A program made the translations under genes and the position numbers. A stretch of 64,000 nt of DNA from Oribacterium sp. P6A1 (lineage in GTDB: Bacteria > Bacillota > Clostridia > Lachnospirales > Lachnospiraceae), in contig NZ_JNKO01000006.1 in the NCBI RefSeq assembly GCF_000702885.1, forward strand, positions 62,001-126,000, read 5' to 3'. This document shows positions 1-64,000 of this stretch, one piece after another; the first letter of the stretch is position 1, and every line of letters starts with the position of its first letter. The notes beneath the pieces were generated by a model that saw nothing but the letters and a program-made list of their open reading frames with translations, did no database searches and was not told the DNA's origin.

Positions 1-1227
1 AAGGAAGCCGCAGCTATAGCTGAGACAGATGCGGACGCAGTGGAGTGGAGATTTGATCTTGCAAAAAAACTCTACGATTTTAAATCATGGAATACAGCAG
101 GCGATGCAGAGCTTTACGGTACCGCAGAGACTATACAGGATATACTAAGGCAGCTTTCGGAACGTCTCAGGGGGAAGGAAATACTGTTCACTATCAGGAC
201 CGGCTGTCAGGGCGGTGCTTTTCCGGATATTCAGGAGGTGTATGAGAAGCTTCTGTGTGAAGCTGCGAAGAGCGGATGCATTGACCTTATAGATATAGAG
301 GATACAACTGCGGATTTCAGGATGTCTAAAATCATGGAGATCTCCGGGAAATATAAGGTGAAGACCATAGTGTCCTATCATGATTTTGAAAAGACTCCGG
401 ATTTTGAGGATATCCTTTCAAAGTTTGAATCCATAAGGAAGACGGGAGCAGACATAATAAAGACTGCATATATGCCGGTAACTGCAAGTGACGTAGCAAG
501 GGTTCTAAGCGCAACTGCTTACTATAAGGAGCATGAGGGCAGGAACAGCAGTATGATCACCATGTCCATGGGGGACCTTGGGAAGATTAGTCGTGTCAGC
601 GGTGCCGTCTTTGGCTCCGACTATACCTTTGCGGCGGTGGGAGAGACCAGCGCACCGGGCCAGCTGCCTATAAAAACAGCACGCTATATTATGGATGCAC
701 TGAGAGGCCATGAAGAACAAAATCTATACCTTATAGGCTTTATGGCTTCTGGAAAGTCTACAGTGGCGGCAAAGCTTAAAGAGCTTACGGGAAAGCCTGT
801 TTTTGAGATGGATCAGTGTATAGTCGATAAGATGGGTATGAGCATAGCGGATATCTTCGACAAATTCGGGGAGGAGAGATTCAGAGAGATAGAGACTGAG
901 ACCCTGAAGGGAGTCGGGGATATGAAGGGAGCCATAATTTCAACAGGCGGCGGTGCCCCCATGAGGCCTGAGAACCGGGACATCATGGCTAGAAAGGGAA
1001 AGGTAGTGTATCTTTCCGTGAAACCCGAGACAGTTGTTAAAAGACTTTCGGTGAATCAGACAGAGCGTCCACTTCTGGCAGGTCACGTGGATATAGATTA
1101 TGTAAAGGAACTTCTCGGTAAGAGAGATCCTGTCTATCGTGAAGCGGCGGATGAGGTGATAGAGACTGATGCCATGAGTGCTGAGGAAATAGGCAGGGCG
1201 ATAGCTGATATGATGACCGGGGCTTAA
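1..1227 (+). CDS. aroD-aroK: Bifunctional 3-dehydroquinate dehydratase (type I) / shikimate kinase, 5' end outside window
   Basis: The frame is open from base 1, so the gene starts upstream; the GTG at 40 is internal, inside the conserved EWR substrate-binding motif. Residues up to about base 700 are type I (class I Schiff-base) dehydroquinate dehydratase: FTIRT, the catalytic His in SYHDFEKTP (379-381), the Schiff-base Lys in IIKTAYMP (460-462), and APGQLPI near the end. From about base 715 a shikimate kinase follows: Walker A GFMASGKS (Lys at 754-756), the STGGG loop and the RPLL lid motif. The protein would catalyse two shikimate-pathway steps: dehydroquinate to dehydroshikimate, and phosphorylation of shikimate. 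The domains are fused in one uninterrupted frame. Family assignment is very secure; the fusion order is seen directly. Confidence 0.95.
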   Translation, partial: KEAAAIAETDADAVEWRFDLAKKLYDFKSWNTAGDAELYGTAETIQDILRQLSERLRGKEILFTIRTGCQGGAFPDIQEVYEKLLCEAAKSGCIDLIDIEDTTADFRMSKIMEISGKYKVKTIVSYHDFEKTPDFEDILSKFESIRKTGADIIKTAYMPVTASDVARVLSATAYYKEHEGRNSSMITMSMGDLGKISRVSGAVFGSDYTFAAVGETSAPGQLPIKTARYIMDALRGHEEQNLYLIGFMASGKSTVAAKLKELTGKPVFEMDQCIVDKMGMSIADIFDKFGEERFREIETETLKGVGDMKGAIISTGGGAPMRPENRDIMARKGKVVYLSVKPETVVKRLSVNQTERPLLAGHVDIDYVKELLGKRDPVYREAADEVIETDAMSAEEIGRAIADMMTGA

Positions 1228-1330
1228 TACCTCAGGAAAGTGAGTCTATTGTGACATTGAACTTCACATAAGGATATGAGGTTAAAAGCAGACAGCAGAA
1301 CCCTTTAGGTGCATCGAGCAGAATTAAAAA

Positions 1331-1371
1331 GCGTTATTCAGATGTTTTTTTCATCTGAATAACGCTTTTTT
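1331..1371 (+). terminator. Intrinsic terminator after aroD-aroK
   Basis: A perfect 14-bp stem (1331-1344 with 1352-1365) has a 7-nt loop and is followed by six T residues. An A-run precedes the stem, so it may work on both strands. Confidence 0.9.
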
Positions 1372-1515
1372 GCTTATTTGAAATTTTCAGAAGCCGAAAT
1401 AAATCTTATAGATAAGGGTCCTGATTCCGGTTGGGGGAGAAGACATATTTTATTCAGGTAAAGTATGGGAGAATGATCCTTGTCCTGATAATCCGAAGGT
1501 ACATTCTTATTAGGG

Positions 1516-1540
1516 AACGGTCGGAAAATTCCGGACCGTT
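1516..1540 (+). promoter_or_regulatory. Inverted repeat in the leader of the NlpC/P60 gene
   Basis: AACGGTC (1516-1522) pairs with GACCGTT (1534-1540), ending two bases before the AGGG ribosome binding site of the gene that starts at 1554. It may be a small leader hairpin affecting translation. I looked for c-di-AMP (ydaO) riboswitch consensus, which often precedes cell-wall hydrolases, and could not confirm it. Confidence 0.35.
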
Positions 1541-1553
1541 TAGGGTGTATAGA

Positions 1554-2255
1554 GTGAAAAAAGATAGTAGAAATATGAGAAGATATGGCAGAATAAAACA
1601 TTTTTCGACCGCTTTTATGTCTGTATTTACCGCTTTGTCTGTTTTTATGGCAACACCTGCTTTTTCGGCAGGCAGATATGGCCTCAGAACAGAGTATGGC
1701 AGCAGCGGAAGCAGCGGCAGCACCGGAAGTACAGGGAATCTCAATGAAGGAACGGTGGTTTACGATCCGGAAGAGGTACTGACGAAAGAGCAGGAGGAAG
1801 AGGTTCTCAGCACTGCCGAGATAGAAAAGTATGTTAAGGCGAACTATTCTGTTCTTCAGCAGTTTACAAATGAAAGCGAATATACCACAAGATCCCGTCA
1901 GGCCTTGATCAGTTATGCCATGCAGTTTATAGGGAATCCCTACGTCTGGGGCGGAACGTCCCTTACAAACGGAGCGGACTGCTCGGGATTCGTACAGGAG
2001 ATATTCAAGCATTTCGGAATAGTGACGGGAAGAACTTCCAGGGATCAGTATGCTAACTGTCTCTATCTTAAGGGCAGGGAGGTTATGCCCGGAGATCTGG
2101 TTTTTTATGCAGATTCAACGGGATATATCAATCATGTGGCCATATATGCCGGAAATTACATGATCATACATGCCGCAAACAAAAAGGCGGGGATCAAGGT
2201 GAACCGTTATGATTATAAGCAGCCTTATGCCTATGGAAGATTTATCGCAAATTAA
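1554..2255 (+). CDS. Secreted NlpC/P60 family cell-wall hydrolase
   Basis: A predicted peptidoglycan endopeptidase of the NlpC/P60 papain-like family. I chose the GTG at 1554, which has AGGG 8 nt upstream and starts with VKK; the ATG at 1575 is an alternative with a poor ribosome binding site. Residues 1-39 form a signal peptide (basic N-region, hydrophobic core, cleavage near AFSA). A Ser/Gly/Thr-rich linker follows, then the catalytic domain: Cys143 in DCSGF, His194 in NHVAIY and His206 in IIHAA, with the usual YVWGG and PGDLVFY motifs. There is no SH3 or LysM targeting domain, so it may act locally in wall turnover. It appears monocistronic. Confidence 0.88.
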   Translation: MKKDSRNMRRYGRIKHFSTAFMSVFTALSVFMATPAFSAGRYGLRTEYGSSGSSGSTGSTGNLNEGTVVYDPEEVLTKEQEEEVLSTAEIEKYVKANYSVLQQFTNESEYTTRSRQALISYAMQFIGNPYVWGGTSLTNGADCSGFVQEIFKHFGIVTGRTSRDQYANCLYLKGREVMPGDLVFYADSTGYINHVAIYAGNYMIIHAANKKAGIKVNRYDYKQPYAYGRFIAN

Positions 2256-2405
2256 GGTCGGGAAATTCAGCTGAAATTATTGCTGTATCATGTTTTGACA
2301 GTTATAAAAAGTGAATAATGGTCGATATACTTGTAAGAAGGTAGAACGTATAGCTCTATCTTTGCGTAGTTATATGATGATAATTGTGATAGAGAGGAGA
2401 CAAGG

Positions 2406-3140
2406 ATGGCACTCGAAATTAACAATTTGACAAGTAAGATCATTAAAACAAGCGACAACCTGAAGAAGACTGAAGGGACAGGGAAGTCCGCGTCAGATTC
2501 AAAGGCGACCACAGCAGCGGATGTTTCAAAAGAAGCAGCGGAATTAAACATATCCGTTGATTCCTTTGTACATTCGAAGAGTTCGGAAGAAGGGACAGGA
2601 GATGGCTCTGCCGGTTCACAGAAAAAGGACAGTTCCCTTCTTGATGTATCAAAGGCCGACAGATTCGGTGTAACAAAGCTCAGTGAAGCAGACCGTTCGG
2701 CACTGGTATCCCAGCTCAAAGATGAGCAGGAATCCATACAGCAGCAGTTTTTACAGAAGATGACTACAGGTACCTTTGGCGAGCAGTTCCGTCAATGGAG
2801 TGCAGCCAATTCCCATCTGACCCAGGATGGTGACGGAATCTGGAAGTTCATTGCAAGCGGAAACTATACAGTGGATGCGGAGACAAAGGCTGCCGCCCAG
2901 GAAGCTATCTCTGAGGGAGGATATTACAGTATTGAAAATACTTCTCAGAGAATATTTGATTTTGTAGCTGCTATGGCAGGAGATAATGTTGAACTCATGC
3001 AGAAGCTTCAGTCATCGGTTATGGATGGATACAATGAAGCCACAAAGGCATGGGGTGGAGATCTTCCTGAGATTTGTTCAAAGACACTGGATGCAACCAA
3101 TAAGCTCTTCGATGATTATTATAAGGAGCATGGTGCATAA
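2406..3140 (+). CDS. DUF5610-like hypothetical protein
   Basis: A 244-residue protein with no signal peptide and no membrane segment. The N-terminal 100 residues are low complexity (Ser/Thr/Lys/Asp-rich) and probably disordered. The C-terminal half (residues about 165-244) carries ENTSQRIFDFVAAMAG, YNEATKAWGG and LDATNKLFDDYY. This pattern resembles the DUF5610 helical domain (TAERI...FA...GF.EA...LGGDLP...), a family often seen next to flagellar or surface genes. The function is unknown. A good GAGAGGAG-type ribosome binding site precedes the ATG. The domain call is by pattern memory only. Confidence 0.7.
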   Translation: MALEINNLTSKIIKTSDNLKKTEGTGKSASDSKATTAADVSKEAAELNISVDSFVHSKSSEEGTGDGSAGSQKKDSSLLDVSKADRFGVTKLSEADRSALVSQLKDEQESIQQQFLQKMTTGTFGEQFRQWSAANSHLTQDGDGIWKFIASGNYTVDAETKAAAQEAISEGGYYSIENTSQRIFDFVAAMAGDNVELMQKLQSSVMDGYNEATKAWGGDLPEICSKTLDATNKLFDDYYKEHGA

Positions 3141-3207
3141 GACACGGTCTTTCATAGCATTAATAGGACGTTAGGAGCTTATTCAAGTTTCTACTATACT
3201 TTTGCAA

Positions 3208-3241
3208 GCAGGGAGCCGAGAGGGGGAATCGGGCTCTCTGC
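3208..3241 (+). other. Hairpin between the DUF5610-like gene and the kinase
   Basis: GCAGGGAGCC (3208-3217) pairs with GGCTCTCTGC (3232-3241) with one G-U pair. No T-tract follows, so it is not a convincing intrinsic terminator. Confidence 0.35.
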
Positions 3242-3367
3242 ATTGTATGTGGAGTGCAAAGCCTGAGACATCACCGTATCTCATAAAACGAAAAAACAAA
3301 AAGATCCAAAAAACGAAAGTCTAAATACCCAAAAAGCAGATTAATAGCATAAAAACAGAGGAAATAC

Positions 3368-6300
3368 ATGATTCAGAAGACCTTCATCATTCATGACGAA
3401 AGTGAAACATTTGAATTACTGGCGAGCGTGACATTGTATTCATGGTATCAGAAAGCAAAGACAACTCTTGCTTTTTTGAGCTGCTCAAATGTTCAGCATA
3501 TACAGATGCAGCAGGTTGTGAGAGTGCTGAAAAGCGCTTATCCCGCGATAAAGATTATCGCAGGTTCTCAGGCTGTCAATGATGGAGCCCACGGCAGGTG
3601 CACTGTCAGGATCAGTTTCATATATTTTGATGAGTCGGATGTGGATACTGTTGTGTTCGACTATAACAAGCTGAGTAAAGAGGCAGTGATTGAGAATGCC
3701 AAGGATTTCCTGAGTAAGCAGATTGATCTGAGAGGTGTATGCCTTCTGAGTATAGGTGATAATCTGGAGATCGGTAGATTTATAGAGGAAGTTTCGGATG
3801 AATTTCCCGATGTTCCGTTTTTCGGATGCATCACAGGCGAACCTAAGGGATCGGAACTACCCGATGATCAGACAGGAGTGATCATGGCAGATTCCATGAC
3901 TGATCGCGGTATCGTCATGGCAGCGATGTCTGGAAAAAATCTTCATATCATGGTGAATCAGCAGATTCCGTGGAAGGCTGTGGGAAGAGAACTGACAGCA
4001 AGTGTTAAAAAGAAAGAAACAGGCAATTATTCTTCGGAAGTCTGCCTTTCGCAGCTTGACGGAAAGCCCGCTGTTGATATATATACCCATTATCTTGGAG
4101 TGGAGTTCAATGAATTCTTTCTTCAAAATGTCATAGAGTTTCCGTTTATCAGGAAGTGCTACGGTTCAAGTGATGTAGTTTACATCCCCATGGATGTATC
4201 AAAGGAGGGCTCCCTGTACTTTAACAACGAGATCAGGGAGGGTGATAAGCTGAGACTCGGATACGGTAATCCGGAGGATTTCCTTTCCATGGCAGATTCC
4301 GGAAGCCAGTTCATAGATCTTTTCGGAGCAGAATCGGTTCTGCTGTTTGTTTGCTTTACCCATCCGATGATTCTGAAAAAGGATACTGCTGAGGAGATAA
4401 AGTACTATCTACGTAATTGCGTGAGCCTGAATTTCTTTTATTCACTTGGAGAGATATACAGATTTGATCATACAGGCGGAGTACAAAGCGGAAGTCTGAC
4501 GGCAGTTGCCATGCGGGAAGGTGAAAAAAATGAGGAGGTTAGAAATGATCTCTTCAAAATGAAAAGTACTTCCGAAAAAAAGGATCTCATACCGCTGAAT
4601 GAACGTCTGATAAACTTCCTGGAAGTCACAACCAGTGAATACGATGAAATGGCCCATATAGCAGAACAGGCAAACAAGGCCAAGTCGGATTTTCTGTCAA
4701 ATATGTCCCATGAGATACGTACCCCTATAAATGCGGTTCTGGGAATGGATGAGATCATCCTCAGAGATACGAAGGAGGCAAAGACCAGGAAGTATGCAGA
4801 AAACATACAGAATGCCGGCAATATTCTTCTGTCACTTGTAAACGATATTCTTGATTTTTCAAAGATAGAAGCAGGAAAGATGAGCATCATACCTGTTGAG
4901 TATGACGTAAGATCTACTCTTAATGATCTTCTCAACATGGTAAAGAAGCGTGCCAGTGATAAGGGTCTGGAGTTCAGGGTTCAGATGGATCCGAGAATCC
5001 CTTGTATTATGCGGGGTGATGTTATACGACTCAAGCAGATCATCCTGAATATAGTCAACAATGCCATAAAATACACAAATTACGGTTCCATCATGCTCAA
5101 AGGAATCATGAAGGATTACGATCAGGAAAAGGGAACCGCCGATATAAGAATCAATATCATCGATTCGGGAATAGGAATCAAAAGGGAAGATATACCACGT
5201 CTTTTCAAAGCATTTGACCGTATCGAGGAGGACAGAAACCGGGCAATAGAAGGAACGGGACTGGGGATGAACATTACCCAGAGACTCCTGGAGGCTATGG
5301 ACAGCCGTTTGGAAGTAGACAGTATATACGGTGTAGGTTCAAATTTCGGATTTACTTTGAAACAGGAAGTTACGGATTGGAGTCCTGTTGGTAATTTCGC
5401 CTTTTTCCTGAGTGTGAACAGTAAGCAGAATGAAGTTTACATTCCTGATTTTGAAGCTCCGGAAGCGAGAATTCTGATAGTTGATGATGCCCCCATGAAC
5501 CTGCAGGTAGTGGAGGGACTTCTGGAGGGCACAAAGATGCAGATGGATACAGCCATAAGCGGTGAGGATTGTCTGAGCTGGGTGCAGGAAAATCAATATG
5601 ACCTGATACTTCTTGACTACCGTATGCCGAATATGGACGGAATAGAAACTCTGCATGCCTTACGAAAACTTGGAGGTTGGAGAGAGAAAGTACCGGTTAT
5701 CTGTCTTACTGCCAATGCCCTTACCGGAGCTAGAGAGCAGTACCTGAATGCCGGTTTTGACGATTATGTTACAAAACCCATCAAGCCTCAGGTTCTGGAA
5801 AAAACCATATTGCTTTATCTTCCGGAGGAGATGGTCACTATGAAGACTGTACCGGATAATACAGAGCGGGATATCAAGCTGCCTGAAAGCATAGTGGTGG
5901 ATAACAAGGGTAATGTATCTGAGCCGCCGGTTCCTCTGGAGCTTTATCTCAATGAAGAGCTGGATATTTATCACGCCTTTGAAGCCTGCGGAGGTCCTCA
6001 GAGATTCTTTGTGAATCTTAAGGAATTCAATAAGTATCTTTTAAAGTCTGAGGAGGAAATAAGAGGGCTGTACAATGAAAAAGACATCAAAGGCTTCACC
6101 ATCAAGGTACATGCATTGAAGAGTTCTTCCGGTTTGGTGGGATTTATGAGACTCAGCAGACTTTGCGGAATATTGGAAAAGGACGGAGATGCAGAAGATG
6201 TCAGGGATATCGATGAAAAGGTACAGGAGCTTTTTGAACTCATAAATAAAGTGTACTTAAGCATCAAAGATGTGGATTTCAGTAAGATAAGAGGGGATCA

Positions 6301-6511
6301 GAAACAGGGAGGAGCTGCAGGAGGAATTGATAAAGCCTACGAAGTCATAAGAGAAGCGGTAGAGAATTATGACTATGATAAGCTGACTTCGGTTCTTGAA
6401 TCTGTTCAGGGATATGCTCTTCCGGAGCACCACAAGGCTAAAATCGGAAGACTCAGTCAGGCGGCAGATGAACTTGACTGGATGCTTCTTCAGGAAATAC
6501 TTGATGAGTAA
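3368..6511 (+). CDS. FIST-domain hybrid sensor histidine kinase with receiver and Hpt domains
   Basis: A 1047-residue multi-step phosphorelay protein. Residues about 1-385 form a FIST N/C sensory domain (SCSNVQHIQMQQV, FFGCITGEP), a small-ligand-binding module proposed to bind amino acids. A coiled linker leads to a HisKA domain with phospho-acceptor His448 (FLSNMSHEIRTP). The HATPase_c domain shows the N box (NIVNNAIKYT), G1 (DSGIGI) and G2 (GTGLGMNI). A receiver domain follows, with acceptor Asp750 (LLDYRMPNMDG) and the K of VTKPI. The C-terminal Hpt domain has His915 (VHALKSSSG). No transmembrane helix is evident, so it should be cytoplasmic. No output regulator is adjacent; the final phosphate acceptor must lie elsewhere. 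Confidence 0.93.
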   Translation: MIQKTFIIHDESETFELLASVTLYSWYQKAKTTLAFLSCSNVQHIQMQQVVRVLKSAYPAIKIIAGSQAVNDGAHGRCTVRISFIYFDESDVDTVVFDYNKLSKEAVIENAKDFLSKQIDLRGVCLLSIGDNLEIGRFIEEVSDEFPDVPFFGCITGEPKGSELPDDQTGVIMADSMTDRGIVMAAMSGKNLHIMVNQQIPWKAVGRELTASVKKKETGNYSSEVCLSQLDGKPAVDIYTHYLGVEFNEFFLQNVIEFPFIRKCYGSSDVVYIPMDVSKEGSLYFNNEIREGDKLRLGYGNPEDFLSMADSGSQFIDLFGAESVLLFVCFTHPMILKKDTAEEIKYYLRNCVSLNFFYSLGEIYRFDHTGGVQSGSLTAVAMREGEKNEEVRNDLFKMKSTSEKKDLIPLNERLINFLEVTTSEYDEMAHIAEQANKAKSDFLSNMSHEIRTPINAVLGMDEIILRDTKEAKTRKYAENIQNAGNILLSLVNDILDFSKIEAGKMSIIPVEYDVRSTLNDLLNMVKKRASDKGLEFRVQMDPRIPCIMRGDVIRLKQIILNIVNNAIKYTNYGSIMLKGIMKDYDQEKGTADIRINIIDSGIGIKREDIPRLFKAFDRIEEDRNRAIEGTGLGMNITQRLLEAMDSRLEVDSIYGVGSNFGFTLKQEVTDWSPVGNFAFFLSVNSKQNEVYIPDFEAPEARILIVDDAPMNLQVVEGLLEGTKMQMDTAISGEDCLSWVQENQYDLILLDYRMPNMDGIETLHALRKLGGWREKVPVICLTANALTGAREQYLNAGFDDYVTKPIKPQVLEKTILLYLPEEMVTMKTVPDNTERDIKLPESIVVDNKGNVSEPPVPLELYLNEELDIYHAFEACGGPQRFFVNLKEFNKYLLKSEEEIRGLYNEKDIKGFTIKVHALKSSSGLVGFMRLSRLCGILEKDGDAEDVRDIDEKVQELFELINKVYLSIKDVDFSKIRGDQKQGGAAGGIDKAYEVIREAVENYDYDKLTSVLESVQGYALPEHHKAKIGRLSQAADELDWMLLQEILDE

Positions 6512-6516
6512 ATAAA

Positions 6517-6563
6517 AAATAAGGGCACGGATCTATGAAAATAAATCCGCTGCCCTTATTTTT
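6517..6563. terminator. Convergent bidirectional terminator (kinase / LysR gene)
   Basis: AAATAAGGGCACGGAT (6517-6532) pairs with ATCCG-C-TGCCCTTATTT (6545-6561) with one bulge. A-tract and T-tract flanks suit termination of both the kinase and the convergent LysR gene, whose stop codon lies inside the right arm. Confidence 0.85.
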
Positions 6564-7467
6564 CGTCCTGCCAGTAGCTGTTGGCGAGCTTGATAAAGTC
6601 CTTGGCAGCTTTGCTGAGGTAGGCATTTCTGGGATAGGTTACGCACACCTTCCAGGTTGGGCGAAAGGGGAGCCGTAAGAAGCGTATGCCCTCAGGTTTC
6701 TGCTTTACATAGTGATACGGCAGGAGACCACAGGCCAGCTTTGCTCTTATCATGGAAAGGATAGTGATGTTGCTGGAAGTCTCAAAAAGAACCGTTGGAG
6801 TGAAGCCGGCGTCTCTGAAAATCTGATCCACAGTCTTACGAATGGTGGATTCCTTGTACATCATTACAAAAGGCTCATATTGTAAGGCTGAAAGAGGCAT
6901 GGTAGGGTACTTGTCATCGGTTTTCAGATATTCCGGACTTATGGGGTACTCTTCCGGAATTGCGATGTAGATCTCTTCCTTGTACAAGTCTATATATTCA
7001 TCATTGGTCTTCTGTGAATCTGTCAGTGTTATAAAACCTATGTCAAGTTCCCCTTTATGCACGGCTTCCTGCTGCTGCTTTACACTGAGCTCTCTTGGCT
7101 CAACAGTGAACTCCGGATACATATTGTGGAAGATGGGATATACATAGGAGAACATATCGTAACCTCTTCCCGGAGTCATGCCAACAGAAAGATAGCCGTT
7201 ATGCTTGTTCACCATATCAGCGATGATGGTGTAGGTCTTTTGCTTTATACGAAGCATCTCCCTGGCGTTTTCCAGATATACCTGTCCCTCGGGAGTAGGA
7301 GCCCATGCTGCTTTGTTGCGGACGAAAAGAGGAGTCCCAACTTCCTTTTCCAGTTTCTGAAGCTGCTGGGAAAGGGCTGACTGGGTTATGAACAGCTTTT
7401 CGGCAGCCTTGGTAATGGAGCCTTCATCCGCTATTTTAATGATGTATTCAATCAGTTTGGTATCCAT
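6556..7467 (-). CDS. LysR-family regulator, probable controller of the hexarate genes
   Basis: A 303-residue LysR-type transcriptional regulator. The N-terminal winged helix-turn-helix is clear (GSITKAAEKLFITQSALSQQLQKLEKEVG), followed by a periplasmic-binding-protein-like effector domain (VGMTPGRGYDMF onwards). It is transcribed divergently from garD, which starts at 7835. That is the classic arrangement for a LysR activator with a nearby acid catabolic gene and suggests galactarate, glucarate or a pathway intermediate as co-inducer. The effector is inferred from context only. A motif in the intergenic region (7551-7570) recurs before the transporter genes. Confidence 0.92.
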   Translation of the reverse strand: MDTKLIEYIIKIADEGSITKAAEKLFITQSALSQQLQKLEKEVGTPLFVRNKAAWAPTPEGQVYLENAREMLRIKQKTYTIIADMVNKHNGYLSVGMTPGRGYDMFSYVYPIFHNMYPEFTVEPRELSVKQQQEAVHKGELDIGFITLTDSQKTNDEYIDLYKEEIYIAIPEEYPISPEYLKTDDKYPTMPLSALQYEPFVMMYKESTIRKTVDQIFRDAGFTPTVLFETSSNITILSMIRAKLACGLLPYHYVKQKPEGIRFLRLPFRPTWKVCVTYPRNAYLSKAAKDFIKLANSYWQDEK

Positions 7468-7550
7468 ATATTCCTCTGATAAAACAAAGTGTAAAAGAAT
7501 GACTTATTAGTTTTATAAAAGCTTTCCTGAGGGGCCGAAAAGAAACAATC

Positions 7551-7570
7551 AATGTTAGCAAAACTTATAG
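7551..7570 (-). promoter_or_regulatory. Candidate hexarate-regulon operator upstream of garD
   Basis: Read on the minus strand the site is CTATAAGTTTTGCTAACATT. It matches ATAAGATTTGCTAATGTAAG at 9491-9511 in nearly all positions. It sits in the lysR-garD divergent intergenic region, which is otherwise free of genes (7468-7834). Confidence 0.5.
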
Positions 7571-7834
7571 AAGATTCACTTTTATTAATTTTACTTAACC
7601 AGGCAGCACAATTATACTCATTTTACACAGAACAAATAGTTTTGTAAATGTTGATACATCATCATAACAGGTTATCATTGAAAACCAATTACAGGTATTG
7701 CTGTTGATATCAGGAAGATTTTGGTAAGAATATATACCACATACCTTAAACAAGGCTGAAAGATAAGGTATTAAGTGATAGCCCGAAAAGGACAGAAAAA
7801 ACGGCTGGAAAATCAGAGGCAGAGGGAGGCTTAT

Positions 7835-9358
7835 ATGGCTGAAAGATTGTGTATTCGGATAACAGACAGAGATAATGTTGCGATAGCTATCCGTGATGTT
7901 CAAAAAGGAACAGAAGTGATGCCCGGCATAGTAACGGCAGAGGATATACCACAGGCACACAAGATAGCATTGAAAGAATTAAAGAAGGGGGCTGAGGTCC
8001 TGAGATACGGTGTTGTTTTAGGCACAGTTTCCGAGGATATCCCCGTAGGTGGCTGGATAAACGAAAAGAACCTCATCATGGCTCCGGCACCGGATCTTGA
8101 CAGTATGGAGTTCGCAACCAATATCCGCACAGATCTCCCTAAGCCCAGGAGAACCACCTGGATGGGATATAGAAATCCGAATGGCTTTTATGCAGGTACA
8201 AGAAACATTCTCGGTATCAACACAACAGTGCAGTGTGTTGCCGGAGTTCTTAATGTTGCCATCAGAAAAATAAAGGAAGAGATACTTCCGAAGTATCCCA
8301 ATGTTGACGACGTTGTTGCCATTAACCATCCCTATGGCTGCGGCGTTGCCATAGATGCCCCGGATGCATATATTCCCCAGAAGATCATCAGAAACATCGC
8401 CATGCATCCCAATTTCGGAGGTGTGTTTATGCTGGTGTCCCTGGGCTGTGAAAAGTTCACGGTGGACCGCTTCTGTGAGTGGTGGCCTGAGCTTAACAAT
8501 GAGGACAATGTCATCGTCCTGCAGAATCACAAGGGTTATCAGGCTATGATGGACGCTATAATCGAAATGGCTGAGAGGAAACTCAAGATACTCAATGAGA
8601 GAAGACGAGAGGAGCTGCCTTTGTCCGATCTTCTGGTTGGTATGCAGTGCGGAGGATCAGATGCATTTTCCGGAATCACCGCAAATCCCACAGCGGGCTA
8701 TGCCGCTGACCTTCTGGTGTCCGGGGGCGGTACAGCCATGTTCTCGGAAGTTACAGAGGTAAGGGACGGAGTGCAGTTCATCGCCCACAGATGCATAGAT
8801 GAGACCGTAGGCAAGCGCCTTGTTGAAGAAATGAAATGGTATGACAATTACCTGAAGGCAGGGGGTGTGGACCGCGGTGCCAATACAACTCCCGGAAACA
8901 AGAAGGGGGGACTTTCCAATATTATAGAGAAGTCCATGGGCTCCATTGCAAAGTCCGGCTCATCCCCTATAGTTGAGGTCCTTTCACCCGGTGACCGCCC
9001 CACAAAGCACGGGGAGATCTTTGCGGCAACTCCTGCTTCCGATCTCGTCTGCGGTCCTTCACAGCTGGCTTCCGGTATGGGCCTTGAGGTGTTCATGACA
9101 GGAAGAGGAACGCCTTACGGCCTTGCGGCTGCTCCTGTTATCAAGCTCTGTTCCAGAAACGAAATGAAGGAGCAGTGGTCGGATATCATTGATTTCAATG
9201 CCGGCCCCGCAGCTGTCGGTGACAAGACCATAGCCGAGCAGGGAGAGGAGCTTTTTGACTTCATCCTTGATGTGGCTTCAGGTATAAAGAAGCCTTTTAC
9301 GGAGCAGTATGGCTTTGCCAACGACCTTTGCATTTTCAATCCGGCACCTATAACCTGA
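7835..9358 (+). CDS. garD: Galactarate dehydratase
   Basis: A UxaA/GarD-family dehydratase converting galactarate to 5-dehydro-4-deoxyglucarate. The protein follows the GarD layout closely: an N-terminal SAF-like domain (TDRDNVAIAI, IPQAHKIAL, IRYG-like VLRYG), YRNPNGFYAGTRNILGI, NHPYGCGVAI, GCEKF, MQCGGSDAFSG and NKKGGLSNIIEKSMGS, ending FNPAPIT. These match the Escherichia coli GarD sequence as I remember it, not merely altronate dehydratase. I chose the ATG at 7835, preceded by AGGGAGG; an upstream in-frame ATG-like extension lacks homology. Length is 507 residues (family about 520). It is divergent from the LysR gene and followed by its own terminator. Confidence 0.93.
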   Translation: MAERLCIRITDRDNVAIAIRDVQKGTEVMPGIVTAEDIPQAHKIALKELKKGAEVLRYGVVLGTVSEDIPVGGWINEKNLIMAPAPDLDSMEFATNIRTDLPKPRRTTWMGYRNPNGFYAGTRNILGINTTVQCVAGVLNVAIRKIKEEILPKYPNVDDVVAINHPYGCGVAIDAPDAYIPQKIIRNIAMHPNFGGVFMLVSLGCEKFTVDRFCEWWPELNNEDNVIVLQNHKGYQAMMDAIIEMAERKLKILNERRREELPLSDLLVGMQCGGSDAFSGITANPTAGYAADLLVSGGGTAMFSEVTEVRDGVQFIAHRCIDETVGKRLVEEMKWYDNYLKAGGVDRGANTTPGNKKGGLSNIIEKSMGSIAKSGSSPIVEVLSPGDRPTKHGEIFAATPASDLVCGPSQLASGMGLEVFMTGRGTPYGLAAAPVIKLCSRNEMKEQWSDIIDFNAGPAAVGDKTIAEQGEELFDFILDVASGIKKPFTEQYGFANDLCIFNPAPIT

Positions 9359-9363
9359 TTTAA

Positions 9364-9408
9364 GACCCTTTGTGTCCTGCTGTTTATACGGGATGCAGAG
9401 GGTTTTTC
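9364..9408 (+). terminator. Intrinsic terminator after garD
   Basis: A long imperfect stem begins ACCCTTTGTGTCC (9365 onwards) and closes with AGGGT, followed by TTTTCTT. Several G-U pairs give about 15 paired positions. Confidence 0.75.
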
Positions 9409-9436
9409 TTATGATAAATACCTGACATTATTTTTT

Positions 9437-9516
9437 CTAATGTAAGCATTAGCATAACTAACAGTAAAACTTATGAATGACAGAGTAATGATAAGATTTG
9501 CTAATGTAAGCATAAG
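9437..9516 (+). promoter_or_regulatory. Repeated operator-like sites upstream of the TTT transporter
   Basis: CTAATGTAAGCATTAG (9437-9452) is a dyad with 6-bp arms. CTAATGTAAGCATAAG (9501-9516) is a second copy 64 bp on, with ATAAGATTT directly repeated around it (9491 and 9512). Related sequence occurs before garD and garR. The region 9409-9690 contains no gene. It is a likely binding region for the LysR regulator, and the promoter of tctBAC should be here. Confidence 0.55.
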
Positions 9517-9690
9517 ATTTACGAGTTTTACAACGGATTTTGTGTAAGTTATCCTAATACCGTCAAAGAAAAAGACAATATTCAGTGACTTCCACGAAAT
9601 TGAATAAGATCAGAATCTGGTCTTATGAAATGATAAATCACTGCCGAAGGGCAGGACCTCCGGGAGACCGGAAAGAAAGGGGGAACTTAA

Positions 9691-10188
9691 ATGTTCTTTA
9701 GAAAATATGGCGACTTTGTTGTCGGCATCTTTTACGCAGTTCTGGGTGCAGCTCTTATCATAGGGTCCAGGGCACTTCCAAAATCGAAGGTCATGGAAAT
9801 CGGTCCGGATTTCATGCCTACTCTGATCGGAACCATCATCCTTATTCTGGCAGGCATACTCCTGGTTGAGACAGCAACACGGTTTAAGAGCCAGTCAGCT
9901 GAACTTGAGTCATCAGGTTTCAAGGATACCTCGGACTACAAGAGAGTTCTGGGAAGTCTTGCGGCAGCCACGGTTTATGTAAATATCTTAAAGCCTGTGG
10001 GATTTATCATCAGCACACTGGTATATCTTCTGGTTCAGATTTACATACTGGCTCCGGATCAGAGCAGAACAAAAAAGGACGTCGTTACTTATCTCATCAT
10101 AGATGTGGTTTTCACAGTAGTTGTTTATCTGCTTTTCCGTTACGGATTCAAGATAGTGCTTCCGGCGGGAATCTTCGCAATACAGTAA
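9691..10188 (+). CDS. tctB: Tripartite tricarboxylate transporter small membrane subunit (TctB)
   Basis: A 165-residue membrane protein with four predicted hydrophobic segments (FVVGIFYAVLGAALIIGSRAL at the start; LIGTIILILAGILLVE; VNILKPVGFIISTLVYLLVQ; VVFTVVVYLLFRYGFKIVLP). This is the TctB arrangement of tripartite tricarboxylate transporters (TTT). The AAAGGGGG-type ribosome binding site is strong. It is the first gene of tctB-tctA-tctC. The likely substrate is galactarate and/or glucarate, inferred from the flanking garD and gudD genes; the family itself carries many carboxylates. Confidence 0.9.
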   Translation: MFFRKYGDFVVGIFYAVLGAALIIGSRALPKSKVMEIGPDFMPTLIGTIILILAGILLVETATRFKSQSAELESSGFKDTSDYKRVLGSLAAATVYVNILKPVGFIISTLVYLLVQIYILAPDQSRTKKDVVTYLIIDVVFTVVVYLLFRYGFKIVLPAGIFAIQ

Positions 10189-10201
10189 GGAGGGGAAACA
10201 A

Positions 10202-11719
10202 ATGAATGCATTGGCACAATTAGGAGCTGCGGTGGTTTCCGTCTGTCAGCCCGTTTCCCTGCTCTTTATGGTGGCAGGTGTTGCAATCGGTATCGTCTTC
10301 GGATCAATCCCCGGACTATCCGCTTCCATGGCAGTAGCCCTGATGCTTCCGCTGACATTCACCATGGATTCATCCCTTGGAATGAATGTTCTGGTAGCCG
10401 TTTATATCGGAGGTATCTCCGGCGGACTTATCTCAGCGATACTTCTCAATATGCCGGGAACCGCTTCTTCAATAGCAACCACCTTTGACGGGTACCCAAT
10501 GGCTCAGAAGGGAGAGGCCATGAGAGCCCTGGGAATCGGAATAGTTTTTTCCTTCCTGGGATCACTTTTCTCATTCTTCGTTCTTTCATTCTTTGCACCT
10601 ATGCTTGCGGATGTGGCACTTAAGTTTACACCTGTTGAGAACTTCGGTATCTGCTTCTTCGCACTTACCATGGTGGCCATCCTTTCCTCCGGAAACATGG
10701 TGAAGGGTCTTCTGGCCGGACTATTCGGACTGGTTTTCTGTTTCGTAGGTATGGCACCTATCGACGGTACACCGAGATTCACCTTCGGAAATCAGGATCT
10801 TCTGGCAGGATTCAACCAGCTTACAACTCTTATCGGAATCTTCGCTGTTGCAGATATCCTCATATCAGCTGAGGAGATGAATCTGAAGGGGGTTCAGACC
10901 ATTCCCGTGACCAAGGTAAAGGGCTTCGGCTTCTCCATGAAGGAATTTGTTTCATGGCTTCCGGGGGCAGTAAGATCAGCCATCATCGGAACCGGAATAG
11001 GTATCCTTCCGGGAATCGGTGGTTCCACATCAGGAATGCTTTCCTACGTAACAGCAAAGAATATGAGCAAGCATCCCGAAACCTTCGGACAGGGTGATCC
11101 GGAAGGAATCGTGGCAACAGAGTGTGCCAACAATGCTACCATCGGCGGAGCAATGATTCCTCTTCTGGTTCTAGGTATCCCGGGTGACGGTGTTACAGCC
11201 ATGATGCTCGGTGGTTTCCTCATTCACGGTCTCTCAGCAGGTCCCCTTCTTTTCGTTAAGAACGCAGATGTGGTTTACGGAATATTCGCAGCATGTATGG
11301 TATGTGACCTCATAATGCTCCTGGTGGAATGGACATGTATCAAGGCATTTGTACAGGTACTTAAGGTTCCGAAGCATATACTCATGCCTCTTATCCTTGT
11401 ACTTTGCGCAGTAGGCGCTTACGCAACAAACAACAGAGTTTTCGATGTACAGTCCATCATCGTATTTGGTGTGGTCGGTTACGTATATCACAAGTTCAGA
11501 CTTCCCACCACTCCATTCGTACTCTGCTTCCTGGTAGGTTCCATGACAGAGACCTACTTAAGAAGAGGAATCATGAGCTACAAGAGTTTCGGAGCCTTCT
11601 TCACACATCCTATCTTCGACTTCTTCTGGTTTGTGGCCTGCGGAGTTCTGATATGGTCAGTTTATAAGGAAGTTATGACAGGAAAAAAGAAAAAGCTTGA
11701 GGCAAAGGCTGCCGCTTAA
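10202..11719 (+). CDS. tctA: Tripartite tricarboxylate transporter large membrane subunit (TctA)
   Basis: A 505-residue integral membrane protein, the main permease of a TTT system, with about eleven to twelve hydrophobic helices. The two pseudo-symmetric signature regions are visible: GIVFGSIPGLSASMAVALMLP near residue 30 and GILPGIGGSTSGM near residue 270. It starts 13 bp after tctB with an AAGGAGGGG-like site, so translation is probably coupled. In this pathway it should move hexarates across the membrane, with substrate delivered by the TctC lipoprotein encoded downstream. Confidence 0.93.
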   Translation: MNALAQLGAAVVSVCQPVSLLFMVAGVAIGIVFGSIPGLSASMAVALMLPLTFTMDSSLGMNVLVAVYIGGISGGLISAILLNMPGTASSIATTFDGYPMAQKGEAMRALGIGIVFSFLGSLFSFFVLSFFAPMLADVALKFTPVENFGICFFALTMVAILSSGNMVKGLLAGLFGLVFCFVGMAPIDGTPRFTFGNQDLLAGFNQLTTLIGIFAVADILISAEEMNLKGVQTIPVTKVKGFGFSMKEFVSWLPGAVRSAIIGTGIGILPGIGGSTSGMLSYVTAKNMSKHPETFGQGDPEGIVATECANNATIGGAMIPLLVLGIPGDGVTAMMLGGFLIHGLSAGPLLFVKNADVVYGIFAACMVCDLIMLLVEWTCIKAFVQVLKVPKHILMPLILVLCAVGAYATNNRVFDVQSIIVFGVVGYVYHKFRLPTTPFVLCFLVGSMTETYLRRGIMSYKSFGAFFTHPIFDFFWFVACGVLIWSVYKEVMTGKKKKLEAKAAA

Positions 11720-11814
11720 CCAAAGGTAATTAAAGAAACGGCAAAGCCGGTTTCTGATCTGAACACATATGTTTTTCTCCGAAGGAAGCCTGTGGGCTAT
11801 GAAGTCCATAATGA

Positions 11815-11852
11815 GTGATTTCTTTATTGAAGGGTGTTTGAAAAGAAATCAC
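11815..11852 (+). other. Stem-loop between tctA and tctC
   Basis: A perfect 11-bp stem (GTGATTTCTTT 11815-11825 with AAAGAAATCAC 11842-11852) lies 30 nt before the tctC ribosome binding site, with no T-tract. Such hairpins often mark a processing site or protect the mRNA of a highly made binding protein. A smaller GGC/GCC hairpin lies at 11734-11755. Confidence 0.6.
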
Positions 11853-11889
11853 AGCTTCCCCAGGGGAGAGTAAATAAAAGGAGAAAAAA

Positions 11890-12936
11890 ATGAAAAAGAG
11901 AATCTTATCAGCAGTACTTGCAGGAGGAATGGTACTTGGACTTGCAGCATGCGGTTCCTCAAACACAGCATCAACAACAGCCGCAGCAAAGGAAACAGCT
12001 CAACAGGCAGCTGAGACAAAGGCAGCTGAAGGCGGCGCTTCATCTGATGCTTCAGGATGGACACCATCAGGACCTATCTCACTGGTGCTTCCTGCAGGCG
12101 CAGGCGGAGATACAGACCTTTCAGCAAGAATCTTTGCCCAGTACGCAAAGGAGCTTACAGGAGCTGATTTCGTAGTTGTCAATGCTTCCGGCGCTTCAGG
12201 ATCTGTTGCAGCAAACCAGGTCCTTTCAGCAGCAAACGATGGTCTAACAGTTCTTTACGGACATAACCTCGTAAACGTTGCCAATGTTGCGGGAATCACT
12301 GATTACGATTACACAGCATTCACACTGGGACCGACATTTGCAAAGAACGATGCCCAGGGTCTCTATGTAAACCCTGAGAAGTACAAGAGCCTTTCGGAGT
12401 TCATAGAGGCAGCAAAAGCAAATCCGGGACAGCTTAAGGCCTGCACAGAGGTTGGTGCTTACACATACTATGAGTTCCTTAAGTTCGAGCAGGTTGCCGG
12501 AATTGATCTTGATCTTGTAGACGTCGGATCAAACTCAGACAAGGTTACAGCCATGCTTTCCGGTCAGGTTGACATGATGCCGGGCGCATTTGTAAATACA
12601 AAGGATTACATCGATGCAGGACAGTTCCTCTGCGTAGGTATCCCGACTGCCGAGAAGTCATCTCTTATGCCGGATGTTCCTACACTTAAGGAGCAGGGCG
12701 TAGACCTGGTATATCCTGACTGCGACTATTCCTTCTACTTCCCGGCAGGAACTTCGGAGGCAGTTATCAAGTGGTTTGAGGAAACAACAAAGGCTGTTAC
12801 AGAAAATGAGAAGTGCCAGGAGGATCTCAAGAACATGCAGATCAATCCTTACTACCTCTCAGCTGCTGACTCTGTAGAGAATGACAAGAACTATCTTGAG
12901 ATCTTCAAGGAAGTTGCTGCTTCTGTAGAGAACTGA
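11890..12936 (+). CDS. tctC: Tripartite tricarboxylate transporter substrate-binding lipoprotein (TctC/Bug family)
   Basis: A 348-residue extracytoplasmic solute-binding protein. The N-terminus is a lipoprotein signal (MKKRILSAVLAGG...LAAC) with lipidated Cys21, followed by an Ala/Thr/Ser-rich linker to about residue 55. The mature Bug-fold domain contains PAGAGGDTDLSARI, the carboxylate-binding loop, and a VDMMPGAF segment. The ribosome binding site (AAAAGGAG) and GCA/CTT-biased codons suit high expression. It delivers the carboxylate to TctA/TctB; hexarate specificity is inferred from gene context. Confidence 0.92.
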   Translation: MKKRILSAVLAGGMVLGLAACGSSNTASTTAAAKETAQQAAETKAAEGGASSDASGWTPSGPISLVLPAGAGGDTDLSARIFAQYAKELTGADFVVVNASGASGSVAANQVLSAANDGLTVLYGHNLVNVANVAGITDYDYTAFTLGPTFAKNDAQGLYVNPEKYKSLSEFIEAAKANPGQLKACTEVGAYTYYEFLKFEQVAGIDLDLVDVGSNSDKVTAMLSGQVDMMPGAFVNTKDYIDAGQFLCVGIPTAEKSSLMPDVPTLKEQGVDLVYPDCDYSFYFPAGTSEAVIKWFEETTKAVTENEKCQEDLKNMQINPYYLSAADSVENDKNYLEIFKEVAASVEN

Positions 12937-13072
12937 GAAAGCTTAAACAGCTAAGAATCAATAATACGATATCAGTGCCATAAGTCTTCTTCCACCTGTA
13001 CTTGCACAAAAGTGGGAGATGTACTTTATGACACGCCCCGATATCGACTTTTGACACTTACGTCATATATCG

Positions 13073-13188
13073 GACACTATATCCTGATTTTTTATCCCGG
13101 GCCCGGCTTATCCGGGCCCATCCAAAAGAGTTCAGGATGATGCAAAGATACTCTTTACATGATCCCGAATCCTGTTGAAGATAGTGTC
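13073..13188 (+). other. Nested inverted repeats upstream of a membrane-protein gene
   Basis: Three nested pairings are visible: GACACTAT (13073-13080) with ATAGTGTC (13181-13188), ATCCTGA (13081-13087) with TCAGGAT (13132-13138), and a GC-only stem GGGCCCGG (13099-13106) with CCGGGCCC (13112-13119). No T-tract follows. The stretch 12937-13243 has no gene. The element could be a leader RNA or a miniature repeat; it is not an ordinary terminator. Confidence 0.5.
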
Positions 13189-13243
13189 AGTTGCCTTTGT
13201 GGAAACTAAGGCCGGGGACACTATAAAAAGAGAGGTAAAAAAA

Positions 13244-14200
13244 TTGGATACCAAAAAGACAGTTAAGGATCATATCAGTGATCTGAAAAAGGAAAACAAA
13301 AGAGTTCATATCATTGCATATTTTATGATGGCGGTACTTGTGGGAGTACTGATCGTGTCTCTCAGGAGACAGTTCTATCTGACCTTCGGGTTACTTATCA
13401 TTGCGCTTATGATTCAGTTTTTTGTGTTTCGTAAGGCACAGAAAAAATACATAAAGCACTGTGAGGATGTAAACATTGCCCTGACCCTGAAAGAACCTTT
13501 GAATGCTTCCGAAATACAGGAAAAGGGAACATATATTACTGAAGAGACCCTTAAAAAGGCTCATATCATACCCTTTGTACCGAAGACCTTTAACGGATTC
13601 AAGGCCATAAAAGGCGAGAGAAAGGGAATAGAGGTCTCAGCCACAGATATTTCCGTTGTAGAAAGAAAAAACGATAAGGGAATAGCTGCGGAGGTAAATA
13701 CAGGAAACTGGATTCATATCGTGCTTCCTGAAGGGACGGGCAAGAAGCTCTGTATAGTGGAAGATGATCTCATGAGGAATTCAGCAAGAACAGATTTTTT
13801 CTCAAAAGATTCATACAGAGAATATGATCTTCCCGAGGGCTTTCCCAAAAGATTCCATATTTATGAAAGCAGTGAAACAAAGAGCAGTGAAGCAAAGAGC
13901 AGTGAAACAAAGAGCAGTGAAACAAAGAGCAGTGAAGCAAAGAGCAGTGAAACAGAGAACAATGAAACAGTGAGCGAAAAGAAGCTCAGTGAGAGCTTTC
14001 TCGCTAAATTAAAGTCACTTTCTGATTACACTCCGGGAAAGCTTGGAGTATGTATCAGTGATGATACCGTAGATGTCTTCATAAAAAACAGATTTCTTGC
14101 AGCCGGTTTTACAGCCGGACAGGAGGTGGATGAAAGAACTCTCCTCCGTGATCCTTATCCTGAACTTATGCATGTTCTCGATATGGTTGAATTCCTTTGA
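13244..14200 (+). CDS. Two-helix membrane protein with SSE(T/A)K repeats, DUF3137-like
   Basis: I do not recognise a characterised family. After a charged N-terminus there are two hydrophobic helices (HIIAYFMMAVLVGVLIVSL and YLTFGLLIIALMIQFFVF) and then a soluble domain of about 250 residues. The layout, including a late DVFIKNRFLA segment, resembles DUF3137-type galanin-like membrane proteins. A run of SSETK/SSEAK pentapeptides interrupts the soluble part near residue 210. I prefer the TTG at 13244, with AGAGG 8 nt upstream; an earlier in-frame TTG at 13175 lies inside the inverted-repeat region. It sits between the transporter and gudD, but any link to hexarates is only positional. Confidence 0.65.
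   Translation: MDTKKTVKDHISDLKKENKRVHIIAYFMMAVLVGVLIVSLRRQFYLTFGLLIIALMIQFFVFRKAQKKYIKHCEDVNIALTLKEPLNASEIQEKGTYITEETLKKAHIIPFVPKTFNGFKAIKGERKGIEVSATDISVVERKNDKGIAAEVNTGNWIHIVLPEGTGKKLCIVEDDLMRNSARTDFFSKDSYREYDLPEGFPKRFHIYESSETKSSEAKSSETKSSETKSSEAKSSETENNETVSEKKLSESFLAKLKSLSDYTPGKLGVCISDDTVDVFIKNRFLAAGFTAGQEVDERTLLRDPYPELMHVLDMVEFL
13868..13972 (+). repeat. 15-bp tandem repeat inside a coding sequence
   Basis: Seven 15-bp units of AGCAGTGAAACAAAG type: 13868, 13883, 13898, 13913, 13928, 13943 and a degenerate one at 13958. They encode SSETK or SSEAK. Copy-number changes would keep the reading frame. Confidence 0.9.
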
Positions 14201-14205
14201 GTATA

Positions 14206-14234
14206 AGACAGCATATGTCGACGGTGCTGTTTTA
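14206..14234 (+). terminator. Weak terminator-like hairpin before gudD
   Basis: AGACAGCA (14206-14213) pairs with TGCTGTTT (14225-14232) with one G-U pair and a T-rich tail. It is followed by the gudD ribosome binding site (AAAAGGAG). Confidence 0.45.
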
Positions 14235-14278
14235 TCAGATATAAAAGTTTAGCACCTATAGAAAAGGAGAATATAAAA

Positions 14279-15610
14279 ATGATACCTGTAATTTCAAAGA
14301 TGGAAGTATACCCTGTAGCCGGACATGATTGTATGGAGCTCAATCTTTCAGGAGCCCACGCACCTTATTTCACAAGAAATATCGTTATCCTTACAGATTC
14401 AAACGGAGTAGAGGGTGTCGGAGAAGTTCCGGGAGGACAGAAGATCACTAATGCTTTAGAGGCAGTCAAGGATCTGGTTATAGGAACAAAGATCTCTGAT
14501 TACAAGAACACACTTAACAAGGTAAGAGCATGGCTTGATGCAAATATCAAGGATGATGTAAGAGGTCTTCAGACCTTTGACTTACGTACAGGTGTACATG
14601 TGGTTACTGCCATCGAGGCACCTCTTCTTGATCTTATGGGCAAGTTCTTGGAGGTTCCGGCAGCTTCCCTTATGGGTGACGGATTACAGAGATCATCCGT
14701 AAGATTCCTCTCATACCTTTTCTATGTGGGTGACAGAAAGAAGACAGATCTTCCCTATGAGGAAGAGCCTGATTCAGATTGCGACTGGTACAGATTACGT
14801 CATGAGGAAGCTATGGATCCCGAGCATATCGTAGCTCTTGCAAAGGCAACCCATGAGAAGTACGGATTTGAGGATTTCAAGCTTAAGGGCGGAGTTCTTC
14901 AGCCTGATGAGGAAGTTAAGGCTGTTACAGCAATTAAGGAAGCTTTCCCGGACGCAAGGGTGGACCTTGATCCAAACGGATGCTGGAGCCTTGCAGAAGC
15001 TGTCCGTGTTGCACCTGCTTTAAAGAAGGTTCTTGCTTATGTTGAGGACCCTTGTGGTGCTGAGAACGGTTTCTCAGGCCGTGAGATCATGGCTGAGTTC
15101 AAGCAGGAGACCGGAATGCCTACAGCTACCAACATGATCGACACAGACTGGAGACAGATGAGACATTGCATCCAGCTTAAGAGTGTAGACATTCCTCTTG
15201 CAGACCCTCATTTCTGGACTATGGAAGGCTCTGTCCGTGTAGGCCAGCTCTGCAATGAGTTCGGTCTTATGTGGGGCTGCCATTCAAACAACCACTTTGA
15301 TATCTCCCTTGCGATGGTTGCGCAGTGCGCTGCAGCTGTTCCGGGCAAGCTTAACGGTATCGATACACACTGGATCTGGCAGGAAGGCAGAGAGCGTCTC
15401 ACAAAGAATCCTATGCAGATCGTCGGCGGATGCATAAATGACATCGACAAGACTGTAGGTCTCGGTGTTGAAGTTGACCGTGAGCAGATTATGAAGGCTA
15501 ACAAGCTTTACATCGACAATTGCCTCGGTGCACGCGATGATTCAATCGGAATGCAGTATCTGATCCCCGGATGGAAGTTTGATAACAAGCGTCCGTGTAT
15601 GGTCCGCTAA
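14279..15610 (+). CDS. gudD: Glucarate dehydratase
   Basis: An enolase-superfamily acid-sugar dehydratase converting D-glucarate (or L-idarate) to 5-dehydro-4-deoxyglucarate. It has 443 residues and matches GudD along its length. Catalytic features: Lys201-x-Lys203 (FKLKGG), the metal ligands Asp231 (DPNG) and Glu256 (VEDPCG), [15 protein letters not shown], and His335 in HSNNHFDIS, ending RPCMVR. The N-terminal capping domain has AGHD and [13 protein letters not shown]. The start is fixed by AAAAGGAG 10 nt upstream. It is the first gene of a two-gene operon with a paralogue and feeds the same intermediate as GarD. Confidence 0.95.
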
Positions 15611-15621
15611 GGGGTATAAAT

Positions 15622-16971
15622 ATGACAGATACACCTATTATTACAAAAATGGAGGTCATCCCTGTTGCGGGATACGACAGCATGATGATGACCTTGTCGG
15701 GATGTCACGCGCCTTGCTTCACCAGAAATCTGGTAGTACTTTCGGATAATGCCGGTCATCAGGGAATCGGCGAGATACACGGCGGTGATTATACCTGTGA
15801 ATGTTTAAATGCCGTGCGTCCTCTCGTAGAGGGACAGCCCGTATCAAAATATCGTCAGATTCTTCAGAAGATACATAAGATGGCAAATCCATCTTCCGAT
15901 GATGACGGCGAGGGCATACAGACCCTTGATATCTCAAAGCTTAAGTTCGTTGTGAAGAGCGAGTGGGCCATAGAATGTGCCATGCTTGATCTTATGGGAC
16001 AGTTCCTCGGTGTTCCCATGTGCGATCTTTTAGGCGAAGGTCAGCAGCGTAAGGAAGTTGAGATGCTGGGATATCTTTTCTATGTTTCCGATAAGAAAAA
16101 GGTTCCGGCAGGAGATATGCAGTATCTTGATGAGAGTGACAGCTTTGATCCATGGTTCCGTTTAAGAAGAGAGGAGATACTTACTCCGGAGAGGATAGTT
16201 GAAGAGGCAGAGGCGCTTTTTGATAAATACGGTTTTAAAAATTTCAAGCTCAAGGGCGGAGTACTTGCGGGTTCAGATGAAATGGAAGCCTGCAGAGCAT
16301 TAAAGAAGCGTTTCCCGGAGGCCCGCATTAACATTGATCCAAACGGTGCCTGGAGTCTTAATGAGGCTATAGAGCTTTGCAGGGATATGCACAATGTGAT
16401 CACATACATGGAGGATCCCTGCGGACCTGAGGCAGGATATTCAAGCCGTGAGATCATGCGTGAGTTCAAGAATGCAACCCAGTTCCAGGTGGCAACCAAC
16501 ATGATTGCAACAGACTGGAGACAGTTCTATCATACCGTGAGTCTCAATGCCTGCGACATCATACTTGCGGATCCACATTTCTGGGGCTTTGACGGTGCTA
16601 TCCGTATGTCGCAGCTCCTTGATTCATGGGGACTTACATGGGGTGTTCACTCCAACAATCATTTTGATATAACTCTTGCGGCCTTTGCTCAGGTTGGCGC
16701 CGCAGCTGTAGGTACTCCTGCACCTCTTGATACCCACTGGATCTGGCAGGACGGACAAAATCTGCTTTACGATACTCCAAAGATCGTTGGAGGAAAGCTA
16801 CAGGTTCCGGATGCTCCCGGCCTTGGTGTCCATCTCAATATGGAAAGAGTTATGGAAGCCAATAAGCTTTACAACAGTCTTCCGAGCCATGACAGGGATG
16901 ATGCGAAGTCAATGCAGTATCTGATCCCTGGGTGGAAGTATGATCATAAGAAGCCTTGTCTTGTGAGGTGA
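15622..16971 (+). CDS. Glucarate dehydratase-related protein (GudD/GudX family)
   Basis: A second enolase-superfamily protein (449 residues), 11 bp after gudD. I chose the ATG at 15622, preceded by AAGGGG; an ATG at 15595 would overlap gudD. The catalytic set appears intact: Lys209-x-Lys211 (FKLKGG), NIDPNGAW, MEDPCG, NMIATDWRQ, ADPHFW and His343 (HSNNHFDIT). Unlike Escherichia coli GudX, which has TNWRE, this one keeps TDWRQ. However, the N-terminal cap differs from gudD (SGCHAPCFTRN, GDYTCECLN, an insertion NPSSDDDGEG, TLDISKLKF in place of TFDLRTGVH). It may therefore act on a different hexarate epimer or form hetero-oligomers with GudD. It is probably co-transcribed with gudD. Confidence 0.88.
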   Translation: MTDTPIITKMEVIPVAGYDSMMMTLSGCHAPCFTRNLVVLSDNAGHQGIGEIHGGDYTCECLNAVRPLVEGQPVSKYRQILQKIHKMANPSSDDDGEGIQTLDISKLKFVVKSEWAIECAMLDLMGQFLGVPMCDLLGEGQQRKEVEMLGYLFYVSDKKKVPAGDMQYLDESDSFDPWFRLRREEILTPERIVEEAEALFDKYGFKNFKLKGGVLAGSDEMEACRALKKRFPEARINIDPNGAWSLNEAIELCRDMHNVITYMEDPCGPEAGYSSREIMREFKNATQFQVATNMIATDWRQFYHTVSLNACDIILADPHFWGFDGAIRMSQLLDSWGLTWGVHSNNHFDITLAAFAQVGAAAVGTPAPLDTHWIWQDGQNLLYDTPKIVGGKLQVPDAPGLGVHLNMERVMEANKLYNSLPSHDRDDAKSMQYLIPGWKYDHKKPCLVR

Positions 16972-17100
16972 ATTTAGACTTTCTAAGGCGGACGAAAATA
17001 TCTTGAATTGATAAAAGCCGTCAATAATAATGATGTGAGTTTCAAAAAAAATTTGCCACACATTCATATGAAATGTGATTAATCATAATTATACAAAGCG

Positions 17101-17138
17101 AAAAGGATGCACAATGCTTCAACATTGGCATCCTTTTT
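17101..17138 (+). terminator. Intrinsic terminator of the gudD operon
   Basis: AAAAGGATGC (17101-17110) pairs with GCATCCTTTT, with an inner CAATG/CATTG stem and one bulged A, followed by a T-run to 17138. Confidence 0.92.
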
Positions 17139-17181
17139 TGCAGGACAACAGGAATTGCTGCTCCGGATTTACAATCGTGAA

Positions 17182-17595
17182 TTACCCCTTAGCTCTAGTC
17201 TGGCTTTCAGCCTGTTTGAGTAGAGCATCCTGAAGTACTCTTGAAAAATTGATATTATTTTTTTCGCCGTATGTATTGAGCCACGCAGGAATAGTGATAT
17301 TTTTTCTCACGGTTTTTGTACTGTATTTCTCGGCATATGCATCCATATCAAGGGATATAACGCTTTTGAAACAATTGGATTCTGTAATCCGGACATCAAA
17401 GAATGGTGTGGCAGCAGGTATGTTATTTCCTTCTTCCAGTTCGCCTAAAATCCAACCGCTGGCGGCATCTACAGCCATATCTATAGCTTCAGCAAGGTTT
17501 GATCCCTCTGTGATACAACCGGGGAGATCAGGTACTGTTACAGTATAGCTTCCGTCATCATTAGGATCAAATATTGCTGTATATACAAGTTTCAT
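17182..17595 (-). CDS. hicB: HicB-family antitoxin
   Basis: A 137-residue type II antitoxin. The N-terminal partial RNase H-fold HicB domain is clear (YTAIFDPNDDGSYTVTVPDLPGCITEGSNLAEA), and the C-terminus is a ribbon-helix-helix-like DNA-binding segment (RKNITIPAWLNTYGEKNNI...FSRVLQDAL). It lies 26 bp downstream of hicA on the same strand. It should neutralise HicA and repress the shared promoter. Confidence 0.93.
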   Translation of the reverse strand: MKLVYTAIFDPNDDGSYTVTVPDLPGCITEGSNLAEAIDMAVDAASGWILGELEEGNNIPAATPFFDVRITESNCFKSVISLDMDAYAEKYSTKTVRKNITIPAWLNTYGEKNNINFSRVLQDALLKQAESQTRAKG

Positions 17596-17621
17596 TTGTG
17601 TACCTCCTGATAAGGCGATCT

Positions 17622-17804
17622 TTATTTAAGACCTGCTTGTTTAAGAATAGTGTTTGCTGTTTTAATATTGATATCACCGGAATGTATAGGAAGTGTAATT
17701 TTCCCTGACTTTGTGGGGTGCTTGAATTGTTTATGAGACCCTACTTGAGAGACAGGAATCCAACCATCAGACTTAAGTATACGTTCAAGTTCTCGTGCTG
17801 TCAT
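17622..17804 (-). CDS. hicA: HicA-family mRNA interferase toxin
   Basis: A 60-residue dsRBD-like toxin of the HicA/YcfA family: TARELERILKSDGW, then GSHKQFKHP with the catalytic His, and a TLPIHSGDI strand. It has the usual toxin-first order, with hicB downstream. AGGAG precedes the ATG. The toxin would cleave mRNA when HicB is degraded. Confidence 0.92.
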   Translation of the reverse strand: MTARELERILKSDGWIPVSQVGSHKQFKHPTKSGKITLPIHSGDINIKTANTILKQAGLK

Positions 17805-17824
17805 AGCTATTCTCCTATTATATT

Positions 17825-17853
17825 ATTATGCGTATTATACACATGATAGTCAA
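17825..17853 (-). promoter_or_regulatory. hicAB promoter and operator-like dyad
   Basis: Reading the minus strand, TTGACT (17853-17848) and CATAAT (17830-17825) are separated by exactly 17 bp. A small dyad, GTAT-T-ATAC (17832-17840), overlaps the spacer and is a plausible HicB-binding site. Confidence 0.6.
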
Positions 17854-17925
17854 TTGCGTTAAAAAAATATCCTCAAATAACTTTATACTGTCATCTTAGG
17901 TAGGTGAACTATCAGTTGTGATACT

Positions 17926-18002
17926 TATAATACATAAGGAATCAGGGACTCGGTTATCAGTTGATAAAGTACAGACTGATAACCGAATCCCTATATTTTT
18001 TG
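17926..18002 (+). ncRNA. Orphan promoter plus strong hairpin-terminator; possible ~65-nt RNA
   Basis: A perfect TATAAT (17926-17931) is followed about 12 nt later by an 18-bp stem with one mismatch (17944-17961 with 17975-17992), a 13-nt loop and an ATATTTTTT tail. No plus-strand gene lies upstream between the gudD terminator and this point. The unit would make a very short hairpin RNA, or act as an attenuator for garR. It could also be a decayed repeat. Evidence is purely structural. Confidence 0.4.
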
Positions 18003-18223
18003 TTGAATTTAAATCGAAAGTATTTGAAACGAGATCAAGCTGATCTGAAATAATTTGAAATATATCTGTAATTAAATGATCCATTTGACGAAAAGCACAG
18101 AATATATATTTTTTTTGGCTATTTTACGTGTTGTGGCAAAATCGTCAATTTAATATCATGACCATACAAGGTCTATAGAAATAAGGAAACAAAATTGTTT
18201 CCAAATATATGGATTTAATGTAT

Positions 18224-18255
18224 GGATGTAAGCATTGATCCGTAATGTAAGATTA
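18224..18255 (+). promoter_or_regulatory. Candidate hexarate operator upstream of garR
   Basis: GGATGTAAGCATTGAT (18224-18239) is followed by TAATGTAAGATTA (18243-18255). The ATGTAAGCAT core is identical to that of the two sites before tctB. The garR ribosome binding site and start follow at 18288. Confidence 0.5.
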
Positions 18256-18287
18256 AGTATCAACAAATGAAAGTGAGGATTTAAAAA

Positions 18288-19175
18288 ATGAAGGTTGGTT
18301 TTCTCGGACTTGGAATCATGGGTCGCCCGATGGCGAAGAATCTTTTAAAGGCAGGTCATGAGCTTATGGTTTATGATTTCAATCAGGAGGCGGTAAATGA
18401 TGTGGTTTCCTGTGGTGCAAAGGCAGGTACCTGCGGAAAGGATCTTGCAGAGTTCGCAGATGTTGTCATCACCATGGTTCCAAATTCACCACATGTTAGA
18501 GCTGCTGTATTCAATGAGAAGGGCCTTGCAGAGGGATTCAGAAAGGGCGAGTCAGTACTCATCGACATGTCATCCATCGACCCGGTTGAGTCAAAGAAGA
18601 TTTCTGCTGATCTTGAGAAGCTTGGCGTAGATATGCTGGATGCTCCTGTATCAGGCGGAGAGCCAAAGGCTATCGACGGAACACTTTCCGTAATGGTAGG
18701 CGGCAAGAAGGAGACATTTGACAAGTACTATGACATGCTCATGGTTATGGCAGGTTCAGTAGTATATGTCGGACCTATCGGTTCCGGAAATGTTGCAAAG
18801 CTTGCGAACCAGATGGTTGTGGCCGCAAATATTGGCATAGTTGCAGAAGCTCTTACATTTGCAAAGAAGGCAGGAACAGATCCTGAACTCGTATATCAGG
18901 CTATCCGCGGCGGACTTGCAGGATCAACAGTTATGGATGCAAAGGCGCCTATGATGCTTTCGGGCAACTACAAGCCGGGCTTCAGAATCGATCTTCACAT
19001 CAAGGATCTCACCAATGCTCTTAACGCAGCACATGCTATCAACATGCCGGTTCCTATGACAGCCCAGATGATGGAAGTTATGCAGGAGCTTAAGAACCAT
19101 GATGAGGGATCATGCGATCACGACGATATCGTAAGATACTATGAGAGAATCTCAGGAACATCAATCGTTAAGTAA
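18288..19175 (+). CDS. garR: Tartronate semialdehyde reductase (2-hydroxy-3-oxopropionate reductase)
   Basis: A 295-residue beta-hydroxyacid dehydrogenase. It has an N-terminal Rossmann motif GFLGLGIMGRPMAKNL, the substrate loop DAPVSGGEPKAIDGTL, and the catalytic Lys171 in GSGNVAKLANQM, the canonical position. It reduces tartronate semialdehyde to glycerate. That product arises when 5-dehydro-4-deoxyglucarate is cleaved by aldolase, so it completes the GarD/GudD route. GarR and the NAD(P)-dependent hydroxyisobutyrate dehydrogenases are close relatives; the neighbours favour GarR. It is followed by a terminator and the aldolase gene. Confidence 0.9.
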   Translation: MKVGFLGLGIMGRPMAKNLLKAGHELMVYDFNQEAVNDVVSCGAKAGTCGKDLAEFADVVITMVPNSPHVRAAVFNEKGLAEGFRKGESVLIDMSSIDPVESKKISADLEKLGVDMLDAPVSGGEPKAIDGTLSVMVGGKKETFDKYYDMLMVMAGSVVYVGPIGSGNVAKLANQMVVAANIGIVAEALTFAKKAGTDPELVYQAIRGGLAGSTVMDAKAPMMLSGNYKPGFRIDLHIKDLTNALNAAHAINMPVPMTAQMMEVMQELKNHDEGSCDHDDIVRYYERISGTSIVK

Positions 19176-19192
19176 TTCTCTATAAACTAAAT

Positions 19193-19243
19193 ACCCGGTC
19201 CCGTGCGATTCCCCTTAGTTTACGCATCCTGGGCCGGGTTTCG
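19193..19243 (+). terminator. Terminator-like hairpin after garR
   Basis: ACCCGGTCC (19193 onwards) pairs with GGGCCGGGT near 19231-19239, with an extra GTGCG/CGCAT inner stem, then TTTCGTTAT. It may be partial, letting some transcription continue into the aldolase gene. Confidence 0.65.
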
Positions 19244-19330
19244 TTATATAAGTAAAGTATCAGGCGGCTGTACAGGCTGCAGATATACTTACAAAGCATA
19301 AGCCATATTATCTAGTGAAAGGTGAAAATT

Positions 19331-20230
19331 ATGAATACAGATTTTATAAAGGGCGTTGTAGTTCCCATTATTACTGTGATCGATAAGGAAGAAAAGATCG
19401 ATGAAGCCGGAATGCGCAGACAGGTTGACTATGTTATAAATGGTGGACTGCATGGAATTCTCGCCTTTGGTTCAAACGGTGAGTTCTACCAGCTTGAAGA
19501 ATCGGAGATGGAGAGAGGCCTGAAGATCATGGTTGATCAGGCAGCAGGCAGAGTTCCTGTATACTTTGGTATCGGAGCTATCAATACAAAGAAGTGTATC
19601 CGTCTTGCAAAGATGGCAGTTGCAAATGGCGCTGCATGTGTATCTATCCTTCAGCCTATGTTCTTAAAGCCTACTCACGATGAGCTTTTCAATCATTTCA
19701 AGGCTATCGCAGAGGCTATTCCCGAGACACCGGTGCTTCTTTACAATAACCCCGGCCGTGTTGGCTACGGTATGACAGCTGATTTCGTAACAGAGATCGC
19801 ACATGCAGTTCCTAACATCGTTGGTATGAAGGATACTTCAGGAGATATCACTCTTACAGAAGAGTGCATTCGCAGAAACCGCGATGTTAACTTCAAGGTA
19901 TTTGGAGGCAAGGATACACTTCTTTTTGCTTCTATGTGTGTAGGGGCAGTAGGCGGTGTATGTACAGCAGGAAACTTCATGCCTGAGCTTATAGGTGATG
20001 TTTATAACAAGTACGTTGCAGGCGATTTCGAGGGATCCCGTGAGGCACAGTTTAAGCTTAATCCTGTGCGTCTCGCCATGGACAAGGCATCTTTTCCTGT
20101 AGCGGCAAAGGATATGGCAAACATCCGTGGTGAGAATGTGGGAGATCCTTATCTTCCGTCACTGCCAACCACAAATGAAGCAACACTTGAGTACTTCAGA
20201 AAGGTCATGAAGGAAGCAGGGCTCATCTGA
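19331..20230 (+). CDS. DapA/NanA-family aldolase, probable 5-dehydro-4-deoxyglucarate aldolase
   Basis: A 299-residue class I aldolase or dehydratase of the dihydrodipicolinate synthase/N-acetylneuraminate lyase family. Seen: FGSNGEFYQL, the Tyr138 of LLYNNPGRVGYG, the Schiff-base Lys167 of GMKDTSGD, and the GGKDTLL loop. I chose the ATG at 19331, with AAAGGTG upstream, over a GTG at 19322. It sits directly after garR. No GarL (HpcH/HpaI family) gene is in the window, so this protein is the best candidate for cleaving the ketodeoxy acid to pyruvate and tartronate semialdehyde. The alternative is a KdgD-type dehydratase giving 2-oxoglutarate semialdehyde; the garR neighbour argues against that. 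Confidence 0.85.
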   Translation: MNTDFIKGVVVPIITVIDKEEKIDEAGMRRQVDYVINGGLHGILAFGSNGEFYQLEESEMERGLKIMVDQAAGRVPVYFGIGAINTKKCIRLAKMAVANGAACVSILQPMFLKPTHDELFNHFKAIAEAIPETPVLLYNNPGRVGYGMTADFVTEIAHAVPNIVGMKDTSGDITLTEECIRRNRDVNFKVFGGKDTLLFASMCVGAVGGVCTAGNFMPELIGDVYNKYVAGDFEGSREAQFKLNPVRLAMDKASFPVAAKDMANIRGENVGDPYLPSLPTTNEATLEYFRKVMKEAGLI

Positions 20231-20245
20231 TGATGGGAGGCAGTT

Positions 20246-20470
20246 ATGAAACATGAAGTCACACTTGGAAATGGAGTAAAAGTACCGGAGATACTGCTTT
20301 CCTGGAACATAAGAAACGGACATACCATCGCGATCCCCAGAAGCTCGAAGCCTGATCACACATTAACTAACGTTCATGCAGACGGCATTGAACTGACAGA
20401 AGAGGAGCTTCAGCTTATAGACAAGGCATATCCCGCACCAACAAGCAAGGAATATCTGGATGTACAGTGA
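20246..20470 (+). pseudogene. Aldo/keto reductase with large internal deletion
   Basis: The 74-residue frame joins the first 14 residues of an aldo/keto reductase (KHEVTL.NG.KVP) directly to its last 60 (EILLSWNIRNGHTIAIPRSS ... KAYPAP). It corresponds to the full copy at 24673-25527, lacking about 630 bp. The join falls at the matching GTACC(G/T) of KVPAL and SVPEI. The catalytic Asp, Tyr, Lys and His are all lost. The identical upstream stretch around TGATGGGAGGCAGTTATGA shows that the duplication included the ribosome binding site. Confidence 0.88.
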
Positions 20471-20576
20471 TGATAAATCATTACTCAAGTGAGCGTAATC
20501 ATTAATTTTTGAGTATACTTATGTATAAATAGTATTAGCTTGAAAGGTGAATATGCTAACGAAAGGATTTTAATCA

Positions 20577-21488
20577 ATGAACATAAGGGATATTATATAT
20601 ATTACGTCTATTGCAGAAGCAGGCAGTATTGGAAAAGCAGCTGAGAAACTTTTTGTTGCGCAGCCATCGCTTAGCAAGTGTGTAAAAAAAGTAGAGAAGG
20701 AATATGATATTTCGTTGTTCAAGCGTGTTAAGGGAGTATCAGTCAAGTTGACAAAAGAAGGAGAACTTTTTTTGGAAATGGCGAGAGATATAGTAATTTC
20801 TCATTCTAGGTTTGAAAAACAACTAAGAAGGCTTAAACAACAGAGAGATACGTTGGTTTTGGGATTGACATATCAGAGAACAGTAAACTTGGCGGGAACC
20901 ATTTTAGAAAAATTCTACAGAGAAAATCCGCAACAGATATTACAAATTCAAACCAGAGACACTCAAAGTTTGAAATATGGATTGTTGGATCAATCTTTGG
21001 ATGCAGTAATCCTTGCAACATTAGATAAAGAGAATGATATGCATTATGAGCCTCTGCAAGACATTTGTGTTGGAGTCAGACTACGTACAGGGAGTCCACT
21101 GGCTAAAAAAGCTTGTTTTGTGGATGGGATAGAATACCCTGTATTGCGTCTTGAAGATCTCAAGAATGAAACATTCACGGTTAATGCACCTGGTAGTTCC
21201 AGCAGAAATATAGTTGAAAGTATGCTAAAGCAGAATGAGGTGTCTTTGGAAATAATGGATGTTACAAACAGTCAAAGCAGAGCTGCTATGGTTAAGTCCG
21301 GGATAGCCAGTACTTTTGTTCCTGTAGAAAAGAATGGTTGGAATAGTTCTGACAAGAAAGAGAATCTCTATTTGATACATCCGGAACAAAATATAAATTA
21401 TCAAGTATACTTGACATGTTTAAATGAATTTTACAATACAGCGTCATATATACGTCTCATTAATGTGGTAAAGGCCATTTTTATGTAG
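20577..21488 (+). CDS. LysR-family transcriptional regulator
   Basis: A 303-residue LysR regulator with an N-terminal winged helix (GSIGKAAEKLFVAQPSLSKCVKKVEKEY) and a substrate-binding-like effector domain (LVLGLTYQRTVN; CFVDGIEYPVLRLEDL). Base composition is more AT-rich than in the hexarate genes. It lies immediately upstream of, and on the same strand as, an SLC13-like carrier gene, separated from it by a terminator and a perfect LysR-type dyad. It probably controls that carrier and the metallohydrolase; the effector is unknown. Confidence 0.9.
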   Translation: MNIRDIIYITSIAEAGSIGKAAEKLFVAQPSLSKCVKKVEKEYDISLFKRVKGVSVKLTKEGELFLEMARDIVISHSRFEKQLRRLKQQRDTLVLGLTYQRTVNLAGTILEKFYRENPQQILQIQTRDTQSLKYGLLDQSLDAVILATLDKENDMHYEPLQDICVGVRLRTGSPLAKKACFVDGIEYPVLRLEDLKNETFTVNAPGSSSRNIVESMLKQNEVSLEIMDVTNSQSRAAMVKSGIASTFVPVEKNGWNSSDKKENLYLIHPEQNINYQVYLTCLNEFYNTASYIRLINVVKAIFM

Positions 21489-21506
21489 TAGACTCCAGAT
21501 GACATG

Positions 21507-21537
21507 AAAAGCTCGCTACAAAGTAGCGAGCTTTTTT
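21507..21537 (+). terminator. Intrinsic terminator after the lysR gene
   Basis: A perfect 13-bp stem (AAAAGCTCGCTAC with GTAGCGAGCTTTT) has an AAA loop and a T-run. Confidence 0.95.
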
Positions 21538-21566
21538 GGTGCAAAAAAATGTATACAATCAGGTGC

Positions 21567-21593
21567 AAACTCATGCCAAATAGCTATGAGTTT
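21567..21593 (+). promoter_or_regulatory. Perfect T-N11-A LysR-type operator upstream of the carrier gene
   Basis: AAACTCAT (21567-21574), an 11-bp spacer and ATGAGTTT (21586-21593) form a perfect 8-bp dyad with the LysR-type T-N11-A geometry. The leader 21538-21736 holds no other gene. Confidence 0.7.
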
Positions 21594-21736
21594 CACGTTA
21601 TGTGATATTGGACACATTGAGGTACGACCAATTAGAATAATCTCATCAAAGGTACCAAAAATAATATTTAAAGACAGTCTTGACTTGTGCAAATACCTGC
21701 ATGCGATTAAAAAAAGAAAAAGGGGAACATGTAATA

Positions 21737-23059
21737 ATGACTATTCAAATGATACTATGTCTGGCGGTTTTGATATTTATGATGTCGGGCTATGTGTTTG
21801 GAAAAAAATTCAAAATATCCAACGGCGCAGTTGCTATGATGGCAATTCTTATGATTGATATAACTGGTATATTGCCGGCAAAAACTATAGTGTCGGATAT
21901 TCTCACGTCTAATTCGATTCAAATCATATGTATGTTTATTATAGCCGCAGGTTTTAGCAGAACTCAGGCTGTAAAGAAAGTAACTCAACTTGTATATAAA
22001 GTAAGTGGTGGTAGATTTACTGTCATGCTTGCGGGATATTCGATTTTGACATTTGCGCTTGTCAACCTTGGACTTCTTCCTACAACGGCATTTGCTATCG
22101 TTGGACCATTGGCAGTATGTTGTTGTGATGATTTTAATGTAAGTCCTTCTAAGATGATTTTTCCGCTTGCACTTGTAGATATCGCTGGATGCGGAGTAGT
22201 ACCGCTCAGTGTTGCTGCAACTACCTATGCATCGCAAAATGCCTATCTTGAAAGTTACGGTTATACAGATTACGCAATGACTTTACTTGACCCCATGAAG
22301 GGGCGGCTTCCTATAGCACTGATGATAATGATCTATGCTATCTTTTTTGCACCTAAATTATGTCCAGATCAGCCTTCGGCGGAGATCAATATTGGTGCAG
22401 CAGATGCAAAGAAAAAGAATAAGGAAGAGCTTCCGCCACTTAATCCGGTAAGGGAAGCCTTGGGATATATTATTTTTGCGGTTGTTACACTTTGTCTCAT
22501 TTTCCAAAGTCAGCTGGGCGATATAAAAGCCTGGGAAATAGCATTTGCAGGCGCTTCGATAGTCATGTTTACCGGTGTTCTTACACCTAAGGAGGGTATC
22601 AAAGCAATTCCTATGCGTATCATCCTGATGTTGGCTGCAGCGGGTGTTGTTGGAGGCGCTATGGTGGAATGTGGCCTTGGCGAAGTTATAGGTGATGTCC
22701 TTGCCGCTTTAGTTGGAAACACAAGAAATGGTTATATAATTGGCGGAATGTTTTTCTTTATACCATTCATAATGACTCAATTTATGAACAATACCAGTGT
22801 AGGTCAGATTTTTACGCCTATCGTGATTCTAACATGTCAGTCATTGAATTGTAATCCTGTGGGACCTTTGCTTCTTCTTTTTTGCGCAAGACAGAGTGCA
22901 TTCTGGACACCTGCTTCAACCGGAACTATAGCTCTTGCTGTAGGACTTGGAGGTTATGATCAGAAAGATCTCATTAAGATGAGTTGGATTCCAAGTCTTA
23001 TCATCGGAATAATTGGTGTATTGTGGATCATGACTATATTTCCGGCTTACACAGCTTGA
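21737..23059 (+). CDS. SLC13/ArsB-NhaD superfamily organic-anion transporter
   Basis: A 440-residue polytopic membrane protein with about eleven hydrophobic helices. Repeated re-entrant loop features include FALVNLGLLPTTAFAIVGP, SVAATTYAS and FMNNTSVGQIFTP in the second half. This is the divalent anion:sodium symporter / ion-transporter superfamily pattern, in which SNT-like motifs bind carboxylate or sulfate. I chose the ATG at 21737 (MTIQMILCLAVLIFMM), since the 19 residues upstream are not membrane-like. It is likely co-transcribed with the metallohydrolase that follows. Substrate is unknown; an organic acid handled by the neighbouring enzyme is a reasonable inference. Confidence 0.82.
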   Translation: MTIQMILCLAVLIFMMSGYVFGKKFKISNGAVAMMAILMIDITGILPAKTIVSDILTSNSIQIICMFIIAAGFSRTQAVKKVTQLVYKVSGGRFTVMLAGYSILTFALVNLGLLPTTAFAIVGPLAVCCCDDFNVSPSKMIFPLALVDIAGCGVVPLSVAATTYASQNAYLESYGYTDYAMTLLDPMKGRLPIALMIMIYAIFFAPKLCPDQPSAEINIGAADAKKKNKEELPPLNPVREALGYIIFAVVTLCLIFQSQLGDIKAWEIAFAGASIVMFTGVLTPKEGIKAIPMRIILMLAAAGVVGGAMVECGLGEVIGDVLAALVGNTRNGYIIGGMFFFIPFIMTQFMNNTSVGQIFTPIVILTCQSLNCNPVGPLLLLFCARQSAFWTPASTGTIALAVGLGGYDQKDLIKMSWIPSLIIGIIGVLWIMTIFPAYTA

Positions 23060-23173
23060 ATTTGAATACGGAAAATGAAGATAAGAATTAGGTCATTCAA
23101 CCGACTTATAGATAGAATTATTTGCCAAAAATGTAAAATACATATGCTTAAAGAGAAATGAAAGGGATTATAA

Positions 23174-24088
23174 ATGAGTGAAGATTATAAAACAGAGATA
23201 ATATCCTGCGCTTTAAAGATTAGATGGATATCTGTTCAATGCTACGAGATAGTGCTGCCTAATGGAAAAGTTATTGTAACAGATCCATTCTATCTGGATG
23301 CATCAAAATATGATGGGATAACTGATCTTAGCAAAAGTCAAAAAATGGAAAGGGATATTTATTCACAGACTGGTTTTTCTGTTGATGATTTTACAGGTGC
23401 CGATTATATTATCTTGAATCATGTTCATGGAGATCATTGTAATCTTGTTGGTGAACTTTGGAATAAGTTTTACGGCAGAGTGCTGTGTCCGGCAGGATGC
23501 TGTGAAGAACTGGCGAGAACATTTGATATACCATATGGGACAATATATCCTTTGTATCCCAGCAATACTTATTATTTCGATGATTTTACATTAAAAACTT
23601 ATCCGGGAGCCCACGATAACAGATCTTTCAGAGAAGGTAGGTTCCGCAGGCCGAGTGATCCGGGTAACCTTACAGGAGGGCTTGAGGGATTTGGTGTTCC
23701 ATGTCCGACTCGACTTGGAGCACTGGGGTCAATCTTTAACATGAATTTTATGATTGAAACCCATGAGAATTTCAAAATAGATTTTTCTGCAGGACGTGAC
23801 TATGAGGAACATGTAAAGCATATGACTGAGGAAAAGCCAAATCTTATGCTTCGCCACAGAATCAGAAGCTATAGCCCTGAATATTGTGCTCAGCAGATCT
23901 TAGATATGGGGGCGCAGTTGATGATGCCGTTACATCACAATAATGCAAGAGCTTCCAGAGAAGATCTCAATGAATACTTTAGTAAGGTGAATGAAATTCT
24001 TTCAAGTAAAGGGAGCCCTTCCAGAGCCTTTAATCCTGAACCATATCGCTGGTATAGTGTAAATCTTTCGATAGTAGCTAACGATTAG
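23174..24088 (+). CDS. Metallo-beta-lactamase-fold hydrolase (UlaG-like)
   Basis: A 304-residue MBL-fold protein with the zinc motif His83-x-His85-x-Asp87-His88 (NHVHGDHCN), a further His in YPGAHDN and a late PLHHNNA. The overall layout is like UlaG, the L-ascorbate-6-phosphate lactonase group, which opens lactones of sugar acids. It is preceded by a carrier gene and a LysR gene and followed by a terminator, so the three may form a small uptake-and-opening module for one acid or lactone. The true substrate is not known. Confidence 0.82.
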   Translation: MSEDYKTEIISCALKIRWISVQCYEIVLPNGKVIVTDPFYLDASKYDGITDLSKSQKMERDIYSQTGFSVDDFTGADYIILNHVHGDHCNLVGELWNKFYGRVLCPAGCCEELARTFDIPYGTIYPLYPSNTYYFDDFTLKTYPGAHDNRSFREGRFRRPSDPGNLTGGLEGFGVPCPTRLGALGSIFNMNFMIETHENFKIDFSAGRDYEEHVKHMTEEKPNLMLRHRIRSYSPEYCAQQILDMGAQLMMPLHHNNARASREDLNEYFSKVNEILSSKGSPSRAFNPEPYRWYSVNLSIVAND

Positions 24089-24178
24089 TATACCCCCTTC
24101 CCCCCTTAAGGGTATATTTAGCTGAATAAGGAGATTGAGAAAAACTTATAAAGAAATCAGTATTTCTAATCTGACTAA

Positions 24179-24209
24179 GAGCATGGTACTCTGTACCGTG
24201 CTCATTTTT
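24179..24209 (+). terminator. Intrinsic terminator after the metallohydrolase gene
   Basis: GAGCATGGTAC (24179-24189) pairs with GTACCGTGCTC (24193-24203), one mismatch, 3-nt loop, followed by ATTTTTG. Confidence 0.92.
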
Positions 24210-24362
24210 GTGCTAAAATACAAAAATGAAACAAGATGAAATAATTTGAAATCAATATTACATGCTAAGGGCTTAATAAAATTGAGATATAAGCAATCAG
24301 GTCGGAATCAGAATGAATTTACGTATTCATTTGGAGCTATACCTGTACATTTTGGAGGATTT

Positions 24363-24683
24363 ATGGCAAATATTGCATTACTTGTACCTAATGATGAACT
24401 GTTCCGCCTGGCGCATGACGCACTGCAGGAGATGAAGAAACGTCTCTTTATGATGAAAGTAATCGAAACTGAAAGTGCTGTTACGGAAGCGAGACAGGCT
24501 ATAAATCAAGGCGCAGATATCATCATCGCAAGTTTTATGATACACGGTACTAATATTGTTTGGAAATTCCGGATAACATGGGGAAAGTGCCATGGAAAGC
24601 AGATATTCATTGTAAAAAATCTTCTGCCATGTGGTATATTTAATTTAATAAACAGGATGATGGGAGGCAGTTATGAGACATGA
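24363..24683 (+). pseudogene. Truncated PrpR_N-type sensor fragment
   Basis: A GGAGG five bases before the ATG at 24363 starts a frame whose first ~56 residues (IALLVPNDELFRLAHDALQE ... ARQAINQGADIIIA) match the PrpR N-terminal sensory domain of sigma-54-dependent and GGDEF-type regulators. After about base 24530 the sequence stops resembling the family and runs on into the start of the aldo/keto reductase gene. The rest of the regulator is missing. It is most likely a remnant left by the rearrangement that brought the reductase here. A short sensor-only protein cannot be excluded. Confidence 0.65.
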
Positions 24684-25527
24684 AGTTACACTAAGAAATG
24701 GTACAAAAGTACCGGCTCTCGGACAGGGAACCTGGTATCTGGGAGAGAGCAGTCTTCTGAGAAAAAGAGAAATCGAGGGTATACGTAAGGGCATTGAAGC
24801 CGGAATGACCCTTATTGATACAGCGGAAATGTACGGAAACGGTGCGGCAGAGGATATGCTTGGTGAGGCTATCAGCACTGTAGACAGAAGTAAGCTCTAT
24901 CTGGTATCGAAGGTTCTTCCCACAAATGCAGGAGGAAAGCGCATGCGTCAGGCTCTTCAGAGAAGTCTCTCACGTATGGGGGTCGATTATCTTGATCTGT
25001 ATCTTTACCACTGGAGAGGATCCTTCAAGTTGTCCGAAACAGTGTCGAGACTTGAGGAGCTTAAGGCAGAGGGACTCATAAAAGCCTGGGGAGTTTCCAA
25101 CTTTGATATAGATGACATGGAAGAGCTCTTTAGTGTGCCGGAGGGAAAGAACTGTCTCGTCAATCAGGTGCTTTATCATGCAGGTTCAAGAGGCATAGAG
25201 TATTCACTTCTTCCATGGATGATGGAGCATGATGTGGCCCTTATGTCCTACTGTCCGCTGGCTCAGGCGGGTTCACTTAAGAGAGGTCTCATGCAGAATC
25301 AGACTTTGGAGGAGCTTGCAAAGAAGTACGGGGTATCGGTACCTGAAATCCTTCTTGCATGGAATATAAGAAACGGTCATACCATCGCCATACCAAGAAG
25401 TTCCAGACCTGAGCACACCCTGTCCAATGCTCATGCAGACAGCATTGAACTTACTGAAGAGGATCTTCTTCTCATAGATAAGGCATATCCTGCGCCTGCG
25501 AAGAAGGTGTATTTGGATATGCAGTGA
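24673..25527 (+). CDS. Aldo/keto reductase, full-length copy
   Basis: A 284-residue NADPH-dependent (beta/alpha)8-barrel reductase. The catalytic tetrad is present: Asp49 and Tyr54 (IDTAEMYGN), Lys80 (LVSKVLP) and His113 (YLYHWRG). NADP-binding segments are VSNFDIDD, VNQVLYH, SYCPLAQAG and TIAIPRSS. It is close to the 2,5-diketogluconate reductase / YtbE group. The ribosome binding site is GGGAGG. It overlaps the end of the PrpR_N fragment by 11 bp. Its C-terminal sequence is repeated at 20246-20470 and at 30886-31002. Role in sugar-acid metabolism is inferred from neighbours. Confidence 0.92.
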   Translation: MRHEVTLRNGTKVPALGQGTWYLGESSLLRKREIEGIRKGIEAGMTLIDTAEMYGNGAAEDMLGEAISTVDRSKLYLVSKVLPTNAGGKRMRQALQRSLSRMGVDYLDLYLYHWRGSFKLSETVSRLEELKAEGLIKAWGVSNFDIDDMEELFSVPEGKNCLVNQVLYHAGSRGIEYSLLPWMMEHDVALMSYCPLAQAGSLKRGLMQNQTLEELAKKYGVSVPEILLAWNIRNGHTIAIPRSSRPEHTLSNAHADSIELTEEDLLLIDKAYPAPAKKVYLDMQ

Positions 25528-25721
25528 GGATCAATTACAAGTTTTTTATAGACATAGAGTAAGAAACTATTAAGAAGTGGCATGAAGTGGTTCCGTTTAA
25601 TAAAAATGTGAGTACAGAGGGAATTGTAATATGGAAGGCAGCATGATTGATTTATCGAAGTATAGGTATCTTGAGAAAAGATGGAGACCATAGTTATTTC
25701 ATCGTGATTGTAAGATAATTT

Positions 25722-25767
25722 ACCTATGGCATTTGCGGCTTGTGTTGCAAGTGTCATAGGTTTTTTA
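25722..25767 (+). terminator. Intrinsic terminator downstream of the aldo/keto reductase
   Basis: A 15-bp stem with G-U pairs (25722-25736 with 25747-25761) is followed by TTTTTT. It lies 195 bp after the reductase stop. The rest of 25528-25721 shows no gene. Confidence 0.85.
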
Positions 25768-25821
25768 GTACAATCTTTCAGTATGTCCATATTCAGGATA
25801 GTGGGCCGAATAGAGTGACTT

Positions 25822-25860
25822 CAGTATACATGAATAATAGGCAGATACATACGTATACTG
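25822..25860 (+). promoter_or_regulatory. Palindromic site upstream of the SNF2 gene
   Basis: CAGTATAC (25822-25829) and GTATACTG (25853-25860) form a perfect 8-bp inverted repeat with a 23-bp spacer, ending 35 bp before the helicase start. It is a candidate repressor-binding site. Confidence 0.45.
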
Positions 25861-25895
25861 AGGCGAAAGAATAAGCGGGGAGCAGTGACCATATA

Positions 25896-28800
25896 ATGAG
25901 AAAAAAGGGGATTCGGAATAAAGAGGATAACTTAAAGTGGGGCTATAGATTTAAATCAGCCCTTGGGAATACATATTTTAATGTATTAAAGCTTCTTGAT
26001 GACTATATGATAGACGAGGATGATATCGATAAGGCCAGGGAGTTGGTTGAAAATGGAGAAGTTCAATTTACTAAGGCAAGCATAACATATCTCAGATCCA
26101 CATCAGGTGAAAATCAGCTGGCAATGTATATTTTCGGAAAAATAGATGATGAGATCTACCGCTATTCAGGCCTTAAGCTGCTTATCACAAAAGACAGTCT
26201 GCTTTTAGGCAGCTGCCCTATCCACGGAAGTAATTATCACTCATATTACTATAACACTCTTTGTATGCATACACTGGCGTTGATGCTGCTGGCAGATGAC
26301 TATATAGCAAAATACAATCCCGGCGATGACACCGATATGAATGGGGATAAGGTTCTCAATGCCTACCGAAAAATCATAAGTAACAAGATCATTGATGAGA
26401 CTTCACAAAAGAAGAATGTTTTAAGGATAGAGCCGAAGCTGTCTTATGGCAGGAATTCATATTCCGAACTGGCACTTACCTTCAGAATAGGCATTGAAAA
26501 ACTTTTTAAGGTCAAGAGCTTAAACGAACTTGTGGAGACCAGAGAGCAGAACGGAACCCTTAAGCTTGGAACAAAAACTTTGATTTCCTTCATGGACTAT
26601 GATTTTGATGAGGAAGCCAAAAAATATTATGAAATAATAGAAAAAACCAAAAGAGAATATGAGTATATTTCAGATAAGATATATAAGATGCATTATTACT
26701 ACGGTGAGCAGATTACTCTTAAAGACAGGGTGGATTTATCACCGGAAATTCTCGATATGTTTTTTGAAGCGGCTCAAGGGAAAACCGTCGATCTGGACGG
26801 AAGTCCATTTACAAAGAAAGTTACAATAACAGAAGGCACTTTAAATATCCGGGTTGAAATAAGCCGGTATGTGGATGAGACGGATGAATTCGCAGGACTG
26901 TCGGTGGAGGTTGATTCCCCTGAAATAATGAAGGGCAAGGATTACAGTTATTTCATAGACGAAGAAAAAGCAGCTTTTTACAGGATTGGCAATATGTCTC
27001 CTATGGCGAAGATGCTGATAGATAGTGTAAGTGAAACAGATGATAATTCCTTTACGATAGGAAAAAAGAAACTGCCCGAGTTCTACTACAGGATACTGCC
27101 TAAGCTCATTGAGTGTCCCGAAATAGAAGTTATAGAAAAGGGAAAAGTGCCATTAAAAAATTATCTTCCTGCAGAATGTGAAATCACTTACTATATGGAC
27201 GCAAATGAGGATTATATTTCAGGAAGAGTACAGGCAAAATACGGTGATGAAGAGATAACTCTTCATAAGCTGACAGATTCGGATTTTCCATTCCCTGAAT
27301 CAAGAGATATGGAGTATGAACAGAATGCATTGAGCACTCTGGAAAAATATCTTCCTGATGTAAGCGCAGACGGGGAGGCATTCACCTGTGAAAAAACCGG
27401 AGAGAATACCTTTAACCTTTTAAATGAAGGCTTAAAGGAGCTTATGGCAATAGGTGAAATCCATGCAAGTAAGGATTTTGAAAATCTAAAAATACGTAAG
27501 GCTCCGGTTACAAGAGTTGGTGTATCAGTGGAAAGCGGAATATTGAACCTTGAGATATCAACTGATGACATGTCAGAGGATGAGCTCCTGGAGCTGCTGG
27601 AGAGTTATCGGAAAAAGAAGAAGTTCTATAAGCTTAAAAACGGTGAGTTCATAAGACTTGAGCAGGACGATACAATCGAAGAACTCATGACTACAATGCA
27701 GGCCATGAGAGTAAGTGAAAGGGACTTCACAAAGGGTAAGCTTCATTTACCGCTTTATCGCGCTATATTCATCAATAAACTTCTTGAAGAGCATGATGAG
27801 ATTGCTTCCGAAAGGGACAAGAACTTTAAGTCACTTATAAGAAATTTCAACACTGTAAAAGAAAGTGATATAGAGGTGCCGGAGGGGCTCACAAAGGTTC
27901 TTCGGGGGTATCAGGTATACGGTTTTAAATGGCTGAGCATGCTTTCTGAGGTCGGCTTTGGTGGAATACTTGCAGATGATATGGGCCTTGGAAAAACCAT
28001 TCAGGTCATAACACTTCTGAAAAGCAGGAAAGAGCTTAATGAAAAGGACGGTAAGAAGATAACCGCCCTTATAGTATGCCCTGCATCACTTGTGTATAAC
28101 TGGGAGGAAGAATTTAAGAGATTTGCTCCCGACATGAACATTAAGACTGTAACGGGTACCCAGACGGATAGAAAAGCTATAATGTCTGCTGATAAACTTC
28201 CGGAAGTACTCATTACATCTTATGACCTTTTGAAGCGGGATATCGGGATATATGAGGATAAATATTTTGATTATGAAATCATCGATGAGGCACAGTTTAT
28301 CAAAAATCCCAAAGCAGCTGCAACGAAGTCGGTAAAGGTGATAAATGCAGAGCACCGGTTCGCTCTTACAGGTACGCCTATCGAGAACAGGCTTAGTGAG
28401 CTGTGGAGTATTTTTGACTATCTCATGCCCGGATTCCTTTATACCTATGACAGGTTCAGGAGTGATTTTGAAACTGCCATAACCAGACATAAGGATGAAG
28501 AAATCACAAAGCAACTTAAGAATATGGTGGGACCATTTATCCTTAGGAGACTAAAGGATAATGTACTAAAGGATCTGCCTGACAAGATGGAGGAGATACG
28601 TTTCTCAAAGTTCGATACTGCACAGAGAAAGCTTTATGATGCTCAGGTCACTCACATGAAGAAGGTTTTGGAAAGCGAAGAGTACAAGTCCGGTAAGGAC
28701 AGGCTCAAAGTCCTGGCGGAGCTCACAAAGATAAGGCAGATATGCTGCGATCCGGAACTGATCACAGCAGGTTACAAAGGAGAGTCAGCTAAGCGCGAAT

Positions 28801-29294
28801 CCTGCCTTGAACTCATTGAAAGCGCAATAGATGGAGGACATAAGATTCTCTTATTCTCGCAATTTACATCAATGTTCGAACTTTTGGAAAGGGATCTTAA
28901 GGCAAAGGGAATTGAGTTTTATAAGATAACAGGAGAAACCAGAAAAGAGGACAGAATCAGACTGGTTCACGCATTTAATGAGAATGAGGTGCCTCTTTTC
29001 CTTATATCACTGAAGGCAGGCGGTACCGGACTTAATCTTACGGGAGCAGATGTAGTTATCCATTATGATCCATGGTGGAATCTTGCAGCTCAAAATCAGG
29101 CAACAGATCGTGCTCACAGAATAGGACAGACCAAAAAAGTTTCTGTATTTAAACTAATCGTAAAGGATACCATCGAAGAAAAAATCGTCGAGATGCAGAA
29201 TGCCAAGAAAGACCTGGCTGATGCCATACTTAGCGGTGAAAGTGAATCTCTGATGAACATGAGCAAGGAGCAACTCATGGAACTGTTGGGGTGA
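25896..29294 (+). CDS. SNF2-family DEAD-like helicase / ATPase
   Basis: An 1132-residue Swi2/Snf2 ATPase. The N-terminal ~250 residues hold a SWIM-like zinc motif (CPIHGS ... CMH). The middle is a bacterial SNF2-associated domain. From about residue 660 the motor shows motif I DDMGLGKT (Lys700), the DEAQ box (Asp797), ALTGTPIENR, and in lobe 2 LISLKAGGTGLNLTGAD and QATDRAHRIGQ. Such proteins remodel protein-DNA complexes, are common in Clostridia, and occur in some defence islands. This copy stands alone as a single gene with its own palindromic upstream site. No methylase or nuclease partner is adjacent. Confidence 0.93.
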   Translation: MRKKGIRNKEDNLKWGYRFKSALGNTYFNVLKLLDDYMIDEDDIDKARELVENGEVQFTKASITYLRSTSGENQLAMYIFGKIDDEIYRYSGLKLLITKDSLLLGSCPIHGSNYHSYYYNTLCMHTLALMLLADDYIAKYNPGDDTDMNGDKVLNAYRKIISNKIIDETSQKKNVLRIEPKLSYGRNSYSELALTFRIGIEKLFKVKSLNELVETREQNGTLKLGTKTLISFMDYDFDEEAKKYYEIIEKTKREYEYISDKIYKMHYYYGEQITLKDRVDLSPEILDMFFEAAQGKTVDLDGSPFTKKVTITEGTLNIRVEISRYVDETDEFAGLSVEVDSPEIMKGKDYSYFIDEEKAAFYRIGNMSPMAKMLIDSVSETDDNSFTIGKKKLPEFYYRILPKLIECPEIEVIEKGKVPLKNYLPAECEITYYMDANEDYISGRVQAKYGDEEITLHKLTDSDFPFPESRDMEYEQNALSTLEKYLPDVSADGEAFTCEKTGENTFNLLNEGLKELMAIGEIHASKDFENLKIRKAPVTRVGVSVESGILNLEISTDDMSEDELLELLESYRKKKKFYKLKNGEFIRLEQDDTIEELMTTMQAMRVSERDFTKGKLHLPLYRAIFINKLLEEHDEIASERDKNFKSLIRNFNTVKESDIEVPEGLTKVLRGYQVYGFKWLSMLSEVGFGGILADDMGLGKTIQVITLLKSRKELNEKDGKKITALIVCPASLVYNWEEEFKRFAPDMNIKTVTGTQTDRKAIMSADKLPEVLITSYDLLKRDIGIYEDKYFDYEIIDEAQFIKNPKAAATKSVKVINAEHRFALTGTPIENRLSELWSIFDYLMPGFLYTYDRFRSDFETAITRHKDEEITKQLKNMVGPFILRRLKDNVLKDLPDKMEEIRFSKFDTAQRKLYDAQVTHMKKVLESEEYKSGKDRLKVLAELTKIRQICCDPELITAGYKGESAKRESCLELIESAIDGGHKILLFSQFTSMFELLERDLKAKGIEFYKITGETRKEDRIRLVHAFNENEVPLFLISLKAGGTGLNLTGADVVIHYDPWWNLAAQNQATDRAHRIGQTKKVSVFKLIVKDTIEEKIVEMQNAKKDLADAILSGESESLMNMSKEQLMELLG

Positions 29295-29313
29295 AGCTTT
29301 TCCGACAAGCCAG

Positions 29314-29436
29314 ATGGGGGGCTACAGACGCAGGCTGATAGACAAAGGCCTTATCAGAGAAAATGGTCATGGCAAAGTGAGATTCAGCCTGCCGAGATTT
29401 GCAGAGATAATAAAGAAATGGCAGATGTTTGAATGA
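29314..29436 (+). pseudogene. C-terminal remnant of a P-loop ATPase with winged-helix tail
   Basis: The 40-residue frame YRRRLIDKGLIRENGHGKVRF...LPRFAEIIKKW resembles the extreme C-terminus of prokaryotic AAA ATPases of the ORC/DUF234-like type, where a Y(R/K)xRLI(D/K)KGLI helix and GKVxFxLPRF strand end the winged helix. The rest of the gene is absent. It directly follows the helicase stop codon. Confidence 0.55.
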
Positions 29437-29554
29437 ACGTGTAATTACTACCTACGAGATTTTTTAAGCTCCTGATATAATATATGTGAATGGTTTTTAT
29501 CAGGGGCGAGGAAAATCTTATATTTTTATTGTAATGGTACACGGTACCCATGTG

Positions 29555-30499
29555 TTATTTAATGCCGTATTTCAGATACATTTTCTGTCTTTCTTCTGAT
29601 GTTGCGTTCAAAGCCTTGTTGAATTCTGTACTTCCGGGATCAAGTTTCTTAAGAAGTTTTGATAGCATTTCCTCGCCCTTAGATTGACCTTCAGTTTGTC
29701 CTTCAATACGTATATCTTCCATTAATTCTTTCCAGGCATTACCCATATTAATGTGCCCTCCTTCTGCATTTTCAGTTGAAATTTTTGCACCGGTATATTC
29801 ATTAATCATCTTAACAGTGTTTGTACTGATATTATCGTATTCACCTGAATTGAGTATATCACGAGTTGCTGTTTTATTATCTGAAATCTGTATGAATTTT
29901 AATAGGGCTCCGAGTTCACTTTTGAATTTTCCAAAATCGTCTATTTCGGCAGGAGCTATAAGATTAAGCTTATAGTTATTTACATATTTCAGTATTTCCT
30001 GCGGAATATCACTAAACATATCATAAAGAGATTTAGGGCCATCCCAAGTGTTGTTATCAAAGCATATACAAAGTGTAATCACCGGTAAAATATGGTCTTT
30101 TTTGGAAAAACCTGATATTTTCTCAGCGTCAGTTAAGTCTTTTGCCTTATCGTGATTCCTCTTTATATCATCAACTTGAGCTGCGTAATTCAGTGCATCA
30201 TACAGATAATCCCTCACAGGCATGGCATAATGTACATCTGACTGACCTTCGATACCAAGAAGGATAAGAGTGGTCTGTCCGAAATGTCTGATGTTACAAA
30301 GTCTCAAAACGTCTCTGAATTTCTGGTTGGTAAATAATTTGTCGGTTTTATATATGGCTGAGAGTTCAGTTGTATCCTTCTCTACTAAATCTGACGGCCT
30401 GATGTAAGGCTTTCCGTCGAACAAATAATAGTTAAAGGCATCTGCGAAGATTTCATTCTGTCCAAGATACATTTTTGCAAGTACATCTTTCTTTCCCAT
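29555..30499 (-). CDS. Rpn family recombination-promoting nuclease / putative transposase
   Basis: A PD-(D/E)XK-type Rpn/YhgA-like protein (314 residues from ATG 30499). The N-terminus KKDVLAKMYLGQNEIFADAFNYYLFDG is the Lachnospiraceae Rpn signature. LTLCICFDN and WDGPKSLYDM continue the nuclease domain. The C-terminus has the typical charged helix EDIRIEGQTEGQSKGEEMLSKLL. I chose 30499 because GGAGGTG lies 15 nt upstream; an upstream in-frame start at 30571 adds 24 residues without homology. These enzymes stimulate recA-independent recombination. It belongs to a different subtype from the copy at 41247. Confidence 0.85.
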   Translation of the reverse strand: MGKKDVLAKMYLGQNEIFADAFNYYLFDGKPYIRPSDLVEKDTTELSAIYKTDKLFTNQKFRDVLRLCNIRHFGQTTLILLGIEGQSDVHYAMPVRDYLYDALNYAAQVDDIKRNHDKAKDLTDAEKISGFSKKDHILPVITLCICFDNNTWDGPKSLYDMFSDIPQEILKYVNNYKLNLIAPAEIDDFGKFKSELGALLKFIQISDNKTATRDILNSGEYDNISTNTVKMINEYTGAKISTENAEGGHINMGNAWKELMEDIRIEGQTEGQSKGEEMLSKLLKKLDPGSTEFNKALNATSEERQKMYLKYGIK

Positions 30500-30864
30500 A
30501 TAATTAACTACAACACCTCCGGAGAATAAATTGATATGCAGTTTTTTGATAATATGAATAATAGCCGTCATTTTGCGAAATTTTTTACGGCGATTTGAAA
30601 TGAGGAATTTAAAACTTGAAACTAAATATAGAAAGCTATGATGATTGATAAATTTAATAGAACTGCATGTTTAAAGATGTGAGAATCATATCACAACTCC
30701 AAAGAATTGCATATTGTCTATTTTAAGACCATATTGCTCGTTCCTGTCCTAATACATTATATGATGCAGAATGGCTTATAAATCCTATAGATCCGGGAGC
30801 TGATTACGAATATGCAAACAGATAAACCGAAGGGAATACAGATAAAAACAGAATATCTATTAAT

Positions 30865-30877
30865 GGTGACAGGCACC
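30865..30877 (+). repeat. GGTGACAGGCACC junction repeat, copy 1
   Basis: A 13-bp near-palindrome immediately left of the aldo/keto reductase fragment at 30886. Copies 2 and 3 are at 42751 and 43302. Confidence 0.75.
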
Positions 30878-30885
30878 TAGCTGTT

Positions 30886-31002
30886 GAGCACACCCTGTCC
30901 AATGCTCATGCAGACAGCATTGAACTGACGGAAGAGGATCTTCTTCTCATTGATAAGGCATATCCTGCGCCCGATCACAAGGTGTATCTCGATATGCAGT
31001 AA
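30886..31002 (+). pseudogene. C-terminal aldo/keto reductase fragment
   Basis: Encodes EHTLSNAHADSIELTEEDLL...DKAYPAP and ends YLDMQ plus stop, nearly identical to the last 38 residues of the gene at 24673-25527. There is no start, no catalytic residues and no 5' portion. The rest of 30572-31110 contains no intact gene. Confidence 0.92.
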
Positions 31003-31053
31003 TACAGTAAAGAATATAAGGTACTTAGTAGATATATTTTTTTAATTTCAGAA

Positions 31054-31089
31054 TCGCGGCATCATTTAATGTTGAAGCCGCGGTTTTTT
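31054..31089 (+). terminator. Terminator downstream of the reductase fragment
   Basis: CGCGGC (31055-31060) pairs with GCCGCG (31077-31082), followed by GTTTTTT. It may be the terminator of the ancestral reductase gene or the downstream boundary for the convergent XRE gene. Confidence 0.75.
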
Positions 31090-31110
31090 GTGTGATGCTT
31101 TATATATGTA

Positions 31111-31467
31111 TTATCTCTTTTTATACATTTCCTTCAGCGAATCTATATATCCCATTAATCTGGCTCTCTGAATACTGTTCATTTTATTGTATTCAATAAT
31201 CACATTTCCTAACTCGCATTTTTTATCAACCACAAACCAGTCTACCTGGTTTCTGTATTCACCTTTAACTTCTGTTCCGGACAATAGCCATTCAGGACTT
31301 ACTTTGAGCACTGAACAAATAACCATTACTTTATCTGTTGAGGGATTGGTGTTGTTTCTTTTCCACTCACTAACGGTAGTTTGTCTAATGCCAGTCAGAT
31401 TACAAAAAGTTTTCTGAGTCATATTTAGTTCGTCCATTTTTTCGAAAATTCGTTCACTTATTGTCAT
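31111..31467 (-). CDS. XRE-family helix-turn-helix regulator
   Basis: A 118-residue protein with an N-terminal Cro/CI-type HTH (MTISERIFEKMDELNMTQKTF, then TGIRQTTVSEWKRNNTNPS) and a short C-terminal helical dimerisation region. It is transcribed divergently from the AAA ATPase gene at 31672. The AT-rich intergenic region 31468-31671 has two ATCATATA direct repeats near 31592 and 31611 that could be operators. It likely controls itself and the ATPase operon. Confidence 0.88.
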   Translation of the reverse strand: MTISERIFEKMDELNMTQKTFCNLTGIRQTTVSEWKRNNTNPSTDKVMVICSVLKVSPEWLLSGTEVKGEYRNQVDWFVVDKKCELGNVIIEYNKMNSIQRARLMGYIDSLKEMYKKR

Positions 31468-31671
31468 AGAAATCCTTGCTGTGAATGTTAATGATCATTT
31501 AAATTCTAAGTCTTTTCTGTTAGTTCCATTTACATATTCAAAGTATAGCATTGCTAATCAAAAAAATTAAAGAAATTGCGTATTATATTGAAAATCATAT
31601 ATATGTAATATATCATATAAATGGTAGCAAGGCATCGAAAGTATCATTTAACGTAGTGGACAAGTAGTAAA

Positions 31672-33630
31672 ATGATTATTTTTGTCGCAGGTTGTTCCAT
31701 GGGAAAGAACGTAATGGAGATGGAAAAGATGGGCATGTTTGATAACTATGATGAATCGTACCTCGAGGATATGTATTTTAAGTGTGAAAATATTTGTGGA
31801 CCCAGAGGGACGGGGAAGACGAGTTTTTTAAAGGCGCTTATGAAATATTTCGGTGATATCGGCGAAGAAAGGCTTGATTCTGAACCTATTGAGAGGGAAC
31901 ATCTGTCAAATTATGGAAAGCATCCTATCATTTTCCTTGATTTTTCGGATTGTTCTTCAAATACTCCGGAAAAAATGATGAAGTATATAAGGAAGAAAAT
32001 GTCTGAGCTATATATTTCTCTTTGGAAAGAATGTCGGGACGAGTTGTGGGGGTATTCTTCATATTCTGAATATTTGGATATTATCGAAGGAACCTGTAAC
32101 GATAAACTGCTGTCCCGTTCTTTGGTTAAGATTGTACATCTGTCAAGGATGCGCCGTACCTTAGGTGGATGTCATGAAAGGCCTATGATTTTTATTGATG
32201 AAATATCAAAGCCATTGTTATATGCTTCGGAATACGGTTTTTATAATGATTTGCAAAAGTTTTATGATGATTTTTTGGAAATTGATCATTACGAATTAAC
32301 AGGGGGAATTTACACTACATCTTTCGCACCTCTGAATACTGATGTCAAGTATAAGCTGAAATACATCAGTGACAGGCCGGTTAATGATGTTGAACCGTTA
32401 GCGATATATTGCCTAAGTCATTCGATGGCTATGAATATGGATTGTCAGAGAAGGATTCATGGTTGGGACTACAGATATTTTGATAAAGAGATAACATTAT
32501 CGGAATGCTTTCATGTGTATAAGAAGGAATACAAAGATAAATGCGCAAGGGAGACAGGAGAAGAGATTGCTTTAAGTCCTGAAATGAAAGCATTAGTATG
32601 TGAGAAAAGAAAATGGATCAAGGAAGAAGAGAAAAAGGCTATTGAGCAAAAGTGTTTGGAAGAAAAGCGGAAAGCAGAGGAATATGCGGCTAATCTTCCA
32701 GATGGAAGCAATATTCCATCGAAATATGCCGGAATCAGAAATTTGGATATAACTGTGTGCGATAAGAAGAAATATGAGAGACTAAACTGTATTATACAGA
32801 CGCTTGCCCGCGAACATGGAAATAGGATAAAACTTCATGATGTCTATGATTATATGCAGGGCTTAAAAAGAAACGAAAAAATCACAGGTATTGATTCATT
32901 GGTTATTCGGTTAAAAGAAATTGCTAGTTCTAATACGTCTTTGCATCGATGTGAAGTAAAGGCAAATGATAGTCACTGGGTGAGATTTGATGTGAGAAGG
33001 CTTGAAAAAGAACCTGGGTATGGTGATCTCGGATTGGTGAAGGTTTACCTATCGGTATGTGATGAGAGCAGAATCACAGAAGTGTTTGAAGATGTTGTAA
33101 ACTTTTTAATTGATCATGGACAACATCTGTTTCATTCGAAAATATCCTGTTATAGAAGAAATGACCATATTTGTATATGGGTGGCAAGAGAAGATTTCTT
33201 TACACTGGAACAACATCTCGGAAAGTACGATAGTATTTTGTTTACGCCGCTTCCATTTGTAGCATACAGAAATAAACTAGGAATAAGCAGAGAGTTCTGG
33301 TCGTGGGAGAGTCATAACGGGGTGCAGGCAACATTGATCTGTACTTATTTGAGGAGCAAATCTGATACGGCAAAGATAGATGTTTTAGAAATGTATTCGA
33401 AATATGTTAGTGCCTGGAATGGAGATCTTGCTGCGGAAGATGTTTTCACAAAGGAATTTAAAGGTGGAAATGCCCAGGAGTTTCTAGTGCTGTTGGAAAC
33501 TCTAGATGTACTTATGGGTAATGATGTTATAGATGATGGGCACTTACTTTTGAATGCTGATGCTAAGTTATGGCATGATTTGGGTAAATCAAAAAACTGG
33601 TATGAAGTTGGGATGAACAGAAAGGCGTAG
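31672..33630 (+). CDS. AAA-family ATPase with a C-terminal domain of unknown type
   Basis: A 652-residue protein. The N-terminal P-loop module has Walker A GPRGTGKTS near residue 45 and Walker B PMIFIDEIS near residue 170, like AAA-ATPase_like proteins. A Glu/Lys-rich coiled region follows (about residues 300-345). The C-terminal ~250 residues contain VKVYLSVCDES, FHSKISCYRRNDHICIWVARED, and PFVAYRNKLGI. This order loosely recalls HopA1-like lyase domains, a weak pattern match only. The usual PD-(D/E)XK nuclease partner domain of such ATPases is not seen. The downstream gene starts one base after this stop. The first ATG is used; ATGs at 31699 and nearby are alternatives. Confidence 0.75.
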   Translation: MIIFVAGCSMGKNVMEMEKMGMFDNYDESYLEDMYFKCENICGPRGTGKTSFLKALMKYFGDIGEERLDSEPIEREHLSNYGKHPIIFLDFSDCSSNTPEKMMKYIRKKMSELYISLWKECRDELWGYSSYSEYLDIIEGTCNDKLLSRSLVKIVHLSRMRRTLGGCHERPMIFIDEISKPLLYASEYGFYNDLQKFYDDFLEIDHYELTGGIYTTSFAPLNTDVKYKLKYISDRPVNDVEPLAIYCLSHSMAMNMDCQRRIHGWDYRYFDKEITLSECFHVYKKEYKDKCARETGEEIALSPEMKALVCEKRKWIKEEEKKAIEQKCLEEKRKAEEYAANLPDGSNIPSKYAGIRNLDITVCDKKKYERLNCIIQTLAREHGNRIKLHDVYDYMQGLKRNEKITGIDSLVIRLKEIASSNTSLHRCEVKANDSHWVRFDVRRLEKEPGYGDLGLVKVYLSVCDESRITEVFEDVVNFLIDHGQHLFHSKISCYRRNDHICIWVAREDFFTLEQHLGKYDSILFTPLPFVAYRNKLGISREFWSWESHNGVQATLICTYLRSKSDTAKIDVLEMYSKYVSAWNGDLAAEDVFTKEFKGGNAQEFLVLLETLDVLMGNDVIDDGHLLLNADAKLWHDLGKSKNWYEVGMNRKA

Positions 33631-33631
33631 G

Positions 33632-34144
33632 ATGATGAAGAATATGGATCAATTTGAGAGAAACTTAAACAGTAAGAATAGAAATAAAAATGGGGAAGAT
33701 ATTATGGCGAGTAATAAGTTTTATGAGTCAGTTGGCAAAGTTTCCATCTTGGATGATAAGAAAGATAAGCTAAATCAAACCATACTAGAGGATATTGAGA
33801 AGGCGGTGGATTCAGCAGTTGATTCATGCATAAAGGATGGGATACTAAAGGACTTCCTGCTTACCCATAGGGAAGAGGTGACAGATATATGCTTGACAGA
33901 GTTTGAAGAGATGACATTTGTAAATGGAATTAAAGAGGAAGGTCGTGAAGAAGGCCGAATTGAATGGCTTGTACGCCAGATATGTCGCAAACTACGTAAA
34001 GGAAAAACTATACCACAAATAGCTGAAGAGCTTGAAGAAGATGAAGCCAGGGTTTCAGCAATCTGTAACGAAGCTGCTGAGTTTTCACCAGATTATGATG
34101 AAGATAAGGTTATAAAAGCGGTGTTGGAATCAGTGGATAACTGA
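33632..34144 (+). CDS. Detached Rpn C-terminal module protein
   Basis: A 170-residue frame, one base after the ATPase stop and probably co-translated. Residues from about 52 on (EDIEKAVDSAVDSCIKDGIL ... FVNGIKEEGREEG ... ICRKLRKGKTIPQIAEELEED) match the C-terminal half of the Rpn protein at 41247-42188. The first 50 residues do not, and the nuclease domain is absent. It may be a functional partner of the ATPase or a degenerate Rpn copy. The intact frame and tight spacing favour expression. Confidence 0.7.
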   Translation: MMKNMDQFERNLNSKNRNKNGEDIMASNKFYESVGKVSILDDKKDKLNQTILEDIEKAVDSAVDSCIKDGILKDFLLTHREEVTDICLTEFEEMTFVNGIKEEGREEGRIEWLVRQICRKLRKGKTIPQIAEELEEDEARVSAICNEAAEFSPDYDEDKVIKAVLESVDN

Positions 34145-34163
34145 ATGAATTAAAATATAGAAA

Positions 34164-34210
34164 ATACACAGAGCCACTATATCGAAAGGTATGGTGGCTT
34201 TGTGTATATT
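34164..34210 (+). terminator. Terminator-like hairpin after the Rpn-module gene
   Basis: About 16 bp of pairing (ATACACAGAGCCAC with GTGGCTTTGTGTAT). A clear T-run is lacking on the plus strand, so efficiency is uncertain. Confidence 0.6.
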
Positions 34211-34267
34211 AAAAATTAAAGGGAACCGGAAACATAAGAAAAGGAATCGGAGTACGATGAAAAAATA

Positions 34268-34306
34268 TTTATAAAAATCTTATGAATAGTCGAAAATTTA
34301 TATAAT
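34268..34306 (+). promoter_or_regulatory. Glycan-locus promoter element, copy 1
   Basis: TTTATAAA (34268-34275), exactly 12 bp, AGTCGA (34288-34293), then TATAAT (34301-34306). The same layout occurs at 35853, 42341 and 43136. It lies 75 bp before the transferase gene at 34382. There is no good -35 hexamer at the usual distance, so an activator is likely. Confidence 0.6.
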
Positions 34307-34381
34307 GATGAGAATACGTTAGCTAAACGATTCGATATCGCTATATTCAGTTGGCAAAGATTAGATTTGTGAGGGTGTGGT

Positions 34382-35749
34382 ATGCGGAAGGCGCTAAAAA
34401 ATCAATTGGCAGAGCTTATCGCGCTCTTGCCGGAAGCTCATGAAACGATACTAAAAGGTATCGATGATAACGATGCCAATACGATTACTGTATGCCTTAC
34501 CGACTGCCAGAACGCTGCTGTTTCGATAGGTACAAAAATCGATGAGTCAGAGGGAGAAGGAACAACCACAGTGAAGGCTCTGGAAGCATACTGTGAGCTG
34601 CTGTTCAGGATTCATCAGGAAGTAACGGGCGGAAATGCCGAAAAAAAGAGCATTCAAAAAAAGTTAAAGAAATGCTACATAGACATTTCCAATAAATTAC
34701 TGTACGAGATTCCCGATACAAAGGAAGTGGTTTTCCTTCCATATAAAGCATCGATGTGGGATTCTCTGGAAAGCGTGTGGAAAAAAGCAGCAGCCGATCC
34801 GATGGTGAATGCCATAGTTATTCCGATTCCGTACTATGACAAAAATCCGGATGGTTCCTTCAGGGAGTTTCACTACGAGGGAGGAGAATTTCCAAAGGAT
34901 GTTCCCATAGTCTCATATGAAAAGTACAGTCTGGAAAAGAATCATCCTGACGAGATATACATTCATAATCCTTATGATGACAGAAATTTTGTAACCAGTG
35001 TACATCCCTATTTTTACTCTTCAAATATAAGAAAGTTTACAGATAAGCTTGTATATATTCCGTACTTCGTGCTTGATGAGATTGACCCCGGAAACCGGGC
35101 TGCAATAGAAGGAATAAAGCATTTTATAGAGACTCCGGGTGTTCTAAACTCCCATGAAGTTATCGTGCAGTCAGAGAATATGCGACAGGCCTATATTGAG
35201 TGTCTTATGGAGTATACGGGAGAGAAAAACAGACGTTTCCTTGAGAACAAAATAAAGGGAACGGGCTCTCCAAAGATAGAGAAGATCAAGTCCATGACCA
35301 TCGATGATGTGGAAATCCCCGAGGAATGGAAGAAACACATCTTCAAGGAGGACGGAAGCCGTAAGAAGATAATCATTTACAATACAAGTGTGACAGCACT
35401 TCTTCAGGAATCGGAACAGATGCTCAGGAAGCTTCTGGATGTTTTCAGGATTTTTAAGGAGCATAGGGATGAGGTGACACTTCTCTGGCGACCACATCCT
35501 CTTATAAAAGCAACTATCTGTTCCATGAGACCGCAGTTGTATGAAGCCTATGAGAAAATCGTGGATATATATAAGGCTGAGGATTTCGGTATTTATGATG
35601 ATACTGCGGATATGGACAGGGCTCTCGTTATGGCGGATGCCTACTACGGAGATGCAAGCAGTCTGGTAACGTTATGTAAGGCAATAGGGATGCCGATAAT
35701 GATACAGAACGCACATGCGATAGAAGAATCAAAGGATATGAATCCTTAG
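34382..35749 (+). CDS. CDP-glycerol glycerophosphotransferase-like / GT-B-type transferase
   Basis: A 455-residue cytoplasmic protein. The C-terminal half carries KKIIIYNTSVTALLQ, LLWRPHPLIKAT and ADAYYGDASSLVTLCKAIGMPI, the donor-binding pattern of poly(glycerophosphate) transferases and related GT-B enzymes. The N-terminal ~130 residues are helical and unassigned. It is the first gene after promoter copy 1. The next bases encode, in another frame, a plausible continuation (KGVAVVFREGYLEWVDAKLF, to about 35818), so the true C-terminus may have been lost to a frameshift near 35730. It would build or decorate a teichoic-acid-like surface polymer. Confidence 0.72.
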   Translation: MRKALKNQLAELIALLPEAHETILKGIDDNDANTITVCLTDCQNAAVSIGTKIDESEGEGTTTVKALEAYCELLFRIHQEVTGGNAEKKSIQKKLKKCYIDISNKLLYEIPDTKEVVFLPYKASMWDSLESVWKKAAADPMVNAIVIPIPYYDKNPDGSFREFHYEGGEFPKDVPIVSYEKYSLEKNHPDEIYIHNPYDDRNFVTSVHPYFYSSNIRKFTDKLVYIPYFVLDEIDPGNRAAIEGIKHFIETPGVLNSHEVIVQSENMRQAYIECLMEYTGEKNRRFLENKIKGTGSPKIEKIKSMTIDDVEIPEEWKKHIFKEDGSRKKIIIYNTSVTALLQESEQMLRKLLDVFRIFKEHRDEVTLLWRPHPLIKATICSMRPQLYEAYEKIVDIYKAEDFGIYDDTADMDRALVMADAYYGDASSLVTLCKAIGMPIMIQNAHAIEESKDMNP

Positions 35750-35852
35750 GTAAGGGAGTAGCTGTTGTTTTTAGAGAAGGTTATTTGGAGTGGGTTGACG
35801 CAAAGCTATTTTAAGGAATTAAGTCTTCAACCTTTCAAAATATAAAATAATG

Positions 35853-35892
35853 TTTATAAATTCCAGCTTAAAAGTCGACTCTTTTATATGAT
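35853..35892 (+). promoter_or_regulatory. Glycan-locus promoter element, copy 2
   Basis: TTTATAAA (35853-35860), 12 bp, AGTCGA (35873-35878), TATGAT (35887-35892). It lies 92 bp before the cytidylyltransferase gene. Confidence 0.6.
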
Positions 35893-35984
35893 AGAATCAT
35901 TTAAAAGAGTAAAGAATGTCAGTATTGTAATAAGTGTTTTTATAGTAAGAATTCGGTCATAAAAAAAAGAGGGGTGTTTTAGTA

Positions 35985-36713
35985 TTGAATATAGGGGTAA
36001 TATTCGCTGGCGGAGTCGGTTCCAGAATGCACAGTAAAGATAAACCAAAACAATTTTTAAAACTCTATAATAAGCCGATTATTCTGCATACATTAGAACC
36101 TTTTGAGCTGAATAACGAGATAGATGCGGTTGTTATAGCCTGTGTAGAAGATTGGATACCATATCTTGAAAAGCTTATATATAAGTTTAGGATTGAAAAA
36201 GTCAAGAAGATCGTTCCCGGTGGGCCAACAGTACAACTATCGATATATGAAGGATTAAAGGCTGCAAAAAAAATAGCGGGGGATGAACCGAGTATAGTGC
36301 TTATTCATGATGGAGTCAGACCGCTTATTAATACAAGGCTGCTGTCTGATAATATCGATAGTGTAAAGAAATATGGATCTGCAATTACAGCGGGGATTGT
36401 AAAGGAAACTATTGTGCTTGTCGATGAAAACCAGGATATAGAACAGGTTCCTTCCAGAAAGTATTCGCGAATGGCGAAGGCTCCACAGTCGTTCTGGCTT
36501 GATGAAATACTGGCTGTCCATGAAAAAGCACTGGAAGATGGAGAGAGAAGTACTATTGATTCATGTAGTCTTATGAAGCAGTATGGAAAAAAACTTCATA
36601 TGATCGATGGACCATATGAGAACATCAAAATAACTACTCCGGATGATTTTTATACCATGCGTGCAATTCTGGAAGCGAAGGAAAATAGCCAGATATATGG
36701 ATATGATGATTAA
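35985..36713 (+). CDS. TarI/IspD-family cytidylyltransferase
   Basis: A 242-residue CTP-dependent pyrophosphorylase with FAGGVGSRM, KPKQFL, LIHDGVRPL, and AKAPQSF, typical of TarI (ribitol-5-phosphate cytidylyltransferase) and its relative IspD. It starts with TTG, with AGGGG 11 nt upstream. In a glycan locus next to an SDR and a CDP-glycerol-type transferase it more likely activates a polyol phosphate for a surface polymer than serves isoprenoid synthesis. Confidence 0.83.
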   Translation: MNIGVIFAGGVGSRMHSKDKPKQFLKLYNKPIILHTLEPFELNNEIDAVVIACVEDWIPYLEKLIYKFRIEKVKKIVPGGPTVQLSIYEGLKAAKKIAGDEPSIVLIHDGVRPLINTRLLSDNIDSVKKYGSAITAGIVKETIVLVDENQDIEQVPSRKYSRMAKAPQSFWLDEILAVHEKALEDGERSTIDSCSLMKQYGKKLHMIDGPYENIKITTPDDFYTMRAILEAKENSQIYGYDD

Positions 36714-36764
36714 GTACAGATATGTGTTTTAATATTTATGAAAATAGAGAAAAAGGTGTAAAAT

Positions 36765-37802
36765 GTGGATCGTTATTTAGAAGAAGACTTATATCGTCTT
36801 TCTCAAAACAAAAAATTACAAGGAAAATATAAGAATAAGACAATATTTGTCACTGGGGCCACTGGTCTTATTGGTTCTTTAATTATTAAAGCATTACTTA
36901 GATTAGATCATAGAGTAAATGTAATAGCTCTAATTAGGGATTTAGAAAAAGCAAAAGATATCTATGAAGATGATTTTGAAAGAATTCAATTTGTTATTAA
37001 TGATATCTTGGATCCTTTTAATGTAGATGGCGATATAGATTATATATTTCATTGCGCCAGCATCACATCTTCAAAGAAGATGATTTTATGTCCTGTAGAA
37101 ACAATTGATGTCGCAATCACAGGTACACGAAATATACTAGAATTAGCAAGAAAGAAACATGTACAGTCTTTTGTTTACATTTCATCTATGGAAGTATATG
37201 GTACTTTTACAATATCGACTTCTGATGTAAAGGAAGATGATATGGGATATGTAAATCCATTACTTGTACGCAGTAATTATCCTGAGTGTAAGAGACTATG
37301 TGAAAACATGTGCATAGCTTATTATTCGGAATTTGGTATACCTGTTAAAATTGCCAGATTGGCACAGACGTTTGGACCAGGGATTTTAAAGACAGAAAAC
37401 AGAGTATTTGCACAATTTGCAAGAAGTGTAATTAGAAATGAGGACATTGTATTACATACAAAGGGGTTATCAGAGGGCAATTATTGCTATTCCAGAGATG
37501 CGATAAATGCGTTGTTATTACTTTTGATATGTGGAAAGGATGGAGAAGCATATAATATTTCAAATCCTAAAGCACATACAACTATTGCAAATATGGCTGA
37601 TATGATTTGCAAAAAGATTACAAATAACAAAATCAGGGTGATATTTGATGTTCCGGAAGATAACGTATTTGGATATGCAGCGGATACTAAGATGCGTTTA
37701 AACTCTGAAAAAATGATGGCATTAGGATGGAAACCGGAAATTGGTCTCGAAGAAGCTTATAGCAGGTTAATAGGAAGCATGATTGAAACACATAACTACT
37801 AA
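36765..37802 (+). CDS. NAD-dependent epimerase/dehydratase (extended SDR)
   Basis: A 345-residue extended short-chain dehydrogenase. It has the NAD motif TGATGLIGS, the FHCAS strand, the catalytic Ser in YISSMEVYG and the YPECK active-site Tyr/Lys. It starts with GTG after AAAGGTG. It follows the TarI-like gene by 51 bp; together they could supply an activated polyol or deoxysugar. The exact sugar nucleotide cannot be told from sequence. Codon use is markedly AT-rich. Confidence 0.85.
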   Translation: MDRYLEEDLYRLSQNKKLQGKYKNKTIFVTGATGLIGSLIIKALLRLDHRVNVIALIRDLEKAKDIYEDDFERIQFVINDILDPFNVDGDIDYIFHCASITSSKKMILCPVETIDVAITGTRNILELARKKHVQSFVYISSMEVYGTFTISTSDVKEDDMGYVNPLLVRSNYPECKRLCENMCIAYYSEFGIPVKIARLAQTFGPGILKTENRVFAQFARSVIRNEDIVLHTKGLSEGNYCYSRDAINALLLLLICGKDGEAYNISNPKAHTTIANMADMICKKITNNKIRVIFDVPEDNVFGYAADTKMRLNSEKMMALGWKPEIGLEEAYSRLIGSMIETHNY

Positions 37803-37879
37803 GAAGAGAGTATGAAATATTATAATACAACGATACTTAGTATTATTCGTTTTGAAAACAAAAAGAACGGGTGTTTTAT

Positions 37880-38965
37880 ATGGTTGCTGATGAAGTTTTG
37901 AAAAACAAAAAATACGTTATATATGGTGCTCAGGTAATAGCATTTGGAGCATATAAGGCATTAATGAATTTAACGGGCATATCTCCTGAATGCTTTGCTG
38001 TAGGGAAATCGAAAGGCAAACCTACATATCCTTTGGGAAATCCAGAAGATATCGAGGGAATTCCTGTCAGACCGATTGAAGAAATATCTAAGGAGATGTT
38101 CATAATTGTTGGTGTGACCGAAATGATTCAAAAAGAAGTGTTACCATTTCTTGCTGAGAATGGATATAAACATGTATTTCCATTAATTCAGCATGAAGAG
38201 CATCTCTTGATGAGTGAATACTATAGAAGATTAGGGTTATTTCCGACTATTGAAAAATTAAGTGTGATCAATGAATCAACAAAGCGACAGCCTGATTTTA
38301 TGCTTTATGAGGTTAAAAATGATAGAGATAAACCATTATCATGTTTTCCTCAATTATATTCATATGAAAAAACAATTCAGGCGGGAGCTGCAATTGCAGA
38401 AAAGAGTATTGCCGATATAAGAGATGATGCAGGAATCAATATTTCGGAGAAGAATCGTATGTATTGCGAAATGTCTGCGGTGTACTGGATATGGAAGAAT
38501 ACTGATCATGATTGGATAGGGATAGAACATTATCGCAGACATTTTTTGGTAAAACCGGAAATGCTAAGGGATGATATTGATGTATTTTTGCCTTTACCAT
38601 ATATGTGTTATCCACATGAGATGAAACATGTTCTCAGATTTACGACTGAAAAAGTGATGTATGCATTATTGGAAACTCTGAAGGTTCTATATCCTGATAA
38701 ATATGAAGAGTATCGCAAGATTTTGTATGGACAATATCAATACTGTTACAATATTATATGTGCCCGAAGATATGTATTTGATAATTATTGCAGATGGTTG
38801 TTTGGAATCACAGAGTATATGGAAAAGAATTTTGCAGAAGAGGTTACGGATTTGATGACAACCAGAACTTTGGGATATGTGTCTGAGGTTTTGACGAGTG
38901 TTTATTATATGTCCCATCAGCATGATCTGCGAATAATGCATGTTGAAAAAGAGTTCTATGTATAG
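37880..38965 (+). CDS. DUF4422 glycosyltransferase with N-terminal Rossmann-like module
   Basis: A 361-residue protein. Residues about 10-110 form a small nucleotide-binding-like module (KYVIYGAQVIAFGAYKAL ... MFIIVGVTEM) also seen in three other proteins of this locus. The C-terminal ~230 residues are DUF4422: DDAGINISEKNRMYCEMSAVYW, then IGIEHYRRHF. This family of capsular glycosyltransferases is often galactofuranosyl or galactosyl in type. I prefer the ATG at 37880 (GGGTG upstream) to the GTG at 37871. Confidence 0.85.
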   Translation: MVADEVLKNKKYVIYGAQVIAFGAYKALMNLTGISPECFAVGKSKGKPTYPLGNPEDIEGIPVRPIEEISKEMFIIVGVTEMIQKEVLPFLAENGYKHVFPLIQHEEHLLMSEYYRRLGLFPTIEKLSVINESTKRQPDFMLYEVKNDRDKPLSCFPQLYSYEKTIQAGAAIAEKSIADIRDDAGINISEKNRMYCEMSAVYWIWKNTDHDWIGIEHYRRHFLVKPEMLRDDIDVFLPLPYMCYPHEMKHVLRFTTEKVMYALLETLKVLYPDKYEEYRKILYGQYQYCYNIICARRYVFDNYCRWLFGITEYMEKNFAEEVTDLMTTRTLGYVSEVLTSVYYMSHQHDLRIMHVEKEFYV

Positions 38966-38995
38966 GCATGAGATTATCTTATATAGGGAGTCGTT

Positions 38996-39571
38996 ATGTG
39001 GTATGTGATTCAGACAATGAAAGGTCGTGAAGAAAAAGTCGCAGATGCAATCAGATATGATGTAGCGGAAGCGGATGAAACGGTCTTTGTCTTTGAAAAT
39101 GAAATGGAATATAAGGTAAAAGGCTAATGGATCAAAGATACAAATCCATTTTTTCCGGGATATATATTTATAGATAATGATGAAGCCAAGGCGGAAGACT
39201 TCGATATCAGACTGAGAAAGGAAAAATATCCCTTGAAGCTTCTTCTGGTGGATGGCAAGGTCACACCTATAAGACCAGAGGAAGAGGAATATCTCACAAG
39301 AATCGGAGGAGATGAACATATTGTCAGAAATTCAATAGGATTTCGTGTGGATGATATGGTGAGTATCACCTCAGGGTCCTTTAAAGGATGGAAGGGTGAA
39401 ATCATAAAAATCGATCGTCACAAACGAAGAGCAGTCATCAGTGTTCCTATGATGGGAAGAGATGTGGAAGTGACTATAGGTCTTGAGATAATCAAGAATA
39501 TTTCCGGTGACGAGCTTCAGCCAGACGAAAAACCTGATAGAGGGGAAATGGCGAGGATAGTAAGTGCATAG
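38996..39571 (+). pseudogene. loaP: LoaP/NusG-like antiterminator interrupted by one stop codon
   Basis: The ATG at 38996 (AGGGAG upstream) begins MWYVIQTMKGREEKVADAI, the NGN domain start. The frame hits TAA at 39125-39127 after 43 codons, then continues in the same frame with WIKDTNPFFPGYIFIDND and a complete KOW-type C-terminus (VDDMVSITSGSFKGWKGEI). Total length, 191 residues, is normal for LoaP. Thus a single substitution, for example from GAA or CAA, created the stop. LoaP proteins promote read-through of long polysaccharide or polyketide operons. Unless the stop is suppressed, this copy is inactive. Confidence 0.88.
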
Positions 39572-39618
39572 AGCAGGGGCTCCTACATTCTAAAAATGTC
39601 GTAATAGGCGAATGGCGG
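39570..39618 (+). repeat. Partial copy of the glycan-locus boundary repeat
   Basis: The sequence from AGAGCAGGGG through CCTACATTCT (39570-39590) resembles 42234-42254. TGTCGTAATAGGCGAATGGC (39597-39616) matches 42512-42531 with few differences. It marks the loaP/hipA junction as a former rearrangement boundary. Confidence 0.65.
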
Positions 39619-39643
39619 CTCTGATTTGTTGTTAGGAAGAGAA

Positions 39644-40630
39644 TCAATTCAGCCTGTCAATCCTTGAAATGATTAGTTCTTTCATCGAAAGTTTCATATC
39701 ATCCGGGAGAAAAGAATCGTCAACAAGTTTAAGAAAAGCCGAATTCTTTGACACGATACTTTGCATCAGCTTAATGGCGGCTTTTTGTGAAAGTCCGGCT
39801 GAATCGGCAAAGGCAAAGAAATCTTTTTTTCGTATATTCCTTTTTTTACCATTCAGAGTCAGAGCAGTTTCTTCCTTATCTTCAAGCATGACGAGATTTA
39901 CAGGAAGAAGATCGTATGCCGGCGACAAACTGAAATGTCTTGATGCAGGAGCGGACTCGATCAGAGAAAAGTTTTTTAAATGCATATCGGAATTACCGGT
40001 GATGAAACAAACTAAAAGCCTCAGATATAATTCTGAAATATCAAGCATTCTTTTTTCGGAATACTTATTGATGATTCCTGCGCACCTTTCGTAAGCCCCT
40101 TTATATTTATCCTCAGTTAATCTGAAACTTAACTGGCAAAAGTCTTCCATGGCATATAAACTTACACGAGATACAACCCCTTTTTTGAAGGCGATATCTC
40201 TATCCATACGTTTTGTGATGTAAGCATAGATCCCCCCCCGGAGCTACTGTTCATTCTGATTAGTGCATGAGACGCAGTTTTGACACCTGCCAGATTAGCT
40301 ATGTTCATTACCAATGCCTCAGCCTTGGGAAGATGGCTGAAACTTCTGGTCTGTGGCTTCAGAATGTATCCGGAAGGAAAATCAACAATAGTCAATTTTT
40401 TTTTCATCGCTTTGTGAAAGATGCAAAGACAGTTTCTTCTGAACGCCGGTGACTGTGAATCCATGAGAGACAGTTTCCTCCGCGAGTTTTTCCAGTTCAT
40501 CATCTGATATATCTATCTTAGGCATATCAGAAGTCTGAAAAAATTTCCGGATGCATCTTGAGTGCCAGCCGGAAACCATTTCCTGCCCGTCTTCTTTATT
40601 CAATTCCTTTCCACAACATAAACATCTCAT
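39644..40630 (-). pseudogene. HipA-like kinase split by two homopolymer frameshifts
   Basis: The gene reads from ATG 40630 (RCLCCGKELNKEDGQEM, HGFTVTGVQKKLSLHL) to a run of nine A (40404-40396) where the frame is lost. It resumes one frame over as KLTIVDFPSGYILKPQTRSF ... VKTASHALIRMNSS, then meets a run of eight G (40239-40232). It resumes again as YITKRMDRDIAFKKGV with the kinase core GNSDMHLKNFSLI and PAYDLLPVN. Eight A and nine (or six) G would restore one frame. Frames other than these end quickly. HipA proteins are serine/threonine kinases of toxin-antitoxin systems. The two tracts suggest phase variation, decay, or sequencing error. Confidence 0.82.
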
Positions 40631-40948
40631 AATTCCTTACCTTCAGGTCTAATGCTTATATCTCCGATACAATCAAAGCATGAGGCAAGTAATAAACCGA
40701 AACGATCCTTTCTGTCTATTTTCCTGTTTCGGCTAACTAAATTGAGAAGCCAGCCCTCAGGTATAAGACCATCAAAAAACGAAAATAAAACAGAAGAGGT
40801 ATACGGTTCCTGTCTCAGCGGCAAAGTTATACTGATTGAAGGATTTGTACCGGTCAGATACGAAGCGTCATATGTGAAACTATAGCCCTCATCAGTCTCA
40901 CATAAGATACCGGCTTTTACATTCTGAACGTAAACATCTGCCTTTCAT
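40627..40948 (-). pseudogene. HipA N-terminal subdomain protein, start region frameshifted
   Basis: The frame ADVYVQNVKAGILCETDEGYS ... LPLRQEPYTSSVLFSFFDGLIPEGWLL matches the separate HipA N-terminal subdomain gene found in split hipA operons. It is open only from 40944. The likely ATG (40948) is one frame off because of an extra G at ATGAAAGG. Its end overlaps the kinase ATG by 4 bp (ATGA), as expected for a coupled pair. A TTG at 40824 could give a truncated product. Confidence 0.72.
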
Positions 40949-40965
40949 AATATATCAGAACTCTG

Positions 40966-41226
40966 CATCTTCAATCCTTCCCGGAACAGCCTGCATTCCG
41001 AACATCGCCAAAAAGTGAAAAATGTTTCTTCAAGATTAGGTATTGACAGAGCGGGCTGGATTCCAGTATTCTGAATAAGTAGTTCAGTAGCTCCACTTCT
41101 TTGGAGTACGTAATTCTAAGATTATTTCCGGATCATAATCTTCTATTATTTCAATAAGGAAACCAAGATAACTAAAAACGTAAACCAACGTTTGTTAACA
41201 AAAAATTTAATAAATGCTGTTATTTT
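40966..41226 (-). other. Decayed sequence upstream of the hipA-like pair
   Basis: Minus-strand frames give broken peptide pieces (ITYSKEVELLNYLF; IQPALSIPNLEETFF; FGMQAVPGRIEDAEF then stop) that must once have been one gene. I do not recognise it. A HipB-like HTH was expected here and is not evident. Confidence 0.35.
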
Positions 41227-41246
41227 TGATGCTATACTAAAGCTAT

Positions 41247-42188
41247 ATGAAGGAACATATATATGGGAAAAGAAAAAATCAATATAAAGACAGGCTATTC
41301 AGACTTCTGTTTGGCAGAGAGGAAAATAAAGAGCCCATCATGAGTCTCTATAATGCATTGAACAATTCTGACTACAAGGATGTATCAGAACTGGAACTAT
41401 ACACCATAGAAGATGTTATTTATATCAAGATGAAGAATGATGTGGCTTTCATTTTGGAGAGCTACTTGTCATTGTGGGAACAACAAAGTACATATAATCC
41501 GAACATGCCGGTGCGGGGATTGATGTATTACGCTAAAATGTATGATAAATATATTAAAAGCAGGTCACTCAATATCTATGGATCAAAGCTGATAAAGATT
41601 CCAACACCGCGATATATAGTTTTTTACAATGGAACAGAGGATATCAATTCGATAAAGCAGCTGAGATTATCAGATTCCTTTATTAAGCCGGATCAGACAG
41701 GAGCTTTTGAATGGACAGCAACATTGTGTAATCTTAATAAGGGAAAAAATGACGAGCTCAGATTTCAATGTAAAGTATTGGACGGATATATGACGCTGAT
41801 CGAGAGAATCAGGGCAAATCTAAAAAGCACAGAAGATATTGAGAAGGCTGTGGATTCAGCAGTTGTTTCATGTATTGATGAAGGGATATTAAGAGACTTT
41901 CTTATTGCTCATCGAGCGGAGGTAATAGATATGTGCTTGACAGAATATGATGAAAAAACGTTTGTGAATGGTATTAAAGAGGAAGGCCGTGAGGAAGGTT
42001 GTAAAGAGCAAATTATCAGACTGATATGTCGAAAGCTTCGTAAGGCAAAGACTGTTTCTCAGATTGCTGAAGACCTTGAAGAAGATGAAACAAAGATAAA
42101 GATTATTTGCGATGCTGTCGCAAAGTTTGCACCAGATTTTGATGAAGAGAAGGTTATTAGAAGTGTACTTGAAGAAGTCAAAGTTTGA
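41247..42188 (+). CDS. Rpn family PD-(D/E)XK nuclease / putative transposase
   Basis: A 313-residue protein of the common Lachnospiraceae subtype: NQYKDRLFRLLFG, SLYNALNNSDYKDVSELEL, then DVAFILESYLSLWEQQST with the E-x-Q type nuclease residues, RGLMYYAKMYDKYI and KLIKIPTPRYIVFYNG. The C-terminal ~115 residues (EDIEKAVDSAVVSCIDEGIL ... FVNGIKEEGREEG ... ICRKLRKAKTVSQIAEDLEED) are the module found detached at 33632 and 42768. It stands between the hipA and capE parts of the locus and is probably the source of the duplicated modules. Confidence 0.88.
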   Translation: MKEHIYGKRKNQYKDRLFRLLFGREENKEPIMSLYNALNNSDYKDVSELELYTIEDVIYIKMKNDVAFILESYLSLWEQQSTYNPNMPVRGLMYYAKMYDKYIKSRSLNIYGSKLIKIPTPRYIVFYNGTEDINSIKQLRLSDSFIKPDQTGAFEWTATLCNLNKGKNDELRFQCKVLDGYMTLIERIRANLKSTEDIEKAVDSAVVSCIDEGILRDFLIAHRAEVIDMCLTEYDEKTFVNGIKEEGREEGCKEQIIRLICRKLRKAKTVSQIAEDLEEDETKIKIICDAVAKFAPDFDEEKVIRSVLEEVKV

Positions 42189-42233
42189 TAAAGAAAAGTG
42201 ATTCCGGGTAAAAACAGAATATATAAAAGTCTT

Positions 42234-42282
42234 AGAGCAGGACTTCCTACATTCTCAAATTGTATGGAACCCTGCTCTTTTT
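42234..42282 (+). terminator. Terminator after the Rpn gene
   Basis: AGAGCAGG (42234-42241) pairs with CCTGCTCT (42271-42278), with an inner TTCC/GGAA stem, then TTTTG. A degenerate copy (43033 onwards) follows the Rpn remnant. Confidence 0.82.
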
Positions 42283-42340
42283 GTAATATAAAATATATTT
42301 ATAAGAAATGAACCCATCAAGCGCCCCGAATTAAAAAATG

Positions 42341-42379
42341 TTTATAAAATCCAGATAAAGAGTCGACAATTTATATAAT
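42341..42379 (+). promoter_or_regulatory. Glycan-locus promoter element, copy 3
   Basis: TTTATAAA (42341-42348), 12 bp, AGTCGA (42361-42366), TATAAT (42374-42379). No coding gene follows directly; a duplicated block and a structured stretch lie downstream. Confidence 0.6.
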
Positions 42380-42628
42380 CTAAATGTTTGAGAAGATAAT
42401 TTTTTGGATAATATGGTGAAAAAATATTTCACCAATGATATGATGCTTATAGATAGGTTTTTTTAAGATTTTTAAATGGTACAGAAGACTAAAAGAAATT
42501 GAAGAACAAAGTGTCGTGATAGGCGCATGGCGGGAGGCAGTTGACATAGCGATAGCGGGTGGCGACTGAATGAAGTCATCATGGTGAAGCTATGAGAAAG
42601 ATAAAAGTTGTGTTTGAAGTGTTGTAAT

Positions 42629-42721
42629 ACTAACTTAAAAGAGGTTAGGTAGTAACTACTAGACCTTCAATCCAAGATTGAATATCTAAGTTCAGGGGTT
42701 TTCCTTAAGGCATAGTAGTTA
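42629..42721 (+). ncRNA. Structured noncoding stretch, candidate RNA
   Basis: TAACTACTA (42653-42661) and TAGTAGTTA (42713-42721) are perfect 9-bp arms enclosing a second perfect hairpin, TTCAATC-caa-GATTGAA (42666-42682). A CTAAC/GTTAG hairpin precedes them. No protein frame is present. Promoter copy 3 is about 250 bp upstream. It could be a small RNA or leader; no known family was recognised. Confidence 0.35.
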
Positions 42722-42750
42722 ATATTATATGGGAAGGTCGTATTCGTTAC

Positions 42751-42763
42751 AGTGACAGGCACC
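42751..42763 (+). repeat. GGTGACAGGCACC junction repeat, copy 2
   Basis: AGTGACAGGCACC, one mismatch from copy 1, 5 bp before the truncated Rpn module at 42768. Confidence 0.75.
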
Positions 42764-42767
42764 AAGG

Positions 42768-42920
42768 CTTCGTAAGTCAAGGACTGTTTCTAAGATGGCC
42801 GAAGATCTTGAAGAAAATGAAATAAAGATAAAGACTATTTATGATGCTGTGGCAAAGTTTTCACCAGATTTTAATGGAAAGAAGGTTATTAGAAGTGTAT
42901 TGAAAGAAGTCCATGCTTGA
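42768..42920 (+). pseudogene. Rpn C-terminal fragment
   Basis: Encodes LRKSRTVSKMAEDLEENEIK ... DAVAKFSPDF ... KKVIRSVLKEV and a stop, matching the last 50 residues of the Rpn protein at 41247-42188. There is no start and no nuclease domain. A diverged terminator and promoter copy 4 follow it, repeating the order after the intact gene. Confidence 0.9.
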
Positions 42921-43135
42921 TAAAGCAGTGATAAAGACATGAGTATATGATTATCAATATCAGGGATTTGGAAAATCAAGAAATAGACGTAGAAAAGTAA
43001 TTACTACTACAACAGAATATCTAAAAACCTTAGAGCAGGAATTTTTATATTCTTGAATTGTAGAATTTTCTATTCTTTTTGCAATATCAATTCGATTTTT
43101 AAGGAATAGGCCCTTCGACCTCTTCATAATAAAAA

Positions 43136-43174
43136 ATTATAAAATTCAGATAAAGAGCCGACATTTTATACAAC
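43136..43174 (+). promoter_or_regulatory. Glycan-locus promoter element, copy 4
   Basis: ATTATAAA (43136-43143), 12 bp, AGCCGA (43156-43161), TACAAC (43169-43174). It lies 162 bp before capE and is the presumptive promoter of the FucNAc genes, though its -10 is weaker than in the other copies. Confidence 0.5.
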
Positions 43175-43301
43175 CCAATGGTATAAGAAGAATGTATTAT
43201 TTGGATGGTTTGACGAACAAAGATTTTCTAGCGATATGATATTTATAGATGATATTTTCAAATGTATTCGTGAAGTACAATTACTTAAGCGATTACGTAA
43301 G

Positions 43302-43314
43302 GGTGACAGACACC
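43302..43314 (+). repeat. GGTGACAGGCACC junction repeat, copy 3
   Basis: GGTGACAGACACC, one mismatch from copy 1, 22 bp before the capE start codon. It overlaps the leader between promoter copy 4 and capE. Confidence 0.7.
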
Positions 43315-43336
43315 AGATTTTGGGAGGCATATTTTT

Positions 43337-44374
43337 ATGACTGATTTTAATGGCGCAACGTTATTGATTACAGGAGGGACAGGCTCATTTGGTCAGACGG
43401 TTCTAAAACGTTTTATTAACTCCAATCTACATGAGATTAAAATCTTTTCTCGTGATGAGAAAAAGCAGGATGATATGCGTCATGAGCTTCAGTCGAAATA
43501 TCCGGATGTTTATTCAAAAGTAAAGTTCTATATTGGCGACGTCAGAAATCTTCAATCAATACGAGATGTAATGAATGGTGTAGATTTTGTATTTCATGCC
43601 GCTGCCTTAAAACAGGTTCCGAGTTGTGAATTCTTTCCTATGGAAGCTGTGAGAACAAACATATACGGAACAGATAATCTATTACATGCGGCCATGGAAG
43701 CAAAGGTTGAAAAGGTTGTTTGTCTCAGTACTGACAAGGCGGCTTATCCTATAAATGCAATGGGAACATCAAAGGCAATGATGGAGCATGTGATAAGAGC
43801 TAATGCACGAGTAGCTGCTGAACAGAATGGGCCTGTCATATGTTGTACTAGATATGGTAATGTTATGTGCTCAAGAGGTTCTGTTATTCCACTGTTCATT
43901 GATCAGATTAAAAATGGTCAGAAGATTACTATAACTAATCCGGAAATGACTAGATTTTTAATGAACTTGGACGAAGCTGTAGAATTAGTGATGTTCGCAT
44001 TTGAAAATGCTTCTCCTGGAGATTTATTCATTCAGAAAGCCGATGCAAGCACTATAGGAGTTTTGGCAAAAGCAGTTCAGAAATTATTCGGTTCAACAGG
44101 TGAGAAAATCATTGGAACGAGGCATGGAGAAAAACTATGTGAAACTCTGATGACCAGTGAAGAGAGTCTTCGTTCTGTAGACATGGGAAAATATTTCAGA
44201 GTGGCAGCAGACAATAGAGATCTGAACTACGACAAATATTTCAGTAAAGGTAATAAAAGTTTTAATGATGAACCATATACTTCATCTAATACAAGACTTC
44301 TTAACGTGGAGGATACTGTTTTAAAACTGTTAACAACGGATTATGTAAATAACGCATTGAAGGGTAGTAAATGA
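43337..44374 (+). CDS. capE: UDP-GlcNAc 4,6-dehydratase/5-epimerase, CapE/FnlA/WbjB family
   Basis: A 345-residue extended SDR starting the UDP-N-acetyl-L-fucosamine pathway. It has LLITGGTGSFGQTVLK for NAD binding, HAAALKQVPSCE, CLSTDKAAYPINAMGTSKAMME with the Met-x3-Lys active site peculiar to this inverting family, and the late RHGEKLCETLMTSEE typical of CapE/FnlA. A GGGAGG ribosome binding site precedes it. It overlaps capF by 4 bp (ATGA). Confidence 0.92.
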   Translation: MTDFNGATLLITGGTGSFGQTVLKRFINSNLHEIKIFSRDEKKQDDMRHELQSKYPDVYSKVKFYIGDVRNLQSIRDVMNGVDFVFHAAALKQVPSCEFFPMEAVRTNIYGTDNLLHAAMEAKVEKVVCLSTDKAAYPINAMGTSKAMMEHVIRANARVAAEQNGPVICCTRYGNVMCSRGSVIPLFIDQIKNGQKITITNPEMTRFLMNLDEAVELVMFAFENASPGDLFIQKADASTIGVLAKAVQKLFGSTGEKIIGTRHGEKLCETLMTSEESLRSVDMGKYFRVAADNRDLNYDKYFSKGNKSFNDEPYTSSNTRLLNVEDTVLKLLTTDYVNNALKGSK

Positions 44375-45600
44375 ATATATTGATCACTGGAAGTGAAGGT
44401 TTTGTAGGTCAGAATATGGTATGGAATCTTAGAGAGATAAGAGATGGTAAGAACCGTACAAGGCCTGATCTCAAAATAGATGATATCTTTGAATATGACA
44501 CTAAAAGCAGGTATGAAGAACTTGAGTCAGCATGTGAAAAAGCTGATTTTGTATTTCATTTTGCTGGAGTTAACAGACCAAAGAATATTGAAGAATTTAA
44601 AAAAGGTAATGCTGATTTTACAGTGGAATTGTTAGAACTTCTTATTAAGAAGAAAAATACTTGTCCCGTGTTGCTTTCAAGCTCAATTCAGGCGAGTCTC
44701 GTTGGTAGATTTGCAAATTCCGAATATGGAAAGAGTAAACTGAGAGCAGAAGAGATTTTTTTTGAATATGGGAAAAGAACCGGTGCAAAAGTCTTAGTTT
44801 ATAGATTTACAAATCTCTTTGGCAAATGGAGCAGACCAAATTACAATTCGGTGGTTGCTACCTTCTGTAATGCCATAGCGAACGATCTTGAATATAAGAT
44901 GAATGATCCAAATACGGAACTGGAATTACTATATATCGATGATTTTTTTGAAGGCATGTTAGATGCGCTTGAAGAGAAAGAGAAACATTGTGAATACGAC
45001 GGATTAAAAGTTTGTGAAGATATCAGGGGAAGATACTGTTATATACCATATACACACAGAGTTACACTTGGGTATATTGTTGAGAAACTAAAAGAGTATA
45101 AAACAATTACTGAAACAAAAATCATACCGGACATACCTGAGGGTTCCTTTGAAAAAAAGCTGTTAAGTACATATCTTACGTATCTTCCACAGGATAAGCT
45201 TGTATACAATCTGGATATGAAGATCGATAATAGGGGCTCTTTTACAGAACTCATAAAGACAAAGACATCGGGACAGATAAGTATAAATATCACCAAACCA
45301 GGGATAACAAAGGGGGAACATTGGCATAACACTAAGTGGGAAATATTTATGGTCGTGTCAGGGCACGGATTAATACAGGAAAGACGATTGGGAATCGATC
45401 CTGCGACGAGGAAAGAGTATCCGATAATAGAATTTGAAGTAAATGGGAATGAGATGAAGGCTGTTCAGATGATCCCGGGATACACGCATAACATTATTAA
45501 TTTGAGCGACTCAGAAGATTTGATTACGGTTATGTGGGCAAACGAACAGTTCGATGCCGGACATCCGGATACCTTTTATGAGGCTGTGACTCCAAACTGA
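44371..45600 (+). CDS. capF: CapF/FnlB/WbjC bifunctional epimerase-reductase
   Basis: A 409-residue protein. The N-terminal SDR domain (ITGSEGFVGQNM, VFHFAGVNRP, SEYGKSKLRAEE) reduces the 4-keto sugar. The C-terminal cupin (about residue 290 on: SGQISINITKPGITKGEHWH, KWEIFMVVSGHGLIQER, PGYTHNI) carries the zinc-dependent C3 epimerase activity. This is the standard CapF layout and length. It is translationally coupled to capE and followed by capG. Confidence 0.93.
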   Translation: MNILITGSEGFVGQNMVWNLREIRDGKNRTRPDLKIDDIFEYDTKSRYEELESACEKADFVFHFAGVNRPKNIEEFKKGNADFTVELLELLIKKKNTCPVLLSSSIQASLVGRFANSEYGKSKLRAEEIFFEYGKRTGAKVLVYRFTNLFGKWSRPNYNSVVATFCNAIANDLEYKMNDPNTELELLYIDDFFEGMLDALEEKEKHCEYDGLKVCEDIRGRYCYIPYTHRVTLGYIVEKLKEYKTITETKIIPDIPEGSFEKKLLSTYLTYLPQDKLVYNLDMKIDNRGSFTELIKTKTSGQISINITKPGITKGEHWHNTKWEIFMVVSGHGLIQERRLGIDPATRKEYPIIEFEVNGNEMKAVQMIPGYTHNIINLSDSEDLITVMWANEQFDAGHPDTFYEAVTPN

Positions 45601-45660
45601 TTTGCCGGTAAGTATTTAAGTATTGTTGTAAAAATGTGTGTAAACAAAGGGTGATGTGAT

Positions 45661-46836
45661 ATGAATTCATGGAAAAACAATGGGAAATTAAAGCTTGCGA
45701 TCATAGTTGGAACCAGACCTGAAATCATACGTTTATCTGCGACTATAAAGAAATGCAGATTATATTTCGATACACTGCTTATACATACCGGGCAGAATTA
45801 TGACTACAATTTGAATGAAGTTTTCTTTAAAGATCTGGAAATAGATGCTCCTGATCTGAATCTGGAGGTAAAAGGGGATGATCTCGGGGATATGATTGGA
45901 GCAATCCTTTCAAAATCATATAAAGCCTTAAAGAAACTTAATCCGAATGCACTTTTAGTATTGGGTGATACTAATTCCTGCTTGTCTGCAATATCGGCAA
46001 AACGTCTTCATATTCCTATATTTCATATGGAAGCAGGAAACCGATGCAGAGATGAAAGACTTCCTGAAGAAACTAACCGGAGAATAGTTGATATCATTTC
46101 GGATGTAAATATGGCATATTCCGAACAGGCCAGAAGATGGCTTAGGGACTGTGGATTGCCGCCAGAAAGAACATTTGTGACGGGATCACCCATGGCGGAG
46201 GTACTTTCTGAGAATTTGAAAAAGATAGAAAGTTCAGATATCTGCAGACGGCTAACAGAGGAGTTGGGAGTAATTATAGAGACAGGAAAATATATACTGT
46301 TATCAGCTCACAGAGAAGAGAATATCGATGATGATGAACAGTTTATCAGTTTATTTGACGCAGTAAACGTCATGGCTGAAAAATATCAAATGCCGGTGAT
46401 CTATTCATGTCATCCGAGATCAAAGAAACGATTAGAGACCAAAGGATTTATATTACATAGAAATGTGTATAGCCACAGTCCTATGGGATTTCATGATTAC
46501 AACCATCTTCAGATGAATAGTTATGTAACGGTATCCGATAGTGGAACTTTACCAGAAGAAAGTGCATATTTCAGCAATATTGGAAAATCCTTTCCAGCAG
46601 TATGTATCAGGTCTTCTACAGAGAGACAGGAAGCAATGGAAAAAGGGTGTTTTATCCTGTCTGGTATAACAGAGACCGGACTATTACAGTCGGTAGATAT
46701 GGCAATAAAAATGAGGAATAAAAAAGATTATTCAGCAGATGTTCCGGATTATTCAGATTTAAATGTAAGTACTAAGGTTGTAAAAATCATACAGTCATAT
46801 ACCGGAGTTGTAGATAAGTTTGTTTGGAGAAAGTAA
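45661..46836 (+). CDS. capG: CapG/FnlC/WbjD UDP-N-acetyl sugar 2-epimerase
   Basis: A 391-residue non-hydrolysing 2-epimerase of the WecB fold that completes UDP-L-FucNAc. Seen: VGTRPEIIRLSATIKKC, TGQNYDYNLNEVFF, VLGDTNSCLSAISAKR, FHMEAGNRC, LPEETNRRIVD, SAHREENID and SDSGTLPEES. The CapG-type NYDYNLNEVFF segment separates it from plain WecB. The order capE-capF-capG is conserved in FucNAc-containing capsules. Confidence 0.92.
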   Translation: MNSWKNNGKLKLAIIVGTRPEIIRLSATIKKCRLYFDTLLIHTGQNYDYNLNEVFFKDLEIDAPDLNLEVKGDDLGDMIGAILSKSYKALKKLNPNALLVLGDTNSCLSAISAKRLHIPIFHMEAGNRCRDERLPEETNRRIVDIISDVNMAYSEQARRWLRDCGLPPERTFVTGSPMAEVLSENLKKIESSDICRRLTEELGVIIETGKYILLSAHREENIDDDEQFISLFDAVNVMAEKYQMPVIYSCHPRSKKRLETKGFILHRNVYSHSPMGFHDYNHLQMNSYVTVSDSGTLPEESAYFSNIGKSFPAVCIRSSTERQEAMEKGCFILSGITETGLLQSVDMAIKMRNKKDYSADVPDYSDLNVSTKVVKIIQSYTGVVDKFVWRK

Positions 46837-46838
46837 TT

Positions 46839-47972
46839 ATGTTTCCTAATATTTTGTTTCATCATATAAAACTGGTAACAAATGGCACAAAAGTCTGGTA
46901 CATAGCACAACCATATTCTTTTCTTATGGAATTGGAGATTGAAACCATGAAGCTAAGATGTTTGGGACAGATTCCAGGACCGGTTGAAAGAATAGCATAT
47001 CGAGGACTAGTATACCATGAGGATACTTTGATTTTGCTTCCATATAGAAGTAATAATATGTATTTGTATGACCTCAAAGAGGAAATATACAGGCGATTGG
47101 AAATTGATTGTGGAAATAAGCCCGAATTTATCGGAGGTACATTTCTGGATGAGTATTTATATATATATAGCAATACTGATGATGAAGTAATTAGATATGA
47201 TATAAAGAAAGAAAAGGTCATATCTAAGATAAAACTCAGTGATTATATAAGTGATGTTCATATTTCTTTTTGGTGGGACGGAGAAGTTGTCAATGATAAG
47301 TTGATGCTGCCATGTTTTGGTTCTAACATTATTGCAGAATTAAGTAACAATGGTGACGTGTCTTTAAATGTGATGGGCACTACCACCGAAAAATGGGTTG
47401 AAAATATAGTGTGCATTAGGGATGGAAAAAGCGAATGTATTCGTTTGGGAAATGAGGGAGATATTAATGTAGAAGAGTATTATCAAAGTGAAAGGGTATG
47501 GAAAAGAACTCATATTGAAACGTGGGCATCAAATAAAAAGAAGAACCCATATTGCTGGAGTACTTTAGTTGATGGTAAATGGTTTTTCATTCCTCAATTT
47601 AGGGGGAACTTATTTTATGTTGATACCGACAAAGATGAACTTAAGTACTTTCATAGGTTTGAAATGGTTGATGTGAAAAAATATGGAATACAAAACTTTT
47701 TATGTGGAATCAAGGTGGCAGAAAAGATATTAACTATTGATATGAATCTTGGACATTTGATTGAAATCGATACAGAGTCACTTTCGGTAAAAGAATCAGT
47801 TATTGTGATTGGCGAAGAAGTGCTTCAATTTTTAAACAAGTACTATAAAGAAAAACTTGATAATAATGAAGTGGTCATTGAAAATGATTTTTTTCCAGGT
47901 ATGTGTGTTGCAAATTTAGATAGTTTTATTGAATATATTACAAGTGAAAATAATGTGGAATATAGATTTTAG
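46839..47972 (+). CDS. Hypothetical beta-propeller-like protein
   Basis: I do not recognise a named family. The 377-residue protein has no signal peptide and repeats short beta-rich units with a fixed rhythm (KVWYIAQPYSFLMELEIET, DTLILLPYRSNNMYLYDL, EYLYIYSNTDDEVIRYDI, KWFFIPQFRGNLFYVDT). Each unit resembles a blade of a WD/kelch-like propeller. I chose the ATG at 46839 (GGAG 10 nt upstream). It lies between capG and a transferase gene that overlaps its end. It may be a scaffold or binding protein for glycan assembly. Confidence 0.65.
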   Translation: MFPNILFHHIKLVTNGTKVWYIAQPYSFLMELEIETMKLRCLGQIPGPVERIAYRGLVYHEDTLILLPYRSNNMYLYDLKEEIYRRLEIDCGNKPEFIGGTFLDEYLYIYSNTDDEVIRYDIKKEKVISKIKLSDYISDVHISFWWDGEVVNDKLMLPCFGSNIIAELSNNGDVSLNVMGTTTEKWVENIVCIRDGKSECIRLGNEGDINVEEYYQSERVWKRTHIETWASNKKKNPYCWSTLVDGKWFFIPQFRGNLFYVDTDKDELKYFHRFEMVDVKKYGIQNFLCGIKVAEKILTIDMNLGHLIEIDTESLSVKESVIVIGEEVLQFLNKYYKEKLDNNEVVIENDFFPGMCVANLDSFIEYITSENNVEYRF

Positions 47973-49140
47973 TAAGGAATTAGCTGAAAAAGTCACACTA
48001 TTATTTAGAACAGCATATAAATATCCGGAATTGATTTCTCGGAGAAAAAATAGTGAATATATCTGCAGAATAAAGAATCTTCTTACAGGGTATAGAGAAT
48101 ACAGATATAGAGATAATGATTCATCTATTCTTATTGTTTATCCGCATGATTTCTTTACTAAAAATCACTTTTCTTATTATTATAACTTTATTTCCTATTT
48201 TGATAAGTATGATGCTTTTTACTATGCAGAGAAAAAAGGCAGCAGGCGTGGGGTACTTAAGAGTCTTCTGTGGGTCATTAGAAATATGCCTAAAGTTAAA
48301 GGTGTCAATTATCAGCTTGGTGTAATGGCGGTTATGTCAAATTTTCCCATTTTTCTTGAACAATGGGAAAGAATAGATTTATCCAGATATAAACTTGTGG
48401 TCGTATATAATGAGCTCTCACCAATAGGTAGATATATCGTGGAATCCTGTAAGGAAAGGAATATAAAAACAGCGACATTACAACATGGATATTTTTGTGG
48501 AGCTGGCGTAGACAAAAATGAATGGAATTCAATAGAACTATCACAAAGTGTTGTTGATTACTTTCTGATGTGGAACAATTTCACAAAGAGTGAAGCCATT
48601 AGATCTGGAATGAAGAAAGAGAAGATCATAGTTGCCGGCATGCCTGGATATATTGGTAAATGTTTTGAAATAAGAAATACTGATGACAGGAGTATATGTA
48701 TCTTTTTAGGATCCTTTGATGATGACAATAGTCACATTTTAGCTATATGTAAAAGATATGCTGAAATACATGGGTATAAATACTATGTAAGATATCATCA
48801 TGGCACAAATAATCTTTATAGAGAATTATTTGATTCTAATTATGCAGGTACGATGAATGAAATTTCCATACAAGAAATTGTAGGGAGCGTAGAGTTTTCA
48901 GTTTGTGTTCCAAGTTCTGTATTTATCGAAGTCATGATCATGGGAGGGGAAATATATAGAATGGGAAGCAATAATGATACATTAGGGGGAACAAATAACA
49001 ATGTATTCATCGATGAAGTTGAACTTGATATCTGCAGAAATAATTGGACTGAAATAAAGAAAAAAATAAGTATAGAAATGCTGCCGCCAGATGATCAGGA
49101 AGAAAGGTATAGAATTTTCTTTGATCAATTTGATATTTGA
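47953..49140 (+). CDS. GT-B-like glycosyl/glycerophosphotransferase family protein
   Basis: A 395-residue cytoplasmic protein. The central TATLQHGYFCG and later SICIFLGSFDDDN, YYVRYHHGTNN and VEFSVCVPSSVFIEVMIMGG recall the donor-binding half of capsule and CDP-glycerol-type GT-B enzymes, in which a Q-H-G loop precedes the acceptor domain. The ATG at 47953 lies within the end of the preceding gene (20-bp overlap). The transferred unit is unknown. Confidence 0.65.
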   Translation: MWNIDFSKELAEKVTLLFRTAYKYPELISRRKNSEYICRIKNLLTGYREYRYRDNDSSILIVYPHDFFTKNHFSYYYNFISYFDKYDAFYYAEKKGSRRGVLKSLLWVIRNMPKVKGVNYQLGVMAVMSNFPIFLEQWERIDLSRYKLVVVYNELSPIGRYIVESCKERNIKTATLQHGYFCGAGVDKNEWNSIELSQSVVDYFLMWNNFTKSEAIRSGMKKEKIIVAGMPGYIGKCFEIRNTDDRSICIFLGSFDDDNSHILAICKRYAEIHGYKYYVRYHHGTNNLYRELFDSNYAGTMNEISIQEIVGSVEFSVCVPSSVFIEVMIMGGEIYRMGSNNDTLGGTNNNVFIDEVELDICRNNWTEIKKKISIEMLPPDDQEERYRIFFDQFDI

Positions 49141-49162
49141 TATTTATGGAAGGTTTAAACAG

Positions 49163-50347
49163 ATGTCACCTATTATAAGTTTTGTGATTCCGGTCTATAA
49201 TAATGAATATTATCTTGGAAATGCCGTATTTAGCATATTGAGACAATTGGAGTCAATAAAAGAAGAAGCGATAGAAGTGATAATAGTGGATGATGGGTCA
49301 ACTGACAGAACAGGAATCATAGCTGATGAGCTAGCTGAAAAAGACAGTCGTATACATGTTATACATCAAGAAAATAAATGGATTTTTGGCAGTATGAACA
49401 GTGGTGTGAAAAATGCTGTTGGTGAATATGTTTATATATTAAATTCAGATGATCTGTTGGTTAAGGGAACTGTTCCGCTTCTTTTGAGCACAATTGACGA
49501 ATATGACAATCCTGATGTGATTTGGACAAAGGTAGTATGGGAACTCGTCGATGATGAACAGAGAGTATTAGATTCAAGGGATTTTAACGAAAAAGTCAAG
49601 GAGGATTTTTATTGTAAGAATAGAAATGAGGTACACAAAAAATGGTTTTTCCTTCAGGAATCGGGACTGGCTACAAATCAGGCGAATCTTTATAAAAAAG
49701 CACTGTTAGAAAAACATAGTTTTAGAGAAGATGTATACGGTGCTGATACTATCCTGAATTTGGAAATAGCCGATGAAGTTAACAGTATGGTGATCCTGAA
49801 AGAGCCTGTTTATCGATATCTTGAATATAAAAGAAAAGGATTTAACGCTTCATTAAAATACTATGATTATACGCATGACATGTTTAATGAAATTATGAAT
49901 ATGTCATTAAAGTTATATGAAAAATGGTTGATACCTAAGAATGTATATATAGATTTTGTGATTTTAAAACGTTTAAGAAATTTGACAATAGAAATCGAAA
50001 GTATGCTTAATGAGAACTGCAAATTAAGTATAGATAGTAAATTGGAAAAGGTATTCTCTGTCAGTGCAGATCCGGAATTAAGAGAAAAGGCTTGGGGAGT
50101 CGGGAGAGAAAGAGAATATGAGAGCCGTATACTAAACGGCTCAAATAAAATATTAAAAAATAGCAATTATTGTTCTTCAGAATACGGTTTTGTAAAAGTG
50201 CTTACGGCGGGACTACCACTGGATTATTGGGGGGAAATAAATGCTGAGGTCATTGACTTAGAAGCATTAAAAGCCGCAGTTAACGATCCATTAAATAAAG
50301 ATAAAATCGGAAAAATATACTATTCGGATGTGCTACAGAGTAAATGA
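49163..50347 (+). CDS. Family 2 glycosyltransferase
   Basis: A 394-residue inverting GT-A enzyme: ISFVIPVYNNEYYLGNAVFSIL, IVDDGSTDRTG, and the DXD-like NSDDLLVKG. The C-terminal ~170 residues are helical and extended, as in polymer-forming GT2 proteins. The ATG at 49163 has GGAAGG 9 nt upstream, preferable to a longer frame from 49091 that would overlap the previous gene. Confidence 0.88.
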   Translation: MSPIISFVIPVYNNEYYLGNAVFSILRQLESIKEEAIEVIIVDDGSTDRTGIIADELAEKDSRIHVIHQENKWIFGSMNSGVKNAVGEYVYILNSDDLLVKGTVPLLLSTIDEYDNPDVIWTKVVWELVDDEQRVLDSRDFNEKVKEDFYCKNRNEVHKKWFFLQESGLATNQANLYKKALLEKHSFREDVYGADTILNLEIADEVNSMVILKEPVYRYLEYKRKGFNASLKYYDYTHDMFNEIMNMSLKLYEKWLIPKNVYIDFVILKRLRNLTIEIESMLNENCKLSIDSKLEKVFSVSADPELREKAWGVGREREYESRILNGSNKILKNSNYCSSEYGFVKVLTAGLPLDYWGEINAEVIDLEALKAAVNDPLNKDKIGKIYYSDVLQSK

Positions 50348-50471
50348 TTGTTAAGTCAGTTAGTTCAGTATTTTCGCAAGTAAGAGCATAAGATAGTGTA
50401 TCGATAAGGATTAGGCCTGTGAGTGAGATATTGCAGTAGAAAAAACTACAGCAATAGAGGAGGTAGACAGG

Positions 50472-52823
50472 ATGACTTACGTTGCATTTGGAGTTGGTCA
50501 ATTTTTTCATTCTTTTTTGGAAAGGTTGGACACCATAATTGGCATTGAATTCTTTTGCGATAATGACAGTAGAAAATGGGGTCAGTATCTGATGGGAGAT
50601 GACAGAGTATGTATCTCACCTGAGGATCTTAAAAAGATCAATGATCCCATGGTTATAATTTGTTCTGCAAAAGACAATTCTGTACGTGATATAGGTAAAC
50701 AACTGGAAGAACAGGGTATTCCATATATAAGTGCGAAATCATTTTTACATCAACATGAGATAAAGAATCATAGTGTAGAGTGGCCTCAGAAAATTCAGAA
50801 AACAAGAATACATAAATTCATAGAATTGTTGGTAAATGGTACAACAGCATGTAATCTACACTGCGAATATTGCTATGTATGGAGGAGCAGAGGGTTTCAG
50901 GCTGGTAGAATTTCATCAGAGTATAGTGCTGATGAAATACGAAAAGCGTTATCCTTAGAACGTCTCGGTGGTCCGTGTCATATTAATCTTTGTGCACTTG
51001 GAGAGACATTGATTTCAGAAGGAATTATAAGAATAGTACGAGCGCTCACAGAGGAAGGGCACTATTTAGGGATAGTGACTAACGGAACCATTTCGCCGGC
51101 TATAGATGAGATTTTGTTATTTGATAAAGATCTTCAGGAAAAGATATTTTTTAAGATATCCTATCATAAAAAAGAATTGGAAAGATTGAAGCTTGTTGAT
51201 GTTTTTTGGAATAATGTTGAAAAAATCAAATCATCAGCATGCTCATTTACTTTAGAGATTACTCCTTCTGATCTCTTGATTGATGAAACTGAAGAAATAA
51301 AAAAAGAGTTCTCGATACGTATGGGTGGAGCTTTACCGCATATTACCTTTACACGTGATAGCCAAAAGGAGGGCCTGGATCTATATTCAGAATTGTCATT
51401 GGATGAGTATCGCAGAATTTGGGGGCAGTTTGAATCATGCCTGTTTAATCTGAAATCCTATTTATATAAAAGAAAAATCACAGAGAATTGTTATGCTGGG
51501 TGCTGGAGCTATCGGATAAACCTGGTGAATGGAAATCTGCAAAGCTGTTATAAGCAACAGCTATCAGGTACCATCTATGATCATATGGAAAGTCCGTTTC
51601 AGAATGTGACAGTAAAGAATAAATGTGCTCAGACTTATTGCTTTAATAATCATGCATTTATTGCTTGGGGGGATGTTCCGGATATAGAGTGTGACACTTA
51701 TCTTGCAATGAGGGATAGAATTGAAAAGGACGGTACTGTCTGGATAAAAAAACCATATCGAGCACTGATGAATCAGAAATTATATGATAATAATTTTCCA
51801 TGGATAGACAGATGGAGTGACTATCCCAAATTGTTCAGAGCTGAGAGAGAAGGTGCATTTATACTTTTTAATAGTCCGGATTATGGAAATCTGGGAGATC
51901 AGGCTATAGCCTATTCGGAGAGAGTGTTTTTTAGCAGGCTGTTTCCTGATAAAGAATTTATAGAAATATCATGTACCCAGTATATAAAAGAATGTCTTCA
52001 AATTAAAAAGGCAGTACGAAATGATGATGTAATATTGCTTACAGGCGGAGGATATATGGGATCCATATGGCTCTGGCTGGAAGACATGGTTATCAACATA
52101 CTGGAACAGTTTCCGGATAACAGAGTGGTTATAATGCCTCAGACTATATTTTTTGAAGATGATCAATTTGGTCATTCGGAGCGATATATGTTTGAAGAAG
52201 CGGTGATAAGACATGGAAATGTACATATATTTGCAAGAGATGTATCAACTTATGAATATCTGAAGAAAAGCAGTATAGATGATTCGTGCTTTGAATTAGC
52301 AAATGATATGGCGATGGCACTGGATATCAAATCTAATGCCTTAGAAAAGAATCAAGGAAAAGTACTCATATGCCTAAGGAAAGATGAGGAAAGTGTAAAT
52401 TATGATAGGACAAAACTTATTGAAGAAATTGAAAAGATTTTCGGAAATGAAACTGTAGAATTCTCCACTGTTGTAGAGGAAAATGTTTTCCTTGATGACA
52501 GAGAAAGATACCTTAGTGATTTATGGTCACAGATGAGTAAAGCAGAGCTTATCATAACAGACCGTCTGCATGCATCTATTTTCAGCTGTTTGCTTTCAAT
52601 ACCTTGTTTTGCACTGAGTAATTCTACTGGAAAAGTCAGGGATTTTTGCGACAGGTATGGAGATTTATATGATATCAGGCTGGCGAAAGATGAAGATGAA
52701 GTTGTGGATTTTGCTAAAGAGTATATAACACCTAAGCCTAAAAGAATAAAAAAACATGAAAATATCAATGAACATTTTATGGAGTCTGTGACACGTTATT
52801 TTAAGGAGAAATGTTTTGTATGA
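50472..52823 (+). CDS. Three-domain fusion: Rossmann-like module, radical SAM enzyme, polysaccharide pyruvyl transferase
   Basis: A 783-residue protein. Residues 1-95 are a Rossmann-like module (AFGVGQFFHSFLE, FFCDNDSRKWG, VIICSAKDN). Residues about 115-330 are a radical SAM domain with Cys127-x3-Cys131-x2-Cys134 (CNLHCEYCYVW), followed to residue ~430 by a SPASM-like Cys set (CYAGC, CYKQQ, CAQTYC). From residue ~465 there is a polysaccharide pyruvyl transferase domain (NSPDYGNLGDQAIAYSE, ILLTGGGYMGSIW, ELIITDRLHASIFSCLL). It probably both modifies a sugar or its carrier by radical chemistry and adds a ketal pyruvate. A GAGGAGG site precedes the ATG. The next gene overlaps its stop codon. Confidence 0.85.
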   Translation: MTYVAFGVGQFFHSFLERLDTIIGIEFFCDNDSRKWGQYLMGDDRVCISPEDLKKINDPMVIICSAKDNSVRDIGKQLEEQGIPYISAKSFLHQHEIKNHSVEWPQKIQKTRIHKFIELLVNGTTACNLHCEYCYVWRSRGFQAGRISSEYSADEIRKALSLERLGGPCHINLCALGETLISEGIIRIVRALTEEGHYLGIVTNGTISPAIDEILLFDKDLQEKIFFKISYHKKELERLKLVDVFWNNVEKIKSSACSFTLEITPSDLLIDETEEIKKEFSIRMGGALPHITFTRDSQKEGLDLYSELSLDEYRRIWGQFESCLFNLKSYLYKRKITENCYAGCWSYRINLVNGNLQSCYKQQLSGTIYDHMESPFQNVTVKNKCAQTYCFNNHAFIAWGDVPDIECDTYLAMRDRIEKDGTVWIKKPYRALMNQKLYDNNFPWIDRWSDYPKLFRAEREGAFILFNSPDYGNLGDQAIAYSERVFFSRLFPDKEFIEISCTQYIKECLQIKKAVRNDDVILLTGGGYMGSIWLWLEDMVINILEQFPDNRVVIMPQTIFFEDDQFGHSERYMFEEAVIRHGNVHIFARDVSTYEYLKKSSIDDSCFELANDMAMALDIKSNALEKNQGKVLICLRKDEESVNYDRTKLIEEIEKIFGNETVEFSTVVEENVFLDDRERYLSDLWSQMSKAELIITDRLHASIFSCLLSIPCFALSNSTGKVRDFCDRYGDLYDIRLAKDEDEVVDFAKEYITPKPKRIKKHENINEHFMESVTRYFKEKCFV

Positions 52824-53410
52824 TCAATGTTCTGTTGCTTGGAGATTCAATACGTCTAAACTATCAGGAAGAGGTAGCTAGGCTTTTAAATGTGAATGCG
52901 AATGTTGTCTATCCAAAAGATAACGGCAGGTTTTGTCTTTATACCCTGAGGTACATACATGAGTGGATAAAGGATTTATCTCCAAAGGATGGAGAGTTTG
53001 ATATCGTACATTTTAATTGTGGTCTTTGGGATGTACTTAGACTTTCAAATGAATCTGGGCCTATGATAAGTGAAGAATTGTATCATGAATCGCTTGTCAG
53101 AATCGTGGAAAGGATACGGTTCATGTGTCCGGGGGTAAAGATAATATTTGCACTTACAACCTCAGTAAAGGAACCTGGGTTCGAACCGGGAATAGAAATT
53201 GGAGAGCGGAGAAATCAGGACATCGTGAGGTACAACGAGATTGCGAAGGGTGTCTTTAATAAAATGGGAATAGATATAAATGATTTATGGGAAGTCTCAA
53301 AAAAAATTCCTGATGATGCCAGATCTGATCAGGTTCATTTTGATACTGATAAAGGAAGAATGGTTCTTGCTGATGCAGTAGCAATGTTCATAAAACAAAG
53401 GTTAATATAA
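52820..53410 (+). CDS. SGNH/GDSL-type hydrolase
   Basis: A 196-residue SGNH-fold esterase: block I LLGDSIRL, block III-like FNCGLWDV, and the C-terminal DQVHFDTDKGR with the catalytic Asp/His. There is no signal peptide, so it acts inside the cell, perhaps on acyl groups of glycan precursors. The ATG at 52820 overlaps the previous stop (ATGA); an in-frame ATG at 52811 is too close to the AAGGAG. Confidence 0.82.
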   Translation: MINVLLLGDSIRLNYQEEVARLLNVNANVVYPKDNGRFCLYTLRYIHEWIKDLSPKDGEFDIVHFNCGLWDVLRLSNESGPMISEELYHESLVRIVERIRFMCPGVKIIFALTTSVKEPGFEPGIEIGERRNQDIVRYNEIAKGVFNKMGIDINDLWEVSKKIPDDARSDQVHFDTDKGRMVLADAVAMFIKQRLI

Positions 53411-53417
53411 ATATAAT

Positions 53418-54740
53418 ATGAAAAAATTAGAGAATCGGATTCCAGTTGTTTTTACACCTGATGAGAAGTTTGTTATTCCAACATGTGTTGCGATAGCCAG
53501 TATGATGGAAAGTAGAAGAGAAGCATATTATTTTTTTTATTTGGTATTGGATAGTAGTTTAAAATGGGCTGAAAGCTATTTTAGCGCAATAAAAGATGTA
53601 TATAATGAATTTGAATATAAAATAATCTGGATAGAAGAAGCTACCTTTAAACAAGGTGTAATAAAAACAGAACATTTATCTCAAAGTGCTTTTTATAGAT
53701 TGTTTTTGCCGGATCTGATTAAAACGGAAAATAAGATCATGTATCATGATGGAGATATTTTGGTGTGCGATGATCTAAAAAAAATGTATGACGTTGATTT
53801 AAAGGATAATTACATTGGAGGGATACCATCAATATATGCTGCACAAGAGGATGAATGGAGTAAAGCGAAAATAGATAAGTGGGGATTCGCTAGTACAGAA
53901 GGATATGTGTTTTCAGGAGATTTGATAATTAATTTACAGAAGTTAAGGACAGATAACATTACAAAGATTTTTTCTTCAGAAATAATGAAAGGATATCCAT
54001 CAGAAGATCAAGATATAATAAATAAAGTTTGTTATGGACATATAGCATTACTTCCTCTCAGATACTGTATGTTAAATAGATGGACAGAGAATGATACTTT
54101 GGAACTGTTTACTAATCCAGTCTATTCATATCAAGAGATATGTGATGCCAAAAACAATCCAGCTATAATTCATTTTGCAGGTGCAGATGCAAAACCATGG
54201 TTGAATCTCAGAGTGAGTTATGGTGAATTGTGGTGGAATACTTTAAAAAGAATTGTTGGTGATGAAGTATATAAAAGAATGAGAGATATTGCTCAGGAGA
54301 ATACAGAATGCAGAGATTGGAGTTATTTATGGTGGAAATTACAACTCTGTATGAATAAAGCTAAGGAGGTTGTTATCTATGGTGCCGGTAAAAATGGTAA
54401 GGAACTATTGGAGTCATTGAACAATAATGGTATTTCTGTGAGCGGATTTTTAGACATGAATAGTGAGAAATGTGGTACTTTTGTGGATGGAGTAGAAATT
54501 TTCCACGTCAATACTGATAGTTTTAGTAAAAGAAATACTATAGTGATAGTATCTGTAACAAATGGTTTTGATGAGATTAAGAAATATCTAATTCAAAAGG
54601 GATACGAAAATGAATTAATTTTAAGATATTATCATAAAAGTAACTTCTATTACCAGTCAATAGCCGCTGAGTATCAAGAATATGAACAGCAGGACGCGTG
54701 CCTAAGATGTGGCAAACAAATAGATCAAAAAGTAATATAG
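53418..54740 (+). CDS. Family 8 glycosyltransferase with C-terminal Rossmann-like module
   Basis: A 440-residue protein. Residues 8-285 are GT8: VVFTPDEKFVIPTCVAIASM, QSAFYRLFLPD, the DXD motif Asp111-x-Asp113 (HDGDILV), and a late FAGADAKPW. Residues about 310-415 are the module VVIYGAGKNGKELLESL ... FLDMN ... IVIVSVTNG found in three other proteins of this locus. A CxxC pair (CLRCGKQ) closes the protein. It is a retaining transferase, sugar unknown. Confidence 0.88.
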   Translation: MKKLENRIPVVFTPDEKFVIPTCVAIASMMESRREAYYFFYLVLDSSLKWAESYFSAIKDVYNEFEYKIIWIEEATFKQGVIKTEHLSQSAFYRLFLPDLIKTENKIMYHDGDILVCDDLKKMYDVDLKDNYIGGIPSIYAAQEDEWSKAKIDKWGFASTEGYVFSGDLIINLQKLRTDNITKIFSSEIMKGYPSEDQDIINKVCYGHIALLPLRYCMLNRWTENDTLELFTNPVYSYQEICDAKNNPAIIHFAGADAKPWLNLRVSYGELWWNTLKRIVGDEVYKRMRDIAQENTECRDWSYLWWKLQLCMNKAKEVVIYGAGKNGKELLESLNNNGISVSGFLDMNSEKCGTFVDGVEIFHVNTDSFSKRNTIVIVSVTNGFDEIKKYLIQKGYENELILRYYHKSNFYYQSIAAEYQEYEQQDACLRCGKQIDQKVI

Positions 54741-54768
54741 AAAGTATAACCATGTAATATGAGGGGTA

Positions 54769-55950
54769 GTGAACAAATTGCTAAAGATTTCTGTTGTGGT
54801 TCCTATATACAATATAGAGAGATATTTGGAAAGATGTATAGAAAGCATTTGCAATCAAACTTATAAAAAATTGCAAATAATACTTGTTAATGATGGTTCT
54901 TCGGACAGTTGTGAGAATATAGTTCGAAAATGGCAGTTAATTGATACAAGGATAATCAGCATCACAAAATCAAATGGTGGACTGGTAAGTGCCAGAAAAG
55001 CCGGAATCAGACTGGCAGATGGAGATTATATAACTTTTGTGGACGGAGATGATTGGATAGATGATGACTGGATAGAAAAGCTTACAAAAGCCATATGTAA
55101 TGACAGTATAGATGTGGTTTGTGGGGGGAATTATATTGATTATACAAGTGGAGTAATCAAGGAGAATAGAAACAGATTTGATACGGGGGTATATGATTCC
55201 GAAGATATAATTCCAAATATGATTCATAGAAGCGATGGCGCGGAGTTTTCAATTACGCAGTATGTGTGGTCAAAACTGTTTAAAAATAATATCATCAAAG
55301 ATGTTATAGAAATAGTACCTGAGAGTATAAGCACAGGTGAAGATGTTGCAATAACCTACAACTGTATCCTCAAATCAAAGAAATTATATGTAACTAACGA
55401 ACTGGGTTACCACTATATGAAAAGAGAGGATTCCATGTGTGCAGTCTATCCGAAGGATGAGCGCAGAAGATGTAATGACCTAATAAATTTTCTGCGAAAA
55501 CGTTTTTCGGAAGATGTACAGGCAAAAGTACTTTTGCCTCAGCTTAACTGGTATGAAAAAATGATAAGACTTACCAGAGATATATCTTATTTTGATGAAA
55601 ATAAATGTGAAATTCTCTCAATAATGGGGGGGCTGAAGATTCCATGTGATGTTGTTATATATGGTGCAGGTGCTATGGGAAAGTGTCTGCTCAACTATCT
55701 TCAGAATATTTCAGTAGTAAAGATATCAGGATGGTTGGACAGAGAAAAGAATGAAATATGCGCATCGGGGATAAAGATTGAAGACCCTGAAACATATGAA
55801 TATAAGAAATTTTCAGACAGATACTATGTAATAGCAATAGTTAACACAGAAACAGTAAAACGGATAATAGAATTTCTAGTGAATAATGGTGTAGGCAGAA
55901 ATAAAATAATATCTATTCCGGAAGAATTTTTTTATGCTGAAAGTACCTGA
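54769..55950 (+). CDS. Family 2 glycosyltransferase with C-terminal Rossmann-like module
   Basis: A 393-residue protein. Residues 5-225 form the GT2 domain: ISVVVPIYNIERYLERCIES, VNDGSSDSC, and DXD-type VDGDDWID. Residues about 290-390 are the module DVVIYGAGAMGKCLLNYL ... GWLDREKN ... YYVIAIVNTE. It starts with GTG at 54769; a TTG three codons later is better spaced from GAGGGG. Confidence 0.88.
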   Translation: MNKLLKISVVVPIYNIERYLERCIESICNQTYKKLQIILVNDGSSDSCENIVRKWQLIDTRIISITKSNGGLVSARKAGIRLADGDYITFVDGDDWIDDDWIEKLTKAICNDSIDVVCGGNYIDYTSGVIKENRNRFDTGVYDSEDIIPNMIHRSDGAEFSITQYVWSKLFKNNIIKDVIEIVPESISTGEDVAITYNCILKSKKLYVTNELGYHYMKREDSMCAVYPKDERRRCNDLINFLRKRFSEDVQAKVLLPQLNWYEKMIRLTRDISYFDENKCEILSIMGGLKIPCDVVIYGAGAMGKCLLNYLQNISVVKISGWLDREKNEICASGIKIEDPETYEYKKFSDRYYVIAIVNTETVKRIIEFLVNNGVGRNKIISIPEEFFYAEST

Positions 55951-56031
55951 TGACTCGTGAAAATGCAGAGTAAAATAAACATAGTTTTAACTAATGGTTA
56001 ATGTTAATTAGACTGAAAGGAACATTGCAGT

Positions 56032-56754
56032 ATGTTTGCTGATAAAAAAATTCTGGCTTTAATTCCGGCAAGAGGTGGAAGTAAGGGAATAAAGAATAAG
56101 AATATCGTTGATCTGTGCGGAAAACCACTGATTGCACATACTATAGCTTCAGCAAAAAAAAGTTCATATATAGACAGAGTCATTATTTCAACAGACAGCG
56201 TAGATATAGCAAGAGTTTCAAAAGACTATGGAGCAGAAGTACCATTTATGAGACCGGATGAACTTGCTTCTGATATAGCCAGAACAGTCGATGTAGTTAT
56301 GCATGCCGTTAAATATTTTCTAGATATAGGTGATTTGTTTGATGTTTTGATCCTTTTGCAACCAACACAGCCATTGAGAACGGAAACGGACATAGATGGA
56401 GCTATAGAGCTGTTTTTTGAAAAGGGAGAAAAGGGATTGGTGTCGGTCTCTCCGGTAGATGATAATCCTATTCTGATAAGGACTATAGGTGATAATGGAG
56501 AGCTGAAAGGTATTCTTGAGATGAACAGCACATGTCGTCGTCAGGATATGCCGTCGTATTACAAGGTGAATGGATGTATATATATAAACAGAGTTGAAGA
56601 TTTAACTCGTCAAACAAGTTTTAATGATAATCCAATAGGATATGTCATGGAATCCTCACATTCCGTGGATATAGATGAACCAAAAGATTTGGTGATGGCG
56701 GAGTTTTTTTTGAGAAAGGGGAAAGAAAATGGAGTGCAAGAGAACTCAAGTTAA
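56032..56754 (+). CDS. Acylneuraminate / nonulosonate cytidylyltransferase (NeuA/LegF family)
   Basis: A 240-residue CMP-sugar synthetase activating a nine-carbon acid sugar with CTP. Seen: LIPARGGSKGIKNKNI, STDSVDIARVSKDYGA, LLQPTQPLR, YYKVNGCIYINR and the late VDIDEPKDL. With the neuC- and neuB-type genes downstream the product is likely CMP-legionaminic acid or CMP-neuraminic acid. Confidence 0.9.
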   Translation: MFADKKILALIPARGGSKGIKNKNIVDLCGKPLIAHTIASAKKSSYIDRVIISTDSVDIARVSKDYGAEVPFMRPDELASDIARTVDVVMHAVKYFLDIGDLFDVLILLQPTQPLRTETDIDGAIELFFEKGEKGLVSVSPVDDNPILIRTIGDNGELKGILEMNSTCRRQDMPSYYKVNGCIYINRVEDLTRQTSFNDNPIGYVMESSHSVDIDEPKDLVMAEFFLRKGKENGVQENSS

Positions 56755-56844
56755 GTTTTATTTAAAAGAATAGTACAAAAAAATTCAAAAGAGTATTTCA
56801 AACTAATTGAAAGTGAGGCAAGAACTGACAGTAAATTAGATAGG

Positions 56845-57453
56845 ATGTCAGAGATATCATGGCTTGATATTGGATGTGAAACCGGAAGTTTTCTGTATTA
56901 CTTAAGAAATAAGTATCCTGATATGAAACTAACCGGAATGGATGTTATTCCAGAACTATTAGAACATCTCAATGATGGAATTGATGGTAAAAAAATAATT
57001 CCATTTTTGGGGGATATAACAAATGAGCAGAAGTTACCAAAAGGGACATTTGATATTGTATCGATGACTGGAGTTATTCAGATATTCGATGAGTGGGAAG
57101 GTGTATTGAGAAACGCATTATCATTATTAAATGATAAAGGTGTCATGTATATGCTATCAGTATTTAATCCTGAACCATATGATGTATTTGTTAAATATAA
57201 GCCTTCTAATCAGAGTGGTGGGGTGCTTGAAGCAGGCTGGAATATGATTTCTTTAGACAGTATAAAACGATATTGCGAAGAAACTGATTTCGTGGCTGAG
57301 GTGATTCCATTTGAGATAAATATCGATATTCCGAAGAACAAAGATGATACAGTTAGAAGTTGGACAATAAAAAAGGATGATGGAAAACGAATGATAATTA
57401 ATGGACTTCAACTTGTTAACAACCATTATATTTTTAGGATACGAAGGAGATAA
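56845..57453 (+). CDS. SAM-dependent methyltransferase, apparently lacking its normal N-terminus
   Basis: A class I methyltransferase: motif I WLDIGCETGSFLYYL, LTGMDVIPELL, FLGDITNE, and FDIVSMTGVIQIF. The first ATG leaves only five residues before motif I and lacks a convincing ribosome binding site. In-frame sequence back to 56755 encodes a plausible helix (VQKNSKEYFKLIESEARTD) but contains no ATG, GTG or TTG. It begins immediately after, and in the same frame as, the cytidylyltransferase stop codon. It may be 5'-truncated or read through from the preceding gene. It would methylate a glycan component. Confidence 0.72.
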   Translation: MSEISWLDIGCETGSFLYYLRNKYPDMKLTGMDVIPELLEHLNDGIDGKKIIPFLGDITNEQKLPKGTFDIVSMTGVIQIFDEWEGVLRNALSLLNDKGVMYMLSVFNPEPYDVFVKYKPSNQSGGVLEAGWNMISLDSIKRYCEETDFVAEVIPFEINIDIPKNKDDTVRSWTIKKDDGKRMIINGLQLVNNHYIFRIRRR

Positions 57454-57456
57454 TAT

Positions 57457-58587
57457 ATGAAATTCTGTAAGAAATGTATCATGCCTGATACCAGGCCGCA
57501 TATTTCCTTTGACAAAGATGGGGTTTGTATAGCCTGCCAAAACAATGAAAAGAAAAAGAGTGTGGATTGGGATCTTAGATATAAGGAATTAGAAAAACTG
57601 TGTGACAAGTATCGCAGAAAGGAAAATGGGGTATATGATTGTATCATAGCCGTATCTGGAGGTAAGGATTCGCATTATCAGGTTCATGTTATGAAAGAGC
57701 AGATGGGTATGAATCCTCTTCTGATTACTGTTGAAGATTTCTTCACAATGACAGAAGCCGGTAAACATAACATTCAGAATATATCAGAGGCTTTCGGCTG
57801 TAATATTATCTCTTTTAAACCAAATCGCAGAGCGGCGAAGGTGATTTCACGGTACATGTTTGAAAAATACGGAAGACCGTTGTGGTATGTAGACAGATTA
57901 CTGTATACCGTCCCTTTATATTATGCTGCAGCATTAAATATTCCACTTCTTGTATATGGTGAAAATGTATCTTATGAGTATGGGGGAATAAATGATATTG
58001 AAACATATTCTGCAAGAGAGCAAGTTTTCAATGGGGTCGCACCGGATGTTGATTTGGAGGAACTTGTTGAAGCTGGGGTTCCAAGAGATGAACTGACTTA
58101 TCTTGAAGCACCATCCAGAGTACTACTTGAAAAGTTGGATCCAATATATATGTCGTATTTCTTGGAATGGAATAGCGTTAGAAATTATGAATTTGCAAAA
58201 CGACGTGGATTTAAAGATTTAACACACGAATGGGATAGAACAAATCATATAGAAAACTTTAATCAAATAGACAGCTATGGATATCTTTTGAATGCATGGA
58301 TGAAATTCCCTAAATATGGGCATGCATATGCGACTGATTATGGTGCTAGATGGGTTAGATATGGATTATTAACACGCGAAGAAGCTGTAAAACTTGCCGA
58401 AGAAAGAGATCATGCAGTTGATCCTAAGATAATAGAGGATTTCTGCAACTTTACAGGGATGACTATAGAGGAATTCTATAATGCTCTGGATAAACTATAT
58501 AATAAAGATTTATTTGAAGTGAATGCTCTTGGACAGTGGAGATTAAAGCAGGAGAATATAGAGGAGAGAAGAAATCCACATTGGTAA
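57457..58587 (+). CDS. N-acetyl sugar amidotransferase (WbpG/PseA/LegX family)
   Basis: A 376-residue ATP-PPi-loop amidotransferase. It has a zinc-ribbon-like N-terminus (CKKCIMPDTRP ... CIACQ), the PP-loop AVSGGKDSHYQVH, and LLVYGENVSYEYGG. Family members amidate bacterial nine-carbon sugars or their precursors using a separate glutaminase; no hisH-type partner is seen here. It starts 3 bp after the methyltransferase stop. Confidence 0.88.
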   Translation: MKFCKKCIMPDTRPHISFDKDGVCIACQNNEKKKSVDWDLRYKELEKLCDKYRRKENGVYDCIIAVSGGKDSHYQVHVMKEQMGMNPLLITVEDFFTMTEAGKHNIQNISEAFGCNIISFKPNRRAAKVISRYMFEKYGRPLWYVDRLLYTVPLYYAAALNIPLLVYGENVSYEYGGINDIETYSAREQVFNGVAPDVDLEELVEAGVPRDELTYLEAPSRVLLEKLDPIYMSYFLEWNSVRNYEFAKRRGFKDLTHEWDRTNHIENFNQIDSYGYLLNAWMKFPKYGHAYATDYGARWVRYGLLTREEAVKLAEERDHAVDPKIIEDFCNFTGMTIEEFYNALDKLYNKDLFEVNALGQWRLKQENIEERRNPHW

Positions 58588-58630
58588 ATTAGTATGCCGC
58601 CAGTACAATCAAAAGAAGATGAGGATATTT

Positions 58631-59683
58631 ATGAATATTGAGAAAATATCAAAATTCATAGGAAATGATTCATTGAGCATCATTGAAGCGATGCGAATGA
58701 TAGATCTTAATTGTAATGGGATTTTATTTTTAGCTAATCAAGAAGGTAAAATTCTGGCCAGTGTTACAGATGGTGACATAAGACGTTTTTTAATAGATGG
58801 TGGAAAAGTAACCGATAAGGTTTCATTGGCTGCAAACAAAGATGTGCTTGTTGTTCATTCACTTAAGGATGCTAAGAGATTCTATCATTCAAAGGATTGT
58901 GTTGCAGTACCTGTAGTGGATGATAAAGGAATAGGGATTGATATTTATACAGGAGAAGATTATGAACCGGAAGAAAAAGCCAAACTTAATATTCCTGTTG
59001 TTATTAATTCCGGAGGTAAGGGAACGAGATTAGATCCCTTTACAAGAGTATTGCCGAAACCACTGATACCTGTTGGAAAATATCCGATTTTAGAGTTGAT
59101 CATACAAAAGTTTATGTCATATGGGTGTGATAAATTTCATGTAATTGTCAACTACAAAAAAGATATTATAAAGGCATATTTCTATGATAATGAACTGTCG
59201 TATGATATCAGCTGGTATGACGAAGAAAAACCTCTGGGAACAGGTGGTGGGTTAAGTCTTCTTAAAGGAAAGATGTGCGAAACTTTCTTTTTTGCAACAT
59301 GTGATACTCTTCTTGCTGTGGATTATGAGGAAATAATAAAATTTCATAAAGAAACCCATGATTCTATAACCATGATATGTGCTGATAAGAACATCAAAAT
59401 ACCGTATGGGATCGTTGAAATTAATGCCGATGGTACGGTCAGTAGTATGAAAGAAAAACCGACATTATCCTATTTGACTAATACAGGAATGTATGTTGTC
59501 GAACCACATGTGTTGGATAATTTGAAGGAGGATGAACCTGTTGATTTTCCGGATATTATTGAGGATGAAATGAAAAAGGGTAATAAGGTATCCGTTTATG
59601 TAATCAATGAAAGAGAATGGATGGACATGGGAGAACTACCAGAGTTGGAAAAAATGAGAAGAAGATTGTTTGGGGATGTTTGA
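58631..59683 (+). CDS. CBS-domain sugar-1-phosphate nucleotidyltransferase (PtmE/LegE-like)
   Basis: A 350-residue protein. Residues 1-115 are a CBS pair (EAMRMIDLNCNGILFLANQE, SVTDGDIRRFLI, AVPVVDDKG). Residues 125-350 are a nucleotidyltransferase (VINSGGKGTRLDPFTRVLPKPL, YDEEKPLGTGGGL). This architecture is that of PtmE, which makes GDP-glucosamine for CMP-legionaminic acid in Campylobacter. The usual AGGKGTR is NSGGKGTR here, as in close relatives. I chose the ATG at 58631 (AGGA 6 nt upstream). The stop overlaps the next ATG. Confidence 0.85.
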   Translation: MNIEKISKFIGNDSLSIIEAMRMIDLNCNGILFLANQEGKILASVTDGDIRRFLIDGGKVTDKVSLAANKDVLVVHSLKDAKRFYHSKDCVAVPVVDDKGIGIDIYTGEDYEPEEKAKLNIPVVINSGGKGTRLDPFTRVLPKPLIPVGKYPILELIIQKFMSYGCDKFHVIVNYKKDIIKAYFYDNELSYDISWYDEEKPLGTGGGLSLLKGKMCETFFFATCDTLLAVDYEEIIKFHKETHDSITMICADKNIKIPYGIVEINADGTVSSMKEKPTLSYLTNTGMYVVEPHVLDNLKEDEPVDFPDIIEDEMKKGNKVSVYVINEREWMDMGELPELEKMRRRLFGDV

Positions 59684-60864
59684 TGAAAAAAATAAAAATT
59701 TGCATCGTGACAGCAACTAGAGCTGAATTTGGCCTATTAAGACCGATAATAGAAAAAATGAAATCTGTAGAAGAGTTTGAAATCATAATTGTTGCTACAG
59801 GAATGCATTTATCACCGGAGTTTGGTCTTACATATAAAGAAATTGAAGAGTGTGGGTTTACGGTTGATAAAAAGATAGAGATGCAGCTCAGCTCAGATTC
59901 CACTGTTTCCGTAGCAAAGACAATGGGATTAACTATGATCAGCTTTGCGGATTATTTTGATGAAGAGAAACCGGACTACGTTATTGTTACAGCTGATAGG
60001 TATGAAGCTATGGCTGTTGCTTCAACGGCTATGGTCATGCGTATTCCTATTATTCACCTTTTTGGAGGAGAGACAACTGAGGGAGCAATTGATGAAAGTA
60101 TACGTCACTCAATTTCAAAAATGAGTTATCTGCATTTCACAACGCTTGAAGAATATAGAAAGAGAGTGATACAGCTAGGTGAGGATCCGGAGAGAGTTTT
60201 TGCTGTAGGTGGAACCGGTTCTGAAAATATAAGGAATCTAAAACTGTTGTCTTTAGAACAGCTAGAGGCTCAGCTGGATTTTGATCTTACAGGTGATTAT
60301 GCAGTCGTTACTCTTCATCCCGTGACATTGGAGAATAATAGCGCCGAAAAGCAGGTAAGAGAGTTGTTACTTGCTTGTGATAAGCACCCTGAAATTAAAT
60401 ATATATTCACAAAAGCAAATTCAGACGCAGATGGAAGAATCATTAATAACGCACTTATTCAATACTGTAAGGAACATAAAAATGCAAAAGTATATGATTC
60501 TTTAGGGTATATGAGATATTTAAGTGCTGTTAAGTATAGTGCCTTTGTTTTGGGGAATTCATCAAGCGGTATTATGGAAGTTCCTAGTTTTGGAGTTCCT
60601 ACTGTTGATATAGGAGATAGAGAACGTGGACGACTAAGAGCTGCCAGCGTAATAAATTGTGCGCCGAATCATGAAAGCATAGTTGAAGCGATGGATAAGG
60701 CATTGGATTCTGAATTCAGAAATTTTTGTAGAACAGTTGATAATCCATATAGCGGAAAGAATACATCTTCGGAAATTGTACGTATTATAAAAGAACACGT
60801 AATAAAATCCGATGTAGATTTGAAAAAGAAATTTTATGATGTTGATTTTGAGGTAAAGAGGTAA
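59683..60864 (+). CDS. UDP/GDP-sugar 2-epimerase, hydrolysing (NeuC/LegG family)
   Basis: A 393-residue hydrolysing 2-epimerase: [76 protein letters not shown] and [17 protein letters not shown]. These are NeuC/LegG hallmarks. It supplies the N-acyl mannosamine-like sugar for NeuB. The ATG at 59683 overlaps the previous stop by one base (TGATG). Confidence 0.92.
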
Positions 60865-60868
60865 TATT

Positions 60869-61912
60869 GTGCCATATAAAACTTTTGAAATCGGAAAAAT
60901 ATCTGTTGGAGAAGGATATGATCCTTTGGTGATTCCGGAGATAGGTATCAATCATAATGGAGATTTGAGTGTAGCCAAAGAAATGGTTTATTCAGCCTAT
61001 AGAGCAGGTGCTAAACTAATAAAGCATCAAACGCATGTTGTTGAGGATGAGATGAGCCAGGTGGCAAAAAAAGTAATCCCGGGTAATGCAGATATTTCAA
61101 TTTATGAAATCATGGAAAAGGCGGCATTATCTGAGGAAGAGGAATATGAGCTAATGAAGTACACGGAATCCTTAGGTATGGAATTTCTTAGTACTCCTTT
61201 TTCCAGAACAGCTGCGGATAGACTAAATAAGTTTGGCGTTAAGGCCTATAAAATCGGTTCGGGAGAAATGAATAACTATCCGTTGTTAAAGCATGTTGCT
61301 TCTTTTGGAAAACCGATGATCGTATCCACAGGAATGAATGCACTTGATGATATAAGAAAAGCAGTTGCGATATTGGAAGAGTACAATGTTCCATATGCAC
61401 TACTTCACACAACAAATCTTTATCCTACACGACCAGAGCAAGTCAGACTTGGTGCGATGCAGCAGATGATGAAAGCTTTTCCTGAGACTATAATCGGCCT
61501 ATCTGATCATACAGTTAATAATAATTCCTGTATTGCGGCTATTGCCATGGGGGCAAAGGTTGTTGAAAGACATTTTACAGATAAAATGGATAGAACAGGA
61601 CCGGATATAGTGTGCTCTATGGATGAGGAAATGCTTAGGCAACTGCTACAGGCAAGCCATGAAGTAACACTTATGTTAGGCGGAGAAAAGCGTGCTCTTA
61701 AAGAAGAACAGGTTACGATTGATTTTGCATTTGCGACACTTGTGACAATAAAACCTGTAAAAAAAGGAGAGACGTTCACTAAGGATAATTTATGGGTAAA
61801 AAGACCTGGAACAGGTGAAATTTTAGCTGAAGAATATGAAAAGGTGCTTGGAAGGAGAGCTACTGTAGATATTGAAACAGATACTCAGCTTTCTTATAAA
61901 ATGATTGAATAA
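60869..61912 (+). CDS. N-acetylneuraminate / legionaminate synthase (NeuB/LegI family)
   Basis: A 347-residue condensing enzyme that joins phosphoenolpyruvate to a six-carbon amino sugar. It has [56 protein letters not shown], and [15 protein letters not shown], plus the C-terminal SAF antifreeze-like domain ([23 protein letters not shown]). Start GTG with AGAGGTAAT. It is closer to LegI than to sialate synthase by the ERHFTDK context, but I cannot prove the substrate. Confidence 0.9.
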
Positions 61913-61961
61913 AATATAATTTGCCGTGTACAAAAATGAATATGAGATAGAGGATGTGCAT

Positions 61962-62921
61962 ATGCATATGCAAAATAAGAAGAAGCTGTTGATATTTGGT
62001 GCAAAAGGATTTGTAGGGTCTACCTTATGTGATTATGTTGATCGTTCACGATATGATTTGATTAAAGCTGTACATGGTAAAGAGATTGATAGTGACTCGA
62101 TTTCAGTAGATATAAGTAAAGCTGATGAAGTAAAAAAAACAGTTGAGGCAGTAAGACCTGATTATATTATTAATTTAGCAGGAATTCATAGTATCGCTGA
62201 CACTGAAAAAGACATTAAAAACGCTATAGATATTAATGTATGTGGATCTGTGAATATCATGGAAGCAATAAAAATCTATTCACCAAATTCAAAGCTGCTA
62301 TTGATTGGATCGAGTGAAGAGTATGATTCAAAGCAGGACTTACTTTCGGAATCGGATTTATTAAAGCCTCGAAATATGTATGGGATGACGAAACTATGGC
62401 AAGAATATGCTGCAGAGCTTTACGCTAGAATGGATGGTGTAAAGGTTATATGTACGAGATCTTTCAACCATACAGGGATAAATCAAAAAACAAATACAGT
62501 AATATCTTCATTTTGCCAACAAGCCGCAGAAATAGCACTAGGAATTAAAGAACCTTATTTATTTACGGGAAATCTGGATGTTGAAAGAGATTTTTTGGAT
62601 GTAAGAGATGTTGTTGCTGCATATATTAAATTGCTGGAATCGGATATAAATACAGGAATATTTAATGTATGCAGTGGTCGAAAGATCAGATTATCTGATT
62701 TGTTAGGAATAATAGTTGGATTTACAGGCAAAAATGTGGAAATCTGCACAGATCCAGCGAGAGTCAGAAGAAACGATATTCCAATAATCGTTGGAAATAA
62801 TGATAAGTTAAAACATGCTGTATCATGGATGCCAAACTGCTCGTTAGAAGGTACGCTAAAAGAGATATATGAGTTGAAAATAAAGAATTTGATTCAAAAA
62901 ATGGAGAATTCTAATGTTTAA
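61962..62921 (+). CDS. NAD-dependent epimerase/dehydratase (GDP-sugar 4,6-dehydratase-like)
   Basis: A 319-residue extended SDR: LLIFGAKGFVGSTLCDY, INLAGIHSIADTEK, LLIGSSEEYD, the NMYGMTKLWQE Tyr-x3-Lys, and TRSFNHTG, which is typical of GDP-mannose 4,6-dehydratase/Rmd-type enzymes. Beside the PtmE-like gene it may act on a GDP-amino sugar (LegB-like role). I chose ATG 61962, with AGAGG 8 nt upstream. Confidence 0.82.
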   Translation: MHMQNKKKLLIFGAKGFVGSTLCDYVDRSRYDLIKAVHGKEIDSDSISVDISKADEVKKTVEAVRPDYIINLAGIHSIADTEKDIKNAIDINVCGSVNIMEAIKIYSPNSKLLLIGSSEEYDSKQDLLSESDLLKPRNMYGMTKLWQEYAAELYARMDGVKVICTRSFNHTGINQKTNTVISSFCQQAAEIALGIKEPYLFTGNLDVERDFLDVRDVVAAYIKLLESDINTGIFNVCSGRKIRLSDLLGIIVGFTGKNVEICTDPARVRRNDIPIIVGNNDKLKHAVSWMPNCSLEGTLKEIYELKIKNLIQKMENSNV

Positions 62922-64000
62922 TTTGAAAAAGTTTGTTGCTGAGCATGTGGTAATGCGCACACAATCCATGTTTTTTTCTGATATAGAAGAAAATAGAGAT
63001 ATATTACTAGAGCGAATTAATGGAAAAAAAGTATTAGTGATTGGAGGAGCGGGATCTATAGGTTCTTCTTTTATAAAGGCAATCTTATGCTTTAAACCTG
63101 GTGCACTTGTGGTAGTAGATTACAATGAAAATGCACTTGCAGAGCTTACAAGAGATTTGAGATCAACGAACGGAATGTATATACCTAAAGACTATGTGAC
63201 TTATCCTATGGATTTTTCGTCAAGGGTATTTGAGAAGATGTTTAGGGCACGTGGCGGGTTTGATATAATAGCAAATTTTTCTGCTCATAAGCATGTTAGA
63301 AGTGAGAAGGATGTATTTTCTATTGAGGCTATGTTACAAAACAATGTTCTTCATGCAAAAGATTTGCTGGATCTTATCTCTGAATATCCGCCGGAAGTTT
63401 ACTTTTGCGTATCTACCGACAAAGCAGCAAATCCAGTAAATATCATGGGGGCCAGTAAGCGAATTATGGAGGATGTTATTTTTAGTTATTCTGATAGATT
63501 TCCTGTTAAAACAGCTCGGTTTGCGAACGTCGCATTCTCAAACGGATCTCTTCCGGCAGGTTTCATTGAAAGGATACAAAAATTACAGCCATTATCGGCA
63601 CCGTCGGATATCAAACGTTATTTTGTCAGCCAAGAGGAGTCAGGACAAATTTGCTTATTGGCTGCGATTCTAGGAGGGAATAGGGAGATTTTTTTTCCCA
63701 AACTAGGAGAAGCTCAAATGATGTCTTTTGATTCGATAGGTACGGAATTACTCAAAGCTCACGGATATGATGTATTGCAATGTATGACCGATGAAGAAGC
63801 TATAGAAAAGGCAGAAGAATTAAAAAGGGGAGCTAATTTATACCCGGTCCATTATTCTAAATCGGATACTTCCGGTGAAAAATTATTTGAAGAATTCGTT
63901 ACTAATGACGAGCGTACGGATATTGATAGGTATAATTCACTTGGAGTAATAATAAATAAAGAAATTCCCGATAAGAGTAGGCTGGATATTTTTATAAATA
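62914..64000 (+). CDS. CapD-like polysaccharide biosynthesis dehydratase, 3' end outside window
   Basis: The frame is open from the ATG at 62914 to the window edge (362 codons). It has VLVIGGAGSIGSSFIKAIL, NFSAHKHVRSEKD, CVSTDKAANPVNIMGASKRIME, ARFANVAFSNGSLP and IKRYFVSQEESGQICLLA. It belongs to the CapD/FlaA1-like nucleotide-sugar 4,6-dehydratase family. The active site again shows Met-x3-Lys (MGASK). It overlaps the preceding gene by 8 bp. With the aminotransferase expected downstream it would form the 4-amino sugar needed for legionaminic acid. Confidence 0.85.
   Translation, partial: MFNLKKFVAEHVVMRTQSMFFSDIEENRDILLERINGKKVLVIGGAGSIGSSFIKAILCFKPGALVVVDYNENALAELTRDLRSTNGMYIPKDYVTYPMDFSSRVFEKMFRARGGFDIIANFSAHKHVRSEKDVFSIEAMLQNNVLHAKDLLDLISEYPPEVYFCVSTDKAANPVNIMGASKRIMEDVIFSYSDRFPVKTARFANVAFSNGSLPAGFIERIQKLQPLSAPSDIKRYFVSQEESGQICLLAAILGGNREIFFPKLGEAQMMSFDSIGTELLKAHGYDVLQCMTDEEAIEKAEELKRGANLYPVHYSKSDTSGEKLFEEFVTNDERTDIDRYNSLGVIINKEIPDKSRLDIFIN

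Follow-up and report, generated by a model that had tools for sequence, protein, structure and literature searches.

Local duplication of an Rpn gene end beside promoter-like elements in a surface-glycan locus of Oribacterium sp. P6A1

Rpn proteins form a nuclease family that has been published as toxin-antitoxin and phage-defence genes. In Oribacterium sp. P6A1, a 64,000-nucleotide stretch (the window) contains a surface-glycan region adjoining flagellar genes, and the C-terminal coding end (tail) of an Rpn gene occurs there three times, each time ahead of a hairpin-like sequence and a promoter-like element. The locus therefore raises the question of whether tail, hairpin and promoter travel as one unit that spreads as a block and either hitch-hikes with or drives the insertion of new glycan cassettes, as an earlier note had proposed from the sequence alone. 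Here, we report the comparison of the three blocks with one another and with related genomes, which points to duplication in place and to an independent promoter, already resident, that was joined to it by rearrangement, with no travelling cassette-building unit.

Rpn tails, blocks and hairpins

All features described lie on the + strand. The only complete copy of its Rpn subfamily in the window, as the earlier note had recognised, is a PDDEXK_2 gene at 41247-42188 (313 aa; PF12784, E=1.5e-7, 31.8 bits against a cut-off of 27.4), which has an 87% identical relative in JC7 and an EEGREEG repeat-like run in its tail. The three tails were confirmed at 33775-34144, about 41816-42188 and about 42764-42925; the tails gave no Pfam match, and PADLOC gave no match for Rpn or its tail. 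The first tail belongs to an orphan, RpnS-like open reading frame (33632..34144, 170 aa) whose roughly 50 N-terminal residues are without Rpn similarity. At the DNA level it is 75% identical to the complete copy over 274 nt, with only 65% in the last 162 nt; a separate alignment to the Rpn tail gave 73.9% over 330 nt. Its frame is open, with dN/dS 0.12 and dS 1.8 against the complete copy. The third tail (42764..42925) is degenerate, with a 51-aa match, no start, 86% identity over 162 nt to 42032-42193 and dN/dS 0.78.

The orphan frame lies directly 3' of an AAA-type gene (31672..33630; PF09820, 27.7 bits, cut-off 26.1), for which no match was found in the 115 other genomes searched and no close relative among viral contigs; PADLOC gave one weak match (E 7e-4). 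The search of viral contigs gave no match, no Rfam family was detected within the window at gathering thresholds, and a solved-structure search returned three matches (E 0.12 to 0.86), none meaningful.

For the comparison, block 1 was taken as 33.8-34.3 kb, block 2 as 41.8-42.45 kb and block 3 as 42.76-43.25 kb. Blocks 2 and 3 are 86% alike over 162 nt and 72% over a further 267 nt, and outside the tail and the element none of 500 shuffles scored as well. They are a tandem duplication that comprises the Rpn tail, the hairpin, the element and the leader. Of the stretch that separates them (42455..42763), 110 nt are 87% alike to a locus in genome G014 (L122:10107-10215). Block 1, in contrast, showed no resemblance to block 2 or 3 between tail and element (124 and 297 of 500 shuffles as good). 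Blocks 2 and 3 are accordingly a single block that was duplicated, whereas a spreading unit with three members is not supported. Weak cross-similarities were seen between block 1 and the spacer of copy A in the related genome of Oribacterium sp. C9 (28/500 shuffles as good) and between block 3 and the stretch before an Rpn-less element at 35853 (3/500); for block 3 against the C9 copies the values were 107/500 (copy A) and 28/500 (copy B).

The hairpins likewise are not one shared feature. That of block 1 (34164..34207; 20-bp stem, -31.6 kcal/mol, z -10.3) has no detectable relation to those at 42234..42278 or 43032..43076. The hairpin of block 2 (42234..42278; -21.5 kcal/mol, z -3.1) is followed by TTTTTGT and is a putative terminator of the complete Rpn gene. 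Its copy in block 3 (43032..43076; 82% over 34 nt, z -1.7) has decayed, with the stem lost and 12 of 200 shuffles folding equally well. The hairpin was rejected as a dispersed repeat: a search of 17 genomes yielded 7 matches, spread over 4 of them, and the reversed control yielded 3.

A promoter-like element of glycan genes

The element has the consensus TTTATAAA-N12-AGYCGA-N3/4-TTTATRTRAT. Besides the sites already noted at 34268 and 42341 and a homologous degenerate copy at 43136, a third exact site, previously missed, was found at 35853. Element 1 (34258..34306) precedes a glycan-locus gene at 34382..35749, which has no Pfam or NCBIfam match and is related to LicD-domain proteins in their C-terminal part (31% identity to a 634-aa LicD protein of JC7); this element is orthologous to one in C9 (L027:1096). 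Element 2 (35842..35892) precedes an IspD-like gene at 35985, and no Rpn tail lies upstream. Element 3 (42330..42379) is followed by the decayed block 3 and no gene, and element 4 (43127..43176) precedes a gene for an FnlA/PseB-like UDP-GlcNAc 4,6-dehydratase (43337..44374; TIGR04130, 439 bits, under the cut-off of 730; PF02719, 336 bits). When the seven elements from P6A1 and C9 were aligned, likeness was largely limited to about -10 to +40; six of the seven lie upstream of glycan-locus genes, and three (35853 and two C9 sites) are without Rpn.

With a gap of 10-14 bases allowed, the pattern matched three times in 3.7 Mb, always with a 12-base gap and always in the glycan locus, and the reversed control gave no match. 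A looser pattern gave five matches in three of 61 relatives (three in P6A1 and one each in C9 and G012; reversed control 0), and the G012 match (L021), which is preceded by a transporter-like gene and lacks any Rpn within 3 kb, was rejected as a member of the series. A stricter pattern, run over 397 genomes of the family (just 2 of them from the genus Oribacterium), matched in the P6A1 genome alone. With three mismatches allowed, 17 genus genomes gave 10 matches against 3 in the reversed control, six of them in this genome and C9 and the other four near chance. In a core matrix the elements score 22-25 (random maximum 15.1); one G006 site downstream of Rpn reaches 14.3. The element is a conserved site belonging to the glycan genes, for which it would serve as a promoter. 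Of the earlier proposal, the sharing of the element by genes of the glycan locus is supported. In C9 the element precedes the 34382 orthologue without an Rpn tail.

On another reading, the element would be a sigma-28 (FliA) promoter through which glycan synthesis is coupled to the flagellar genes next to it. Downstream on the contig, Pfam identified flagellin, and a fliA-like sigma gene and flagellar operons were assigned there by eye. The element has TAAA and YCGAMA, to be compared with the TAAA / MCGATAa quoted for Butyrivibrio sigma-28 in PMC3720852; as in those Lachnospiraceae promoters there is a TAAA-like upstream box and a CGA core, but the element carries an extra TTTATRTRAT box. Furthermore, a three-mismatch relative in C9 (C3:21317) lies 70 bases upstream of a chemoreceptor-like gene (by eye). 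Against this, the organism's own fliD, flgM and flgK sites read TWAT-N15-GCCGATAW, and fliC nearly so (aligned by eye), from which the element deviates in its spacing and in a single base of the -10 box; judged by sequence, it does not appear to match these promoters. Seven stretches upstream of motility genes score at most 7.9 in the core matrix. A sigma-28 promoter is therefore considered rather unlikely.

Rpn and the element in related genomes

Orthologues of gene 34382 were found at eight loci in seven genomes (66-84% identity; a 50% relative in G001 and weaker relatives were left out of the locus comparison), and none of the eight has an Rpn tail upstream. In C9 the 34382 orthologue is preceded by a FIST-kinase gene (82% identity to 3368-6508 of the window), two tRNAs and the element, in this order and without Rpn, and the similarity of C9 to the window begins at 34258, that is, at the element. 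In G016 and G010 the kinase gene stands immediately upstream of the orthologue. In P6A1, 27.7 kb ending in the AAA gene and the orphan Rpn tail abut the element of 34382, and this stretch is missing at the corresponding place in C9, JC7, G016 and G010. The element before 34382 is not universal among the orthologous loci: there is none in G016 and G010 (2/8 loci), and in G004, G012 and G014 scores are within the random range.

This Rpn lies within the glycan region in JC7, C9 and P6A1; the contigs break inside Rpn in JC7 and at an IS3 in C9. In the C9 glycan locus an Rpn tail is likewise followed by hairpin, element and glycan gene, so the association at this locus involves more than a single event; a similar hairpin region follows both C9 Rpn copies, the element only one. 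The element was found downstream of Rpn outside the window in one of 34 stretches, namely at the corresponding C9 locus, itself among the seven elements that built the matrix; the stretches were drawn from 38 tblastn rows, several being pieces of one site, after excluding four with <700 nt downstream. Ten of 46 Rpn rows were left out (G010:C22, G006:C19, G006:C27, G014:C30, G014:C60, G014:C21, G014:C45, G016:C28, G004:C24 and G004:C39). Of 21 Rpn sites, 3 (4 at most) have a glycan gene as nearest neighbour among the flanking genes scanned, with neighbour classes based on 30 proteins and two AAA genes. Glycan-type genes were also seen by eye farther out from Rpn at L077 and L083. Extra C-terminal copies by tandem duplication occur at blocks 2/3, in C9 and at G004:C28, G006:C2 and G014:C32, and at the last three none of the scanned neighbours was recognised as a glycan gene.

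Origin of the blocks and its meaning

A mobile unit of Rpn tail, hairpin and promoter, through which newly installed glycan cassettes come under one standard promoter, would account for the order kept by blocks 2 and 3 and C9 and for the glycan-locus genes behind six of seven elements. We regard it as highly improbable, given the lack of similarity in block 1, the Rpn-less elements, the eight orthologous loci and the single positive among 34 sites. Blocks 2 and 3 are adjacent, block 1 is non-homologous and the C9 block lies in the corresponding locus, so that one block with shared ends was not found at non-orthologous sites, and nothing was seen in support of Rpn driving cassette insertion. 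PMC10327210 describes rpn with neither inverted repeats nor target duplications and finds no evidence for autonomous transposition.

Alternatively, the junction may be a recombination hot spot, at which Rpn-tail homology lets intervening cassettes be exchanged or duplicated by homologous recombination. Copies are closer within than between genomes, although the comparisons cover different parts of the tail: the two C9 pieces share 94% identity over 341 nt and the tails of blocks 2 and 3 have dS 0.21, against about 1.5 between P6A1 and C9. Each lineage thus duplicated or converted its copies, and recombination recurs; the glycan genes beyond the junction also differ between P6A1 and C9. However, this pattern is also explained by tandem duplications that occurred independently, and no strain pair was seen with cassettes swapped between Rpn copies, which leaves a hot spot quite improbable. 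A wider version is likewise a long shot: the junctions would be recurrent recombination points between cassettes, with tails as homology handles alike within genomes, the orphan 33632 tail (with its low dN/dS) would also be kept as antidote to the complete Rpn, and antitoxin copies of a defence gene would shape surface-glycan diversity.

Most likely, ordinary duplication and decay of Rpn took place next to glycan promoters, and one junction recurs, in two genomes. Several glycan operons would start from the conserved element owned by the glycan genes, and an Rpn gene with its own putative terminator sits between two cassettes. In P6A1 the 3' end of this gene was duplicated in tandem together with the putative terminator, the element and the leader, which gave blocks 2 and 3, and the second copy is decaying; block 1 would have arisen separately when the 27.7 kb came to abut the resident element of 34382. 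Homologies, gene order, the breakpoint at the element and the decay of the third copy are read directly from the sequences, and the promoter and terminator roles and the sequence of events are inferred. We give this explanation as a whole a probability of about 0.78; the weak cross-similarities and the lack of the element at some orthologous loci lower our confidence in it.

The closest known system is the RpnL/RpnS toxin-antitoxin family, with which the genes here share a PDDEXK_2 protein whose tail holds an EEGREEG-type run, extra C-terminal copies farther downstream and a separate C-terminal ORF. PMC10327210 describes additional rpnS copies located downstream of rpn, with extra C-terminal copies for rpnC and rpnE. 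Members of the known family have a variable C-terminal domain of four-residue repeats that is also made as a separate product, RpnS; their tail blocks toxicity, and they act in phage defence. Here, in contrast, the duplicated copy carried along a putative terminator and a glycan promoter-like site, and an internal start, toxicity and rescue by the tail are putative. The sugar-nucleotide, glycosyltransferase and NeuB/NeuC-type genes beside flagellar genes resemble those of flagellin glycosylation islands and LoaP-linked glycan loci, and G016 has a LoaP gene (140 bits, cut-off 125); the window's own LoaP copy, however, has an in-frame stop. Among literature titles on Rpn with glycan loci, Oribacterium flagellar glycosylation, LoaP and sigma-28, none links Rpn to glycan loci.

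The analysis yields a conserved promoter-like element of the glycan locus in two Oribacterium-type genomes and adds cases of Rpn tail duplication within the Lachnospiraceae. It also indicates that, in a single genome, separately evolving neighbours can mimic one composite element, here a toxin-antitoxin gene undergoing duplication, the putative terminator of that gene and a promoter-like site already resident in the locus.

Alignment of the three Rpn-tail blocks

Re-examination bore out the positions given in the earlier note for the Rpn tails (C-terminal modules of the PF12784 nuclease family), the complete Rpn gene (41247-42188) and the promoter-like elements (34268, 42341 and, degenerate, 43136); a further exact element was found at 35853, with no Rpn before it. 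That note had joined tail, hairpin and element into one composite unit present three times (blocks 1, 2 and 3, at 33.8-34.3, 41.8-42.45 and 42.76-43.25 kb). The repeated parts had been read correctly, but their joining as one unit found no support in relatives, and identity outside the coding module and the promoter was seen between blocks 2 and 3 but not for block 1. The tails of blocks 2 and 3 are 86% identical over 162 nt, their hairpin, element and leader are 72% identical across 267 nt, and the tail-to-element stretch scored 81 against a shuffle maximum of 33. The corresponding stretch of block 1 gave no alignment with block 2 (score 19, reached by 124 of 500 shuffles) or block 3 (score 18, reached by 297 of 500), and its hairpin is a distinct 20-bp stem unlike that of the other blocks.

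In the draft genome (3.70 Mb), the Rpn subfamily of these tails has four matches, three in the window and one, a short tail, on contig 26; another three PF12784 genes belong to a different type. The third copy is decaying: its start is absent, its dN/dS is 0.78 and the hairpin stem is lost. Tail 1, part of ORF 33632-34144, has an open frame and a dN/dS of 0.12 at a dS of 1.8, near saturation, and this low ratio may predate its cutting from a complete gene. A HipA_C gene piece (39644-40207, minus strand) lies upstream of the complete Rpn. The 110 nt at 42485-42594 are 87% alike to a stretch of the related genome G014 (L122:10107-10215), and by eye a short stretch near 39604 resembles them.

The promoter-like element

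Seven copies of the element yielded TTTATAAA-N12-AGYCGA-N3/4-TTTATRTRAT, in which the first two boxes keep a constant distance, the position of the third varies by one base, and N12 shows little conservation apart from that shared by blocks 2 and 3. Six of the seven stand directly 5' of glycan-locus genes; that at 42341 lies upstream of the decayed block 3. Relatives of the element before gene 34382 in G004, G012 and G014 scored 12.6-14.0 with the core matrix, values that random sequence also reaches (maximum 15.1). A three-mismatch relative in Oribacterium sp. C9 (L069, G015:C3:21317) has a chemoreceptor-like gene, read by eye, about 70 bases downstream.

The element resembles a Butyrivibrio sigma-28 consensus quoted in a passage of PMC3720852. 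Its spacing and -10 differ from those of the sites before fliD, flgM, flgK and fliC (aligned by eye), and a sigma-28 identity was therefore not adopted. Since flagellar genes (named by eye, flagellin excepted) begin about 5 kb past the window, flagellin glycosylation by the glycan locus is plausible.

The junction at 34258 and the corresponding loci

In the window the FIST-kinase gene ends at 6511 and gene 34382 (34382-35749) starts 27.9 kb further on, the two being separated by a 27.7-kb stretch (6512-34257). At its place two tRNAs are present in both C9 and Lachnospiraceae bacterium JC7, the latter having a small glycan cassette in addition. Similarity between C9 and the window begins at the element, at 34258; thus the AAA gene (31672-33630), which had no match among 115 other genomes, and tail 1 ended up abutting a resident site.

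On the first C9 contig the FIST-kinase gene, which shares 82% identity with window 3368-6508, is followed by tRNA-Val, tRNA-Met, an element and the 34382 ortholog; then come an element, an IspD-like gene, an epimerase, a DUF4422-like gene and, where the contig ends, an Rpn fragment. The second opens with an IS3-type gene, after which stand the remainder of an Rpn tail and a hairpin; relBE-like genes separate these from another Rpn tail, which has a hairpin, an element and a NeuA-like gene behind it. We infer that the two contigs are adjacent from their Rpn pieces (residues 134-254 and 253-313). Because the hairpin is 3' of both C9 Rpn copies and the element 3' of the second only, they are read as a putative Rpn terminator and a putative glycan promoter, respectively.

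No Rpn tail was found upstream of 34382 orthologs at any of eight loci in seven genomes (0.9 to 7.9 kb examined); at two of these, in G016 and G010, the element was also absent and the kinase gene lay directly upstream. JC7 has two diverged elements, without Rpn, one before the 34382 ortholog and one before a glycosyltransferase-like gene (the latter by eye), and its Rpn is at the contig end, after the glycan genes.

Further features were observed in the window. The SNF2 gene of 6512-34257 stands after a LoaP gene in G016 (94% identity). Repeats of 60-197 nt, 76-91% alike and mostly intergenic, lie at 20229-20478, 24656-24715, 25339-25535 and 30885-31003. The neighbouring genes 14854-15387, which matches the enolase C-terminal family, and 16221-16754 are 66% alike in DNA. 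A NusG-like gene with an in-frame stop (38996-39571) has relatives of 71-75% in G016, G014, G004 and G012, that of G016 being LoaP by profile.

Rpn sites across the genus and published Rpn duplications

With a profile of the tails, 10 of 17 genomes gave matches, 46 in all, and 36 of these matches were examined. An element-like score downstream of Rpn was found in one of 34 stretches, that of C9 (38.1; 400 random stretches reached no more than 11.1), a site itself among the seven copies from which the matrix was built. Of 21 Rpn sites, three, or four at the most, had a nearest gene of glycan type (an IspD fragment with LicD, LicD, a DUF3880 glycosyltransferase and perhaps an epimerase); BrnT and HicB toxin-antitoxin genes, an integrase, an aminotransferase and genes for transport were among the remaining neighbours. 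Toxin-antitoxin genes (relBE-like, BrnT, HicB) adjoin Rpn several times in relatives. Tail duplications in three relatives (G004:C28, G006:C2 and G014:C32) had no glycan gene among the scanned neighbours; tail duplication thus goes with this Rpn rather than with the glycan promoter. At three places in G006 (L085 5960-6219; L086 4293-4522 and 12924-13183) an Rpn start (residues up to 36) is joined straight to the tail (197-236), which looks like a deletion of the nuclease part.

Passages of a preprint (PMC10327210) describe Rpn proteins as toxin-antitoxin systems whose C-terminal RpnS is translated separately, with second rpnS copies downstream of rpnC and rpnE; according to the same passages, rpn arrays appear to originate by tandem direct duplication, and neither inverted repeats nor target-site duplications were seen. 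Blocks 2 and 3 agree with such tail duplication, but their duplicated stretch extends into the adjoining promoter region. What is unusual about the locus is this extension, together with the fact that the junction recurs in C9.
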